Source of the DNA: Deroplatys truncata
Taxonomy: Eukaryota; Arthropoda; Insecta; Mantodea; Mantidae
Direction: 5' to 3'
Length of the DNA: 64,000 bases
Assembly (NCBI GenBank): GCA_030765065.1
Contig: CM060978.1
Coordinates: 219,933,498-219,997,497, forward strand
A model generated the notes under the pieces. The model ran no database searches and was not told where the DNA came from. It saw only the letters and a list, made by a program, of their open reading frames with translations. A program made the position numbers and the translations under genes. This document shows, piece after piece, positions 1 to 64,000 of this stretch (positions are counted from its first letter, which is position 1; each line of letters opens with the position of its first letter).

Positions 1-388
1 GAGATATACATTTTATTTGTCATGAAAGTATCTTAAATATATGATATTTTAATCAAAATCGTTAGAGCCATTTTTGAGAAAATAACATTTTCGAAAAATG
101 CTTTATGTAAAGGGTAATCTGGGGTGGGGGGATTTTCTTGAAAACCTTCGTGTCGCATCTCTGGAAGATACTGAACCTAAATACCAAGTTTGGTGTTTAT
201 TCGACTGTTCGTTTCTGAGTTATGCTGTTCACACATACACACACAGGCACACACACGAACATGTTTCCAAAAATACTTTTTTTGGATTCAGGGGAGTCTC
301 AAAACATGTATTTCCGGTGAAATCTCGGTATCACATTTTTGGGTGGAATACAATACTTCCCCTACTTACTATACGTAGTAGAGAAAGT
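1..388 (-). mobile_element. Family H element, young, cut by window edge
   Basis: This is the 5' half of a HINE-like family H element in reverse orientation. It ends with the reverse complement of the family start (AGAGAAAGT at 380-388) next to the palindromic TATACGTA block. The CA-rich microsatellite lies near 232-256. The 3' hairpin half lies outside the window. Reading frames across it repeat in other copies and come from DNA identity plus the microsatellite, so I do not treat them as genes. Confidence 0.8.
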
Positions 389-1034
389 AAAAAAGAAAGT
401 ACATACATCAAGTTAAACATTTTCTTACGCGTCAAAAACATATATCTAAACTAGTAACCTTAATAACAATCAAGACAGACCTGAAGAAAAGTAAAACCTC
501 TGTTTGTAAAGAAGTACAAGAAGTTCTAGTTGGTGGTTTGAAATTACGATTTTAGGTAACTCTTTTGCGTTTATCATTAGCAATGAAAAAGGTGCTAATA
601 AGAAAATTGCCAGTAAATAATAAAACAGGCTCCAGAAATTTGGTTTCGTGATACAAACAAGCTTGGCGGGCAATATATTCCACTGTGCGTGGGATCCTGG
701 CGGACAGCGGCGTGCTTTTGATCACACTGAACGTTAGAGATTCAGTGCACTTATTTTTTAACATATACATAATTGAAGTGTTTGCACCTAAGGCCAAAGT
801 TGACGTATGGATTACCTATGGTGGCCATATCGAGATAAAACTCTCTCCTTCATATCTTGAGGCAAAAGTCGTAGTTTTGTTGTCCAAGAAAAATAGTTTA
901 TCATTAAAGACAGCAATGTGGCAGATCTGAAATTTTGAAATTTTTTTATATCTTCAATTTTATACCCCGCTTTTAACTGCAATGATCATTTCGGCAGCTT
1001 TTTACCTTTGGAACATATTACCTATCGGCGATTG
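389..1034. other. No recognisable feature
   Basis: AT-rich sequence with short overlapping reading frames on both strands. I see no domain motif, repeat boundary or RNA gene. Confidence 0.5.
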
Positions 1035-1250
1035 TTTTAAGTGTATACAATTGCCATTGGATTTCGAGTTTTTCTTTAGGCTTTATTGGATAACACACAC
1101 ACACACACACATTCACACTCTCATTCATACTTGACTCTGGGGAATAATCTTGGCTAGGGAAAAATGCCCACCCCAACTGGGAATCGAATTCGGGACTCCT
1201 CGCACAGCAGGCAGAAACTCTACTGATCCACATTGTTGCAGAGATATTTG
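1035..1250 (-). repeat. tRNA-derived SINE fragment
   Basis: On the minus strand a box-A-like GGATCAGTAGAGTT is followed about 45 bases later by a box-B-like ATTCGATTCCCAG, the spacing of a tRNA-derived pol III promoter. The 3' part contains a GT run (CA on the plus strand near 1093-1112). I see no clear target-site duplication. It is not a functional tRNA because no acceptor stem forms around the boxes. Confidence 0.5.
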
Positions 1251-1559
1251 TGTGTTAAAATTGTACATATTAATTAAATTTACGGTACCTCGGGAATTCT
1301 TTAATGAAGCATTGTGCACCGTACCGTACTTTTAGGGCATTTATTCTGTATAATTAAGTTATGCTCCCAACGGAAACGATACATTGCAGGAAAATTGCAC
1401 AGGATATATACAGAGTGTCAAAATGATCATTTACAACTTTCAGGAATTATAGAAGGGTTAAAAGAAAGCAGTTTCTTTGTCTTTTGGCGAATGTTCTATC
1501 TTTCACTAGGTAGCCTTAAAGGGACACACATGAGCGACATAAAATATTTTAGAAAATCA

Positions 1560-2580
1560 AACCAAGATTACTTTTGAAACATTTAAATTATTTTATTGTT
1601 TTTAAAAACATTCTCCTTTAACACAATACCTTTTTGCATTCGATGAAACCAGTCCTTAAAGCAATGATGCCACCCTTCCTGAGGCAGTTCAGAAACCAGG
1701 TCTTTATAATGTTCCACTGCTTCATTTGATGACGAAAAAAATGATTCCACGCATTTTATCTTTAATTTTTGGGAACCAAAACAAATCAAAAGGTGCTAGG
1801 TCAGGCTGTACGGCGGAGGGTCCATGAGACTGACCTTTAGGGCCTCCAGATGCTCAGCTGTTAGTTTTGCTGTGTGCAACGATGCGCTGTAATGATGTAA
1901 GATTCTTCTTTGGTGCGTTTTCACGAATTTGCTGTAAACATACATTTATTTACCAATCGGCAGTAACGGTACGTCTAACTTCTAATGCTATAGTAGCAAT
2001 ATGGGTCGTCTTAGAAAAAAATCTAGCAAGCATCTTCTTACTAGCACTGCGAATTTCTCAGATTTTTGTAGGCTTAGGTTCTGTTCGAAAGATCCATTGC
2101 GTCAATTGACTTTTCTTTAAATTCGAGATTCATCGATATTCCAAACCAAATTTGAAGTGCCGCCTTGAAAATTTTCCAGAATCAGTTAATGTAGAATCCA
2201 TCGACAACAAAATTTTCTCATGTCTAATTGTTGATGTAACATGTTTCGGATTTGACTCATACCAATGCCCAATGTCGCCGAACAGATTCATAAGATGTCC
2301 GTCGATCTTATTCAAGCATTGCTCGAACAGCGGCAATATTTTCGTCAGTAATAGCAGTTCTTGGGCGTCTTTCACGAAATTCATCACAAAAAAACGGGTT
2401 TCCTTTGAATTTGCTGCACCAATTATAAAATGTTGCCTTATATAAATTGCCTACTTTGCCAAATGCATTTCAAGCCGATCATCACAATATTTAGGCGTTA
2501 ATGATGAGGTTTTCTCCGGTCAAATTAATTTTTAGGTGAACACAAACTCTTTAAATGATGATAACTAACAAACTACTAGA
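1560..2580 (-). pseudogene. Degraded mariner transposase relic
   Basis: Minus-strand pieces match the mariner (DD34D type) transposase plan in order. Around 2130-2387 lies an N-terminal helix-turn-helix-like segment (NLFGDIGHWYES). Around 1770-1808 lies PDLAPFDLFWFP, which contains the third catalytic Asp region. From about 1740 to 1600 lies the C-terminal signature with HHCFKDWFHRMQKG. The pieces are in different frames and the middle is largely unreadable, so the gene is dead. In this family the protein cuts and pastes its own element at TA sites. I could not define the terminal inverted repeats, so the ends are approximate. Confidence 0.75.
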
Positions 2581-3596
2581 GCAAATCCACAAACTACAAG
2601 GCAATCCACTCGTAAAACATTATAAAGTAACTGTCAGAATCAAAGACATTTAATTTGCTTTTAGAAACGTGGCATTCTAAAAATGTTCATTATCGCCTTC
2701 GTACATTATTAGAGCTCACTTACAGCTTTTTAAGATTAAAACATCTGCTTTACCTATGTGACCAAAACTGAGGTTTGTTGTTTAGACCCTTCGTCGCTCG
2801 TAAAGCTTCTAGGAAATTGGTTCTCGAATTCCAATTACTTGAATGCATAAGGGATACGAAGGCTCTTTGGCTATATTGTTCAAACAGGATAGTTAATTCT
2901 TGCATACTTCTTCTGGCTTTGTTGCACCAACAGAGATTATTGGGCAAACTCCTAGTAGTTTTAGAATGCATCAGCCATTCCATAGAAGTGCTTTTACCGA
3001 AGGTGACAAGGCTCCACCCGGGGATCTCTAGTCCGAAGATGTGTTACTGAAGTAACAAATATTCTTAATCTATACTACTGTTATAAATATGAAAAGTTTG
3101 TGTGTACCCGCTCAAACTACGAGACTCTCGAAAATTTCATTTCTTAAGAGGGCTAAAAGACAAGCATTTACAAGCCCTGGATGCTAAAATAAGAAAAACG
3201 ATTTATGAAACAACTGAATAATCTTGGAGGAGTGCGTATCGTAATTTTCACGACTGCATTTTAAGATTATCCACGGGTTAAATAAAACTTATTACGTAGT
3301 CTTAGTATTATAAACCGTAGGAAATATAACGAAATAATTGGGCATCTATAGCATCTACATACGCGAGAGCGTTCTCTTATGTTCGTAAATGAAGTGTTAG
3401 CTTCTCTTCCTGCCTTTCATTTCTTATTATGTGGCGCGCTGAACCGCTAAGTAAGGCAGCGAATTCTATGCATTCCCATTCTGGTAGAGAAATGGAATAG
3501 GTATTCCGCTCTGTGATGTAGCCTATTATGAGCACGTGTATGTAATTGTAAATTCAGATTTTAATTATTTATATTTAATAATATACAGAGATTTTT
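2581..3596. other. No clear gene; possible small repeat scrap
   Basis: Mostly unassigned AT-rich DNA. Around 3068-3110 a short ACTGTTATAAATATG-type motif precedes a GTGTG stretch. This pattern begins several insect interspersed repeats and also occurs near 56315, but it is too short to classify. The frame at 2750-2983 has no domain I recognise. Confidence 0.35.
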
Positions 3597-4424
3597 ACTT
3601 TCTCTACTACGTATAGTAATTAAGGGAAGTATTGTGTTCCACCCAAAAACTCGATACCGAGATTTCACCGGAAATATATGTTTTAAGGCCCCCCTGAATC
3701 CAAAAAAAAGCATTTTTGGAAACATATCCGTGTCTGCCTGTGAACAGCATAACTCGGAAACGAACAGTCGGATAAACATCAAACTTGGTATTTAGGTTCA
3801 GTATCTTCCAGAGATGCGACACGAAGGTGTTCAAGAAAATCCCCCTACCCCAGTTTACCCTTTACAAGGAACATTTTTCGAAAATTTTAATTTTCTCAGA
3901 AATCGCTTTAACGATTTTGATTAAAATATCCTATATTTAAGATACTTTCATGACAAATAAAATGTATATCTCGAATTCTCTGGGAATGTCTCCAAAAGTA
4001 TTCATTGTGAACGACTTTTGCATAACTGGTAAACCATGAGATAGACAAAATTTTATTACACAAAAAATGTAGATCGCGTTAAAATACACAATTTATGTCA
4101 TATACATCTTTTTTGTTGAGCGAACCGTTTTCGAGATATTGCTTGTTATTCCCTTAAATTTTCCAATACTTATACTTTTTCTCAAATGGGAATTCGTTAT
4201 TCATTTTTTTGCCCTGGTAATGCTAAGAGAATGGAATACTTCACATAGCAACCAGCTCTTAAAATATTTGACTATCGCTTAAAGCCCACCAATTTCCCTT
4301 GCATCTACAAGAAAATTAGCAATAAGATTAACATCTCGATTAACATGAAGCATATGGGGAATAAGCGTTTGTAGAAATAGTTTGTACAAGAGCAGGGAAA
4401 GTCATGTAAGTGTAACATATTAGA
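3597..4424 (+). mobile_element. Family H element, young, near complete
   Basis: It starts with ACTTTCTCTACT at 3597 and the ACGTATAGTAA palindrome. A short GTCTGCCTGTG block replaces the long microsatellite near 3730. The copy runs to the inverted block (agcagggaaagt, one of several mismatches) and a decayed hairpin, ending ATTAGA at 4424. The flanks are T-rich (GATTTTT before, TTATTTT after). No target duplication is discernible. Confidence 0.85.
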
Positions 4425-4642
4425 TTATTTTCATCTTCGTTGCTCAGGGAAAATAATATCAGAAAACGATTGTTCACACATGTCATTATGAGTCAGTAAT
4501 GCGTTATATTGAATACAGTAACAACCTGTTTATAATGTTAACATTGCATAAAAGAATATACTTGCGACTTTGCGTTGAGAATGCTATAGAGTAAACAATA
4601 GCCGGTGCTGTTATCTCCACAGAGAATGTGTGTAAAAAAATA

Positions 4643-5480
4643 TCCGATGTGTTGCACTCACATGACTTTTTCTACTCTTGTACAAACTATTTTTACAAGC
4701 ACTTATTTTCCATCTATTTTATGTTAATCGAGATAAACATTTGCAGAAACTATCTTAATGCTAATTTTCTTGTAGATGCAAGGGGAATATGGTAGGCTTT
4801 AAGCAATAGTCAAATACTTTAAGAACAGTTTGCTATGTGGAGCATTCCATTCTCTTCGCATTACCAGGACACAACAAAACGAATAACGAATTCTCATTTT
4901 AGAACAATTAAAAGTATTGGAAAATTCAAACAAATAAGAAGGAATATTTCGGAAATGGCTCATTCCACAAAAAAATGTATCAGACATAAATTGTGTGTTT
5001 TAACGAGCTCTACACCTTTTTTTGTAGAAAGATTTTTTCATCTCTTACGCTTTACTAGTTATGCAAAAACCATTTAGAAAGAAGACTTTTGCGGATATTT
5101 AAGATATATGTTTTATTTGTCATAAAAGTATCTTAAATATATCACATTTTAATCAAAATCGTTAGAGCTATTTTTTTTAAAACACTCAATTTTCGAAAAA
5201 TGTTCCATGTAATGGGTGTGGGATTTTCTTTAATATCTCCGTGTTGCATCTTTGAACGATACTGAATCTGAATATCAAGTTTGGTATTTATTCGACTTTT
5301 CGTTTTTGAGCTATGCTATTCACAGACACACAAGCAGACACACACGCACGGATCTTTTTCTAACAGTGCTTTTTTTGGATTCAGGGGGCCTCAAAACATA
5401 TATTTCCGGTGAAATCACGGTATCGAATTTTTGGGTGGAATGCAATACTTCCCCTCCTTACTATACGTAGTAGAGAAAGT
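4643..5480 (-). mobile_element. Family H element, moderately diverged
   Basis: Reverse-oriented copy. On the plus strand it opens with CCGATGTGTTGCACTCACAT (the hairpin end) and closes with TACGTAGTAGAGAAAGT. The CA-rich block is at about 5324-5350. It lies only about 220 bases from the opposite-oriented copy at 3597-4424, so the two hairpin ends face each other. Confidence 0.8.
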
Positions 5481-6499
5481 AATAAGGTAAAAGTTGCTGA
5501 TATTTCATTCTAAGAAACACACATACACAGTCACAATTTAGCAACTGAGAAAACAAAGGACACGCAAAAGACAATTACATTCTGCTTAAATGGTACCATA
5601 TTCTATGCAATCATTATTATTAACTGATAGTTTACTCAAATACTATAGATGTAGCGTAGGATACGCAGGATGTAGCGTCAAAACTTTTGAGTAAACCTTT
5701 TTCTGATTCTATAGAGGTATGCTGTGAAGCTTTTGGTGCAACAAATAATGATGCTTTTAATAATACTTATGTAAGAGAGTTTGCTACATTTCCTAATCAA
5801 GTTCATTACCAGAAAATTTTGACTTGTGTTATATCAAAATGTGTAACGATATTTGTAATTATGAACTTCAATTATTTTTTACCAATAGTTTCAATGTGCA
5901 ATTTTAGAAATGTTAAAACTGCTGCTCTGGAGTGGGATCTTCATATTTATCATTTCCACTCCTGCTGATATCAGGGGATGAATATAAATGCCAGGGGGTT
6001 CTGTATTATGTGAAATCTATTAGCCTTTTTATATTATATAACTGCAAAAGCAAAGAAACGCTACAAAATTTTAGTTTCACTTACTATGATTATTTAAGGT
6101 TATTCAAGTATTCCATTAATTCTTTCTTAAGTATTCCATTAATTAATTCTTCTTTAATTGTTAAATATTTTTAAAATGCTTACAGCATTTCAAGAGTTTG
6201 GAGGACTGCTGAAGGGTGAGGTTAAATAAATTAGAAATACAACATCTGTCGATGTTTCATACAATACTTTTTCGTGAGAATCAGGGGAGTTTTTGTCTGT
6301 GGTGAGGTTATCACGGTGTTTATTGCAGTTATAAGCTGCAAACCAGAGAATTCACCATAGAGGTCTTCTAATTATTTTACAACAGGTTCATAAAGAATGT
6401 GGGCGAGGCAATGAAATAAATTAATCGTATTTTGAGATTTAAGAAGCCACACTTGCAAGTCTTAAGAACAGCTAGTAAATGCGAGGTTTAATGGCTTAA
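5481..6499. other. No recognisable feature
   Basis: AT-rich DNA. A 93-codon frame at 5687-5968 has no recognisable domain, and I see no promoter or splice pattern that would support it as an exon. The tail end (about 6100-6180) has short TTAATT repeats. Confidence 0.45.
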
Positions 6500-7068
6500 A
6501 TTCATTTGAAAGGGAATAAGAGTAATACTAACTTAGGGGGAGATTTAGCAACTCGATCTACAAGATCTTATGTGCCTGAGCCCCTAACGGGTGCCCCGCG
6601 AGGGAGGGTTGAGGCGAGAGGAGTCAGAGGGCGGCCGGACCAGGAGGAACGACAGGGCAGAGGGCAGGGTACCTATCTTTTACAGACCGAAATTCCCAGG
6701 ATAGCGGCTGGTCCAACCGTCCCCCCTCTCCCTGCAGGCTTACACGTTCCACCCGGGACTCGGAGACCGCCACCATTCCGGGGAACGAAGGGTTGCATAT
6801 ATCATTTTCCCCTACAACGCCGATACCTTCAACCCTGAAACAGACCCAGCAGATGAAAGGTGAAGTGAAATGATAATGGAGATGAAATGGAGGGACAGGA
6901 AATTCGGAGAATGTAATGAACCTTCACAGCATTCGCCTAGCAACCCGGAGAAACTCTGAAGAAAACCCATGGGTCAGGAAAGTTGGTCACGGGAATCGAA
7001 ACCACGATCTCCCGATTGCGGGGTGAAGACGTTACCGCTTGAGCCATCCCGCTCGGTATTCGTTTGAA
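6500..7068 (-). repeat. Full-length tRNA-derived SINE with target duplication
   Basis: The body spans 6511-7057 on the minus strand. It has a tRNA-like head with box A GATGGCTCAAGCGG and box B GTTTCGATTCCC, followed by a conserved TTTCTCCGGGTTGC block and a GC-rich 3' body. It is flanked by an 11-base direct repeat with one mismatch, ATTCATTTGAA at 6500-6510 and ATTCGTTTGAA at 7058-7068, the signature of LINE-driven retrotransposition. The GC content contrasts sharply with the surroundings. Confidence 0.8.
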
Positions 7069-7998
7069 TATGCAAATACTTTTAGATCAGCTGTAAATGA
7101 AGAAGTTACATGCTTTCATGAATTTTAAATACGTTAGAAATTACAGTGAACTTTATTTTCTATCAGATATCTAGAAAATAAATAAACAAGGTTTATTCGC
7201 TTCGGAAAAGAAAAGTAAACATATGGTTAGGACTTCAGCAAATTTTCTAGCGAACGTAATAGCATAGGTACAGAAAGAACCATTCGTAATGAAAGCAAGC
7301 GCAGACTCAACATTAACGGGAAGGCTTGCACCTATTTTATTTCACGAAAGCGTTCATAATGAACCACATAAGTGCTAGCACGCAAAACGTTTAAGCAAGA
7401 ATTTGCAAACTCCAAACTTTCATGCTTGTGTTGCGTATTTTAAAACGGCCCACGACCGCGACGCGAGATTTTATGCCACCTTCATACAAATGATCCCTGT
7501 TCCATATGGCCGTGCCTCAGAGGTTACGTTGCACATCCGTATAGCACTTATTCGCTCACTAATTTTACTAGCTTCAAGATCGCGCCGAATATAAACTGTT
7601 TCACTCAAGAGAGAAATATTCACACTGAACAAATCAACCCAATAACGTCTGCGCCAGGATCTGACGAACGTCACAAAAAGAAGCAAATGCAGACTGCATG
7701 CACATAAACAATTATAATCCCTATTTATATTCTAACTTTACTATAGGAAAAGTGTCGAAAGGAATATCATTTAACTCTATAGACGGTATTTATAAAATAA
7801 TTTTATAACCTGTGCTATGTTTGGCTTCGCGCTGACGTTTCATTGCGAATGGTATTATATTACGGCTGCGTTTACGGTGCAATATATAAGCGCCGCAATT
7901 TTATAGTGAGTAAAAGTTACAGTATTAAAGTGACAGGGGAGATAGAAGAGTACATCCGTTGTCGAAAGATCTTTAAAACACGCCATGATATTGAAAAA
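7069..7998. other. No recognisable feature
   Basis: Unassigned DNA, slightly less AT-rich around 7440-7690. Short frames on both strands lack known motifs. Confidence 0.45.
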
Positions 7999-9218
7999 TC
8001 TGATATGTTACACTCACATGACTTTCTCTACTCTTGTATAAACTATTTTTACACACTCTTATTCTCCATATGCTTCATGTTAATCGAGATATCGAGATGT
8101 TAATCTTATTGCTAATTTTCTTGTATATGGAAGGGGAATTGGTAGGCTTTAAGCGATAGTCAAATATTTTAACAGCTGGTTGCTATGTGGAGTATTCCAA
8201 ATTCTTTGCATGTCCAGGACAACAACAAAAAAATGAATAACGAATTCCCATTTGAGAAAAAGTATAAGTATTGGAAAATTTAAGGGAATAATAAGCAATA
8301 TCTCGAAAATGGTTCACTCAACAAAAAAAATGTATATGACATAAATTGTGTATTTGAACGCGATCTACAATTTTTGTGTAGTACAATTTTGTCCAGGTCT
8401 TATGGTTTACCAGTTATGCAAAAGTCGTTCACAATGAAGAATACTTTTGGAAACATTCCCAAAAACTTCGAAATATACATTTTGTTTGTCATGAAAGTAT
8501 CTTAAATATTCATTCATTCATTATCTGTTTACCCTCCTCTTATGTAGGACTTACACCCCCCAGGACTTACAAGCGGGTGCCTGGGGTCAGAGGTCCGTCG
8601 AGGAGCAGACACTCACGGATCAGACAGAGCATCCAGGATGGGTGATCAGCCCGATGCCTGGTATGGGATGAAGGAAGTAGATGAAACGAAATGTGGGTGA
8701 AATGGATGAAAGGAAAGGTGATGATGGAGCAGTTGGTGGAATGAATGGCGGGGGAAACCGGAGAACCCGGAGAAAACCCGCCCAGACGCCGCTTCGTCCA
8801 CCACAAATCCCACATGCAGGTCCCTGGGATTGAACCCGGGCCGCCTAGATGGGAGGCGAGCGGTCTAACCACTCGGCCACGGCGCCGCCCCTATCTTAAA
8901 TATATGATACTTTAATCAAAATCGTTAGAGCCATTTTTGAGAAAATTAAAATTTTCGAAAAATGTTCCATGTAAAGGGTAATCGGGTTGGGGGATTTTCT
9001 TGAAAACCTTCGTGTCGCATCTCTGGAAGATACTGAACCTAAATACCAAGTTTAGTGTTTATCTGTCTGTTCGTTTCTGAGACACACACACACATATACA
9101 CACACATCTTTTTTGGATTCAGGAGGCCTCAAAACATATATTTCCGGTGAAATCTCGGTATCGAATTTTTGGGTGGAATACAATACTTCCCCTACTTACT
9201 ATACGTAGTAGGAAAAGT
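7999..9218 (-). mobile_element. Family H element, young, split by a SINE
   Basis: Reverse-oriented copy. The plus strand opens TCTGATATGTTACACTCACA at 7999 and closes at 9218 with a slightly decayed TACGTAGTAGGAAAAGT. A SINE with its duplicated target (8498-8903) interrupts it. Removing the insert and one target copy restores a colinear family H sequence, which dates the SINE as younger than this copy. The microsatellite is short (about 9080-9105). Confidence 0.85.
8498..8903 (-). repeat. tRNA-derived SINE inserted in family H
   Basis: The body is 8510-8891, flanked by the exact 12-base direct repeat TATCTTAAATAT (8498-8509 and 8892-8903). On the minus strand it begins with a tRNA-Leu/Ser-like head (GGCCGAGTGGTTAGACCGC as box A, GGGTTCAATCCC as box B). 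It continues through TTTTCTCCGGGTTCTCCGG and ends in a (GAAT)n-type tail. Intact boxes and a perfect target duplication mark it as one of the younger insertions here. Confidence 0.92.
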
Positions 9219-9273
9219 AAAAAGACATTTCTAGGATGTTAGCAGTGAGCGAGTGTAATGCTCTCAATATTTG

Positions 9274-10002
<729 letters not shown>

Positions 10003-10304
10003 TCACAATTCTGGATCATACTGTGTGTACAGCTTTAAAGGCGTCAAGGGTAAACCTTCACAAAACCTAGCTTCCTCTACCATTGCCTTGTTTCTACTTT
10101 CCTCTATGTTTCTACATATGAACAATTTACCTGAATTCTTATCATCTGGTTGCCTCTTCCACCGCGAAACTTTTTCACATTCACTTTTCTTTCCATTGCA
10201 TCGGTTAGCAAGCAATTTCTTCTCATTCGATGTCGTAGTTCTTTGTGATCAGTTTCAGCTTGACCATCTTTCGTCAACTTTTGTAAAATCAACTTAATCA
10301 TCAC
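10003..10304 (-). pseudogene. LINE ORF2 C-terminal fragment
   Basis: On the minus strand HRMRRNCLLTDAMERKV, then a GGRGNQM segment, then MVEEARFCEGLPLT in a second frame. This resembles the extreme C-terminus seen after the reverse transcriptase of many arthropod non-LTR retrotransposons (motif order NxLL..A.EGKV..K..RGR.R.QM). At least one frameshift and one stop break it. The upstream polymerase is missing, so it is a 5'-truncated or eroded copy. The family is by recollection of the motif style only. Confidence 0.55.
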
Positions 10305-10804
10305 TGTTTATTTCTCATGCTCCAATCCTCTCTACATATATCTGTCATTAATTTATACTTCTCGTAATGCCAAACTTACCGCACTATACTGGGTTGAAAG
10401 TAGATACATATCATTCTTTGAAACAGAGAATGATGTCGATGGATACATTGAAACAGTTATAGCATATTTTCTATGCTTTATAGAGTTTTAGAAAATTGCT
10501 TTGAGGTGAAACAAATTGGCAACAGTTCACTTTCCCTTGCGTAGATGAAAAAATCACACTTCATAAGCAAGGTCAGGTCCGTTGAAGATTAGATTTCGTG
10601 CTATTTTGGAAGCTGTCGGGAATATGCTACTGAATAACTTTTGCTATTGCCGGTTAATTCCAAAGTATTGCTTTCATTATTTTAAGCGAGGTTTTAGTGT
10701 TTAATGAAGGGAAATAAAACCAAACAATTCGCACAACAATTATTATTTGATAGTTCTGTTTAGGGACAGGGACAAAGGGCACGTTAGAAGAAGCTTTCTA
10801 GAAA
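10305..10804. other. No recognisable feature
   Basis: AT-rich unassigned DNA. Short ATT and GTT triplet runs occur just downstream at about 10812-10845. Confidence 0.4.
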
Positions 10805-11664
10805 AGGCATTTATTATTTATTATTATTATTATTATTGTTGTTGTATTACATGCAATGTTTTACACAAGCACTCGAGCAGCGGCATCACAGACGAATTGC
10901 ACCACGGACTTCAAGGCCTCCTGTCAGCTATACAGGCAGGAATACAGGACCTATCTTCACAACTGGTTGAGGTACGCCGTGCATCCTTCACACGCCTCTC
11001 GGCTGTGGAGGGCAAGCAGCGAACCTCAGCGAGGGTCATCGTCACACTCTCCAACAGAATCTCCGAACTGCAAGACGACGATAGTGTGCTCGCGAATTGA
11101 GTGTCACCTAGTCGAGACTTACACCGACGCCAGCGACGACTGGCCAACGCGACTGGATGCCCTTGGGGCCTCAGTCGCGGTAATTCGAGAGCTCCAAACG
11201 ACAACAAACAACGCCATCAAGGGACTTCATGACCACTTCAACCAACTTCAAGACAGCTACATCCTCATCCGCAACTTCCTGGAAACACACGTGATGCCAC
11301 ACTCCTCTTAATCCTCTAACTCCTATCGTAAATCCAAGCGCCACTAATCCTTCACACTATCACCTGGAATCCCTAATATTTCTCTCCTTTACTTTGCTGA
11401 GGGGGCAGGCTGGGCCTAGGTCTAGCCTGTCTCCCAGCACAACTCCTTACTCCTCTGGCGACCGCACTGCGGCTCAGTTTCAACCATCACCTTGGAATGC
11501 GCGGGTGCTTTAGGCAGTACCGCAGCAAACCTTATCCTTTCAATCCGGTGGAGGAGTTTTTAGTGGGTATGCCGACGCTCGGAGAGTCCCACACTCTCAG
11601 TCCCGACTCCCATCGGGGCTGAGGTCAGTGATTAAATCATTTTCTTTTCCACTCGAAAAAAAAA
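10805..11664 (+). mobile_element. ORF2-less LINE-like element (ORF1 tail plus 3' end)
   Basis: A GC-richer block begins just after the ATT/GTT run and ends in an A-run at 11656-11664. The first part encodes a heptad-like, glutamine- and leucine-rich protein tail in two frames: 10747-11097 contains LQGLLSAIQAGIQDLSSQL, and 10856-11308 contains IKGLHDHFNQLQDSYILIRN. The next part is non-coding with TTTTTAGTGGGTATG and GACTCCCATCGGGG, which resembles 3' regions of R1-clade LINEs. No endonuclease or reverse transcriptase lies between. It probably belongs with the ORF1-only element at 48784-50451, with a shared GGAATCCC segment, but that needs alignment. Confidence 0.55.
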
Positions 11665-12848
11665 GCTAATTCGCCCGGTATGCTATGTTCCATAAAAATC
11701 TATTTGGCTATTTTATAAGATCACACATACACATCCGCGAGCGCACAAAACATCGCCAGACTTTTAAAAATACAAGTTTGAATTTCAGAGTAGCCATTAT
11801 ACACATGAGATTAAACATTTATCAAAGATCAAAAATTTTCAACTTTTTATACATATGGATAAATCACAACTTAGCGATATAACTGGGAAATAGTTTCTTC
11901 CTCGTGTTGTACGCTTTGATGACACACGCACACTCATATTTACTCGTACACATGCACAAAGCGGACTAGAGTCGGCAGTCAAGACTCACTAGAGCGATAT
12001 GCCTTAGCCTACCTGACCACTGGGAGTGGCATATATAGTCTGTCTAGAGTCTTTTGAGCCAGTGGAGAGGGAAAGGCAGGCTTCGTGTGGATGTACTTTG
12101 TTCTAGCTACTGTGCCGACCTTACGAATTCCTTATCTTCCTTGCTGGCTCAAAGACAGCGAACAGACAATAGGCTAAGCTAGTATGTCTTTGGTATCATG
12201 GCTATTCCTTCCGAGTTTTGACGTCAATCAGCTATTTTAAAGCTTAGGATAAAACAAATGAAAACGAAGGAGTAGAACATTGAGATAGAGTCAAAGAATA
12301 TATAAAAATTAAGTGTGGAGAAACAATTCCCATATGTGCTGATGATGGAGAAGTGCGGAAGTTCAAGAAGTGAATATACCAGCATAAAAGTTCAGAAAAA
12401 CTAGAGCAGCAGGATAAAAATTATATGAAGCGGGAGTAGTTCCTGCATAGGGTTAAGGAAAACGAGGAACGAGGTTAAACAAATCCCGAAGATCATTTCT
12501 ACAATCCTACCAGGAGCAATGAGATAGAGATTGCGCTCAGATCATCGAAAGAAGAGAGAAAATCAGGAAAGAAAAGAGCAACGTTTACATATCCTGGCAC
12601 ACTATCCAAGAAAATGTTCTCTCATTCGAGATGGTCTGGCAAATGAAGTTCAGGTAAGGATAGCAAGAGTGGAATTAATTTCAAATCCGATATTTTCGAT
12701 TTTCGATTCCGGGAACGGAAATGGGATTAGTTTGGGAAAGGAGATGGGCCAAGCATCTTGGTAATCGTATGTGGATTGGAAACCTCCATGACTAATATAC
12801 GAAACTTTCGATTACCCTGGGTGAATGAACTGCCTCTAGTTAATTGTT
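11665..12848. other. No recognisable feature
   Basis: Unassigned DNA. A GCATATATAG TATA-like string occurs near 12029, but I see no supporting gene structure. The frame at 12531-12764 has no known domain. Confidence 0.4.
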
Positions 12849-13065
12849 CCTTTCTGTACCACATATCTATTAAGTAGGGAAGTATTATATTCTGTCAAAA
12901 ACTGCATGTACAGATTTCAGCGGAAATACACGTTATAAGGTGCCCCCTGTATCAAAAGAAACAGTTTTTAGAAAAAGTCCCGCGTGTAATACGTGTGTGT
13001 ATGTGTGTGTGATAGAGAGCGACCATTATTCAAAACTACATGTCGGATAAATACCAAAGTTAGTA

Positions 13066-14229
13066 TAGGGTCTTTCAGCAAGTGTGTCCTATCTTTGAAC
13101 TTAAATAAAACACGTTCTATAAATGATAGAGGTTTATTTTTTTTGGAACATAATTAATGTCATTACGTGTGGAAGAGAATATCAGTTAAGTGACCGCCGC
13201 GACTTCGTTGGGTTTCGCGTAGTGTTATTCATAAGATCATTTACTGTTTCTGGCTTGTTGAATAAACTCGAGATTTAACATAACCCCACAAGAACTAATC
13301 CAACGGGTTAAATCACAAGACCTCGGGGGCCAGTTAACTTCACCACCACCGGAAATGATAAAACCTCTGAACTTCTCGTTCAAAAGATCGATTGTTTCGA
13401 GAGCAGTATGACATGTGGCACCATCTTGCTGGAACCAAATGTTTCTGAGATCCATACCATCCAATTAGGCCAAAAATAGTCCCATATAAGAGCCTGCTAT
13501 CTTTCTACATTGACAGAGCTTCTCCATCTTTATCTTGGAAAAAATATGGACCAATGATTCCACCTAACCAAAATCCACATCGTTCTTGATGGTCGTTCTT
13601 AAATCTGCATTGGATTATGATTGCTCCAATAGCGGCAATTTTGTGTTGTTAACACAACCATCCATCCAAAAGTGGGCTTCGTCGCTGAAGATCCGGGTCA
13701 CCTTCCAATTGCTCCATAACCCAGCCAGCGAATACACGGCGCAACCTATGGTCGTTGGGCTTTAGTTCACATCATTTTTTAAGCGTGAAACTTCAAATCC
13801 AGATGCAGAATTCGCCAAGTTGTGTTCGGCGAAAGCCCCAATTCTTGAGCTCGACGAGCAATTGATTTGTTTCCGTTCTCGCGTACACTCTCACGAACGG
13901 CGCCTATGTTTTCGTGCTTACGTCGACTACGTAAGGCGTTCTTTGACCGCTGACAAAACCACTTCTTTCAAATTTATCGATCAAATGTCGAATCGTTCTC
14001 TCGCAGGGACAATTATGCACACTTCACGAAATACACGGAAGGCCTGGCAAACAGATGATCCATTTTGATAATAAATTTTCACAATTTCTACGCGTTGCTG
14101 AATACTGTAACGTTTCATGGCTATTTATGAATAACAACTTTAACCACATGAAAAAAATGACTGCTGTAACTCAATAACAACGGCAGCTATCACATGTTAA
14201 AGATAGGACACTCTTGTTGAAAGACCCTT
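13066..14229 (-). mobile_element. mariner-like element with DD41D spacing
   Basis: The termini are imperfect inverted repeats. The left end begins TAGGGTCTTTCAGCAAG and the right end, reverse-complemented, begins AAGGGTCTTTCAACAAG; both continue into GTGTCCTATCTTT. TA duplications flank it at 13064-13065 and 14230-14231, as expected for the IS630/Tc1/mariner superfamily. The element sits inside an old family H copy and is therefore younger than it. It contains one decayed transposase gene on the minus strand. Confidence 0.88.
13240..14120 (-). pseudogene. Broken DD41D transposase
   Basis: The start is MKRYSIQQRVEIVKIYYQN near 14117, a helix-turn-helix-type N-terminus. The first catalytic Asp (SDEAHFW) is at 13681-13683. 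The second (WFQQDGATCHTA) is at 13423-13425. The third (CDLTPLD) is recovered only after a one-base deletion, at 13298-13300. The 122 bases between the second and third Asp codons plus the lost base equal 41 codons, giving DD41D, the spacing of rosa-type elements. The third Asp is followed directly by a stop (13295-13297). Further stops and frameshifts interrupt the N-terminal half. The protein would have cut and pasted the element at TA sites; this copy cannot. Confidence 0.85.
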
Positions 14230-14765
14230 TATTTAAGTTCAGTTTCTTCAAAATTTGCAACACGAAGATTTTTCAAGAAAATCACCCCACCCCAAACTAC
14301 CCTTTCATGGAATATTTTTCAAAATTCTCTATTCTCTCAAAAATTGCATTAACGGATTTGATTAAAATACTATAAGTGTATTTTGAATATTTACATGTCA
14401 AACACATACATATCTTGAATTTTCTGGGAATAACCTATGAAATATACTTCATTTGGAAGGAATTTTGTATAAATTTGTATAACTGGTAACCATTAGATAT
14501 TGATAAAGAACATACTACAAAATGTAGCTCTCTTTAAAATACAAAGTTTATTTCAGGCAACTTTCGGTGGCATCAGTCATTTGCGTGACATTCACTATTA
14601 TTTGTGTGTATCTTTCCATACCTGCTTGGTTATTTTCTGAAGTGCTGTCACATTCAGTTGTTCCTCGCGAAAATATGGAAAGATAAGACCAGTATATAGC
14701 GACCCGATTTTAAACATTTTACTATCTCTTCCGTTTCCTCTATCCCTCTTATTCCTACAATGAAG

Positions 14766-15190
14766 TGTGCGCGCGTTTATCTTGAGTAACTACATAGACA
14801 GAAAAATACATTTTTGTAAGAATAGTACCTAGAGGCTATTTAAAAATAAAGCATAATGGGTCCAGAAAGTCGTGTGAATGTAGTATATCCGTCTTCTTAA
14901 TTCCCGTAATATGACTTAGTCCGTCCACTAACAGTTAATATGCTCATTTGGTAAGATAAGCTCTTCACTTATTGAAAATCGATTTAAGGGACACAAAGCA
15001 TGCATATTTGGTCCAGAAAGCTTTTCTCTATCTCGCATGGATATAGTACCATAAGTAGTCAAAATGATATTGCAGATTTATGCAGCTAGATGTGAAAAAT
15101 GGGGTTTCATTATTATTCGCGCAATACAAAATCAGAATTTCACCTGCGCAGCTGTATATTAAATAGCTTGTGCTGTTCTGCGAATAAAAA
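14766..15190. other. No recognisable feature
   Basis: AT-rich DNA between an old and a young family H copy, with no motif seen. Confidence 0.45.
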
Positions 15191-15956
15191 TCTGATGTGT
15201 TACACTCACATGACTTTCTTTACTCTTGTACAAACTATTTTTACAAACTCTTATTCTCCATCTATTTCATATTAATAGAGATAAAAATTTGCAGAACGAT
15301 CTTATGACTTGCAAACAGAAATAAATTTTACACTATGCGAACAGTTCTAAAAATATTTGTTTTTTTACTTGCAAGGGCAATATAGAAATATAGTTGCCTT
15401 TAAGCATAGACATATCTCTTAATAGCTGGTTGCTATGTGCAGTGCCATTCTCTTTGTCACAGATTAATACTCTTTGCATATCCAAGACAAAAAAAATAAC
15501 GAATTCTCATTTGAGAAAATAAGTATTGGAAAATTTAAGGGAATAACAAGCAATATCTCGAAAAGGGTTCACTGCACAAAAAACCGTATATGACATAAAT
15601 TGTGTATTTTAACGCGATCTACATTTTTTGTGTCGTAAAAGTTTGTCTATCTCTTATGGTTTACCAGTTATGCAAAAGTCGTTCACAATGAAGAATACTT
15701 TTGAAGACATTCCCAGAAAATTCAACATATACATTTTATCTGTCATGAAAATATCTTAAACATATGATATTTTAATCAAAATCGTTAGAGCCATTTTTGA
15801 GAAAATTAAAATTTTCAAAAATGTTCCTTGTAAAGTGTAATCTGGGGTGGGGGATTTTCTTGAAAACCTTCGTCTCGCATCTCTGGAAGATACTGAATCT
15901 AAATACCAAGTTTGGTGTTTATCCGACTGTTCGTTTCTGAGTTATGCTGTTCACAG

Positions 15957-15991
<35 letters not shown>

Positions 15992-16122
15992 GACATGTTT
16001 CCAAAAATGCTTTTTCTTGGATTCAGGGGGTCGCAAAACATGTATTTCCGGCGAAATCTCGGTATCGAATTTTTGGGTGGAATACAATACTTCCCCTACT
16101 TACTATACGTGGTAGAGAAAGT
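15191..16122 (-). mobile_element. Family H element, young, long variant
   Basis: Opens TCTGATGTGTTACACTCACA at 15191 after an A-run and closes GTGGTAGAGAAAGT at 16122. The microsatellite is a CA run at about 15959-15989. The 3' half is the long variant, carrying the AGTGCCATTCTCTTTG and AGATTAATACTCTTTGCATA blocks. These are shared with the copies at 22845, 36351, 46172 and 59436 but absent from the short variants. Confidence 0.9.
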
Positions 16123-16339
16123 AATAACAACCTAATTCTTTCTTAAAGCAATACCAAAAGTAAAAATTTTTATGATAACATACTTCAATGAATTTGAAGT
16201 ATAACGGTGAGTTTCAAGTTTCAAGGTGACTGAATGGTATGTTGCTGTTGTGTTGAGTGTTGGCCTCATGGCAGCGACGGTTGTACGGTATGGTTTCCAA
16301 AAACAAGACGGAACACCATGCTGCGTGAATACGTTTCAA

Positions 16340-16702
16340 TAAGTTTGCCAAAACCTCAGTATGAAGTTGGTGATCGAAAGAAGGGATCGAAACAATGTGG
16401 TCCGAAGTTTTATTTTTATTATAACCATCTCTGCACTGTTTGTTGGTGAAAAGAAAAGGTACCAAACTCTCCCAATTGAAATGGTGCAAAAGTGGTTCCT
16501 GGCAAGAAAGCTACCTGCAGAAGATCGAGATGACTAATTACCTGAGAATGGACGAACGTGCATAATATAAAGCATTACTACTTTTGGTGACTCCCGTAAT
16601 TGAACAACAGATGCAGGAATCTATATCTCCTCATGAAAGAATGAGTTGTACCTTAAGGTTTTTAGCTACTGGGAAATCATACAGAGATTTAAGATTTAAT
16701 TT
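16340..16702 (+). pseudogene. Harbinger (PIF) transposase N-terminal scrap
   Basis: From 16530 the plus strand reads MTNYLRMDERA, a stop, then LLLLVTPVIEQQ and ESISPHERMSCTLRFLATG. That is the conserved start of HARBI1-like DDE nucleases (a LRM element, then the SPxERLxxTLRFLATG block). Upstream, at about 16480-16528, KWFLARKLPAEDRDD fits the preceding linker. The DDE catalytic core is missing: the coding trace ends near 16702 and a family H copy starts at 16733. The in-frame stop makes this a dead remnant. Confidence 0.75.
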
Positions 16703-16732
16703 CTGTATTATCGTTTAGTAAGACTCATTATT

Positions 16733-17652
16733 ACTTTCTCTAATACGTATAGTAAGTAGGGGAAGTATTGTATTCCATCCAAACATTCGATACCGAGATT
16801 TCACCGGAAATATATGTTTTGAGGCCCCCTGAATCCAAAAAAGCATTTTTGGAAACATGTCCGTGTGTGTGTATGTGTGTGTGTGTGTTTGTCGTCTGTG
16901 TGTCTGTCTGTGAACAGCATAAATCAAAAACGAACGGTCGGATAAACAGCAAACTTGGTATATAGGTTCAGTATCTTCCAGAGATGCGACACGAAGGTTA
17001 TCAAGAAAATCGCCCCACCCCAGATTACCCTTTATATGGAACATTTTTTTAAATTTTAATTTTCTCAAAAATGGCTCTAACGATTTTGAATAAAATATCA
17101 TAAGTTTAAGACATTTTTATGGCAAATGAATTGTATATCTCGAATTTTCTGGGAATGTCTCCAAAAGTATTCTGCATTGTGAACGACGTTTGCATAACTG
17201 GTAAACCATAAGAGATAGACAAAATTTTACTACACAAAAAATGTAGATCGTGTTAAAATACACAATTTGTCATATACATTTTTCTTGTTGAGTGAACCAT
17301 TTTCGAGATATTGCTTGTTATTCCCTTAAATTTTCCAATTCTTATACTTTTTTCGAGATATTGCTTGTTATTCCTTTAAATTTTCCAATACTTATAGTTT
17401 TTCTCAATTGAGAATTTGCTATTCATTTTTTTTGTCCTGGTAATGCAAAGACAATGGAATACTCCACATAGCAACCAGCTCTTAAAATATTTGACTATCG
17501 CTTAAAGCCTACAAATGCTCCTTTCATATACAAGAAAATTAACAATAAGATTAACATCTGGATATCTCCATTAACATGAAGCATATGGAGAATAAGCGTT
17601 TGTATAAATAGTTTGTACAATAGTAGAGAAAGTCATGTGAGTGTAACATATA
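16733..17652 (+). mobile_element. Family H element, young, with internal duplication
   Basis: Starts ACTTTCTCTAATACG at 16733. The GT/GTCT microsatellite is at about 16862-16912. The segment TTTTCGAGATATTGCTTGTT occurs twice in tandem (about 17290 and 17348), a private duplication. It ends with the inverted block AGTAGAGAAAGT near 17621 and an eroded hairpin before a T-run at 17653. Confidence 0.87.
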
Positions 17653-17689
17653 TTTTTTTTTATTCCGATCGGATTAAAAAAAATGTTTC

Positions 17690-18010
17690 TTAGAGTTTAT
17701 CTTCCAAAGACATGCCAATGATTTGTATAATTCGATAAACTTGGTGATAAATTGCTTAGAATGGGTGCGCATATCACACATATTGCATTAACTTTCTCTT
17801 GCGGCAAGGTTTGTGTGATGTCCACACGCGCATACTTAGTTTGCGCAAACCAAATCTTCACCACTGCAAAGTTTACGCAGCCCGCGCGTATTGGTTTGTG
17901 CGAGCTACCGCCTTACTGCCACTCACACGGGCTTACTTGCGCAAAACTGGTTTGTGCACGTAAGGCCACGGTAATGTCTTCTCGTGTGACCGGCACATGA
18001 AGAAGTGATA
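17690..18010. other. GC-richer block of TTTGCGCAAAC-type motifs
   Basis: Within about 200 bases there are several related motifs on both strands: TTTGCGCAAACC, GGTTTGTGCGAG, TTGCGCAAAACTGG and GGTTTGTGCACG. The composition differs from the flanks. Clustered short inverted motifs are typical of subterminal transposase-binding regions of DNA transposons, but I see no termini or coding sequence to assign a family. Confidence 0.35.
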
Positions 18011-18244
18011 ACACGGGTCCCAATCTTATCGAGCAGCCTAGCTCTTGTTATTGCTTAGGGATTAGAATGAGGTATTAATGCGTATAATATAACTGTATGC
18101 ATGTTATTTATAGGTTATACCAGGTAATATTTAGATCTTGATCAGAAAGAGCAAAAACAAGTACTTGTAGTGGAGTAGTTGAGAAATAATTAGTAGTAAA
18201 CCAATGGTCCTGCAGCACCAAATATAGCATAATACATTAATAAG

Positions 18245-19133
18245 ACTAGTCAGCATGATATCGGATGACTGAAAACAAATAAGTGATTCTGGCTCACTCC
18301 TTTATACTGATTTCATAACTGCTTTTAGTTTTTTTCTACTACGTACAGTTTTTTTGGCAATTTCACTTCAAAAATATAGAGATATAAAGATATTGCTTCT
18401 GCCACTACACATGCAATTGGGCTTGATGAAGCAATTTGGAAGGGCTCTGCCACAGGTTGGCCCTGCTTCAGGTACCTTTCCAAGAAATTTCCCTTCATTA
18501 CACAAGACAAATTAAAGGCTGAAATTTTTGTTGGTCCTCAAATAAAGAAATTGATGAAGGATGAAGATTTTGAGAAGACCATGAATGAGAGAGAAATAGA
18601 AGCATGGACCGACTGCCTTTCGATCAGTTACTGAAAACTTCTAAAGCAATAACAAAGATACTAATTACAAGGCCATTGTCGAAACAATGTTAGAAAATTT
18701 CAAGAAGGTGGGTTGTAACATGAGTGTAAAGGTGCATTTTCTGCATTCACATATCGACTACTTTTCAGAAAATCTGGGACATTATAGTGAAGACCAGGGT
18801 GAACGTTTTCACCAACATATTAAGGAAATGGAGAGGAGGTACCAGGGGAGATGGAATGAAACTATGATGGCCGACTACTGTTGGATGTTGAGGAGGGACA
18901 GTCATCTTCAAGGATCTGCAAGGAAGTCAAAGAAGAGAAAGTTTTAAAAAAAGTAAATGAAACACTTTGGCTCCTTGTTTTGCTAAAATGTAGTCATGAA
19001 ATAAATCAGGGGAGTTCTTAAAATGTTTCTTGTATAAAAACTTACTTTGTGTGAAATGGTATTCGAATACTTTTCTACGCTCATTAGTAAAATTGTCAAA
19101 AGATTACTTATTTTGTGTAAAAACCTGAGGTGA
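18245..19133 (+). mobile_element. Orphan-protein repeat, copy A
   Basis: This unit is repeated in reverse orientation at 39284-40150, including non-coding flanks: GCATGATATCGGATGACTGA before the coding part and AGATTACTTATTTTGTGTAA after it. The shared non-coding borders show it is an interspersed repeat and not just a gene family. A pyrimidine-rich stretch ending in TTTTAG shortly before the coding part could be a 3' splice site. I see no terminal repeats or target duplication, so the ends are approximate. Confidence 0.65.
18352..18947 (+). pseudogene. Broken orphan protein (recurrent arthropod family), copy A
   Basis: In order, across several frames: YRDIKILL.PLHMQLGLMKQ, KKFPFITQDKLKAEIFVGPQ, TMNEREIEAW, then an 86-codon open stretch (18687-18947). 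That stretch contains HFLHSHIDYFSENLG, EDQGERFHQHIKEMERRYQG and MADYCWMLRRDSHLQ and ends in a basic tail (KSKKRKF). I recall this C-terminal region recurring in many arthropod proteins of unknown function, but I know no established family name and assign no activity. Frameshifts near 18465 and 18610 break it. The conserved GERFHQDI/MERRYQGRW block is what to search with. Confidence 0.7.
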
Positions 19134-19908
19134 AAGAAAGAAAACGGAGGTTATTTCTGGAATCAGCAGAAAAAACTTAATTCCAGAACACCTACTTTTA
19201 AGAAATGATCTGACAAAAAGTTTGAGAATGCAGACTAGTGTAATCAAACAAATGAATTGCCATCGCCTCTTTGGCTTATGTGACAATGGTTAACAACAAA
19301 ATAAATAAATAATTTAATAGTATGAGGTTTAATTTGAACTTTGCAGGACCACTTTTGTTGGGATTACCTGGAATGTATTATTTGGTTGTTTCAATTCTTT
19401 AAACTCTTGTGTCAGATGCAGTTTCGTTGCATTTTACAGCACAGGAACTAATAATTATGTTATATCGTAAGAAACAATCTGCAGAGGAATGTTTGGCACA
19501 TAAAACGCTTCCACGTTTGATTAAAATTTGCGAGTTGCTTAAATATGAATACCTGTGGGGGATAATTTATCTGGCATGATCAGTATTTGACGACTTTAGT
19601 TATGGAGAAATAAGTGCTAAAAGCAGTGCTGTGCTCTTGCACAGACTAGCGAATACAGCTTATGCAATATTTTGTTTATTAGTGAAATATTTCTAGAAAA
19701 GTAACCAGATACATATGATTTAATGAAGAACCAGTATGTATTTCAGAACATTTAACACGAGTGTGTTGCAGGTAGCAGAGGGGCTTGAGCTCTCAATCTT
19801 TTGTAGTTGACCGGTACAGTTCATAGCAGGTGACACATTTCTACTCTTTTGCATAACCAAGCATGAAGTTGTCGAAGAGTAAATTGTGTAAGAACTTCAA
19901 TGATCATA
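19134..19908. other. No recognisable feature
   Basis: AT-rich spacer with no repeat border or domain seen. Confidence 0.45.
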
Positions 19909-19910
19909 TA

Positions 19911-21145
19911 CACTACGTGATCAAAAGTATCCGGACACCTGGCTGAAAATGACATACAAGTTCGTGGCACCCTCTATCGGTGATGTTGGAAGTCAGTATG
20001 GTGTTGGCCCTTGATGACAGCGTTCACTCTCGCAGGCATACATTCAATCAGGTGCTGGAAGGTATCTTCGGGAATGGCAGCCCATTCTACACGGAGTGCA
20101 GAACTGAGGCGAGGTATCGATGTAGGTCGGTGAGGCCTGGCACGAAGTAGGCGTTCCAAAACATCCCAAAGGTTCTATAGGATTCAAGTCAGGACTCTGT
20201 GCAGGCCAGTCCATTACAGGAATGCCATTGTGGTGTAACCACTCCGCCACAGCCCGTGCAGTATGAACAGGTGCTCGATCGTTTTGAAAGATGCAATCGC
20301 CATCCCCGAATTTCTCTTCAACGGTGGGAAACAAGAAGGTGCTTAAAATATAAATGTAGTTCTGCGCTGTGATCGTGCCACGCAAACCAACAAGGGGTGC
20401 AAGACACCTCCTGGAAAATCACGGCCACACCATAACACCACCATCTTCGAATTTCACTGTTGGTACTACACACGCTAGCAGATGACGTTCACCGGGCATT
20501 CGCCATACCCACACCCTGCCATCGGATCGTCACATTGTGTACCGTGATTCGTCACTCCACACAACGGTTTGCCACTGTTCAATCGTGTAATGTTGACGCT
20601 CCTTACACCAAGCGAGGCGTCGTTTGGCATTTTCCTGCGTGATGTGTGACTTAAGGGCAGCCGCTCGACCATGGAATCCAAGGTTTATCACCTCACGCCT
20701 AACTGTCATAGTACTTGTAGTGGACCCTGATGCTGTTTGGAACTCCTGTGTGATGTTCTGGATAGATGTCTGCCTATTACTCTTTACGAACTTCTTCAAA
20801 TGTCGACGGTCTCTGTCAGCCAACAGACGAGGTCGGCCTGTACGCTTTTGCGCTGTACATGTCCCTTCACGTTTCCACTTCACTATCACATCAGAAACAG
20901 TGGTCCTCGTGATGTTTAGGAGTGTGGAAATCTCGCGTACAGACTTCTGACACAAGTAACACCCAATCACCTGACCACGTTCGAAGTCCATGAGGTCCAC
21001 GGAGCGTCCTATTCTGCTGTTTCACGATGTCTAATGACTACTGAGGTGGCAGATAATGAGTACCAGGCATTAGGTGGCAGCACAATGGACCTAAGATGAA
21101 AAACATATGTTTGTAGGGTGTCCGGAAACTTTTGATCACATAGAG
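19911..21145 (-). mobile_element. Tc1-like transposon, copy 1
   Basis: It is bounded by inverted repeats. The left end is CACTACGTGATCAAAAGTAT; the right end, reverse-complemented, is CTCTATGTGATCAAAAGTTT; both continue CCGGACACC. TA dinucleotides flank it at 19909-19910 and 21146-21147. The length (1235 bp) and the single minus-strand transposase fit the Tc1 family. A second copy lies at 34029-35268 in the opposite orientation. Confidence 0.95.
19974..21000 (-). pseudogene. Tc1-type DD34E transposase, broken
   Basis: The start MDLMDFERGQVIGCYLCQKS at 21000 opens a paired helix-turn-helix DNA-binding region, followed by a GRPR hook (KRTGRPRLL). The catalytic triad is visible: Asp in WSDESRY, Asp in QNDRAPVHTA and Glu in SPDLNPIE (codon 20173-20175), with 34 residues between the last two. 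Damage: an in-frame TGA at 20530-20532 where copy 2 has Trp, another TGA at 20419-20421, and a 2-base deletion just after the catalytic Glu that shifts the C-terminal tail (RLRARPHRP region). The catalytic residues are preserved but the frame is not, so the protein is inactive. Confidence 0.93.
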
Positions 21146-21147
21146 TA

Positions 21148-22844
21148 AGTGACCTTTAACAAATGTGCATTTCTTCCTTAGTGTAAAGTATAATATATAG
21201 AGAACTGAATGCAAAGACTGTAGAATGAGTGTAGTGGCTTTGATTGACCTCCTTAACTATGCGTAAAGGCTTGAAAGTATGGTAAATTTCCAGCAAATGG
21301 TGCGAAATTTCGCTTAAGATAAGTACGGTTGTCAGGTATGATGGTTGATGCTTAGCCAGATGTGCCTCCTAACTAATTTATGGTAGGTATTTACATCTTT
21401 TTTGATGTACACTGATAAAATGCAGAAAGCAATCATACGGTACAAAACATTTTTATCTGAAGTACTTGCCTGGAATAGTAATACATTCTCTAGTATTTTC
21501 CAGTTTACGATCTTAGCATATTGTATATATTTACATCAACAAGCCTCTAGGATTGATCGCTGCAAGCGTAACTGCATCGCATTTCCCTTTCGGTTATTAT
21601 GGCCCTAATCAACCCTAATGTTCTTGGAAATAAGTATAAATCACAAACTGCGGTTTTTAAATGTTACAATTTGAAATGCTAAGGAAAAGCTAGGATGAAA
21701 CTAATAAGCAGTTCCGAAGAGTAATAAGGCGAAAATAAAATGTTGTACGTTGTCACTAAGTTTTAGGAATTTAGAGAAAATGTATTCTTTCAAGACAGCG
21801 GTGGACACATTCACATAAAGTTCTCCTTAAACATGGAGGGAGAGCAGTTTGTCAGTTAATTGCAAATTCATTCCCATAGATAAAAGTGTGTTAACCCTGA
21901 AACATTTTGGGTAATAAGTGTCGTATAGATTCCGCATTTTCTAATTTTCATTTTCTCTTTACAAAATTTGAGATGAGTATTTCTTTAGGTAGAGATATTT
22001 ATACAAATATTCTGACAGAAATAACATTTTAAAACCTATAACACTTGGTATATATTTTGCGATATGCTCGATAGTAATGTATTAGATTTTTTTGAAGAGT
22101 TTTAGGTTTCTGTTTTACGATCGCTAGGGTTTTATCCTAATGTTTTTATCTGGTTATTACATTTGCATTTTACACAAGTATTAGTATGATCTAGTACATC
22201 TCGGCATGCTACTTCTCCGAGCTATAAATTCTTTGCGAAGGGTAGCGTTTACAACCAGCGACGAAAGTTTGGGGCCTTCGTTATCATCAGGCATAGGAAT
22301 TTTCAAGGATTAAAGCCAGAACAAAAGGAAATTAGGTTGAACTGTTACCGGGCACTTTCAGATCGGGTGAAATTAAAACTGGTTTGGGAATGCGTTATGC
22401 CCTGATTGTCCTATAATGTCGCAAGTGGCTTGAAATGCGGTTGGTGCCAAGACATCATGGCATCTATGAAAATGAAAAAGCTATTCAGCTGCTTAAAAGC
22501 TACTGAGATACTTATGTTGGCCCTAAACTCGTGGTGGGAATCAGTACACATACTCCCAAAACCTCGGTAAAAGAATGGATTAAACAAAACACCAGTTTAG
22601 ATGGCAAGCCTATCCTGGTCATAGAGAAGTCAGATGGCCTTAGGTCCACATAAAACTCTTTCCTCATCTCCGACATTCTCCTCTTAGAGTATCCCCCACA
22701 GCGCTGAAAGTATTATGTTATAAGTCCAACAGATATCACTCTTTCATACGCTTGCTCTAACGTAATGCTGGCAACATATGAATAACTAATGCCGCCAAAG
22801 CCGGTAAGATACTTAGCCTCAAAGCGTAGCCGATGGCTAGTTTT
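21148..22844. other. No firm feature; possible coding scrap at 22340-22660
   Basis: Mostly AT-rich. Around 22518-22640 the plus strand reads VGISTHTPKTSVKEWIK and KPILVIEKSDGLRST without a stop. That could be a scrap of a retroelement or host protein, but I do not recognise it. No other structure is visible. Confidence 0.35.
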
Positions 22845-23757
22845 ACTTTCTCTACTACGTATAGTAAGTAGGGGAAGTATTGCATTCCACCCAAAAATTC
22901 GATACCGAGATTTCACCGGAAATATATGTTTTGAGACCACCTGAATCCAAAAAAAGCATTTTTGGAAACATGTCCGTGTGTCTTGTGTGTGTGTGTGTGT
23001 GTGTGTCTGTGAACAGCATAACTCAGAAACGAACAATCGGATAAACACCAAACTTGGTATTTAGGCTTAGTATCTTCCAAGGATGCAACACGAGGTTTTC
23101 AAGAAAATCCCCCCACCCCAGATTACCCTTTACATGGAAGATTTTTTGAAAATTTTAATTTTCTCAAAAATGGCTCCAACGATTTTAATTAAAATATCAT
23201 ATGTTTAATATATTTTTATGACAAATAAAATGTATATCTTGAATTTTCTGGGAATGTCTCCAAAAGTATTCGTCATTGTGAACGACTTTTGCATAACTGG
23301 CAAACCATAAGAGATAGACAAAATTTTACTACACAAAAAATGTACATCGCGTTAAAATACACAATTTATGTCATATACATTTGTTTTGTTGAGTGAACCA
23401 TTTTCGAGATGTTGCTTGTTATTCCCTTAAATTTTCCAATACTTACACTTATTCTCAAATAGGAATTCGTTATTCATTTTTTTTTGTCTTGGATATGCAA
23501 AGAGTATTAATCTGTGGCAAAGGGAATGGTGCTGCACCTAGCAATCAGCTATTAAGAGATATGTGCCTGCTTAAAGGCTACTGTATTTCTATATTGCCCT
23601 TGTAAATATATATTCCACTTACATCTACAAGAAAATTAGCAATAAGATAGAGTCTGCAAATGTTTATCTCAATTAACATGAAGTAGATGGAGAATAAGCA
23701 TTTGTAAAAATAGTTTGTGCAAGAGTAGAGAAAGTCATGTGAGTGTAACACATCAGA
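22845..23757 (+). mobile_element. Family H element, young, complete (reference copy)
   Basis: The best-preserved long-variant copy. It starts ACTTTCTCTACT at 22845, followed by the small inverted repeat CTACTACGTATAGTAAGTAG. The GT microsatellite is at 22975-23007, then CGGATAAACACCAAACTTGG. A mid hairpin CTACACAAAAAATGTA lies near 23328. It ends with the inverted terminal block AGTAGAGAAAGT at 23724-23735, a hairpin (stem ATGTG/CACAT, 7-base loop) and CATCAGA. TTTT precedes it and TTTTTTT follows it. The repeat has no coding capacity. Confidence 0.95.
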
Positions 23758-23889
23758 TTTTTTTAGAAGGAGAGTAGTGTATCAAGTTGCGGCCTACAGC
23801 GACGACAGGGCGTTGCCGAGGGATCTGCGCGTCTAAAACTCGAATGATTCACTCCTTTTGATTTTATAAGCATTTTCAACGGGGATACT

Positions 23890-24116
23890 CTAAGAGGAGA
23901 TTGGCCCTCATCTCTCCTGAGATTGCCAAGCAAAGGAACAAGGAAAGTAGTTGCATTAATTTTGAATATGCTCACTTCAGGAAACATCTACGTAAAGTAG
24001 GACTCTACAAGGATGTACTCATTTGTAGAATGTGCAAAGAGAATGGGGATACTGCCTCGCAGTTCTCTTTGACTGCTGATTCCTGGCAAGAAAGAGATTT
24101 ACTCTATCTATAACCA
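23890..24116 (+). pseudogene. LINE ORF2 C-terminal fragment
   Basis: The plus strand encodes HFRKHLRKVGLYKDVLICRM, then CKENGDTASQ. This matches the C-terminal region of I/Jockey/R1-type LINE polyproteins, where GHxxLRKHLxxxGL is followed by a CxxC...H...C zinc-binding motif. Here the Cys pair CRMC is kept but the His position is Gln (TASQ) and the last Cys is lost. The reverse transcriptase and RNase H are absent. Confidence 0.65.
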
Positions 24117-24495
24117 GTGAAGATTTAGGAAAGGACTGACATTGGAACCAAGATATTGCAACTTGTTCAAGGAACAGACTTTCGGAAACAATGAAAGCAT
24201 CCTTTCCAACAGGGTGTGCACCATAAACCTTTTAGGCTGACATGCGGTCGATAAAATTCCAACAAAACCTCCATCATCTAATCTAATGCTGTAATGTGTA
24301 GATAACTCACCTCCCATCCCTCGTACGGTCTTTTGACGTGTGCAGACCAATCATAAGGCCGTCAATGACTCGCTATCGCTGTTGTGTACGTTCTATGTAC
24401 TGATGGTGGCTTGTAGCTAACTTGAAGCTAACTGCTTGAGAATTCCTTAGCCTAGTTAACATTGTCACTGGAGGCACCGCTCCTGCGAGAATTTC
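24117..24495. other. No recognisable feature
   Basis: Unassigned spacer. Confidence 0.4.
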
Positions 24496-24535
24496 CACAG
24501 CAGTTAAAGAGCGTCCAAAAATAAAACTCAACTTT
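24496..24535 (+). repeat. 3' end scrap of SINE family C
   Basis: GTTAAAGAGCGTCCAAAAAT followed by AAAACTCAACTTTATTT matches the 3' ends of the SINEs at 37325-37612, 41158-41375 and 44467-44766. Only the tail is present. Confidence 0.6.
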
Positions 24536-25289
24536 ATTTTTGAGAAAACTTAATAATTTTGGCAACTAGTGACTTATCTGTTAGAAATGATGCTGATTAA
24601 CGGGAATGCGTGTAAAGATATGTGCATACTTTTTGAGTACCTACGTATGCATCATGAAAAATATTCTACAGTGCCCTTAAATGTCCACAGTACTGCTTGA
24701 TACTCTCAATACTTCATACTCCTACATAATTTTGAGTATTAGGGTATTGCACTATCATGCTTTACCCTCATTTTCCTCTATGTAAATGCCTCATTGAACT
24801 TACTTTCTCCAGAAGATGGATGCGCTGTTTTATGTATTTCAGGTAAGACTAGAAGTTACAATGTGAACCATTTTATACTCTCCGCATTGTTTATTGGCGA
24901 TGCATTATTCGGAGTTTGGTCTGCCGGGGGAGTATTGTGGCATTTTCTACTCCACTCATCGTCTGTCGGTGCATGGAAGATATATCCTTTCGGCATTCCG
25001 GCTGGTAAGTTTCTCTAAGAGGCAGGAGTTAGCCCGCATGAGTGATGCATCAAGGATCAACTACGCCGATGACGTCAGATGACATGAGCGACAAATTCGA
25101 GCATCACGAGGACGGCTGGCACCTGGGTAAACGAAGCTGAGTCCGGCAGAAGGAAGTGAGGGTAGGAAAATTCTATACTTTTGGACTATTCAAAATTATT
25201 ACACATTCTGTTCTTAACTATTCACAAAATTCTTTTTCTCGCAATTTCGCAGTACGCGTTAGATAAGTGGGTGGCATAAATTCTAATCA
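24536..25289. other. No recognisable feature
   Basis: Unassigned DNA. It is slightly GC-richer at 25020-25150, but I recognise no repeat or coding motif. Confidence 0.4.
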
Positions 25290-25324
25290 TGCAACGAGTA
25301 TTGAAAAGTCTAAACCCTTAAAAC

Positions 25325-25935
25325 TTTACAATGAAGGGTTTTAAGGCTCCTGAATCCATTTTTAGAAAAAGGTCTGCATGTGTGGATGTGTGTGGGAATG
25401 ACGAAGTGCCTCTATCTATGAACAGTATAATTCAAAAGCCAGATAAATACCAAACTTCAAATTTAAGTTTTGTATATTCCAAAGATTTTCAACAAGGTCC
25501 CGCAACTCCAACTTACCCTTTATATGAAAAATTTGTCATTATTGTCTATTTTCTCAAAAATGGCTTTAACGATTATGATTAAAACACCATATTTAACATA
25601 TTCTTATGTCAAAATTTACACGCTGAATTTGCTGGGAATACCCTATGAAGTCCTCTCCATTCTGAATGACTTTTGTATAATTGATAAACCTTAAGAGATT
25701 TCGCTATTTGTTTCTGGTGGTCATGCAAAGAAAACGGAATTTTAAAGCCATCTCGTAGCGACCTGCTCTTAAAAGATTAAGCCTACTTATCCCCCTAATT
25801 CCCTTATACCTACAAGGAAATATATAATAAAACCATTTTACAAATTTTAATCTCGATTAACATAAGTAGATGGAACAGTAAGATTTTGTAATAATAGTGA
25901 ATTTACAAACGGATCACACTAACGCCAGAAAGCTA
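25325..25935 (+). mobile_element. Family H element, old, partial
   Basis: Diverged copy. The GAATCCATTTTTAGAAAAAG block, a GTGTGGATGTGTGTG remnant at about 25380-25395, the CAGATAAATACCAAACTT segment and the ATTAACATAAGTAGATGGA 3' block occur in family order. Both termini are eroded. Confidence 0.7.
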
Positions 25936-26454
25936 AAAATAAATAAATACGTGTTTCGGAATAACTGCTGTATTTGTATAAACATCTTATCCACTAATTC
26001 TTTTGTGCATAAATATTAACTGTGGAAACGCTAATTCAGTACCTACACATAAAGGAGACAAGTTAGCCGATGTCAAGAACAGGAACACATGGCTTTCAAG
26101 GTAAGCTCATGTCTGATTTATTTCAAACAAATCTACTCTGGTATTACCTCGTATTGTCACCTTGATATCTTATCAGTAATAGATAGTGAACTGATCCTGG
26201 TAGTTTTATTAGCTTTGGGAATATTTACTGCACCTTTTATGATGTTGCGAAATTTCATTTCTGGTCATGTTTTCTCTTTTACTGTCCGTAAAGCATTTTA
26301 TCTCTCCTGAATATGAGTAATAAATGAGATTTGTCCTAACGCAAATATTTAGCCAATTATTATTTATCTTTTGATTTTGCTGCATAAAGTTTGGACCGAT
26401 ACGATTAATCTGTTAATAGGCGATACAAAGACATTTTTCAAAATTAATTAATAA
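25936..26454. other. No recognisable feature
   Basis: AT-rich spacer. The frame at 26089-26310 is hydrophobic but has no supporting gene structure. Confidence 0.4.
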
Positions 26455-26890
26455 TAAAATTGTCCCTCCACACAAGCCGTATGTAAGCTTAAGTTGTAAA
26501 ATTCGAATCAGACTTATACATTCAATGCCATGGCCTGGATTTGAAGTATGGATCATCGGCTTACTGTGTCGCTGCTCTAACTATCTGAGTTACCATGGTA
26601 ACGTGTCGTCACGCCATTAAATTCTCCAACTAATTCATACTTTTTCCTATAATCCATAAGACGTTCTCAACCGGTTTTACAGTTAAACACTATTACGTCA
26701 ATCAATGATAATGTATTGTTCTTCCACACATGCCATGCCTTGATTTAGTGGAAGAATTTAGTATGGTGCCGGCATGTTGCCATGGCAACTGAATTGTTTA
26801 GAAGAGGGGTAAGCTATGCCGAAGATCCGTGGTTCGCATTTCGATTATGACGTTGAATTTTTCAGTCTGATTCAAACTTTCCATTTTATA
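26455..26890. repeat. Inverted pair of tRNA-like SINE heads (diverged fold-back)
   Basis: The left arm (about 26455-26600) carries a minus-strand tRNA-like head, with ATTCAATGCCATGG and CTAACTATCTGAGTTACCAT. The right arm (about 26770-26880) carries the same head on the plus strand, ending TTGAATTTTTCAGTCTGATT. The arms are imperfect reverse complements. The CACACAAGCCGTATG tail remnant at 26470 and the CTTCCACACATGCCATG centre match the better preserved fold-back at 60616-61368. It is older and more decayed than that copy. Confidence 0.65.
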
Positions 26891-27313
26891 AAGTAGTATT
26901 ACGTACTATTCAATTTGTTCAAGACAATATTTTAAAATTCTGTCCACTTTAAAACCACTGACATTAAATAAAACTTTAAAATGCAGTAACAGAAGTGCTG
27001 TTCAGAGCCTGGAAGCGGCATAGATATCAGATAATTGTTTATGCATTGAGAATTTTGTTATTTCAATAGCATTATTTCAATATTTATACATATAATGTAT
27101 TTTTGTGGCAATTTAATACAATTGCGGAATAATTAACTGAAGTTTGTTGTCTGTATGATGGAATAGCTGATGAATTGTTTACTCCCTTGACCTTTTTCCT
27201 TAAGAACCCCTTTTCGTCACACTTCAGCATTTGGTATTTTACGAGTATAAACAGGAATTTGTGTTGGAGTAAATGAATTGCAATTGGTGCATGAACTTGG
27301 ATCCGTTTCAGAC

Positions 27314-27316
<3 letters not shown>
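26891..27316. other. No recognisable feature
   Basis: AT-rich spacer before the AAT microsatellite. Confidence 0.45.
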
Positions 27317-27401
<85 letters not shown>

Positions 27402-27402
27402 T
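27317..27402. repeat. (AAT)n microsatellite
   Basis: About 28 AAT/TAA triplets. It abuts the 3' end of the minus-strand LINE at 27403-28700, so it may be an expanded version of that element's triplet tail. Confidence 0.95.
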
Positions 27403-28700
27403 TTATTTGAGCACTAAGTTATTACATATTTAGACTGCCTTCCCTATTTGGCCCTGGCCACTAGGATGAGCAGTCATTGTGAATTACAGTTACATGTTGA
27501 TACATTTACTAGTTCTTTTATTTATTTTTGTTTACATTATTTTTCCTCTTTTAACCATCCATATCCATTTATTTTTCGTTAAGTATTTACCCATATTTTT
27601 ACAGTTTTTATCTATTGTATGTATATCTTTATTCCTATTCATTCCATACCATAAACTTTCTTTTCTCCAAATCTCTGTTTCTTTGCATTAAAATATATGT
27701 TGTATATCTTTCCTTCCCCCACATAATGGACATTCACCTTGTGTGCATAGCCGTTTTGCTTCCCTTTTAGCCTCCATATTCCTGCCCTTAACCATGCTAT
27801 GCCTCCTCTTTCTTCTTTATTTGTGTTGTCAACATATTTCTCTCTTTCCCAGTGTTTTTTTTATATTAACATAAAAAATCAAAGATCTCTTCTGAGTTAT
27901 CTGACTAAATAATTGTTGTATCTCGATGTCCTCAAATCTTCTTCTAATACTCTTCCAAAAACCTTTGTGATTTGCATCTCTTTTCCTCCAAACATCTCCC
28001 ATGCCATTATTCTCAAGGTTATTTCTTAGTTCATTTACCCAGCCCATATTTTTTAAGCCAGTTTCTTGGTATTTTAGACATTGTTGTAATAAATTATTGT
28101 AATCAAAATTCAAGATGCTGTACCAATATTTCAAGGTTCTCTTCATAACCATTACTTTTCTTGTTACTCGTCCATTTCAATTTGAGCCACTTCATTTGCT
28201 GTAGCTGTTGGCAACCCTAGTACTTCCTTACAAAATATTCTGTGAACCATGTCCACCACTTTCCACCCATTTTCAAGCCCCCCATATTTCAATCCCATAT
28301 AACATTCGTGCCTCAACCGCTGTTATATAATCTTTCCAACCATTTCATCTCCAGCTCTGGCATTTAAATAAACATTGTCTAAGAGCTGTCATTGCTGCTC
28401 TCCCCTTTGCCAGAGCTGATCTCTTCTGTTTCTCCCATTTACCTCCTTCATCTATATTTATCCCTAAGTAGGTACAGTCTCGCACCACCTTATATTCATT
28501 TCTCCCTTTACTCCATCTCTCTTGCTTACCCAATTTCCCTCCTTTCTTAAACACTATAATATGTGTTTTCTTTTCATTTACATTTAGTCCCCATTCTATA
28601 CAGTATTTATCTATTTCTTGTAAGGACAATTTTAGTCCATTTACTGTAATGGATGCCACTACTAAGTCATCTGCAAAGAGGAGACCAGGTATCTGTACAG
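27403..28700 (-). pseudogene. LINE 3' portion: reverse transcriptase palm to zinc motif
   Basis: Reading the minus strand, IPGLLFADDLVVAS carries the FADD polymerase active site at 28666-28677. The thumb-side segment NEKKTHIIVFKKGG and CTYLGINIDEGGKW follow (frame 28345-28659). Further on come EARMLYGIEIWG, the long frame KYWYSILNFDYNNLLQQCLK (27829-28152) and finally ECPLCGGRKDIQHIF near 27715, a CxxC..H zinc-binding motif. This is the C-terminal half of a non-LTR retrotransposon ORF2 with the endonuclease and finger domains truncated. Frameshifts near 28340, 28280 and 27835 inactivate it. The enzyme class copies element RNA into DNA at nicked target sites. Confidence 0.87.
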
Positions 28701-28976
28701 ACAGTTATAGTAAAACTTTAGCACTCCCTTAGGGCAATGAAAGTCTTCTTTTCGCTTCAATTCTGATACATTAAAAAACCTAACATTTGATCTTTCTAGA
28801 GGTTGAACGAGTTCCCATTAGACTAGAATCAGGCTGTTGCTAGTATTTTAGATATCATAGTAATTGTGTGCTGGATTTAGCATGATTACGGTAATATACG
28901 TAACATTGCCATTTGCATTTGCTATATTGAAATTAGAAATAAAATAAAGTGAAGCACTAATAAAATGATGTACATA
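28701..28976. other. No recognisable feature
   Basis: Short AT-rich spacer between a LINE and a Penelope-like fragment. Confidence 0.4.
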
Positions 28977-29025
28977 CTGAGGCTTTCACGGCCGGCGTCA
29001 TAACAAATAAATGAACAGGTGTTTA

Positions 29026-29370
29026 CAAAGTGCCCTGTAACTGCGGGGAGGTTTACATAGGCACTACTATGCGCAGCGTGGCCACGAGACTGAAAGAACA
29101 CGAGCGTCACAGCAGATTGGGACAAACAGAAAAATCATCCGTGGCGGAACACTCGCTATTATTCGGCCATGACATGAGCTTCAAAGAAACGGAAGTTTTA
29201 TCTACAACTACAAACTACCATGCTCGATTGTAGAGGGAGGGCATTGAAATATATAAACACAAAAACAATTTTAACCGGAAAGAAGAAGCTCTCCGTGTGC
29301 ATAAAGCCTGGACATCTATCTTGGAGAAACACGTACACAAAAATAGCAGACATAATAATACCTCGCCAAA
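29026..29370 (+). pseudogene. GIY-YIG endonuclease domain of a Penelope-like element
   Basis: The frame reads PCNCGEVYIGTTMRSVATRL, then EHERHSRLGQTEKSSVAEHS, LLFGHDMSFKETEVLST and, after a stop near 29230, EGIEIYKHKNNFNRKEEALR with AWTSILE. The GEVYIG block corresponds to the YIG half of the GIY-YIG motif. The Arg of ATRLKEH and the downstream EGIEIYKH helix are the expected catalytic neighbourhood. In the family this domain nicks the target for reverse transcription. The stop in place of a residue between HARL and REGIEIYK, and the missing polymerase, make it non-functional. Confidence 0.83.
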
Positions 29371-29512
29371 CCCACCCACTCCCAGAGAAGCGAGCCAATC
29401 CCTGCAAAGGACCTCACAATAAGCCCCGCCCATGCCCACTATATAAGAGCGCCATCCTCCGGTCTGAATCTGAATCAGACTCCGACCACCGCAGACACTG
29501 AATCACTTCCCC

Positions 29513-29547
29513 CTGAAGATGCCAAGCGCTGTATTTGGCGAAACGTC
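29513..29547 (+). ncRNA. Candidate hammerhead-like core in the Penelope tail
   Basis: The motif order fits a hammerhead ribozyme core: CTGAAGA (29513-29519), a stem GCCAA/TTGGC closing an 8-9 base loop, then GAAAC and the GTC triplet (29540-29547). Hammerhead motifs are known in Penelope-like elements. I cannot find convincing pairing for stem I around it, so activity of this copy is doubtful. Confidence 0.35.
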
Positions 29548-31379
29548 TGTATCTACGATGCCTTCTAGACCACGGCCTACAAGCCCGGATAGTTGTAATT
29601 CATTTATTAGTTAACAAAATAACTTTTTATCTTGCTGTATTTCTCTAAATTATTAAACACAAGTATCAGTCATGTCTTGATTTATTTTTATTGAATATTC
29701 AGGCAAAGTAAAGTATCTCTGTATCTCATAGTTAAAGGGCTTCAGCTTTTGCCTTAATGCTTGTAAGCAGACTAAACATTCGGGATAAGTTAACAACCAA
29801 TGTATGTACAACCTTACTACAGAGTTCCGTAAACACAGAACGTTGATGTAAATAAAGACACCAATCCGCAGCCTTATTTGCTACTGTAAATACTGCACAG
29901 TCTAGTGATGGTGCAAAATGAAGTAGTACGCATACATCGGAATGAGAGACAAGTATTCTACCTCTAGTCACGAAGCGGAATGTACATGGTCTCACAGGTA
30001 AACAACACCCCAATGCACCGCTACCTTACTCAACCCTACTCGATGTACACTAAACTTCACTTCATACTTAAGTTGCCCCGGATCTTTAGTTTGCTTATAA
30101 GCGTTCGGGCTATATATTTATACCCATTCGTTCCTTCATTCAAAGTTAAAATAAGGACGTTCCTAACTTAAAACAAAAGATACCAAAGTACTGTCTTTGA
30201 AATTAAGTATTTCCCGCAATGCGGCAACTAAAGCTACGCTGCAATCGCGCTAGATTTCAGAGATCTGCAACATTCTACTCTGGAATAATGACTCGCATTA
30301 TCCAACAAGAAGAGAAACGCGCGGTTGCCAAACGTTTTTTTTTTCCAAAAGTCAGTTTGTTTGAGAAACATGCATAAATAAAATGTTACATTAAAACGGA
30401 AGTAATCATTTAAGTATTATAATACATCAGTTTACTATTGCCTTTTTATAGGAATTTTAATGTATTGATTTTTCATTTTTCTTTGGAACGTATTGTAAAA
30501 CTAAATTCAGATTTTATTGATATTCTAGGTACAACTTAATCACCTACAGAGAAATTACAGTTTTATGCTTTAATAATTATTTCCATAATACTAGTTGTTA
30601 AACATTTTCTCTGTGTTGTTTCCTGATTTCAAATAAGAATTTATACATAAAGCTGTGTTATATGAGAACAAGGTGAAAGAATTATATTTTAATTTCACAC
30701 TGTTCTGCATCCCTCCAAATCCTAAATTGTCCCTTTATTGCCACTCATTTCTCTCGTTCTTCACTTATGATCACACCAGCCAGAATACACGTTTTCTTTT
30801 TTTCAACTAAGAGTTTTTTGTATAAAATATTTCATTGAATACCATCAAATTACCTATATATTCTTTTTAGTAAATTATTTATTACAACTTAAGAGACATT
30901 AATCTATTTTCTCTGGTATAAGTGAATGATTTATTTCAAAAGCCTCCAGCTCTACAGTTTTCATATCTTGTAAAAACGAAAACCATTTCGTCTTTAAAAG
31001 AAATGAAAATATTGATATATTCATTGCTGAAGACACTCAATTCTCTTCGAAAGCGGACATAAACTTTTTAGAGCATTACTTTTTCGCGTTTCAAAATTTG
31101 AATGCTTAACAGACACAGGACTGTTTGTTTACATCATATTAGTAGTGGTAAATATTAGCAATAAATGTTTTAAGTTTAGAAACTAGCAATTAAATACGAA
31201 GTTTAGGTTGAGAAAATAGTTAATTGTTTAAGCAATATGCTCAAATATTGCGCTAACCGCGACAATATGTACCCTTTGCCTTAGCTCACGACAAACAAAA
31301 GGACGAACACTTCATATGTCAAAATGTATAGCTTAAAATGTGATAAAGTTAAAGGAAAAGGAGTGAATATTCCATCATA

Positions 31380-31780
31380 ATTTCGTCAGAAAGCTTTTAT
31401 TTGACATAAATAGTATATTTTACGCAGATCTACATATTTCCTGTATTATGATCCCTCTCTCTATCTTTCTCTTTCTCTCTCTCTTTCTCTCAAAGTTCTC
31501 GAATCTTGAATTCACTGAGAACGAAGAAGTTTTATAAGCGTTTAAGGAAAATTCAATTACACCTTTCATTTGTCGTGCTATTATCTCAAATATTGATAAA
31601 ACAGTATTTTATAACAGAAATTTTATAAAATAAAAACTGAGACTTTTTCTATGTGTAAAAGGGTATTTTTGGTGGAATGTATTTCTTGAAAATCATCGTT
31701 GTGTCCATAAAAGCAGTCCCAGGTAAGTATGAAGTTTGTATTTAACAGACTTTCCTTTTTTTTCTTTCTTTCATTGTTTA
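31380..31780 (-). mobile_element. Family H element, very old trace
   Basis: Family blocks appear in reverse order with heavy decay: ATTTGACATAAATAGTATAT, TTGAATTCACTGAGAACGAAG, TCATTTGTCGTGCTATTATC and a final AGTATGAAGTTTGTATTTAAC. A CT-rich run has expanded within it. The assignment rests on block order only. Confidence 0.4.
31446..31492. repeat. CT-rich low-complexity run
   Basis: Imperfect (CT)n/(CTTT)n tract. Confidence 0.85.
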
Positions 31781-32505
31781 TTTGTTTTTTTTTCTTTGCC
31801 TAAGCTTGTATGGGCATGCTGATTGAAATGTGCGCGCTCGCATAAATCCACAGATTAGCGTTTTTCTAAAAGTGCTCTGTTTCTTATTCAAGGACCTTTA
31901 AAACTGGAACTGAATGAATTCTGAAAATATGAACAAAATAAGTTTCGGCAATTTTCACAAACTGTTCTGGATTTAGTTAGTTCACTTTGGTACGTTTTGA
32001 TTGGATTAGTTATAAACAAAAATAAAACACTCGCTATTCAACATCAATTATAGGTTTATGTTGAGGACTAATTAAAACCACCTCATGTCGTCATATTTGC
32101 TGACATGTAAAAGAAATGCTGGAAGATAAAATTCCAGCACAGCGGTAGAGTTGATACAAATGTGGTATTTGTTAGTGTGACTAAATATAAATTTTAAATA
32201 TATTTTTATAAAACGTTGTTTTCGGATCCTAAAATGGTTTAAGTAAGAACGATGGGATCAAGCCGAATGTAAAGTTTAAAATGTTGAATGAAATATAAGA
32301 GAAAATGGGGCAGACTTCCATTAAACGTATTGAATAAAATGAAAACAATATATTGAGTGTTTTGAGATATTTAAGCTAATGAACATTACATAAGGAGCGT
32401 AGAACATGACTGGTTTCTTCAAAATCATGTGTTAATCTTATATAGGTAGCCAAGTATAGGAAAATACCATTATTCAAAATCGTTGATAGCTAGTTTTGAA
32501 ATATG

Positions 32506-32509
<4 letters not shown>

Positions 32510-32538
<29 letters not shown>
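32510..32538. repeat. (TA)n microsatellite
   Basis: About 14 uninterrupted TA units. Confidence 0.95.
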
Positions 32539-32541
<3 letters not shown>

Positions 32542-34028
32542 TAACACGACGGTTTGTTCTAGTGCAGAATGTTAAAATTATAAAACATTTAAATGAAGTT
32601 AATTGTAAAACGCAAAGTATTCTATAGAAACTTAATGAAGGTACAAAGTAGTTTCAGATCTCGTTACTTTTGCATTTTGTAGCTAAAACAAACTCTATTT
32701 TCCCACAGAGTTTCAATTTTTGCACGATAATGATCTATTTCTGTTTTTAATTCAGTGCAATTGTAAAACAGTAATTATCTCTTTGAAACTTTATTGTGTG
32801 CTTCAAAGAGTGGTATTCCCTCTTTGTAATGTTTAGCTGGGCCTGATTAACCATCAGGAAATGCAAATGCCACACTGAATTAAAACGTTTCAATTAAACA
32901 AAACCCAATGCTACATACTTGCAATAGAATTAACTGTGTTTCATACAACTGAAGGTACTCTAATGGCAAGGATTTTTTACATTTCAGCAGTTTTATGCTC
33001 GAGAGCATTCATTTGAATTTGCAATTTTAAGGTTCTTGTTTTGGTCTTCTTGAAAATGTAATATTTAGAGTTAGGAGCAGTCAGACGGGGCCCCAGGATC
33101 TGGAACACACGTAGGTCGTAGTAACCCCTTTGTGCTTCCGAGGTGACTCGGAGGAAGGGATGAAGAAGAGATTCGAAGGACGACCAAATGCGGACGACGA
33201 TGTGCCCTAGTAAATATAGGAGAGAATACTAAAATGCGAGGGATGCTAGATATTTCGTTTTCTTAAAACTTAACCCCATGAATTGACACAAAATGCTACT
33301 GTACGATACCCATATGGTGATGTAAGCATACCAAAAATGGTCTCCATTCTTTCAAACAAGGGTTACTTTGCAGCAACGTCACGTTCTAGAAAGTGATCAT
33401 TATCCAAAAAATTACGAGAGTGAAACGTAGAAAACGATTGGCTACAAAGCAATATTGCCAATAAGGTATAGCTATTTATATTACTATTATTCCGACAATG
33501 AACAAAAACCAAAAAATTCTAATATTTCTTTACGAGCGTTCATATTTAAAACAAGGTGTTAACTTATATAATTATCTACAAGCAAAATATAGCTACTACC
33601 TTTTCCTCATACGTCGAAGTGTACTAGTTTCCAGTTTGAAAGTATCATACTTCAGTAGATATTTTCTATATATGTGTTTATCAATACACCTCAGGAGGAG
33701 TGTAACCTTGCAGCCTTTCAGATTACAGGAGTTTAATTCTTTACAAAAATGTAAAAAAGTAAAAAATGTGTAAAATAAATTGTTTAATTTCATCCCGCAA
33801 CATAAGTATATTATTATAATGTATAACTAAAAAATGTGTAACGTAATTTATTTAATTTCACGTCGCAAATACCTATATCATATTGGTGGTGGTGGTATTT
33901 CAAATTGAAGCGCAAAGACGTTATTTCGTTTAGTGACATATACCTATTCTCAAACTTCTAATCGAATTGTCAGAAAACAAAGAGCTTAAAATTGATTGCT
34001 TTTATTACATAAACGATATGTCTGTCTA

Positions 34029-35268
34029 CACTATGTGATCAAAAGTACCCGGACACCCCCACAAACATACGTTTTTCATCTTAGGTGCTTTGTGCTGCCA
34101 CCTACTTCCTGGTAATCATTATCCGTGACCTCAGTAGTCATTAGACATCGTGAAACAGCAGAATAGGACGTTCCGTGGAACTCACGGACTTCGAACGTGG
34201 TCAGGTGATTGGGTGTCACTTGTGTCAGAAGTCTATAAGCGAGATTTCCACACTCCTAAACATCCCTAGGTCCACTGTTTCTGATGTGATAGTGAAGTGG
34301 AAACGTGAAGGGACATGTACAGCACAAAAGCGTACAGGCCGCCCTCGTCTGTTGACTTACAGAGACCGCCGACATTTGAAGAGGGACGTAAAGAGTAATA
34401 GGTAGACATCTATTCAGACCATCACACAGGAATTCCAAACTGCATCAGTATCAACTCCAAGTACTATGACAGTTAGGCGTGAGGTGAGAAACCTTGGATT
34501 CCATGATCGAGCGGCTGCTCATAAGCCACACATCACGCAGGAAAATGCCAAACGACGCCTCGTTTGGTGTAAGGAGCGTCAACATTACACGATTGAACAG
34601 TGGCAAAAAGTTGTGTGGAGTGACGAATCACGGTGCACAATGTGGCGATCCAATGCTAGGGTGTGGGTATGGCGAATGCCCGGTGAACGTCATCTGCCAG
34701 CGTGTGTAGCGCCAACAGTGAAATTCGTAGGTGGTGGTGTTATGATGTGTTCGTGTTTTTCCTGGAAGGGGCTTGCATCCCTTGTTGTTTCGCGTGGCAC
34801 GATCACAGCGCAGACCTACATTGCTATTTTAAACACCTTCTTGGTTCCCACTCTTGAAGAGCAATTCGGGGATGGCGATTGCACCTTTCAACACGATCGA
34901 GCACCTGTTCATACTGCACGGGCTGTGGCGGAGTGGTTACACGACAATAACATCCTTGTAATGGACTGACTGCACACAGTCCTGACTTAAATCCTATAGT
35001 ACACCTTTGGGATGTTTTGGAACGGCGACTTCGTGCCAGACCTCACCAACCTACATTGATACCTCTCCTCATTCCCCACTCCGTGAAGAATGGGCTGGCA
35101 TTCCCCAAAAAAATCTTCCAGCGCCTGATTGAAAGTATGCCTGCGAGAGTGAACGCTGTCATCAAGGCTAAGGGTGGGCCAACACCATATTGACTTCCAG
35201 CATTACCGAAGGAGGGTGCCATGAACTCATTTTTAACCAGGTGTCGGGATACTTTTGAGCATGTAGTG
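34029..35268 (+). mobile_element. Tc1-like transposon, copy 2
   Basis: The left terminus CACTATGTGATCAAAAGTAC and the right terminus (reverse complement CACTACATGCTCAAAAGTAT) continue into CCGGACACC and CCCGACACC. TA flanks lie at 34027-34028 and 35269-35270. The length (1240 bp) matches copy 1 at 19911-21145, and the internal sequence is closely similar over the whole element. Confidence 0.95.
34175..35205 (+). pseudogene. Tc1-type transposase, catalytic Glu lost
   Basis: The ATG at 34175 opens MELTDFERGQVIGCHLCQKS. The helix-turn-helix region, the GRPRLL hook and the catalytic blocks WSDESRC and QHDRAPVHTA follow. A TAG at 34403-34405 replaces a likely Gln codon but the frame continues to 34969. 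There a one-base deletion (ATGGACTGA) truncates it. Beyond the shift the third catalytic position reads SPDLNPIV: the codon at 34999-35001 is GTA (Val), while copy 1 has Glu. The triad is therefore destroyed as well as the frame. The spacing to that position is 34 residues, confirming the DD34E class. Confidence 0.93.
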
Positions 35269-35509
35269 TATATCCTTAATATAAGTTTCAGTACCTAATT
35301 AAAACTTATAATTTCCATACAGTATGCAGCAACGGTTATTTACGCAACTTGTGGCTTTGGGGGGAGATTTTACAGCGTACGGGTTTTGCGTATGATTTTT
35401 ATTTAGAAAGCATAACAAAAAGTTACAATAAATACTTTTAGAAATCAAAATAAAAGGAATAGAGCATATATTTGGATTTAGGTTTAGGGCCCTTATTAGT
35501 CATAAATAT

Positions 35510-35755
35510 ATATTTATTCTTCTTTTATGTTTTGAATGTTCTTTAACCAGATAGGTCATATCAACGTTGAATGATCGAAATGATGCTCAAATGGGCCCGG
35601 AGTCCCCACAGCTTAGAATTTTCCGACATCCATATCCTCAGGATAAGAAAAAACTCCGGGAATATCCTTATCCGGGTAACTCACCCTGAGATTCGAACTG
35701 GGTACCTTTATAATGTAAGGTAGACACGCTACCCCCACACCACAGAAGTGGACTG
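35510..35755 (-). repeat. tRNA-derived SINE family D, copy 1
   Basis: The minus-strand head has box A TGGTGTGGGGGTAGCG and box B AGTTCGAATCTCAGGG. The body has CTCCGGGCCCATTTGAGC-type blocks and a 3' end near ATTCAACG...GACCTATCTGG. The copy at 41990-42225 shares the layout (GTCCTTTAACC, AGGATAAGA, ATTCGAACT blocks). No clear target duplication. Confidence 0.7.
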
Positions 35756-36117
35756 ATAAACAATTTATAGCATACACAGCGTGCCTTAAAGAAGGAGTTC
35801 CTATTTTTGAACTGAATTTGAAATATCTGTACTTCTCGCACTTGAAATAGGTTAGTTATGTTGTGTTTTTGTTACAATTTTAAATAATATACTGTTACGT
35901 GCTGGATAGATGGCGTAAAAGTTCACATGAAAATTAAATTAATTTGAGTAACCAGCACGCACATTGAGGGAAGGTATACTTACTTAGCTGCGTGGAAGTT
36001 GTGTGGAAGTTGAGAGGAAGGCGTGGGTTTTTCACTATACAAAATTCATAACACAACTCTACTCACACATTCCTAGATTTATTTCCCAACCGTTTGGGGT
36101 TCCTACATTATTAAACA
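35756..36117. other. No recognisable feature
   Basis: AT-rich spacer. Confidence 0.4.
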
Positions 36118-36350
36118 TCTGATGTGTTACACTCATATGACTTTCTCTACTCTTGTACAAACTATTTTTATAAACGCTTATTCTCCATATGCTTCATGTT
36201 AATCCAGATATCGAAATTGTCAATCTTATTGCTAATTTTCTTGTAGGTACAAGGGGAATATGGTAGGTTTTAAGCGATAGTCAAATCTTTTAAGCGCTGG
36301 TTGCTATGTGACGCATTCCGTTCTCTTAGCATTTCCAGGACATAAAAAAA
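36118..36350 (-). mobile_element. Family H element, 3' third only
   Basis: It opens TCTGATGTGTTACACTCATA at 36118 and runs through the short-variant 3' region to CATTTCCAGGACATAAAAAAA. The next, complete copy then begins at 36351. The remainder of this copy is not found beyond 37235, so it is truncated. Confidence 0.85.
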
Positions 36351-37235
36351 TCTGATGTGTTACACTCACATGACTTTCTCTACTCTTGTACAAACTATTT
36401 TTACAAACGCTTATTCTCCATCTACTTCATGTTCATCGATTTAAACATTCCCAGACTCTATCTTATTGCTAATTTTCTTGTAGAAGTAAGGGGAATATAT
36501 ATTTTCAAGGGCAATATAGAATTACAGTAGCCTTTGAGCACATACATAGCTCTTAATAGCTGGTTGCTAGGTACAGCACCATTCCCTTTGCCACAGATTA
36601 ATACACTTTGCATATCCAAGACAAAAAAATGAGTAACGAATTCCCATTTGAGAAAATAGGTATTGAAAAATTTAAAGAAGTAACAAGCAATATCTCAAAA
36701 TGGTTCATTCAACAAAAGAAATGTATATGACATAAATTGTGTATTTTAACGCGATCTACATTTTTTGTGTAGTAAACTTTTGTCTGTCTCTTATGGTTTA
36801 CCAGTTATGCAAAAGTCGTTCACAATGAAGAATACTTTTGGAGACATTCCTAGAAAATTCAAGATATACATTTTATTTGTCATAAAAATATCTTAAACAT
36901 ATGATATTTTAATCAAAATCGATAGAGCCATTTTTGAGAAAATTAAACTTTTCAAAAATTCTTCTATGTAAAGGGTAATCTGGGGTGGGGGATTTTCTTG
37001 AAAATCTTTGTGTCGCATCTCTGGAAGATACTGAACGTAAATACCAAGTTTGGTGTTTATCCGACTGTTCGTTTCTGAGTTATGCAGACAGACACACACA
37101 CACGGACATGTTTCTAAAAATGGTTTTTTTTGGATTCAGGGTGTCTCAAAACATGTGTTTCTGGTGAAATCTCGGTATCGAGGTTTTGGGTGGAATACAA
37201 TACTTCCCCTACTTACTATACGTAGTAGAGAAAGT
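36351..37235 (-). mobile_element. Family H element, young, complete
   Basis: Opens TCTGATGTGTTACACTCACA at 36351 directly after an A-run inside the preceding fragment, and closes TACGTAGTAGAGAAAGT at 37235. Long variant with the ACAGATTAATACACTTTGCA block. The microsatellite is minimal (CAGACAGACACACACACACG near 37084-37104). Confidence 0.9.
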
Positions 37236-37324
37236 AAAAATGGAAGGTGGGAAGGGATGTCCGTCGATTCAGAGCCCAGCTTTCACACGCGGTCCGTTCC
37301 TCACGCGATCCTAACTGAAAACGT

Positions 37325-37612
37325 TTTCTGTGGACTAGTGGTACCGTGCTAGCCTCTAGCTCTCAAGGTCGCCTCTAGTTCAAACCCGGCGAGGGCGATG
37401 GATTTTTTCGGGCGTAAAAATCCTTAGCATGGCTTCCTTCGGAAGGGAAGTAAAGCCGGTGGTCCCGTGTCGTAGAAGAACCTCAAGTCTCTTAAAGAGG
37501 CCTCTGAGCAAAATTATCGTTCTTTCACGCCCAATATAGAATGGGACGCTAAGAACCATAGTAGTTAAAGGGCGTTCATAAATAAAACTCAATTTAAATT
37601 TAAATTTGATAC
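37325..37612 (+). repeat. tRNA-derived SINE family C, copy 1
   Basis: The head TGTGGACTAGTGGTACCGTG (box A like) is followed by GTTCAAACCCGGC (box B). The body includes GGGCGTAAAAATCCTTAGCA, AATATAGAATGGGACGCTA and the 3' end TTAAAGGGCGTTCATAAATA plus a T/A-rich tail. The same family occurs at 41158, 44467 and, as a tail only, 24496. Antisense reading frames through it are chance products. Confidence 0.8.
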
Positions 37613-38456
37613 TAAAATAGTTGCTCCATTCATGGCTCTGCCGTAAACATGTCAATATGAGAAAATACATTAGATTGTTTGGAAATTGCCTTCATATCTA
37701 TTCTAAACCTGGAATTAAACAGAAATAATCTCCAGGTAAATTTAACATAATGTATGACTTTGTCCTTTGTAATGAACTAAAATGTACAAAGAACACAGGT
37801 TTTAAATAAAACTTCTACAAGCTATAATAAAGGTTGTGTGCTTATATTGTGTTTCTCTGATTTTCTTGCTTTTATTTAAAAGTTGGAAGTGTAATCAATA
37901 TCTACAATTTAGGTCAATCTTCATATTTGTATTTCTGGAAGTTTTCATGTTAAGAGTTATTTTTTCTCTAGCTTTCATAATGCCGTAATATTTCAGATCT
38001 CAGACGTAGCGTGCTAAAACACTTGAGCGAGAAAGAGCTTGCCTCTCAAAAAGTTTTGTAATATAACCGTGTGTTGTTCTGAAGGACTCTTCGCAGCTAT
38101 CTGTTTTGTTGCCGAAGTAATCCGCATGCAAAACAAAGTACTTCATTTTTGGTTGCTATTGTAGTGTAGTGGAATACCACTCCGCTTAGAACTTAGTAAT
38201 ATCTCCAAGGAATTCTGTTCCCACACTGAAGTTTCAAAGTTATACATTGTTATATGTAGCACGTCTTGTTAACGATGCAGCTACAGAGAGCTTTCTAATT
38301 TTAGAAAAGTAGCAAGCAATTCTGCACAAAGTAAATGTTCCCTGTTACTCACAACTTGCACATGAATCTTGCACGATTTATGCACGCCTATATACAATAT
38401 AATTTAGGGGCTCCTTTTGAACAATTTGTATCATTCGGCGCTATTAGTTCATTTTT
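37613..38456. other. No recognisable feature
   Basis: AT-rich spacer without repeat borders or motifs. Confidence 0.45.
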
Positions 38457-39263
38457 ACTTTCTCTAGCACGTATAGTATGTAGGGGAAGTAATGCATTCC
38501 ACCCAAAAATTCGATACCGAGATTTCACCGAAAATACATGTCTTGAGGCCCCCTGAATCCAAAAAACGCATTTTTGGAAACATGTCCGGGTGTGTGTCTG
38601 TGTATGTGACTATGAACAGCATAACTCAGAAACGAATCATCGGATAAACACCAAACTTGGTATTTAGGTTCAGTATCTTCCAGAGATGCGACAAGAGGGT
38701 TTTCAAGAAAATCCCTCACCCTAGACTACCCTTTTTAATTTTCTCAAAAATGGTTGTAACGATTTTGATTAAAATATCTATATTTTAGATACTTTCATGA
38801 CAAGTAAAATGTATATCTTGAATTTTCTGGGAATTTCTCCAAACGTATTCTTCATTGTAAACGACTTTTGTATAACTGGTAAACCATAAGAGAAGACAAC
38901 ATTTTACTACACAAAAAATGTAGATCGCGTTAAAACACACAGTTTGTCATATACATTTTTTGTTGTTGAGTGAACCATTTTTGCGATAATGCTTGTTATT
39001 CCCTTAAATTTTCCATTACTTATACTTTTTCTCAAATGGGAATTCGTTATTCATTTTTTTTGTCCTGGTAATGCAAGGAGAATGGAATACTCCTCATAGC
39101 AACCTGCTCTTAAAATATTTGACTATCGCTTAAAGTCTACCAATTCTCCTTGCATGTACAAGAAAATTAGTAATAAGATTAACATGAAGCATATGGAGAA
39201 TAAGTGTTTGTAAACACAGTTTGTACAAGAGTAGAGAAAGTCACGTGAGTGTAAAACATCATA
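38457..39263 (+). mobile_element. Family H element, young, short variant
   Basis: Starts ACTTTCTCTAGCACG at 38457 after TTTTT and ends at a slightly decayed AAAACATCATA before TTTTTT. The inverted block GTAGAGAAAGT lies about 22 bases from the end. The microsatellite is reduced to GTGTGTGTCTGTGTATGTG. Confidence 0.88.
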
Positions 39264-39283
39264 TTTTTTCTATCACGTCAGGT

Positions 39284-40150
39284 TTTTACACAAAATAAGT
39301 AATCTTTTGACAATTTTACTAATGAGCGTAGAAAGGTACACAAGCTAAGTTTTTATTCAAGAAACATTTTAAGAATATTCTCAAGAACTGGCCTAATTTA
39401 TTTCATGGCTACATTTTAACAAAACAAGAAGCCAAAGTGTTTCATTTAATTTTTTCAAACTTTCTCTTCTTTGACTTCCTTGCAGTTCCTTGAAGATGAC
39501 TGTCCCTCCTCAACATCCAACAGTAGTCGGCCATCATAGTTTCATTCCATCTCCCCTGGTACCTCCTCTCCATTTCCTTAATATCTTGGTGAAAACGTTC
39601 ACCCTGCTCTTCACTATAATGTCCCAGATTTTCTGGAAAGTAGTCGATATGTGAATGTAGAAAATGCATCTTCACACTCATGTTACAACCCACCTTCTTG
39701 AAATTTTCCAACATAGTTTCGACAATGGCCTTGTAATTAGGATCTTTGTTATTGCCTAAGAAGTTTGCAGTAACTGATCAGAAGGCGGTCCATGCTTCTA
39801 TTTCACTCTCATTCATTGTCTTCCCAAAATCATTCATCAATTTCTTTATTTGAGGACCAACAAAAATTCCAGCCTTTAATTTGTGTTGTGTAATGAAGGG
39901 AAATTTCCTGGAAAGGTACTTGAAGTAGGGTCCATCCTGTGGTAAAGCCCTTACAAATTGCATCATCAAGCCCAATTGTATGTGTAGTGGCGGAAGCAAT
40001 ATCTTTATATCTCTATATTTTTGAAGTGAAATTGTGAAAAAACCGTACACGATAGGAACAAACTAAAAGCAATTCTGAAATCGGCATAAAAAGGTGAGTA
40101 ATAATCACTTATTAGTTTTCAGTCATCCGATATCATGCAGACTAGTGGTA
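39284..40150 (-). mobile_element. Orphan-protein repeat, copy B
   Basis: Reverse-oriented, better preserved copy of the unit at 18245-19133, with the same non-coding borders on both sides. It begins about 20 bases beyond a family H copy. The shared sequence extends from GATATCGGATGACTGAAAAC (minus strand, about 40135) to TTACTTATTTTGTGTAAAAA (about 39290). Confidence 0.7.
39442..40050 (-). pseudogene. Nearly intact orphan protein (recurrent arthropod family), copy B
   Basis: From 40050 the minus strand reads KYRDIKILLPPLHIQLGLMM, ALPQDGPYFKYLSRKFPFIT, AGIFVGPQIKKLM and ESEIEAWTAF. A single TGA (39778-39780) interrupts it; then in the same frame come FLGNNKDPNYKAIVETMLEN, NMSVKMHFLHSHIDYFPENL, EEQGERFHQDIKEMERRYQG and MMADYCWMLRRDSHLQ with a basic tail. 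Apart from that stop the frame is open for about 200 codons. I recall this region as the C-terminal part of longer arthropod proteins of unknown function that occur in many copies. The candidate 3' splice site just upstream (GCTTTTAG) suggests this is a last exon. I infer it belongs to an undescribed mobile element; I assign no activity. Confidence 0.72.
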
Positions 40151-41157
40151 TTGATTACATCTAATTTAGAAAATATAACGAACGCGGTCAAAGTTTAAAC
40201 CGCCAAATAGTGTGTAGATATTCTTAAAATAAAATTTTAGTGAAGATGATGCATTACTTTAAAAAACTGCTAAACTGATACTTATAGATTTTCCGAAGCA
40301 CAAGCAGGAAAATAATCTAACAATAATTACTATTGACAGCACTCGCAGACGTCGGAGCTTGTACAACTCAGAGAAGTGCTTTGCCACCACTGCGAAAAAA
40401 GCAGAGCTGACACACATGAAGCGATGAGTTAGTTTTTGATAAGGCCATGCGTTGTTCTCGTAGTTTTCTAAAATAGTAAAATACCTAGTATATTCTTGGT
40501 ACATTCTTTGAACTTCCATGTTTGCAAATTGACAAGTGGGCTATGTTTTACTGATGACTTCATGGCTGAAAAACTGAAAATGATATCACTAAATTCTGTG
40601 ACTATGTATTTGATAACCATACCTCTGTAGACGCCCCGTTTCCACCTCGCTCACTGTGGAAGAATTCCACTCAATGCAAAGAAATGACTAATGCAGTAGT
40701 CATTTCATGAAAAATGTGTTTTACCACGCTTCTCCCAACTTTTAGTATCTTTTCTTGTATGTACTTCTTTATGTACATACAGAAAAGTAAGAAACATTCA
40801 GCAAGGAATACCCGTAAGCAGAGCAGCTAAGATGCTCGTATATGACAAGTATTCTGGACTATGCAAGTGGAGCCATCAGTACATTAACAATGAAATATCC
40901 TGTTTCGATTTTTATTAAGAAGGCGATATACGAAAAAAAGTATTCGGAAAAAGAAATGAAGGTAACATTTTAAATCATTGTTACCATGAGTGACAAAGCT
41001 GCTAATTCTAACATTTTTAATCACACATAACGTAATTTCGTAGTCCGTTCCAAGTCTGAGAAAGTGGGGAGGAAAATGTTACTGTGCCGCATTTTACATA
41101 TGTCGGTGACGTTATTTACACCATATACTTACATGACGTACTTTACATATGTCGGTA
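40151..41157. other. No firm feature
   Basis: A minus-strand frame at 40259-40519 lies just upstream of orphan copy B and could be an additional exon, but copy A has no counterpart and I recognise nothing in it. The rest is AT-rich spacer. Confidence 0.35.
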
Positions 41158-41375
41158 AACTAAAATTAATAGAGTTTTATTTTTGGACGATCCTTAACTG
41201 CTGTAGTCCTTGGCGTACCATTCTATTTTGCTCAGAGGCCCCTATCAGGCTTGAGGTAAGTCTACGACACGAGACCAACGGTTTTACTTCCCTTGGTAAG
41301 GATTTTTACGCCCGAAGAAATCCATCCCCTCCGCCGGGTTTGAAACCGAGACCTCGGGAACTCGAGGCTAGAATT
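41158..41375 (-). repeat. tRNA-derived SINE family C, copy 2, head replaced
   Basis: From GAGTTTTATTTTTGGACG at the left it follows family C to the box B region (CGGGTTTGAAACCGAGACC on the plus strand). It stops at GAGGCTAGA, where the family head should continue. Instead a T-run and another SINE (41376-41600) follow. Confidence 0.75.
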
Positions 41376-41600
41376 TTTTTTTTTTAAAGTTCCTTTGTTG
41401 TACCCAGTTTATGCTACTGTGTTTTACTTTTTTCATACCGCTGAGTTCCGCAACACACATACACACACAAACACCATGCCCATGGCGGGACTCGAACCCG
41501 CGACCACTCCAGCGACCACGGCTACGAGGGCCGGCAATCATGGTAACCACTACACCACGGAGGATGACACATATGTCGGTGGCGCAACGTACACCATGTG
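41376..41600 (-). repeat. tRNA-derived SINE family E
   Basis: The minus-strand head CCTCCGTGGTGTAGTGGTTA (box A) and GCGGGTTCGAGTCCCGCC (box B) are well preserved and look like a tRNA-Glu/Asp-type promoter. An ACACACAAACACC-type run and a T-run at 41378-41388 (an A tail on the minus strand) complete the 3' side. It is not a functional tRNA: the distance between the boxes is about 60 bases and the acceptor stem does not close. Confidence 0.75.
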
Positions 41601-41689
41601 GGCTGGAGAAAAAGGTAAAAGTGACGCTGATAATCAACGCCACGTATCAGCGGATTAAATTCCATTAAGATAAGTTGTTGCTGTTGTTT

Positions 41690-41915
41690 TTGTTTTTGCA
41701 TTCTCTACTACCTACTTAAGTAGAATATTCCACTCAAAAAATAGAAGTCGAGATTTCATCGCAGGGGCCTCCTGAACTCAAACAACCATGTTTAGGAAAA
41801 GGTCCTTGCGTATGTTTGCGTGAGTGAACAGCATAGCTAAAAAACAAGGTATATCTTACAAAGATACAAGAAGATTTTATTAGAAAAATCCCCCACAAAA
41901 ACACAAAGTATAGAT
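41690..41915 (+). mobile_element. Family H element, old, 5' part
   Basis: TTCTCTACTACCTACTTAAG, GTCGAGATTTCATCGCAGG, a GTGAGTGAACAGCATAGC segment and AAAAATCCCCCAC appear in family order without a microsatellite. The 3' counterpart may be the fragment at 42280-42488, with a SINE between. Confidence 0.6.
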
Positions 41916-41989
41916 CTCTTTAAACACCAATTCATTTCCAGTATATTATTCTATGGCATCAATCTGAGATATCCGTTATTTTCATTATT

Positions 41990-42225
41990 TAGTTTTTTTT
42001 ATTTCAACGTCCTTTAACCGTGTCGGTCATATCGGACGATGTATGAAATTATTCTCCAATGAGCCTGGAGTCCTTAGAGCTCAGAATTAATCGACATTCA
42101 TCTATTCAGGATAAGACAAAACTCCAGAAAAGAAAACCTTATTTGAGATAAATCACCCTAGAGATTCGAACTTGGGACCTCTTAAATGCGAGGCGGAATT
42201 GCTAATCACGGAGGCTGGGTTTATT
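41990..42225 (-). repeat. tRNA-derived SINE family D, copy 2
   Basis: Same blocks as 35510-35755: CGTCCTTTAACCG, GAGCCTGGAGTCC, CAGGATAAGACAAAACTCC and the minus-strand box B (AAGTTCGAATCTCTAGGG). The head is more decayed. Confidence 0.65.
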
Positions 42226-42279
42226 ATTGGTTTGAATTTTTAGTATTTTGTCATTTTTAAAGTACTGCCACTGCTCATT

Positions 42280-42488
42280 TTTCTCGCGGTGTCATGAAAA
42301 GAGTATGAAATCTCAAGGCCAACATATGGAGACTTACGACTATCGGTTTTGCTTTGTGTATATCCCTTTTACCTACAACGACATGTGTAATGAACCTATT
42401 CCTTAAAGGTTTATTTCCATTAACATGAAGTAGGTAGAAATCGAAGTTTTCGTAAGAAAAGATTGTTGTAGGTAATTATTTTAAAAAT
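42280..42488 (+). mobile_element. Family H element, old, 3' part
   Basis: GAAATCTCAAGGCCAACATA, GACTATCGGTTTTG and TTTCCATTAACATGAAGTAG match the 3' half of old family H copies such as 57319-59059. A young copy begins immediately after, at 42489. Confidence 0.5.
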
Positions 42489-43331
42489 TCTGATGTGTTA
42501 CACTCACATGACTTTCCCTACTCTTGTACAAACTATTTTTACAAACGCTTATTCTCCATATGCTTCATGTTAATCGAGATGTTAATCTTATTGCTAATTT
42601 TCTTGTAGATGCAAGGGGAATATGGTAGACTTTAAGCGATAGTCAAATATTTTAAGAGCTGGTTGCTATGTGGAGTATTCCATTCTCTTTGCATTACCAG
42701 GACAAGAAAAAAATAAATAACGAATTCCCATTTGAGAAAAAGTATAAGTATTGGAAAATTTAACGGGATAACAAGCAATATCTCGAAAATGGTTCACTCA
42801 ACAAAAAAATGTATATGACATAAATTGTGTATTTTAACGTGATCTGCATTTTTTCTGTAGTAAAATTTTATCTATTTCTTATGGTTTACCAGTTATGCAA
42901 AAGTCGTTCACAATGAAGGATTCTTTTGGAGACATTCCCAGAAAATTCGAGATATACATTTCATTTGACATGAAAATATCTTAAACATATGATATTTTAA
43001 ACAAAATCGTTACAGCCATTTCAGAGAAAACTAAAATTTTCGAAAAATGTTCCATGTAAAGGGGAATGTGGGGTGGGGGGATTTTCTTGAAAACCTTCGT
43101 GTCGCATCTCCAGAGGATTCTGAACATAAATACCAAGTTTGGTTTGTATCCGACTGTTCGTTTCTGAGTTATGCTGTTCACAGACACACAGACACACACA
43201 CGGATATGTTTCCAAAAATGCTTTTTTTGGATTCAGAGGGTCTCAAAAATATATTTCTGGTAAAATCTCAGTATCGAATTTTTGGGTGGAATACAATACT
43301 TCCCCTACTTACTATACGTAGTAGAGAAAGT
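42489..43331 (-). mobile_element. Family H element, young, short variant
   Basis: Opens TCTGATGTGTTACACTCACA at 42489 and closes TACGTAGTAGAGAAAGT at 43331. The microsatellite is short (ACAGACACACAGACACACAC near 43181-43201). Both termini are well preserved. Confidence 0.9.
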
Positions 43332-44457
43332 GAAAAACGTAGTTGATAGAGAAAGTAATGTCAATGTAACACATCAAAATGTTTTAAAGTGGTGTCGCTA
43401 CTCACGCATGAGTGAGACTATGAAATGTCTAGCTTTTGTAAGAATAGTTGGTGATATCTATGTAAAAATAAACAATAGTAGGAGGAACGTTATGTAAATG
43501 TAACTTACAAGGTTTTTAAAACGTAATTGTCATATAATTGTATTACTTACAACAGTGAAGTAATGACAAAAGCTGCACAATGCACTAAGAAGAATATTAT
43601 TTTACCCCATACATTGTGATGCGAAACCCCAGGCTAAAAAGGCCGAACATAGTGTGTATGCAATAATATGGCATGACCGCGTGGTTGTGTCTTTGTGCGA
43701 AAACTAATATTATAGATAAAGTCGTCTCTGCCAATGCCCCCCTCCCCTTATTTGCCCTATGCGCAGCCCAGAGAACCTCGAGGTTAGGAATTGTGGCGTC
43801 GTCATATGTTAAGCAAGCAGCTGCTATATGTTTGCAAATGTTTCCCTCGAATACTAAGGGACAAAGATGGGAAAAGCAAATTGTTTGAGGTAAAATGATA
43901 GCCAGTGTCAACCTGACCTCCGTAATCGCAGCACTACGTAAATTTTTCGTTTATGGGCATAGACCTCCAACAAGAAATGATTAGTGGAGGAGTTGTTTTG
44001 CTCAAAACGTTTACCGTGTTGTTTGGCAGAATATTTGTTTGGAAACGTATTTTCACGTCCTTAGTGGCCAGGCTGTTTTGAGCACTAGATTTGCTGACGT
44101 GTCGAGACAAGGAAAACGACTGCAGTTGGGAATGTGGCTGATTCAGCTCCTGCTGTATGAGAGCAAGTGTTGGTGCCTGGATCTCGTGCGTTTGTATGTA
44201 ATCCAGAGAATGCGCTTATAATCCGCCTGTGTTTGCAGCTTTCAACGTGAGCCTTTGAGTTTTAACTGCTACGACTGAAGAAGTGTTATCATGGGTTGTG
44301 CTAGATGGAGCAGGGATGCCCATTTGTAACTAATGAGGAAATTTCTTTCAAACCTTTTACCTCTAGGTCCTGACAAAATTCTAATCAAAAGAATAGGCCT
44401 TGCAACTTTTATTCTATCCATTTTTACCCAAGAGTGATGACGTCTAACTTTGCCAGT
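43332..44457. other. No firm feature
   Basis: A less AT-rich patch at about 43660-43910 gives overlapping frames on both strands (71 and 104 codons), but neither shows a domain I know. The rest is unassigned. Confidence 0.4.
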
Positions 44458-44775
44458 TCACTTGTTAAATTAAAATTAAATTGAGTTTTATTTATGGACG
44501 CTCTTTAACTTCTATGGTCCTAGCGTCCCATTCTATATTGGGCGAGAAAGACCGGTAATTTTGCTCAGAGGCATCTTTATCGGGCTTGAGGTTCTTTTAC
44601 CTGCGTAAATCTACTACACGGGACCACCGGCTTTATTTCTCTTCCGAAGAAAGCATTGCTAAGGATTTTTACGCCCGAAAAATTCATTGCCCTCCGCCGG
44701 GTTTGAAGCCGCGACTTTGGGAACTAGAGGCTAGCATGGTACCACTAGTCCACGGAGGACGACAGCTCACTTGTT
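44458..44775 (-). repeat. tRNA-derived SINE family C, copy 3, full length
   Basis: The body 44467-44766 lies between exact 9-base direct repeats TCACTTGTT (44458-44466 and 44767-44775). The minus-strand head CTCCGTGGACTAGTGGTACC (box A) leads to box B (GGCTTCAAACCCGGCGG), then the family body and the TTTAATTTTAATTTAAC-type 3' tail. This is the cleanest copy of family C in the window. Confidence 0.9.
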
Positions 44776-45404
44776 GTATGGACATTGAAGTTCTCTGCGA
44801 AGCAGAAAGAGGGCAGCAGTGTAGTTCCGCTGAATGATAGACGGACTGTGGGTAACAGGATGATGGCGAGGTTTGAGCATTTGGCGCAATGAATGGTAGG
44901 GGAAACTGCAATAATCCGAACAAATCTACCCGAACTGCTTTTCGTCCGCAAAAATATCGGTCTACATCTTTTGAAAACTTATAAACAGATGGACCAAATA
45001 GTAAATAAAAACACAAAATACCGCACATATAAAACCCAAAATAAAGTATACCAAATTGGCATTTAAAAATGCACAGGAAAGACGAATACAGATTCAGGTC
45101 AACTGTCACGAAAGGTAATAAAATGTAAATTGCAAATGGCTCACAAGCATGCTTAATATAAATAACTCCTTAAAGTCAATTATACTGAATTACTCTGAAG
45201 GTGCTGTAAACACCAATCGCAGTGCACCAGTGGAAATTTGAACTTATATCACATTCGTGTTGTTCTTCCGCCACATTTCTTTTGGCAGCATCGGAATCGC
45301 ATGCAACAGCTACTGTCGAACGACAATCTAGCTTTCGTTCCATTTTCTTATCAAAGTCAATAATGGGCAATTGTTGAGCAATACCGTCAGATCTTTATTT
45401 AGAG
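44776..45404. other. No recognisable feature
   Basis: Unassigned spacer. The frame at 44684-45109 overlaps the SINE antisense and is not credible. Confidence 0.45.
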
Positions 45405-45619
45405 TTCGGGAGGTGCAAAAAAGGGGTGTTTCAGTGGGATCTCTCACTTTTTAATTAGCTATAGCTCTGCGACCTTAAATCACTTTTAACTTGTACGTAC
45501 ATTGAAATGATGAACGAAGTCAAGAGTTTTAGTGGAGGCCAGCAGCTGGCAGATTTCCGGCGATTTCGATACATATCGATGTTCCCTGTTATTCCATTGC
45601 TTTTAAAATGGAGTACACA

Positions 45620-47312
45620 ATTCAACAGCCTGTATTTATTTTGAAGAATTATTGGCTCACCAATTCTGTTACCACCATACAAAGAGCTTACCACGTGAGT
45701 ACGGTGTTAGTAATGATCCTGATCGAAAGACAATTCTAAGGTTAGTGGAGAAGCTGGAACGAACTGGTTCATTAGTCAGTGAAAAAGGCAAGCATCATCC
45801 TCCATCATTAGTGCCACAGTGCACTAGAGATATTCGTGAGCGATTGCTTTGCTCCCTACAAAAATCTTTACGCCGTCTGTCACAAGAGACGGCTACTGGG
45901 TAACGATGGGCGAAAGAGCAGCAAAGCATGCAAAACTCGGGCCATACGAAGTGACAGCAGTACACGAGCTGAAAGAACCTGACAAAATGAAGCGTGTGCG
46001 ACAATGCAATTGGTTCCTCAACTTTGTGGAAAGAAACCCAGAGATATTGAAAATGACGTGGTTTAAGGATGAACCTTGGTTTCATCTCAAAGGCTACGTA
46101 AATTCTCAAAACACAAGGATATGGGCATCAGAAAATCCTCATGTGTACAATGAGACATCATACAGAAACAATCTGATGTGTTACACTCACATGACTTTCT
46201 ATACTCTTGTACAAACTATTTTTACAAACTCTTATTCTCCATCTATTTCATATTAACCGAGATAAACATTTGCAGAAACGTCTTTTGACATGCAAAGAGA
46301 ATTACGTTTTACACATAGCGACCAGTTCTAAAAATATTTGACTATCGCTTAAGGCGTACTATGTTCCCCTTGTTTTGTATTTGCAAGGGCAATATAGAAA
46401 TACAGTAGCCTTTAAGCATAGACACACTCTTAATAGCTGGTTGCTATGTGCAGCACCATTCTCTTTGCCACAGATTAATACTCTTTGCATATCCAAGACA
46501 AAAAAATGAATAACGAATTCCCATTTGAGAAAAAGTATATGTATTGAAAAATTTAAGGGAATAACAAGCAATATCTCGAAAATGGTTCACTCAACAAAAA
46601 AATGTGTATGACATAAATTGTGTATTTTAACGCGATCTACATTTTTTGTGTAGTAAAAGTTTGTCTATCTCTTATGGTTACCCAGTTATGCAAAAGTCGT
46701 TCACAATGAAGAATACTTTTGGAGACATCCCCAGAAAATTCAAGATATACGTTTTATTTGTCAAGAAAATATCTTAAACGTATGATATTTTAATTAAAAT
46801 CGTGAGAGCCATTTTTGAGAAAATTAAAATTTTCGAAAAATGCTGCATGTAAAAGGTAATCTGGGGAGGAGGGATTTTCTTGAAAACCTTCGTGTCGCAT
46901 CTCTGTAAGATACTGAACCTAAATACCAAGTTTGGCGTTTATCCGACTGTTCGTTTCTGATTTATGGTGTTCACAGACACACACACACGGACATGTTTCT
47001 AAAAAGTTTTTTTTTTGGATTCAGAGTGTCTCAAAACATATATTTCCGGTGAAATCTCGGTATCGAATTTTTGGGTGGAATACAATACTTCCCCTACTTA
47101 CTACTGTAGTAGAGGAAGTAAAAATTGTAGTGTGATGTGCAATATCCGGCTACAGGACCATTGGACCAATTTTCTTTGACGAAACTGTAAATACCTGTGT
47201 ATTGTAAATACTGTGTATAAGAACATTTTCACGGAATTCGTGGAGCAGCTAGACGACATCGAGCTTGCGCAGGGATATTTTCGACATCAAGGCGCCACAT
47301 GCCACACCGTAT
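45620..47312 (+). pseudogene. mariner/IS630-type transposase gene split by family H
   Basis: The first part is 45652-46171: LVEKLERTGSLVSEKGK and DIRERLLCSLQKSLRRLSQE (DNA-binding region). After a frameshift near 45895 come HELKEPDKMKRVRQCNWFLN and TWFKDEPWFHLKGYVNSQNT, with the first catalytic Asp in WFKDE. The second part resumes at 47120: KKIVV, a stop where Trp is expected, CAISGYRTIGPIFFDETVN, QLDDIELAQGYF and GATCHT. The second catalytic Asp, expected just before GATCHT, is Gln. The trace ends at 47312, so the third acidic residue is absent. A 948-bp family H element (46172-47119) separates the two parts. Confidence 0.85.
46172..47119 (-). mobile_element. Family H element inserted in a transposase gene
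   Basis: Exact ends are given by the interrupted gene: TCTGATGTGTTACACTCACA begins at 46172 and GTAGTAGAGGAAGT ends at 47119. Long variant that contains both the ATTTGACTATCGCTTAAGG block of short variants and the AGATTAATACTCTTTGCATA block of long variants. Removing it joins an A-run and restores the transposase reading frame, with no visible target duplication. Confidence 0.95.
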
Positions 47313-47650
47313 AACTTAGATATTTGCATGACAAATAGAATGCATATCTACGAATAGCCTTAAGATCATCTTCATTTTGAATTAATTTTCTTTCTTTTGT
47401 ATAATTGGTAAACAAAACGAGACAAAGTTCGTACATAAAACATGTATATCAGGTTATGTAAAATAAGCTTTTTGTAATATTAACGGGTTTCAATATGTTT
47501 AACTATTTTGACTAATGAGTCACTGTATCTCTATTATAACCACAACAAAACGCGTGATAGTAGCTCTGTGCAAATGTTTATCTTTAGGTAGAAGAATAAG
47601 CTTTCACAACAGATTGATTATAGTAGTCTTCATATTTTCCGGCTATTCTT
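47313..47650 (+). mobile_element. Family H element, old, 3' part
   Basis: TTTGCATGACAAATAGAATG, TTTGTATAATTGGTAAAC, ACATAAAACATGTATATC and GTGCAAATGTTTATCTTTAG follow the family order. The 5' half is missing. The fragment starts exactly where the transposase relic stops. Confidence 0.6.
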
Positions 47651-48002
47651 CTTTCGAGAATTGCTAGTAATAATTTTATGTATGTGTGTATGTATTTATT
47701 CACTGCAAATTGTATTACCCGGGGGCATAGTTAAACATACTAAATAAGAATGCAATGAACAATAAACAATAATGTGAATGAAACGGCTCAATCAACGAAT
47801 CATATTATTACAGCTACCAGTTTGTGGTTTCGTAACATAACATTTAAAAGTTTTGAAATCATTAATTACTTCAGCATTTGCTTTCACTAATTACCTTGCA
47901 GCTAGTACAGCCAATAAGTTTACCACTAGTATTCACAACAAGTTTATAAAATTTGAAACATACATCTAAGCAACCTTTATAATTAATTATCGAACGTTTA
48001 TT
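47651..48002. other. No recognisable feature
   Basis: AT-rich spacer. Confidence 0.45.
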
Positions 48003-48783
48003 TTATTCAGATTTTCCTTAATTTCCTCACGGACAGAGGACATCCCTGAAAGGCTATTACAGGCAATTCATTCCATTCTTCATCGGCTCCGTTAACAAAG
48101 GAGAATTTTCCTTCTTCGGTTATGTGCCTTTTTCCCTTAATTTTAAACAAATGAAGCTTTCTTCCGTAATAAGCCCTGTTCTCTAAGCTTTCACTAATGC
48201 CCACCCATGCATTTAAACCAGCATAATCTTTAAATAATCTGCATAACCTATAAGACGAACTTTTAAACGCACCCATTTAATCCCTATATTTTCTAACGAA
48301 TCAACTTGATTAATTCTATATAAGTCCCAGAATGCTACTCCGTATTCCATAACCGGCCGCACTAAATACGTTTTTCCTGAACTTTGCGTTCCCCTTTTCC
48401 AGAATCCTCTATAAGGAATGTAAGGTTTTCCATGGTTTCTAAAATTTACCTGATCGTCCCATCCAGCGTTACTCGCCAAGTACACTCCCAAATATTCGCA
48501 GCAGTCCACTTGCGGAATATCTTTCCCGCCTATGTGATAGTTATGGAGGATTTTGCTCTTAGATTTCTAAATGCAATAAACTTACTTTTTATAGCATTAG
48601 CTGTCATTTTGTTCGCAGCAGCCCATTTACTTATTTCATTTAAATCCCCTGAAGCGCGGATTCATCTACAATGTTCCAAATGTTATTGTAAATAATACAA
48701 TCATCTGCACATCACTAACAGAAATAAGAAAAAGCAGTGGACCCACTACTGAACCTTCAGGCACATCCGGCACAATTTTATGA
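48003..48783 (-). pseudogene. LINE reverse transcriptase C-terminal half
   Basis: The minus strand begins at VPDVPEGSVVGPLLFLISVS (the GxxQGSxLGPLLF block before the active site), then a damaged ADD region. ANKMTANAIKSKFIAFRN follows, then EYLGVYLASNAGWDDQV, YLVRPVMEYGVAFWDLYRIN and, near the end, AYYGRKLHLFKIKGK and EEWNELPVIAFQGCPLSVRK. That is the usual order for insect Jockey/CR1-like ORF2 C-termini. Frameshifts near 48690, 48540 and 48275 inactivate it. It stops abruptly at about 48783, where a GC-rich element in the opposite orientation begins. Confidence 0.85.
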
Positions 48784-50451
48784 GATCGGGTAGGAGAATT
48801 CTTCGTCGGAGATGGGGAAGAAAGGAACACGCCGAGCCGCCGCACAAGAAATCGCCGCCGACCCTTTGGCACCCGCCACGCCGCCCAGAGCTGAGGTTAC
48901 TCCGGGTCTTGCCGCCACCGACTCGACGACCGCTCTCCCTTACAACTACCAGGACCGCTGCCTCACCGCCGGTGGCCGGGCCTTCTTGGGCAACAGTCAC
49001 TGTTTCGCACCGGCACAAACAGCAACATTCTTGTTCACCAGTCAACACCGCACCTCAGCTTCCACCGCAACAGTCGACAGTACCAGCCTTACACAACATC
49101 ATTAAAACTCAACAACCCACGCAGCAGCCGGCACCACTACCTACTTCTGCACCGCCGCTGTCATCTCGATGCAGTGCTGTGATCTCCGGAGTCCCCCGGG
49201 ATCTTCCTTCAAGATACGTCTACATCGCCCCTTCAACCTTGAAGGCCACAGAATCATCACGTCCCGGGGACCTACAACTCTGGTTCGCCTGGCATTCGCT
49301 GATCCGGCCGACCGTGAGGTTGACTTGAGGTCCGGCCTGCCCTTCTTAGGGCAGGTTCTTCGTGTCGAGTCTAGCCGAGTGGAAGGCCACCAGGCATGCT
49401 GCCGATGCTGCTGCTATGGGCACGAGACCACCACCTACGCTGCACCTCCGAGGTGCCACTACTCCGGTGCACCGACCTGACTTCGCAGTGCACAGCCACG
49501 ACGTCCACCGACGCCGCCGGTACTGCGCCTCCTGCAACGGCAATGGCCACTTCACCGGGCAGTCGCAGTGCCCACTCTATCCGAGAAGCCGTCGATCTAC
49601 TCCGGCCTCAACTGCACTCACAACTCCAACTCCTCCCGACGTCAAAACCTCCACCAGCACCGGCAGCAACAGACACCACTCTGCGAGATGCGGTCCAGGA
49701 TCTCCACTCAGAGGTCCTCAACATAGGATCCAGCATCTTGTTACAGGACGAAATGTTATCTTCACTCATCACCGCCGTCAACTCAGCCAGCACAGAACGC
49801 CAACTCCGCCGACTTACCCTCATAGAATCTGCAATACAAGATCTTCACGCCATCACCACCGCCTTCTCAACCACAGACATTCACCACCATCCTGCAGCTA
49901 TTAGACGACACCCACTCCTCAATCAGTGGCGTGGGCAAAGCCATCGCCAGTCTGCCACAGACCTCAGCACCGCCAGTTCCAACAAATGGCCTGGAGGAGT
50001 TTAGACACACGTTATCAGGTCTAGCTGACCTAGTAAAAGCCCTGTACACAACGATGGCACTTCTGTACTCTCCGGCCTAAAGAGTGGGCATGAACGAATG
50101 CGCGGCTTCATGATGGCATAGGAACACGCGCGCTTCTTTCCGACTGCAACACCCAACTACCATCGCCAAAACTAAGCGCAGTCAATAATTCTTTAATTTG
50201 ACGCAATAAAGACAACCACGTTACAATCCCTTCCAATTCCTCTCTACGAAACTCCCCGCGTGTGGTTACCAGGGCCTTGGTCATGGTCGTCACTCGGCCA
50301 TTCCTTACGCAAATGCCTTGCGCAATAAGCTGGCAGTTATCCTATCGCGTACTAACGGGAGTACAACAGCGGAGCCCCAATACCCCCTCCTAACTTCTCC
50401 TTTCTACTCCACGCCAATCACTACCTATTCCCGGAATCCCCCCCCAAAAAA
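48784..50451 (+). mobile_element. ORF1-only LINE-like element
   Basis: A strongly GC-rich block that starts at about 48784 and ends in a C-run plus A-run (about 50440-50451). It carries one damaged gag-like ORF1 and a non-coding 3' part, with no endonuclease or reverse transcriptase. The composition contrasts with both flanks. The 10805-11664 element appears to be a related ORF2-less copy. Whether this is a real non-autonomous lineage or two deletion products is open. Confidence 0.65.
48812..50080 (+). pseudogene. LINE ORF1 (gag-like) with zinc knuckles
   Basis: The ATG at 48812 opens MGKKGTRRAAAQEIAADPLA, a basic N-terminus, followed by a Pro/Thr/Gln-rich stretch. Around 49170-49480 comes VISGVPRDLPSRYVYIAP, then a decayed zinc knuckle, CCRCCCYGHETTTYAAPPRC with HYSGAP after it. 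One Cys has become Tyr and another Ser. A frameshift near 49480 leads to the next knuckle, YCASCNGNGHFTGQSQCPLY, typical of LINE ORF1 C-terminal knuckles. The last part (49650-50080) is a leucine-rich helical tail ending ALYTTMALLYSPA. Such proteins bind element RNA. At least three frameshifts make it non-functional. Confidence 0.72.
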
Positions 50452-50469
50452 AAATTCGTCTCACTCAGA

Positions 50470-50640
50470 GGAAATGAGCATTTGGAAATAAGATTAAATA
50501 TGTTTAAACAAATATGCTTTACAATAAGAAGAAACCTAAATAAAAAGACAAGGAAACAGACACAGATGAAGTCCTACAAAGTAATGGCGATACCAAAGTA
50601 CATATACGGCGCAGGGTTATGGTCAATGAATAAAAAAATT
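50470..50640 (+). pseudogene. LINE ORF2 fragment
   Basis: The plus-strand frame HLEIRLNMFKQICFTIRRNL continues to KSYKVMAIPKYIYGAGLW. This corresponds to the thumb-adjacent segment after the reverse transcriptase core of many arthropod LINEs (KxxIRRxL...K.Y..M..P.LLYG...W). It starts about 20 bases after the A-run of the ORF1-only element and is cut by an old family H copy at about 50645. Confidence 0.75.
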
Positions 50641-50644
50641 CTGA

Positions 50645-51341
50645 TCTGATATATTCATGACTGATATATACATGGCTTTCTCTACCCTCTAAAGTTTGTT
50701 ATTTGGTATACAAACTAATCTTATTCAGCTTATTTTTATATTTACTACATGTTAATCCAAATAATCCTTTGCAAAATATGCGTTACATACTTCGCTATAG
50801 ATACAAAGGGAGTAGCGATAATCAAATGTTTAAGAACTGGGGGCTATGTGCTGGTCTTTAAAGTTCCATACTCTTGTCATGCTCGCGAGAAACAGCCAAA
50901 AATGGACAAGATGTTAAAAGAATGACAAAATTAAGAACAAATCGAACCGTTAATCGGAAATGGTTGGTGCCTCAAAAAGGTTATTTGAAATAGAATGTGT
51001 GCTTATAGGTTTTTTAGGCAGTACGTTTTCGTCATTTGCTTAACGTTTACAGGTTATGCAACATTATACTAAATTTCTTCGTAATGAAGAGAACTTTACA
51101 GTTTGTTTCCAGAATTATAAATTTCATTTGTCATGTAAATACTTTTAATATTTGTTATTTTATGCAAAATCGATAGAGCCATTTTTAGAAAATCAAAGTT
51201 TTCTAAAATTCTCCGAAATAAAAGGTAGTTTTGTGGTGGGGGATTTTCTTGATAATCTTTGTGTCGCATCTTTGGGAGATACTGAATCTAAATATCAAGT
51301 TTGGCCTTTATCCGACTTTTAGTTTTTGACTTATGCTGTTC

Positions 51342-51391
<50 letters not shown>

Positions 51392-51415
51392 ACTATAGGT
51401 ACGTGGTAAAGAAGG
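50645..51415 (-). mobile_element. Family H element, old
   Basis: Opens with a decayed hairpin end (TCTGATATATTCATGACTG region) and GGCTTTCTCTACC. It runs in reverse family order to an expanded pure CA run (about 51342-51389), then jumps directly to GTACTATAGGTACGTGGTAA at the family 5' end. The segment normally between the microsatellite and that end is deleted. Confidence 0.75.
51342..51389. repeat. (CA)n run inside family H
   Basis: About 23 CA units at the family's microsatellite position; the longest pure run among the copies. Confidence 0.95.
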
Positions 51416-51547
51416 TAAACACAGAAAAATGCGGCCAAGCAGTCGAAATGCGATTCCTAATAGCAGTTGGAGGGCGTATTAGAATAAATAAAAATGAAAT
51501 GCCAAAATTATACCTGAAGAGCTAAATATTTGTAGTTTAAACAAAAA

Positions 51548-51850
51548 ATATGATGTGTTATATTCACCTGACTTTCTCTACCTATCCTTCAACAAACTGT
51601 TACAAAAGTATATTCTTCTGCCCACTTCATGCTAATCGAAATAAACGTTTGCATAAATGATTTTATTGCATATATATTTGTAGGGAATACAATAGCCTAA
51701 ACGATTGTCAAATATTTTAAGAGCTGGAGGCTATGCGATGGCTTTTAAATTACGTTCTCTTTGCAGGAAAACAAAAACGAATAACGACTTCCCATTACAG
51801 AAAGTATAAGGTTTCCCAAATACTCATTATTCCAAATGATATCGGGTTCA
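51548..51850 (-). mobile_element. Family H element, old, 3' part
   Basis: ATGATGTGTTATATTCACCT and GACTTTCTCTACC open it, then TTCATGCTAATCGAAATAAA and AATATTTTAAGAGCTGG follow in reverse family order. It breaks at about 51850 where LINE sequence begins. Confidence 0.65.
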
Positions 51851-51854
51851 CGAT

Positions 51855-53010
51855 ACCATCCGTACTGGTCGCATCAATTTTGCCTAGATGTCCACCATGG
51901 AGATCAAAATACCATAAATTAATACGGAACTCGCCGAAAAAACAATCTGTCACTAGCAATGTTGTTTATATTTCTTTTCCGAGAGCTGACTTCTCAATAC
52001 GCGCAAGGCAAACACTTATATGGATTGCGGATGTGGATATGGAGTGACCAGACACCGACTGCATAGCTTCTCATCGCGTCTCTGCGAACTACTGGCTCTC
52101 AGGGAAACGCTATCATGTTTTATGACATCCGATAGCAAATTTTTACTGATTGCAAAAGCTCCATTCAAGCAATATTAGGTGGATTCACGCATCACCCTCT
52201 GGTTCATGATATCCATCGTCTGTTACAATCTATTTTGGTAAGGGCTACCATGTAGTTGTCGTCTGGATTCCATCACATGTTGGCATCGTCGGAAATAAAT
52301 TAGTGGATTCCATGGCTAAAAGAGCTATTCCTCAAAACTCCTCAAAATTCCTCACCTGGATTTAACATCACACCTCAAGGGAACTCTATGCAACAATTGG
52401 AAACTTCAATGGCTTTCAATCATAGCAGACATCACATAGCTAGAAGTAATGTCATATAGCCTTTTCTTTACAATACCATGAAACTCCAAGAACAAATCAT
52501 AGCAACAAGGATTTGCGTAGGCCCCTCAAGACTTACTCATATTCATCTCATAGCTAAAGATGAAACACCAAATTGTCCCTTACACTCTACTATCTTGAGA
52601 ATAGAACACAGTCTCAAAATGTCAACAAATCGATCAAGAGGAAAAAATATGGAATCCCCGTCGAACTCCGTAAAGCAATCGGGAGTCCTCAGCTTATTTC
52701 AACTTAAAGATCTTCCTCAGTGACATTGGAATACCAAATAAACTGTAAATCACTCTTATCATATGCTACACTAACCGTTAAATATCACTTGCTATAATCA
52801 CTGCCTCTCTTTTCAACTGTATTGTCACTCATCACAGTATTACTATGCAATTCACTCAATGCTATTCTTAATGTATCCAAAACATAATTAGTTAATGATA
52901 ACTACATAATATACTACTTACTGACATATGTAATTTTACCTTGTAAAAGTCGCTATAAGACCTAAGATGTTTTAGCGGCTATAAATAAATACATTTAAAA
53001 AACTTTAAAA
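51855..53010 (+). pseudogene. LINE RNase H and 3' end
   Basis: Coding traces in several frames. CPPWRSKYHKLIRNSPKK (linker before RNase H) at about 51890; FTDCKSSIQAI at about 52140 (RNase H Asp region); VVVWIPSHVGIVGNKLVD at about 52255-52310 (the WIPSHxGxxGNExxD signature with Glu replaced by Lys). Then the open frame 52478-52723 with EQIIATRICVGPSRLTHIHL and NCPLHSTILRIEHSL, the C-terminal zinc-motif region with Cys residues lost. An A/T-rich end follows near 53010. RNase H in these LINEs (I/R1-like groups) removes the RNA strand after copying. All frames are broken. Confidence 0.8.
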
Positions 53011-53025
53011 AATTAAAACCAATAA

Positions 53026-54330
53026 CAAGGAAAATCTCAGAAATGGTTAACTCAACAAAACCTTTAACACAAATTGAGTGCTAAAGCGAGATCTGCATTT
53101 TTTGTGTGCTAAAGTGTTAATCTCTTACGGTTTACGAGTTATGCAAAGATGATTCAGAATGAAGAGGCTATTCCCAGAAAACTCAAGATCTACATTCCAT
53201 TTGTCATAAAAATATCTTAAACATATGGTATTTTAATCAAAATCGTAGCCAAAAATTAGGCCAGTTATAAGAAAGTTAAAATTTTCGAAAAATGTTCCAT
53301 GTAAACTGTACTTTAGGGTGGGATGATTTCCTAAATCCGTGTCGCATTTTGGAAGATTCTCAACTTAATTACCACGTTGTTTTTAACCGACTTTTCGTTT
53401 TTGAGTTATGCTGTTCACAGGCACACAACAACCTTTTTTAAAAAAATCTGATGTGTTACACTCACATGACTTTCTCTACTCTTGTACAAAATGTTTTTAC
53501 AAACGCCTATTCTCTATATGTTTCCTGTTAATCGAGATATCGAGGTGTTAATCTTATTGCTAATTTTCTTGTAGATGCAAGGGGAATTGGTAGGCGATAG
53601 TCAAATATTTTAAGAGCTGGTTGCTATGTGGAGTATTCCATTCTATTTTCATTACCCGGACAAAAAAAAAATGAACAACGAATTCCCATTTGAGAAAAAG
53701 AATAAGTATTGGAAAATTTAAGGGAATAACAAGTAATATCTCGAAAATGGTTCACTAAACAACAAGAAAATATATATGACATAAATTGTGTATTTTAACG
53801 CGATCTACATTCTTGTGTAGTAAAATTTTGTCTATCTCTTATGGTTTACCAGTTATGCAAAAGTCGTTCACAATGAAGAATACTTTTGGAGACATTTCCA
53901 GAAAATTCAAAGTATACATTCTATTTGTCATGACAGTATCTTAAATATATGATATTTGAATCAAAATCGTTAAAGCCATTTGTTTCCATGTAAAGCGTTA
54001 TCTGGGGTGGGGGATTTTCTTGAATACCGTGTCGCATCTGGAAGATACTGAAGCTAAATACCAACTTTGGTGTTTATCAGACTGTTCGTTTCTGAGTTAT
54101 GCTGTTCACAGACAGACTCACACATAGACACACACACGGACATGTTTCCAAAAATCTCGGTATCGAATTTGTGGTTGGAATGCAATACTTCCCCTACTTA
54201 CTATACGTAGTAGAGAAAGTAAAACTGCTTTTTGGGGTTATCATGGTTCCTCAAAATATATATTACCAGTGAAATTTTGACATCAAGTTTTTGGTTAGAA
54301 TAAAATTAGGTAGTAAAGGAAGTAAATAAT
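53026..54330 (-). mobile_element. Family H element, old, split by a young copy
   Basis: Old-copy sequence at 53026-53446 (AAATCTCAGAAATGGTTAAC, TTAGGGTGGGATGATTTCC, CACAGGCACACAACAACC) is interrupted in its TTTTTTAAAAAA tract. It resumes at 54221 with AAAACTGCTTTTTGGGGTT and ends near GGTAGTAAAGGAAGT at about 54325. It is colinear with the family once the insert is removed. Confidence 0.75.
53447..54220 (-). mobile_element. Family H element, young, inside an old copy
   Basis: Opens TCTGATGTGTTACACTCACA at 53447 and closes TACGTAGTAGAGAAAGT at 54220, both flanks A-rich. It lacks the segment between the microsatellite and ATCTCGGTATCGAATTTG (an internal deletion near 54150). Same orientation as its host copy. 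Confidence 0.9.
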
Positions 54331-55361
54331 ATGTAACATAAAAATAATTGGAAAGAGAATTTACTGAGAATAGAATACCAACAAAAATGTTGAACTGTAA
54401 CGAAAGACCAGGTTTTTCTTCAATAGGACGAGCATTTCAGTGATGGAATTAACCGTGCCGATGATGGGGAGGAATATGTATGTAACCCGTCAGGTTTTAT
54501 CTTATTTTGATGCATATTGCTGCCTCCCTAAATACTGGAATATTTTTTTTATAGAACACACGGCAGTAAATGCCGTAAAAACCTAAAATCGCATGAACAT
54601 TAATAAGTCAGGAAATGTAATACTATTAGGTACTAGATGTGATTGTTCAAACTGCAATACCTGCCCATTCCGAAGCTGTAGTGAATTAGTGTCATAACTT
54701 TCCCGCGAGTATCGCGCTCTGGGATAATTTTAATTTAAGCGAAAGTAAATTTGGTGCTATAAATCGCTGTGTAGCGAATCCAATTGGAGCTAATCGCGTG
54801 CAATATTCACTGAAAGTATAGTTATTCGTGCCAGGCTAATGTATCGGGGGTGGTATATTTTTAACTTGCACCAGTAGATATAGAATCACCCACACATGCG
54901 ATCGTTTTTCATTCACTCTCTAGGGGATCCTGACGTAATGAAAACGGCTGCTGATAACGGACAAGTGAACGTGGATATATCCGGCAACATGAAGTTAGCG
55001 TGATGTATGGGCCCAATCCATTCGCAAAACTGTTTGTGCTGCGAGACTTCAAGATGGATGGGAAAAAATTACTTGGAGTTGGTCCTCTGCATTCTGCTTA
55101 TCTTCTATTGGAACCCTTTCGATTCTCAATTTCAACTGTCTACTAGAGTAACGATTTTCATCATCACTGCAGAACGCACTTTTTGTCCACTTTTCCTAAC
55201 TCGAGTGGGAGAAGTTTAACAAAACCTACATTTAATGATTAAAAACCAGCGATAAAGAACATACAGCTAACAAGTTGTTTCTCGAGTCAAAGCCCCCGAA
55301 ATGACTATAGAAGTTAAAGAGATAAAAGAGGCTATACGCATGATACAAAAGAAAACACTTA
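54331..55361. other. No recognisable feature
   Basis: AT-rich spacer; the frame at 55007-55219 has no recognisable domain. Confidence 0.45.
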
Positions 55362-56119
55362 GCTGATGTGTTACATTCACATAAATTTTACCCATTATCG
55401 TTTATTTTTATAAAGCTTATGGCAACTATTCTTACGAAAATTCTTCGTTTTAATCGAGATAAACCTTTGCATAAATAGCTCCACTACACAATTCGTTATA
55501 GATACAAAAATAATACTGATAGACAAATGTTTAAGAACTGGACGGTTTATGCTGGCTTGAAAACTCCATTACTGTTTCTATGCAATCGCGAGCAATAACT
55601 GAATATCGACAGGACTTTAAAACAATGATAAAGTACTGAACAATTCGAACCACCAATAACGCATATCGTGGAAATGACTTATGCCTCAAAAGAAGTTATT
55701 TGAAATACACTATCCCTTTTAAAGAGAGAAACATGTTTCGTGTAGGGAATTTTCCAAAATTCCTTCCGAATGAAGTGGACTTCAAGGTCTATTCCCAGAA
55801 AATTCAAGATATAGGTACTTCTTATTCATCGTGTAAAATCTTTAATATATGGTATTTTAATCCAAATCACTAGTCAAAGTTTCGAAAGCTTTGCATACAA
55901 AGGATAGTTTGGGTTGGGGCATTTCTGGAAAATCTTCATATCGTATCTTAAGGAAGATATTGGATTTAAATATCAAGTTGGTATTTACACACGCATACAT
56001 AGACGTAGAATTTGTTCTACAATTTCTTTTTTAATTCAGGGTTCCTCAAAACATTGTTAGATCTCGTTATCAAAATTGTGCAATACCTTCTCCATTTACT
56101 AGTTCGTGGTAGAGAAAGT
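55362..56119 (-). mobile_element. Family H element, old
   Basis: Opens AGCTGATGTGTTACATTCAC and closes TTCGTGGTAGAGAAAGT at 56119, followed by an A-run with CAAA repeats. The microsatellite has been lost (CACACGCATACATAGACG remains). Both terminal blocks are recognisable although the body is heavily diverged. Confidence 0.75.
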
Positions 56120-57318
56120 AAAAAACAAACAAACAAACAAACAAAAGAAAAATAAAATAATTTATCTAAATAGATATGGTAGATTGGGTTTTGTAAGTTC
56201 AATGGTGAACTTGCACCACATCGAAAAGTGCCTACTGAGAGTTTAAGAGCTAGATTAGGCTAGCAGGCAGTCATAGGTGGGGCCTATGTTGCTTTCCAAG
56301 TCTGTGTCTGTATCTCTACTAATATGTATTATAAAGAGCGTGTAAATGCGTGCGGGTGTGTGTGGGTGTTAAACCTCCAAAACCACTCAGACTAAGTTGA
56401 TAATAGTATCACATTGAAAAGCACTGTTCTTTCCGACGGACATTCATTATTAAATGTTTGCGGGGAGAGCGTTGGGGTATTTCATTTTCATTCCATCCGA
56501 TTTCAATCCCGTTTCGTTAAATATGGACATAAGAGGATGAATTTTGTCACACATTAGAACGTGGCAGCTTTACAATGACTTTCAGTAAAATGGGTAATCA
56601 GAAGTATGAAATCTTCAGCATTGAGTTGTTGGATGGGCAGTATATGTTCGTATCACTAAGTTTTGTCTCTGATTTTGCAGAACTTTGGTATCTAAGAGTA
56701 TTTTTCGTGTGATGTTAATGCAATTTGGTGCATTTGAGTTTAAGAATCTGGAAAAAGTAATGTTACCTTACAACCTTAAAAATACTCCAACTCCGTCTTC
56801 TATCCCTAATAGGCCTATCCCCATTGGCCTATTTAGACAAAACTATACATTTCTCTTGTATGCCCCAAACAAAATTATAGGCTATGTCATATCTCTGCAA
56901 AATACCCTTACCATATTTTGAATCCCTGGTTAAGATAATGGAAATTTATATTTAGGGCATGACAAAAATCGTAGGTTATCTTACAATTTCCAAAAACTAT
57001 CACGTTTAGTTTGAATTGTATAGTATCTCGAAAATTTTAAAACTGTTCTTAATCTTTATAGACAAAACTATTTTGCTTTGCCAAGCGGGACTCAAGTTTC
57101 TACACTTAAGCTATAAGACTTGGCGAAAATTATTGGAATTCAGAAACAGTTATTTTAATTCAGAAGTTCAGAAAATTCAGAAATAATGATATTTCTAACA
57201 ATATTTTACCAATGTAGACAATAGTTTAGACACTTGTGTTTTAGGTGTGAGTGAAAATGATAGCCTACTCACAATTTTCAAAAAGCCTACCAGTGTTCAT
57301 CTGCTTTCTTAACCTTTT
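56120..57318. other. No firm feature; possible second repeat scrap
   Basis: Around 56315-56450 CTACTAATATGTATTATAAA is followed by a GTGTGTG stretch and CTCCAAAACCACTCAGACT. This resembles a different interspersed-repeat head (compare 3068). The remainder is AT-rich and unassigned. Confidence 0.35.
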
Positions 57319-59059
57319 ACTTTCTCTAGTGCATATAGTAAGTAGGGGAAGTGTTATTTCAAAAATCTGGTACCGAGATTTCACCGGAAATGCATGCTTT
57401 TAGACTCGCTGAATAAAAAAAAATATTTTTAGAAAAACGTCTACGTGTGAGTGAGTCAGTCAGTTTGTGTGTGTGTCTGTGAACAATATAACTCAAAAAC
57501 TAAAAGTCGGATAATTACCTAATTTGGTATTTGGGTTCAGTACCTTCCAAGAATGTGACACACGGATTTTTAAGAAAATCTCCCCACCCCAAAGTACCCT
57601 TTAATGGAACATTTTTGCGAAATTTTTTATTTTCTAAAAAATGGCTCCAACGATTTTAATTAAAATAAAATATATTAGAGATATTTACATGACAAATAAA
57701 ATGTATATTTAGAATTTTCTGAGAATGGCCTGTGAAGGCTACTTCAGATGGAAGAATGTTTGTATAATCTTGTACAGCTGCTAAATATTAAGCGATAGAC
57801 GAAAACGTACTACACAAAAAGTGTAGATGTCTTTAAAAAATCTGATGTGTTACACTCACATGACTTTCTCTACTCTTGTACAATCTAATTTTACAAACGC
57901 CTATTCTCCATATGCTTCATGTTAATCGAGATATCGAGATGTCAATCTTATTGGTAATTTTCTTGTAGATGCAAGGGAAATATGGTAGGTTTTAAGCGAT
58001 AGTCAAATATTTTAACGCTGGTTGCTATGTGGCGCATTTCATTCTCTTTGCGTGTCCAGGACATAAAACAATGAATAACGAATTTGAGAAAAAGTATAAG
58101 TATTGGAAAATTTAAGGAAATAACAAGCAATATCTCGAAAACGGTTCACTCAACAAAAGAAATGTATATGACATAAATTGTGTATTTTAACGCGATCTAC
58201 ATTTTTTGTGTAGTAAAATTTTGTCTATCTCTTATGATTTACCAGTTATGCAAAAGTCGTTCACAATGAAGAATACTTTTGGAGACATTCCCAGAAAATT
58301 CGAGATATACATTTCATTTCTCATGACATTATCTTAAACATATGATATTTTTCAAAATCGTTAGAGCCATTTTTGAGAAAATTAAAATTTTCGAAAAATG
58401 TTCCATGTAAAGGGTAGTCTGGGGTGGGAGGATTTTCTTGAAAACCTTCCTGTCGCATCTCTGGAAGATACTGAACCTAAATACCAAGTTTGGTGCTTAT
58501 CCGACTGTTCGTTTTTGAGTTATGCTGTTCACAGACACACACACAGACACACAGACACACACACACAGACACACACACGGACATGTTTCCAAAAATGCTT
58601 TTTTGGATTCAGGGGGTCTCAAAACATGTATTTCCAGTGAAATCTCCGTATCGAATTTTTGGGTGGAATACAATACTTCCCCTACTTACTATACGTAGTA
58701 GAGAAAGTAAAAATACAATTTCCTTCGAATAAGCTATTTTGTGACATAACCATTTCTGAGTTATCCGTTATTAAAGGTTCGAATTGTCATTTTTTAAAGT
58801 CTTTTCAGCATTCAGTTGTTTCTCGCGATTGCATGGAAATAGTATGGAATTTTAAGGTCAGCCTATAGGGTCCAGTTCTTAAACATTTGACTATCGCTGT
58901 TCCCTTTGAATTTGTATCGAAATGTGTAACGCAGCTATTCCCACAAAGGTTTATTTGAATTAAAATGTTGTAGTTAGAAAAATAAGCTTTAGTAAAAATA
59001 GTTTGTACACCCACTAATGAATGTTAGAGAATATCTGTCATGTATGTAACACATGAGGT
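57319..59059 (+). mobile_element. Family H element, old, split by a young copy
   Basis: Starts ACTTTCTCTAGTGCAT at 57319, with a GT-rich block at about 57450-57480. It proceeds in order to GTAGATGTCTTTAAAAAA at 57840. It resumes at 58709 with AAAAATACAATTTCC and ends with TAGAGAATATCTGTCATGTA and AACACATGAGG near 59055. An opposite-oriented young copy occupies 57841-58708. Confidence 0.82.
57841..58708 (-). mobile_element. Family H element, young, inside an old copy
   Basis: Opens TCTGATGTGTTACACTCACA at 57841 and closes TACGTAGTAGAGAAAGT at 58708. The microsatellite alternates CA and CAGA units at about 58532-58577. Short variant. Opposite orientation to its host copy. Confidence 0.93.
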
Positions 59060-59435
59060 TTTTAAATAGTGTTTGACGTCCGCTCTTACTGCATAGCATA
59101 CATACATTAAATTACAATTGGGATAGGAAATTTGGGAAAGAAACGTTTCAGGCTTAAGTTTAGCGTAGATAATTCCCCGGCATTTGTCAGTCAGGTCTGA
59201 GAGAACCCAATCATGGAGACGGTCCTGGAGAGATTTGGACCGTTTACGATTACATGCCTTAACGATCTCGTCTACCTGTGTGAGTTACACGGATATCAGG
59301 GGGAATCGTGTTTATAATCAACAGTTAATTTAAAGTTAGCAAGGTTTGCATTGCGTACAAGTCTTGTATTACAGCTTATTTGCTCATGTGCTTTAGAAAA
59401 GTAAAAGAATATTTACTTTACTTGGTCTGTTTTTT
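59060..59435. other. No recognisable feature
   Basis: Unassigned spacer. Confidence 0.45.
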
Positions 59436-60338
59436 ACTTTCTCTACTACGTATAGTAAGTAGAGGAAGTATTGTATTCCACCCAAAAATTCGATACCGAG
59501 ATTTAACCGGAAATACATGTTTTGAGGCACCCTGAATCCAAAAAATGTATTTTTGGAAACATGTCCGTGTGTGTGTCTGTGTGTGTGTCTGTGTGTCTGT
59601 CTGTGAACAGCATAACTCAGAAACGAACAGTCAGATAAACACCAAACTTGGTATTTATATTCAGTATCTTCCAGAGATGCGACACGAAGGTTTTCAAGAA
59701 AATCTCTCCACCCCAGATTACCCTTTACATGGAAGATTTTTCGAAAAGTTTAATTTTCTCAAAAATGGCTCTAACGATTTTGATTAAAATATCATATGTT
59801 TAAGATATTTTTATGAAAAATAAAATGTATATCTTGAATTTTGTGGGAATGTCTCCAAAAGTATTCTTCATTGTGAACAACTTTTGCATAACTGGTAAAC
59901 CATAAGAGATAGACAAACTTTTACTACACAAAAAATGTAGATCGCGTTAAAATACACAATTTATGTCATATACATTTTTGTTGTTGAGTGAACCGTTTTA
60001 GAGATATTGCTTGTTATTCCCTTAAATTTTTCAATACTTATTTTCTCAAATGGGAATTCGTTATTCATTTTTTTGTCTTGGATATGCAAAGAGTATTAAT
60101 CTGTGGGAAATGGAATGGTGCTGCACCTAGCAACCAGCTATTAAGAGATATGTATGTGCTTAAAGGCTACTGTATTTCCATTGCAAATATATATTCCCCT
60201 TACATCCACAAGAAAATTAGCAATAAGATAGAGTCTGCAAATGTTTATCTCGATTAACATGAAGCATATGGAGAATAAGCGTTTGTAAAAATAGTTTGTA
60301 CAAGAGTAGGGAAAGTAATGTGAGTGTAACACATCAGA
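59436..60338 (+). mobile_element. Family H element, young, long variant
   Basis: Starts ACTTTCTCTACTACG at 59436 after TTTTT and ends AACACATCAGA at 60338 before TTTAATG. The GT/GTCT microsatellite is at about 59566-59602. The inverted block is AGTAGGGAAAGT (one mismatch). Confidence 0.93.
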
Positions 60339-60539
60339 TTTAATGAGCTGTAGCATTTACAGTTTATCGCGATATCATGGAAAAAGTATGCGATTTCAAG
60401 GCCAGTAAACAACCATTCACTTTTAAACTTCTGAGTGATTCTTTTTCCTCTAACTCCTTTGTTCCTGCAACGAAAGGTGTAGGTAATGAAACTACTTTTA
60501 CGAAGGTTTATCTCCATCTACATGAAGTAGATAAAAAAA
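60339..60539 (+). mobile_element. Family H element, old, 3' fragment (tentative)
   Basis: TCATGGAAAAAGTATGCGAT, TTTCAAGGCCAG and a final ATCTACATGAAGTAG match the 3' half of old family H copies. It lies between a young copy and an oppositely oriented old copy. Confidence 0.45.
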
Positions 60540-62144
60540 TCCTATGTGATACATTCACATGACTTTCTCTACCATCTATCTTTATTAGTGGGTATACAAA
60601 CTATTCTTACTAAAGGTAGAATCAGACAACTCAAAAATTCAATGCCATAGCCCGAATTTGAGCCACGGATCTCCCAGTCTCAGTCCGGTTGCTCTAACCA
60701 CTGAGCTACCATCGCAAATTGCCCGGCACGCCATATAACTCTCCAATGATTCGCATTTTTCCCGGTAAACTACAAGGAGATCTCAAATTGTATTGAGATA
60801 ACATACCCCAATGGCGACTTACAATGTTGTAAGTTTTTGTAAGTTTCAACCACTATTAGGTCAATTAATGGAATTAATTGTTCTTCCACACATGCTATGA
60901 AGCCTGGGGCTTAAAGTGCTTACAAAATTGTAAGTTACCGTTGGGGTATGTCATCTGAATACAATTTGAGATCTCCTTGTGGCACTGAATTTTTCAGTCA
61001 TCTGATTCTACCTTTCCAACCCTGTCCAACACACGGCTTGTGTGAAAGAACAATTAATTCCATTAATTGACCTAATAGTGGTTGAAACTTACAAAAACTT
61101 ACAACATTGTAAGTCGCCATTCGGGTATGTTATCTCAATACAATTTGAGATCTCCTTGTGGTTTACCGGGAAAAATGCGAATCAGTTGGAGAATTTAATG
61201 TCCTAGCGGTATGTTGCTATGGTAGCTCAGTGGTTAGAGCAACCGGACGGAGACCGGGAGATCCATGGTTCAAATCCCGGTTATGCCATTGAATTTTTCA
61301 GTCGTCTGACTCTACATTTCCAACCCTGTCCAACACACGGCTTGTGTAGAAGAACAATTAATTCTACTCTTACTAAAGCTTATTTTTCTACTACATTTTG
61401 ATCCAAATAAACCTTTGCAGAAATAGCTACATTATAGTTCGTTATAGATACAAAAGGAACAACGATAGTCAAATATTTAAGAACTGGGTGGTATATACTG
61501 GCCTTAAAATTCCATACTGTTTCCGTACAATCACGAGAAACAACTGAAGATGAATGGGACTTAAAAAGAATAACAAGTATTGAGCAATTCGAACCTTTAA
61601 TACCAAGATATCTCAGAAACGGCTTATGCCACAAAACACTTATTTCAAATAAACTGATTTAAAGAGGTATACATTTTTTGTAGTACACTTTAGTTTATCG
61701 CTTAACATTTGCCAGTTATACAAGATTATAAAAAATTTCTTACGAATGAAGAGGACTTCACAGGCTATTCCCAGAAAGTTCAAGATATTCATTTTATTTG
61801 TAATGTAAATATCTTTAATATGTGGTAATTTAATCAACATCGTTGGAGTCATTTTTTAAAAAATTAAAAAACTTCGAATAATGTTCCATGCAAAGGGTAG
61901 TGTTGAGATGGGGAATTTTCCTGAAAATCTCCGTGTCGCATCTTTAGAAGATACTAACCAAAATACCAAGTTTGGTATTTATCCCACATTTCGTTTTTGG
62001 GTTATGCTGTTCACAGACATACACGTGGATTATTTTATAAATATACTTTTTTGGATTCAGGGGGCCTAAAAATATGTATTTACGGTGAATTTTCGGACGG
62101 AAGCAATGCCTTCTGCACCTACCATTATGTGGTACAGAAGGAAA
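60540..62144 (-). mobile_element. Family H element, old, split by a fold-back
   Basis: Opens ATCCTATGTGATACATTCAC and GACTTTCTCTACC at 60540-60575 and is interrupted at 60616 by a 753-bp fold-back with a 10-base target duplication. From about 61379 it continues in reverse order through AATCAACATCGTTGGAGTC, GTAGTGTTGAGATGGGGAAT and a short ACATACACGTGG at the microsatellite position. It ends near TATGTGGTACAGAAGGAAAT at about 62144. Confidence 0.75.
60606..61378. mobile_element. Fold-back element with tRNA-like inverted arms
   Basis: Insert 60616-61368 between exact direct repeats CTTACTAAAG (60606-60615 and 61369-61378). The left arm (60616 to about 60885) and right arm (about 61050-61314) are near-perfect reverse complements. 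Each carries a tRNA-like promoter head. On the right arm box A is TAGCTCAGTGGTTAGAGC (61223-61240) and box B GGTTCAAATCC (61267-61277). The centre and the right end both contain the SINE tail CAACACACGGCTTGTGT. It could be two or three SINEs in inverted orientation mobilised as one unit, or an inverted-repeat transposon that captured a tRNA-like sequence. The head is not a functional tRNA gene as far as I can fold it, though the boxes are intact. Confidence 0.85.
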
Positions 62145-62220
62145 TAAGTTTTCTAAGAATAGCTTATAGAAACTATATATGTAGTAGGTAGAGAAATTCA
62201 TTGGAATGTTATAATATATT

Positions 62221-63081
62221 TTCCTTCTGTCACTTATGTATGGTAGGCTGAAGAGAGATTATATTCCGCTGGCAAGTTCTATGTGCAAAGTTCATCGGAA
62301 ATGCATATTGTGAGGCTCCAACCCCGAACTCGCATGTTTAGATAACGCCGTGTCTGAGAGCTGAGAGAGAATGGGAGAGAGAGTGTGTGTTTTGTGCATT
62401 ACATCTCAAAAGCGAAAAGCGGGATGCTTTAAAAGAGACCAGTCATCATATCATCATTATTCAGCATATTTCAAAATGCAACCCAAAAATCTCAGTAACA
62501 ATTTGCATGGAAAACATTTTGTGATTTTTACTCTCTCAAAATAGCTCTAAAGCTTTAAATTAAAATATCATATGTTTGACATTACTAAAAGTATATCTTA
62601 AAAGTTCTTCAAATAGCCTAAATGAACTTTGAAAATCTTGATGTAACTGAGAAGAAACCATCACAGACAGGAAGAACCAAGTACCGAAAAACTAGGTGTT
62701 AAAATATACAAATTGTATCTTTTTCATTTTTGTAGCGTTAGCCATCCTTGAATTATTCCATGTTGTATATTTATTTATGTTTTTGCAGTATAAGTGCGCA
62801 TAGACGGAATAGATAAAAGGTTTGTATTGTTGTTTTATTTTCGCTCTGACAATGGTTTTTTTACCATGACTTCAGAATTTATTCCTCAATGCTTCTAATA
62901 TTAAAATCTGAAAAATGTTTCCGCTTGCTGTATTTAACTGAACACTGATAAATTTAAAATAATTTCCGCACAAGATGTATCGAATTCTTTAGGGAAATTA
63001 TATTTTTGTGATTACTGTAATATAAAAGATGTATATATATAAATTTATAACTAGTAAAGAAAGTCGAGTGAGTATACATTA
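62221..63081 (+). mobile_element. Family H element, old
   Basis: Diverged copy starting near CTTCTGTCACTTATGTATGG. It has a GAGAGAGAGTGTGTGT block at about 62376-62392, the AAATAGCTCTAAAGC and AAAATATCATATG segments, and an end at AGTAAAGAAAGTCGAGTGAG with ATACATTATA at 63081. A young copy in the same orientation follows directly after a T-run. Confidence 0.6.
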
Positions 63082-63089
63082 TATTTTTT

Positions 63090-63773
63090 ACGCTCACTAC
63101 TACGTATAGTAAGTAGGGAAAGTATTGTATTCCAACCAAAAATGCGATACCGTGATTTCACCGGAAATATATGTTTTGAGACCCCCTGAATCAAAAAAAA
63201 GCATGTTTGGAAACATGTCCGTGTGTGTGTCTGTGTCTGTCTGTCTGTCTGTCTGTGAACAGTATAACTCAGAAACGAACAGTCGGATAAACACAAAACC
63301 TTTATGACAAATAAAATGTATATCTCAAACTTTCTGGGAATGTCTCCAAAAGTATTCTTCATTGTGAACGACTTTTGCATAACTGGTAAACCATAAGAGA
63401 TAGACGAAATTTTACTACACAAAAAATGTAGATTGCGTTAAAATACACAATTTATGTTATATACATTTTTTTGTTGAGTGAATCATTTTCGAGATATTGC
63501 TTGTTATTCCCCTAAATTTTCCAATAATTATACTTTTTCTAAAATTCGTTATTAATTTTTTTGTCCTGGTAATGCAAAGAGAATGGAATACTCCACATAG
63601 CAACTAGCTCTTTAAATATTTGACTATCACTTAAAGCCTACCAATTCTTGCATCTACAAGAAAATTAGCAATAAGATTAACATCTCGATTAACATGAAGC
63701 ATATGGTGAATAAGCGTTTGTAAAAACAGTTTGTACAAGAGTAGAGAAAGTCATGTGAGTGTAACACATCAGA
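63090..63773 (+). mobile_element. Family H element, young, internally deleted
   Basis: The 5' end is slightly decayed (ACGCTCACTACTACG). The GT/GTCT microsatellite is at about 63221-63256. After CGGATAAACACAAAACC the copy jumps to TTTATGACAAATAAAATG, losing about 200 bases present in other copies. The inverted block, hairpin and CATCAGA end at 63773 are intact. Confidence 0.92.
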
Positions 63774-64000
63774 TTTTTTATCTAATTATCTTTCCCTTTT
63801 TATATGGGGCGGATTTCACCAGACACATTCAAAACCTGCAGACCATTAAATATGACCCTTCTCCTGCATAACAAGCGTTTTCTGACTCTTTAAAATCTCC
63901 GACAGTAGGGACGATACGAGAGAATCAAGCTCAAAAATACAACCAATAAATGGGAATTTAATGCAGCGTGAAACGCTCGCCGAGGCATATAAATCACAGC
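63774..64000. other. No recognisable feature
   Basis: Unassigned DNA to the window edge. Confidence 0.4.

Follow-up and report, generated by a model that had tools for sequence, protein, structure and literature searches.

The 64,000-bp stretch analysed here (the window), which begins at position 219,933,498 of contig C4 (CM060978.1) in the 4.29-Gb, 818-contig assembly of the mantis Deroplatys truncata (GCA_030765065.1), is rich in copies of a short repeat, family H, and raises the question of what kind of element H is and which protein moves it. The first-pass annotation had taken it for a non-autonomous Helentron mobilised by a Rep/helicase element elsewhere in the genome. Our analysis makes it very probable that H belongs to the HINEs, the non-autonomous Helentrons, as a DINE-1-like member built from the terminal modules of a Helentron in the same genome and moved by the protein of that element.

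A consensus of 871 bp, non-coding, was built from 13 near-full window copies, which diverge from it by 4.4–14.8%. The type copy, counted with its terminal T-runs, occupies 22841–23764 on the forward strand, as do all of its features given below, with four Ts before and seven Ts after a core (22845–23757) running from ACTTTCTCTACT to CATCAGA. As first annotated, the 12-bp motif at the very tip of the element (5' subTIR, ACTTTCTCTACT, 22845–22856) recurs as its exact inverse near the other end (3' subTIR, AGTAGAGAAAGT, 23724–23735, stopping 22 bp short of where CAGA ends). The microsatellite of GT/GTCT type was located at 22976–23011; it varies among copies, and GTGT outweighs GTCY. Two features went beyond the original list, namely an imperfect inverted copy of the 5' subTIR (IR, AGTAGGGGAAGT, 22867–22878; 10 of 12 positions in Watson-Crick pairs plus two G-T pairs), which starts 10 bases past the end of the 5' subTIR, and an internal T-run (23477–23485) that splits H into a left (L) module at 22845–23476 and a right (R) module of the TGTCTTGGATATG type at 23486–23757. 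With up to one mismatch, the 5' motif was found 35 times in the window against 0.46 expected from shuffles, none of 100 shuffles containing more than two. The claim that H is non-coding stood, in that none of the eight frames scanned against Pfam, out of 30 (at least 75 codons, mainly in H), reached the cut-off, and Rfam at gathering thresholds gave no match on H. The TC and CTRR ends of classical Helitrons are, as had been noted, absent from H.

Both ends of H carry potential secondary structures. The 5' subTIR and the adjacent IR can, as judged from their complementarity, form a 5' hairpin, which when folded as DNA showed a moderate excess of stability (z = −2.44; 7 of 200 shuffles equally good). 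The best pairing between subTIR and IR averaged 8.97 of 12 in a collection of 65 5' ends, compared with 5.91 when the downstream bases were shuffled; own pairs also exceeded swapped pairs (8.65), and none of 2,000 permutations attained the value for own pairs, a comparison that includes the effect of subfamily kinship. Likewise, with subfamily kinship again included, the two subTIRs of the same element matched at 11.07 of 12 positions against 10.83 for swapped pairs (n = 28 end-to-end elements; 9 of 5,000 permutations as high), and matched subTIR changes were seen in some old copies, such as ACTTCCTCTATC with GATAGAAAAAGT in the sampled stretch L021. Variation in old copies was 0.181 for the 5' and 0.168 for the 3' subTIR (the 3' segment measured off by one base) against a mean of 0.264, which places them at the 16th and 12th percentiles of 12-bp windows and makes their conservation above average, not exceptional; the 5' IR was less conserved than the body (0.314 vs 0.264). 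The annotated terminal hairpin, ATGTG-AGTGTAA-CACAT with a 5-bp stem (23737–23753), followed by CAGA and the T-run, is present, and all five pairs are intact at 12 of 21 window 3' ends, but its folding energy is no better than that of shuffled sequence (z = −0.22), so that the case for it is one of position and retention, not of energy.

The expectation of many copies in the window was borne out by an iterated H profile, which gave 40 matches over 20,240 bp (31.6% of the window). Copies recovered by both consensus alignment and profile lie at 3593–4431 (+), 4636–5482 (−, the most diverged of the 13 aligned), 15186–16124 (−), 16731–17659 (+, bearing an internal 50-bp tandem duplication), 38453–39269 (+) and 59432–60341 (+). 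The profile further delineated a copy at 7994–9222 (−) interrupted by a SINE-like insert (8510–8891) with a 12-bp target duplication, an old copy at 12847–14893 (+) split by an element with inverted ends (13067–14229), a composite at 36113–37239 (−) in which a full H is followed by an extra R module at the T-run (R|R), a copy at 46166–47123 (−) with a small internal inversion (46287–46390) and an old-subfamily copy at 55361–56122 (−). Three copies are nested in older ones: 42483–43335 (−) inside an older H of opposite strand, 53436–54226 (−) in a T-run of an older H (54326–53000) and 57835–58715 (−) in a T-run of an older opposite-strand H (57316–59061). At 62220–63779 (+) an old copy, its 3' end read by eye, and a young one (63086–63779) follow each other head to tail across one T-run. 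No Rep or helicase was found among the 50 of 134 window frames (at least 75 codons) scanned against Pfam; matches above cut-off were confined to Tc1-type transposase domains and a single reverse transcriptase, and the remaining scanned frames gave weak sub-cut-off matches or nothing.

Flanks were compared in 24 clean-ended copies out of 29 end-to-end ones, five having been dropped because the 5' end had over two mismatches or the 3' end over five. The T-rich surroundings reported initially were evident on both sides, with TT directly 5' of the element in 23 of the 24 and T directly after CAGA in 23 of the 24. Target duplications, whose consistent occurrence at a fixed length beyond the T-run would have spoken against a Helentron, were again not seen: none of the 24 shared 5 bp or more outside the T-run, none shared more than three bases between its flanks, and mean sharing outside T-runs was 1.13 bases for own flanks against 1.51 for swapped ones. 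A similar measure did return the 12-bp duplication of the SINE-like insert inside an H copy. An earlier, cruder test had given longer matches for own than for swapped pairs (2.93 vs 2.10), an excess that we attribute to interrupted T-runs. Uninterrupted sites related to the three nested window copies place each insertion in a T-rich run, the alignment for the copy at 43335–42483 being rough. A filled and an empty site were also found in two copies of the Helentron described below, where T6[H]T7 on contig C8 corresponds to T8 on C13 with flanks 98.7–99.8% identical; the full H in the C8 copy is a recent, precise insertion. All these empty sites are paralogous rather than orthologous. Genome-wide, 168,868 of 173,596 exact 5' ends were preceded by TT (97%; reversed patterns 0), a figure that is partly circular because the terminal Ts could belong to the target, the element or both.

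A longer element with the ends of H that encodes Rep, helicase and endonuclease, as predicted, is present in the same assembly. Searching for Helitron_like_N (PF14214; 291 candidates, 150 scored) gave 152 matches in the assembly and none in 14 control genomes; at least 18 Rep/helicase rows among the matches listed have a stop-free open frame at least 2,100 residues long. Two unlinked copies, on C13 and C8, were traced to their ends, leaving out the middle of the C8 copy, and domains were read in the C13 frame. Homology between the two begins at the outermost H 5' terminus (L033:238, L034:265) and stops at an H 3' terminus (L028:8251, L031:1273), beyond which the flanks differ on both sides; the elements span 11,578 bases (C13) and 12,527 bases (C8, including the extra H). 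From 5' to 3' the order is three tandem L modules (H 1–638, 1–637 and, in C13, 1–752), inverted and direct H pieces, and the frame. The 2,358 residues read in C13 contain Herpes_teg_N, DUF6570, Helitron_like_N, PIF1, Pif1_2B and UvrD_C_2 domains, which places Rep (PF14214, E = 1.4e-27) and a PIF1-type helicase (PF05970, E = 1.8e-28) in one protein; the helicase region has a further match in Helraiser (7lcc, E = 4.7e-23). A separate scan of the C-terminal 259 residues brought up Exo_endo_phos_2 (PF14529) at E = 2e-6 with 28.1 bits against a cut-off of 27.4, and PF03372 fell below its cut-off; the scan of the whole 2,358-residue frame at E 0.01 listed neither, and the region showed no clear solved relative by sequence. 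A C-terminal endonuclease is the published mark separating Helentrons from Helitron2 (PMC4067079, PMC5148889). Judged by its domains and termini, the partner is a Helentron of about 11.6 kb with a predicted protein of about 2,400 residues that unites Rep, helicase and endonuclease in a single frame, its endonuclease assignment passing narrowly. The protein (L028:3–7076) opens with the Herpes_teg_N domain, which we take to be a cysteine-protease fold. Since Helentrons are described as carrying OTU-type proteases (PMC4067079), this domain may be their counterpart.

These observations bear on what else H might be. High copy number, lack of coding capacity, inverted repeats near both ends and Tc1-type remains nearby would suit a MITE moved by a cut-and-paste DDE transposase, yet none of the 24 copies has a target duplication, the 3' repeat lies more than 20 bp inside the end instead of at the tip, and the longer element sharing the H termini codes for Rep/helicase; we regard this origin as extremely improbable, and the fixed-length duplication with inverted repeats at both tips that defines such elements is not seen in H. 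Nor did an element with a DDE transposase or reverse transcriptase and H termini come up in the sequences analysed here. Shortness, absence of genes, T-run ends and abundance could also describe a retroposon such as a SINE, but the lack of duplications, against 12 bp for the SINE-like insert in this very window, together with precisely conserved ends on both sides and no Rfam match, leaves a negligible probability for it, and the absent duplications and precise ends contradict such a reading of H.

A place within the wider Helitron group, as a canonical Helitron1 or as a Helitron2 whose partner lacks an endonuclease, has more to be said for it, in that terminal features by themselves cannot separate Helentron from Helitron2 in the accounts given by PMC3627910 and PMC5148889 and the endonuclease match is barely above cut-off. 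H nevertheless has no TC or CTRR ends and inserts in T-runs, not between A and T, and the C13 partner frame does show the C-terminal endonuclease match, so this assignment seems to us highly unlikely; the 5' TC, 3' CTRR and A/T insertion of canonical Helitron1 are all lacking in H. Finally, the Rep/helicase element might have acquired its terminal H sequences later, by insertion or, as an older Helentron, by capture, and another element might then have driven H originally. About 900 bases past the frame there is an extra, older-type H-like terminus of 38 bases with a slightly different subTIR (L028:7980–8017), directly followed by the R module (H 636–872); L modules are present three times on the 5' side, and H does insert into Helentron copies. 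Yet the two copies, at unrelated sites, share homology bounded by the outer H termini, as for one moving unit, and even the inner 3' terminus retains an H-type subTIR and stem-loop. We consider late insertion or capture unlikely and favour the descent of H from the Helentron's own ends.

By alignment, H corresponds to two terminal modules of this Helentron, a left one (about 638 bp) and a right one (about 237 bp), joined at the internal T-run. Identity to the H consensus is 96–97% for the three Helentron L modules and 92–93% for R; the L module of the type copy is 94.6% identical to one L module of the C13 copy, and its R module 85.6% identical to the C8 R module, a representative of the other R type. 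Genome-wide counts came to 77,101 for the exact L|R seam and 12,742 for the R|R seam, each with no occurrence of the reversed pattern; two R types appear among the L|R seam matches listed. Exact R|L and L|L joints number two and three in the 190 kb sampled and zero and zero in the window. Sampled array L014 contains head-to-tail H copies joined as CATCAGATTTTTTACTTTC, plus L|L and R|R joints. An origin of R|R composites solely by insertion of H into H with subsequent loss of one half was dropped, given that the same R|R order is found inside the Helentron itself. According to PMC4067079, HINEs derive from Helentrons by deletion, and tandem Helitron arrays, which that source cites, are thought to follow a bypassed stop signal. 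The joints fit rolling-circle copying, here a presumed process, with missed or alternative ends at T-runs. Tentatively, as a possibility that we rate somewhat below even, the family may spread by shuffling two T-run-bounded cassettes, L supplying a start signal, R an end signal and any T-run a joint; H would then be a recurrent minimal L+R combination, made at least twice with different R types and not a single deletion product, and the autonomous element would gain extra L and R modules by the same imprecise starts and stops.

Two further arrangements were seen on contig C1. Near the contig start, at C1:20306–122593, the L|R seam recurs every ~3,408 bases, at least 31 times among the matches listed, and this regularity makes H there part of a satellite-like array. 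L003 and L004, about 4 kb apart, show mirror-image patterns of H fragments, which suggests an inverted duplication or an assembly palindrome.

As regards mobilisation by a Rep/helicase element, the existence of such an element with H ends was confirmed; that its protein moves H, by rolling-circle copying, is what we infer. In the mechanism that we envisage, the Helentron protein would nick at the 5' subTIR of H, and one strand would be copied from there through the 3' subTIR, with the stem-loop and T-run acting as end signal. The single-stranded product would be joined into a target T-run with no duplication. Pairing of the 5' subTIR either with the neighbouring IR or with the 3' subTIR could be the switch that ends a round, a model already put forward in PMC3627910. 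Where a round ran past the first end signal or stopped at a different T-run, head-to-tail arrays and repeated L and R modules would result. A circular intermediate has been reported for one subgroup of Fusarium Helitrons (PMC5148889). A blind structural search of 254 kb for subTIR, IR, distant inverse, stem-loop and TT returned 90 matches, 71 of them H-type, against three in one shuffled set, with overlapping matches counted separately and H interiors masked in the real set only.

H shares with HINE/DINE-1 elements subTIRs in the 12–15 bp range, an IR, a 3' palindrome, a microsatellite, T-T insertion and a same-ended Helentron. Specifically, the account in PMC4067079 has the 5' subTIR, adjacent IR, microsatellite, subterminal 3' subTIR and 3' palindrome, T-rich insertion with the target left unmodified, and derivation from Rep/helicase/endonuclease Helentrons. 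H differs from the elements as described there in amounting to much more DNA and in fusing T-run-bounded L and R modules that are reiterated in the partner. Cg_HINE of the Pacific oyster resembles H in its 5' subTIR, complementary IR (1–12 bp away in Cg_HINE), 3' subTIR and palindrome, T-rich sites with no duplication and, in several cases, a GTCY-type microsatellite in the left flank (PMC7492417). Unlike Cg_HINE as presented in that source, H lacks a central array of satellite type and has an identified partner sharing its ends. Non-autonomous Helentrons, although common, can be orphaned, as in the oyster study, which was unable to link Cg_HINE to a partner (PMC7492417). H and Helitron2 have in common asymmetric terminal inverted repeats, hairpins at both ends, of which the 5' one includes the 5' repeat, and insertion after Ts (PMC3627910), but Helitron2 is characterised in PMC4067079 as having no endonuclease and the frame of the H partner has one.

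In the whole 4.29-Gb assembly the exact 20-mer of the H 5' end occurs 173,596 times. The window, with nine such ends where the genome average predicts about 2.6, is richer in H than most. In nineteen 10-kb stretches taken at fixed spacing from C1–C4 (190,000 bases), the H profile gave 105 matches covering 36,972 bases (19.5%; bootstrap 95% range 11.8–28.8%, median 13.9%), compared with seven matches and 440 bases in a reversed-sequence control. Old relatives included, the H family makes up about one fifth of the DNA sampled and would, if the sample is representative, total around 0.8 Gb. In 129 rows of at least 150 bases, a set biased towards young copies by eight loci that had been selected for an exact 5' end, divergence from the profile consensus was two-peaked, near 3–9% and 21–30%; the two peaks suggest two waves. 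Exact H end patterns (28–34 bases) had no match among the genome contigs or viral contigs searched, and no viral carrier was seen among them.

High Helitron content has been reported in some grasshoppers (PMC7754599, PMC7486953), and for morabine grasshoppers, whose assemblies measure about 4 Gb, the Helitron share is given as about 17–22% of assemblies and 23–29% of reads (PMC7754599). The scale of H is not unprecedented for the class, given such shares, with the difference that the grasshopper figures cover all Helitrons and the 19.5% found here one HINE family and its old relatives. The kind of element to which H belongs is known; what stands out in H is the unusual scale, the partner and the modular ends, and it suggests how so much of a 4.3-Gb genome can consist of a single gene-less family. 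The assembly combines an abundant HINE, complete same-ended Helentron copies and many long open frames, which offers a natural setting for testing what the 5' hairpin, 3' stop signal, joining at T-runs and endonuclease each do.

Several other elements were encountered in and around the H copies. The SINE-like insert at 8510–8891 has, besides its 12-bp target duplication, an ATGA-type tail and a start that looks tRNA-derived; Rfam at gathering threshold gave no match on it. Two Rfam tRNA matches that were not called by ARAGORN (60643–60715 and 61216–61288) are perhaps SINE heads. The element inside the old H copy, at 13067–14229, starts with AGGGTCTTTCA at its inverted ends and looks mariner-like; the one frame scanned in it (13766–14065) matched no Pfam family. 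Two broken Tc1-type transposase genes lie at 20047–21021 and 34154–35190, and a reverse transcriptase fragment (RVT_1, E = 6.9e-8) at 28348–28704. Perfect trinucleotide arrays comprise 36.7 copies of CTA (9274–9383) and 28.3 copies of TAA (27317–27401). The H type copy is flanked by a 17-bp inverted repeat, CCTCTTAGAGTATCCCC / GGGGATACTCTAAGAGG, read by eye at 22680–22696 and 23881–23897, and given this repeat it may lie inside another element.
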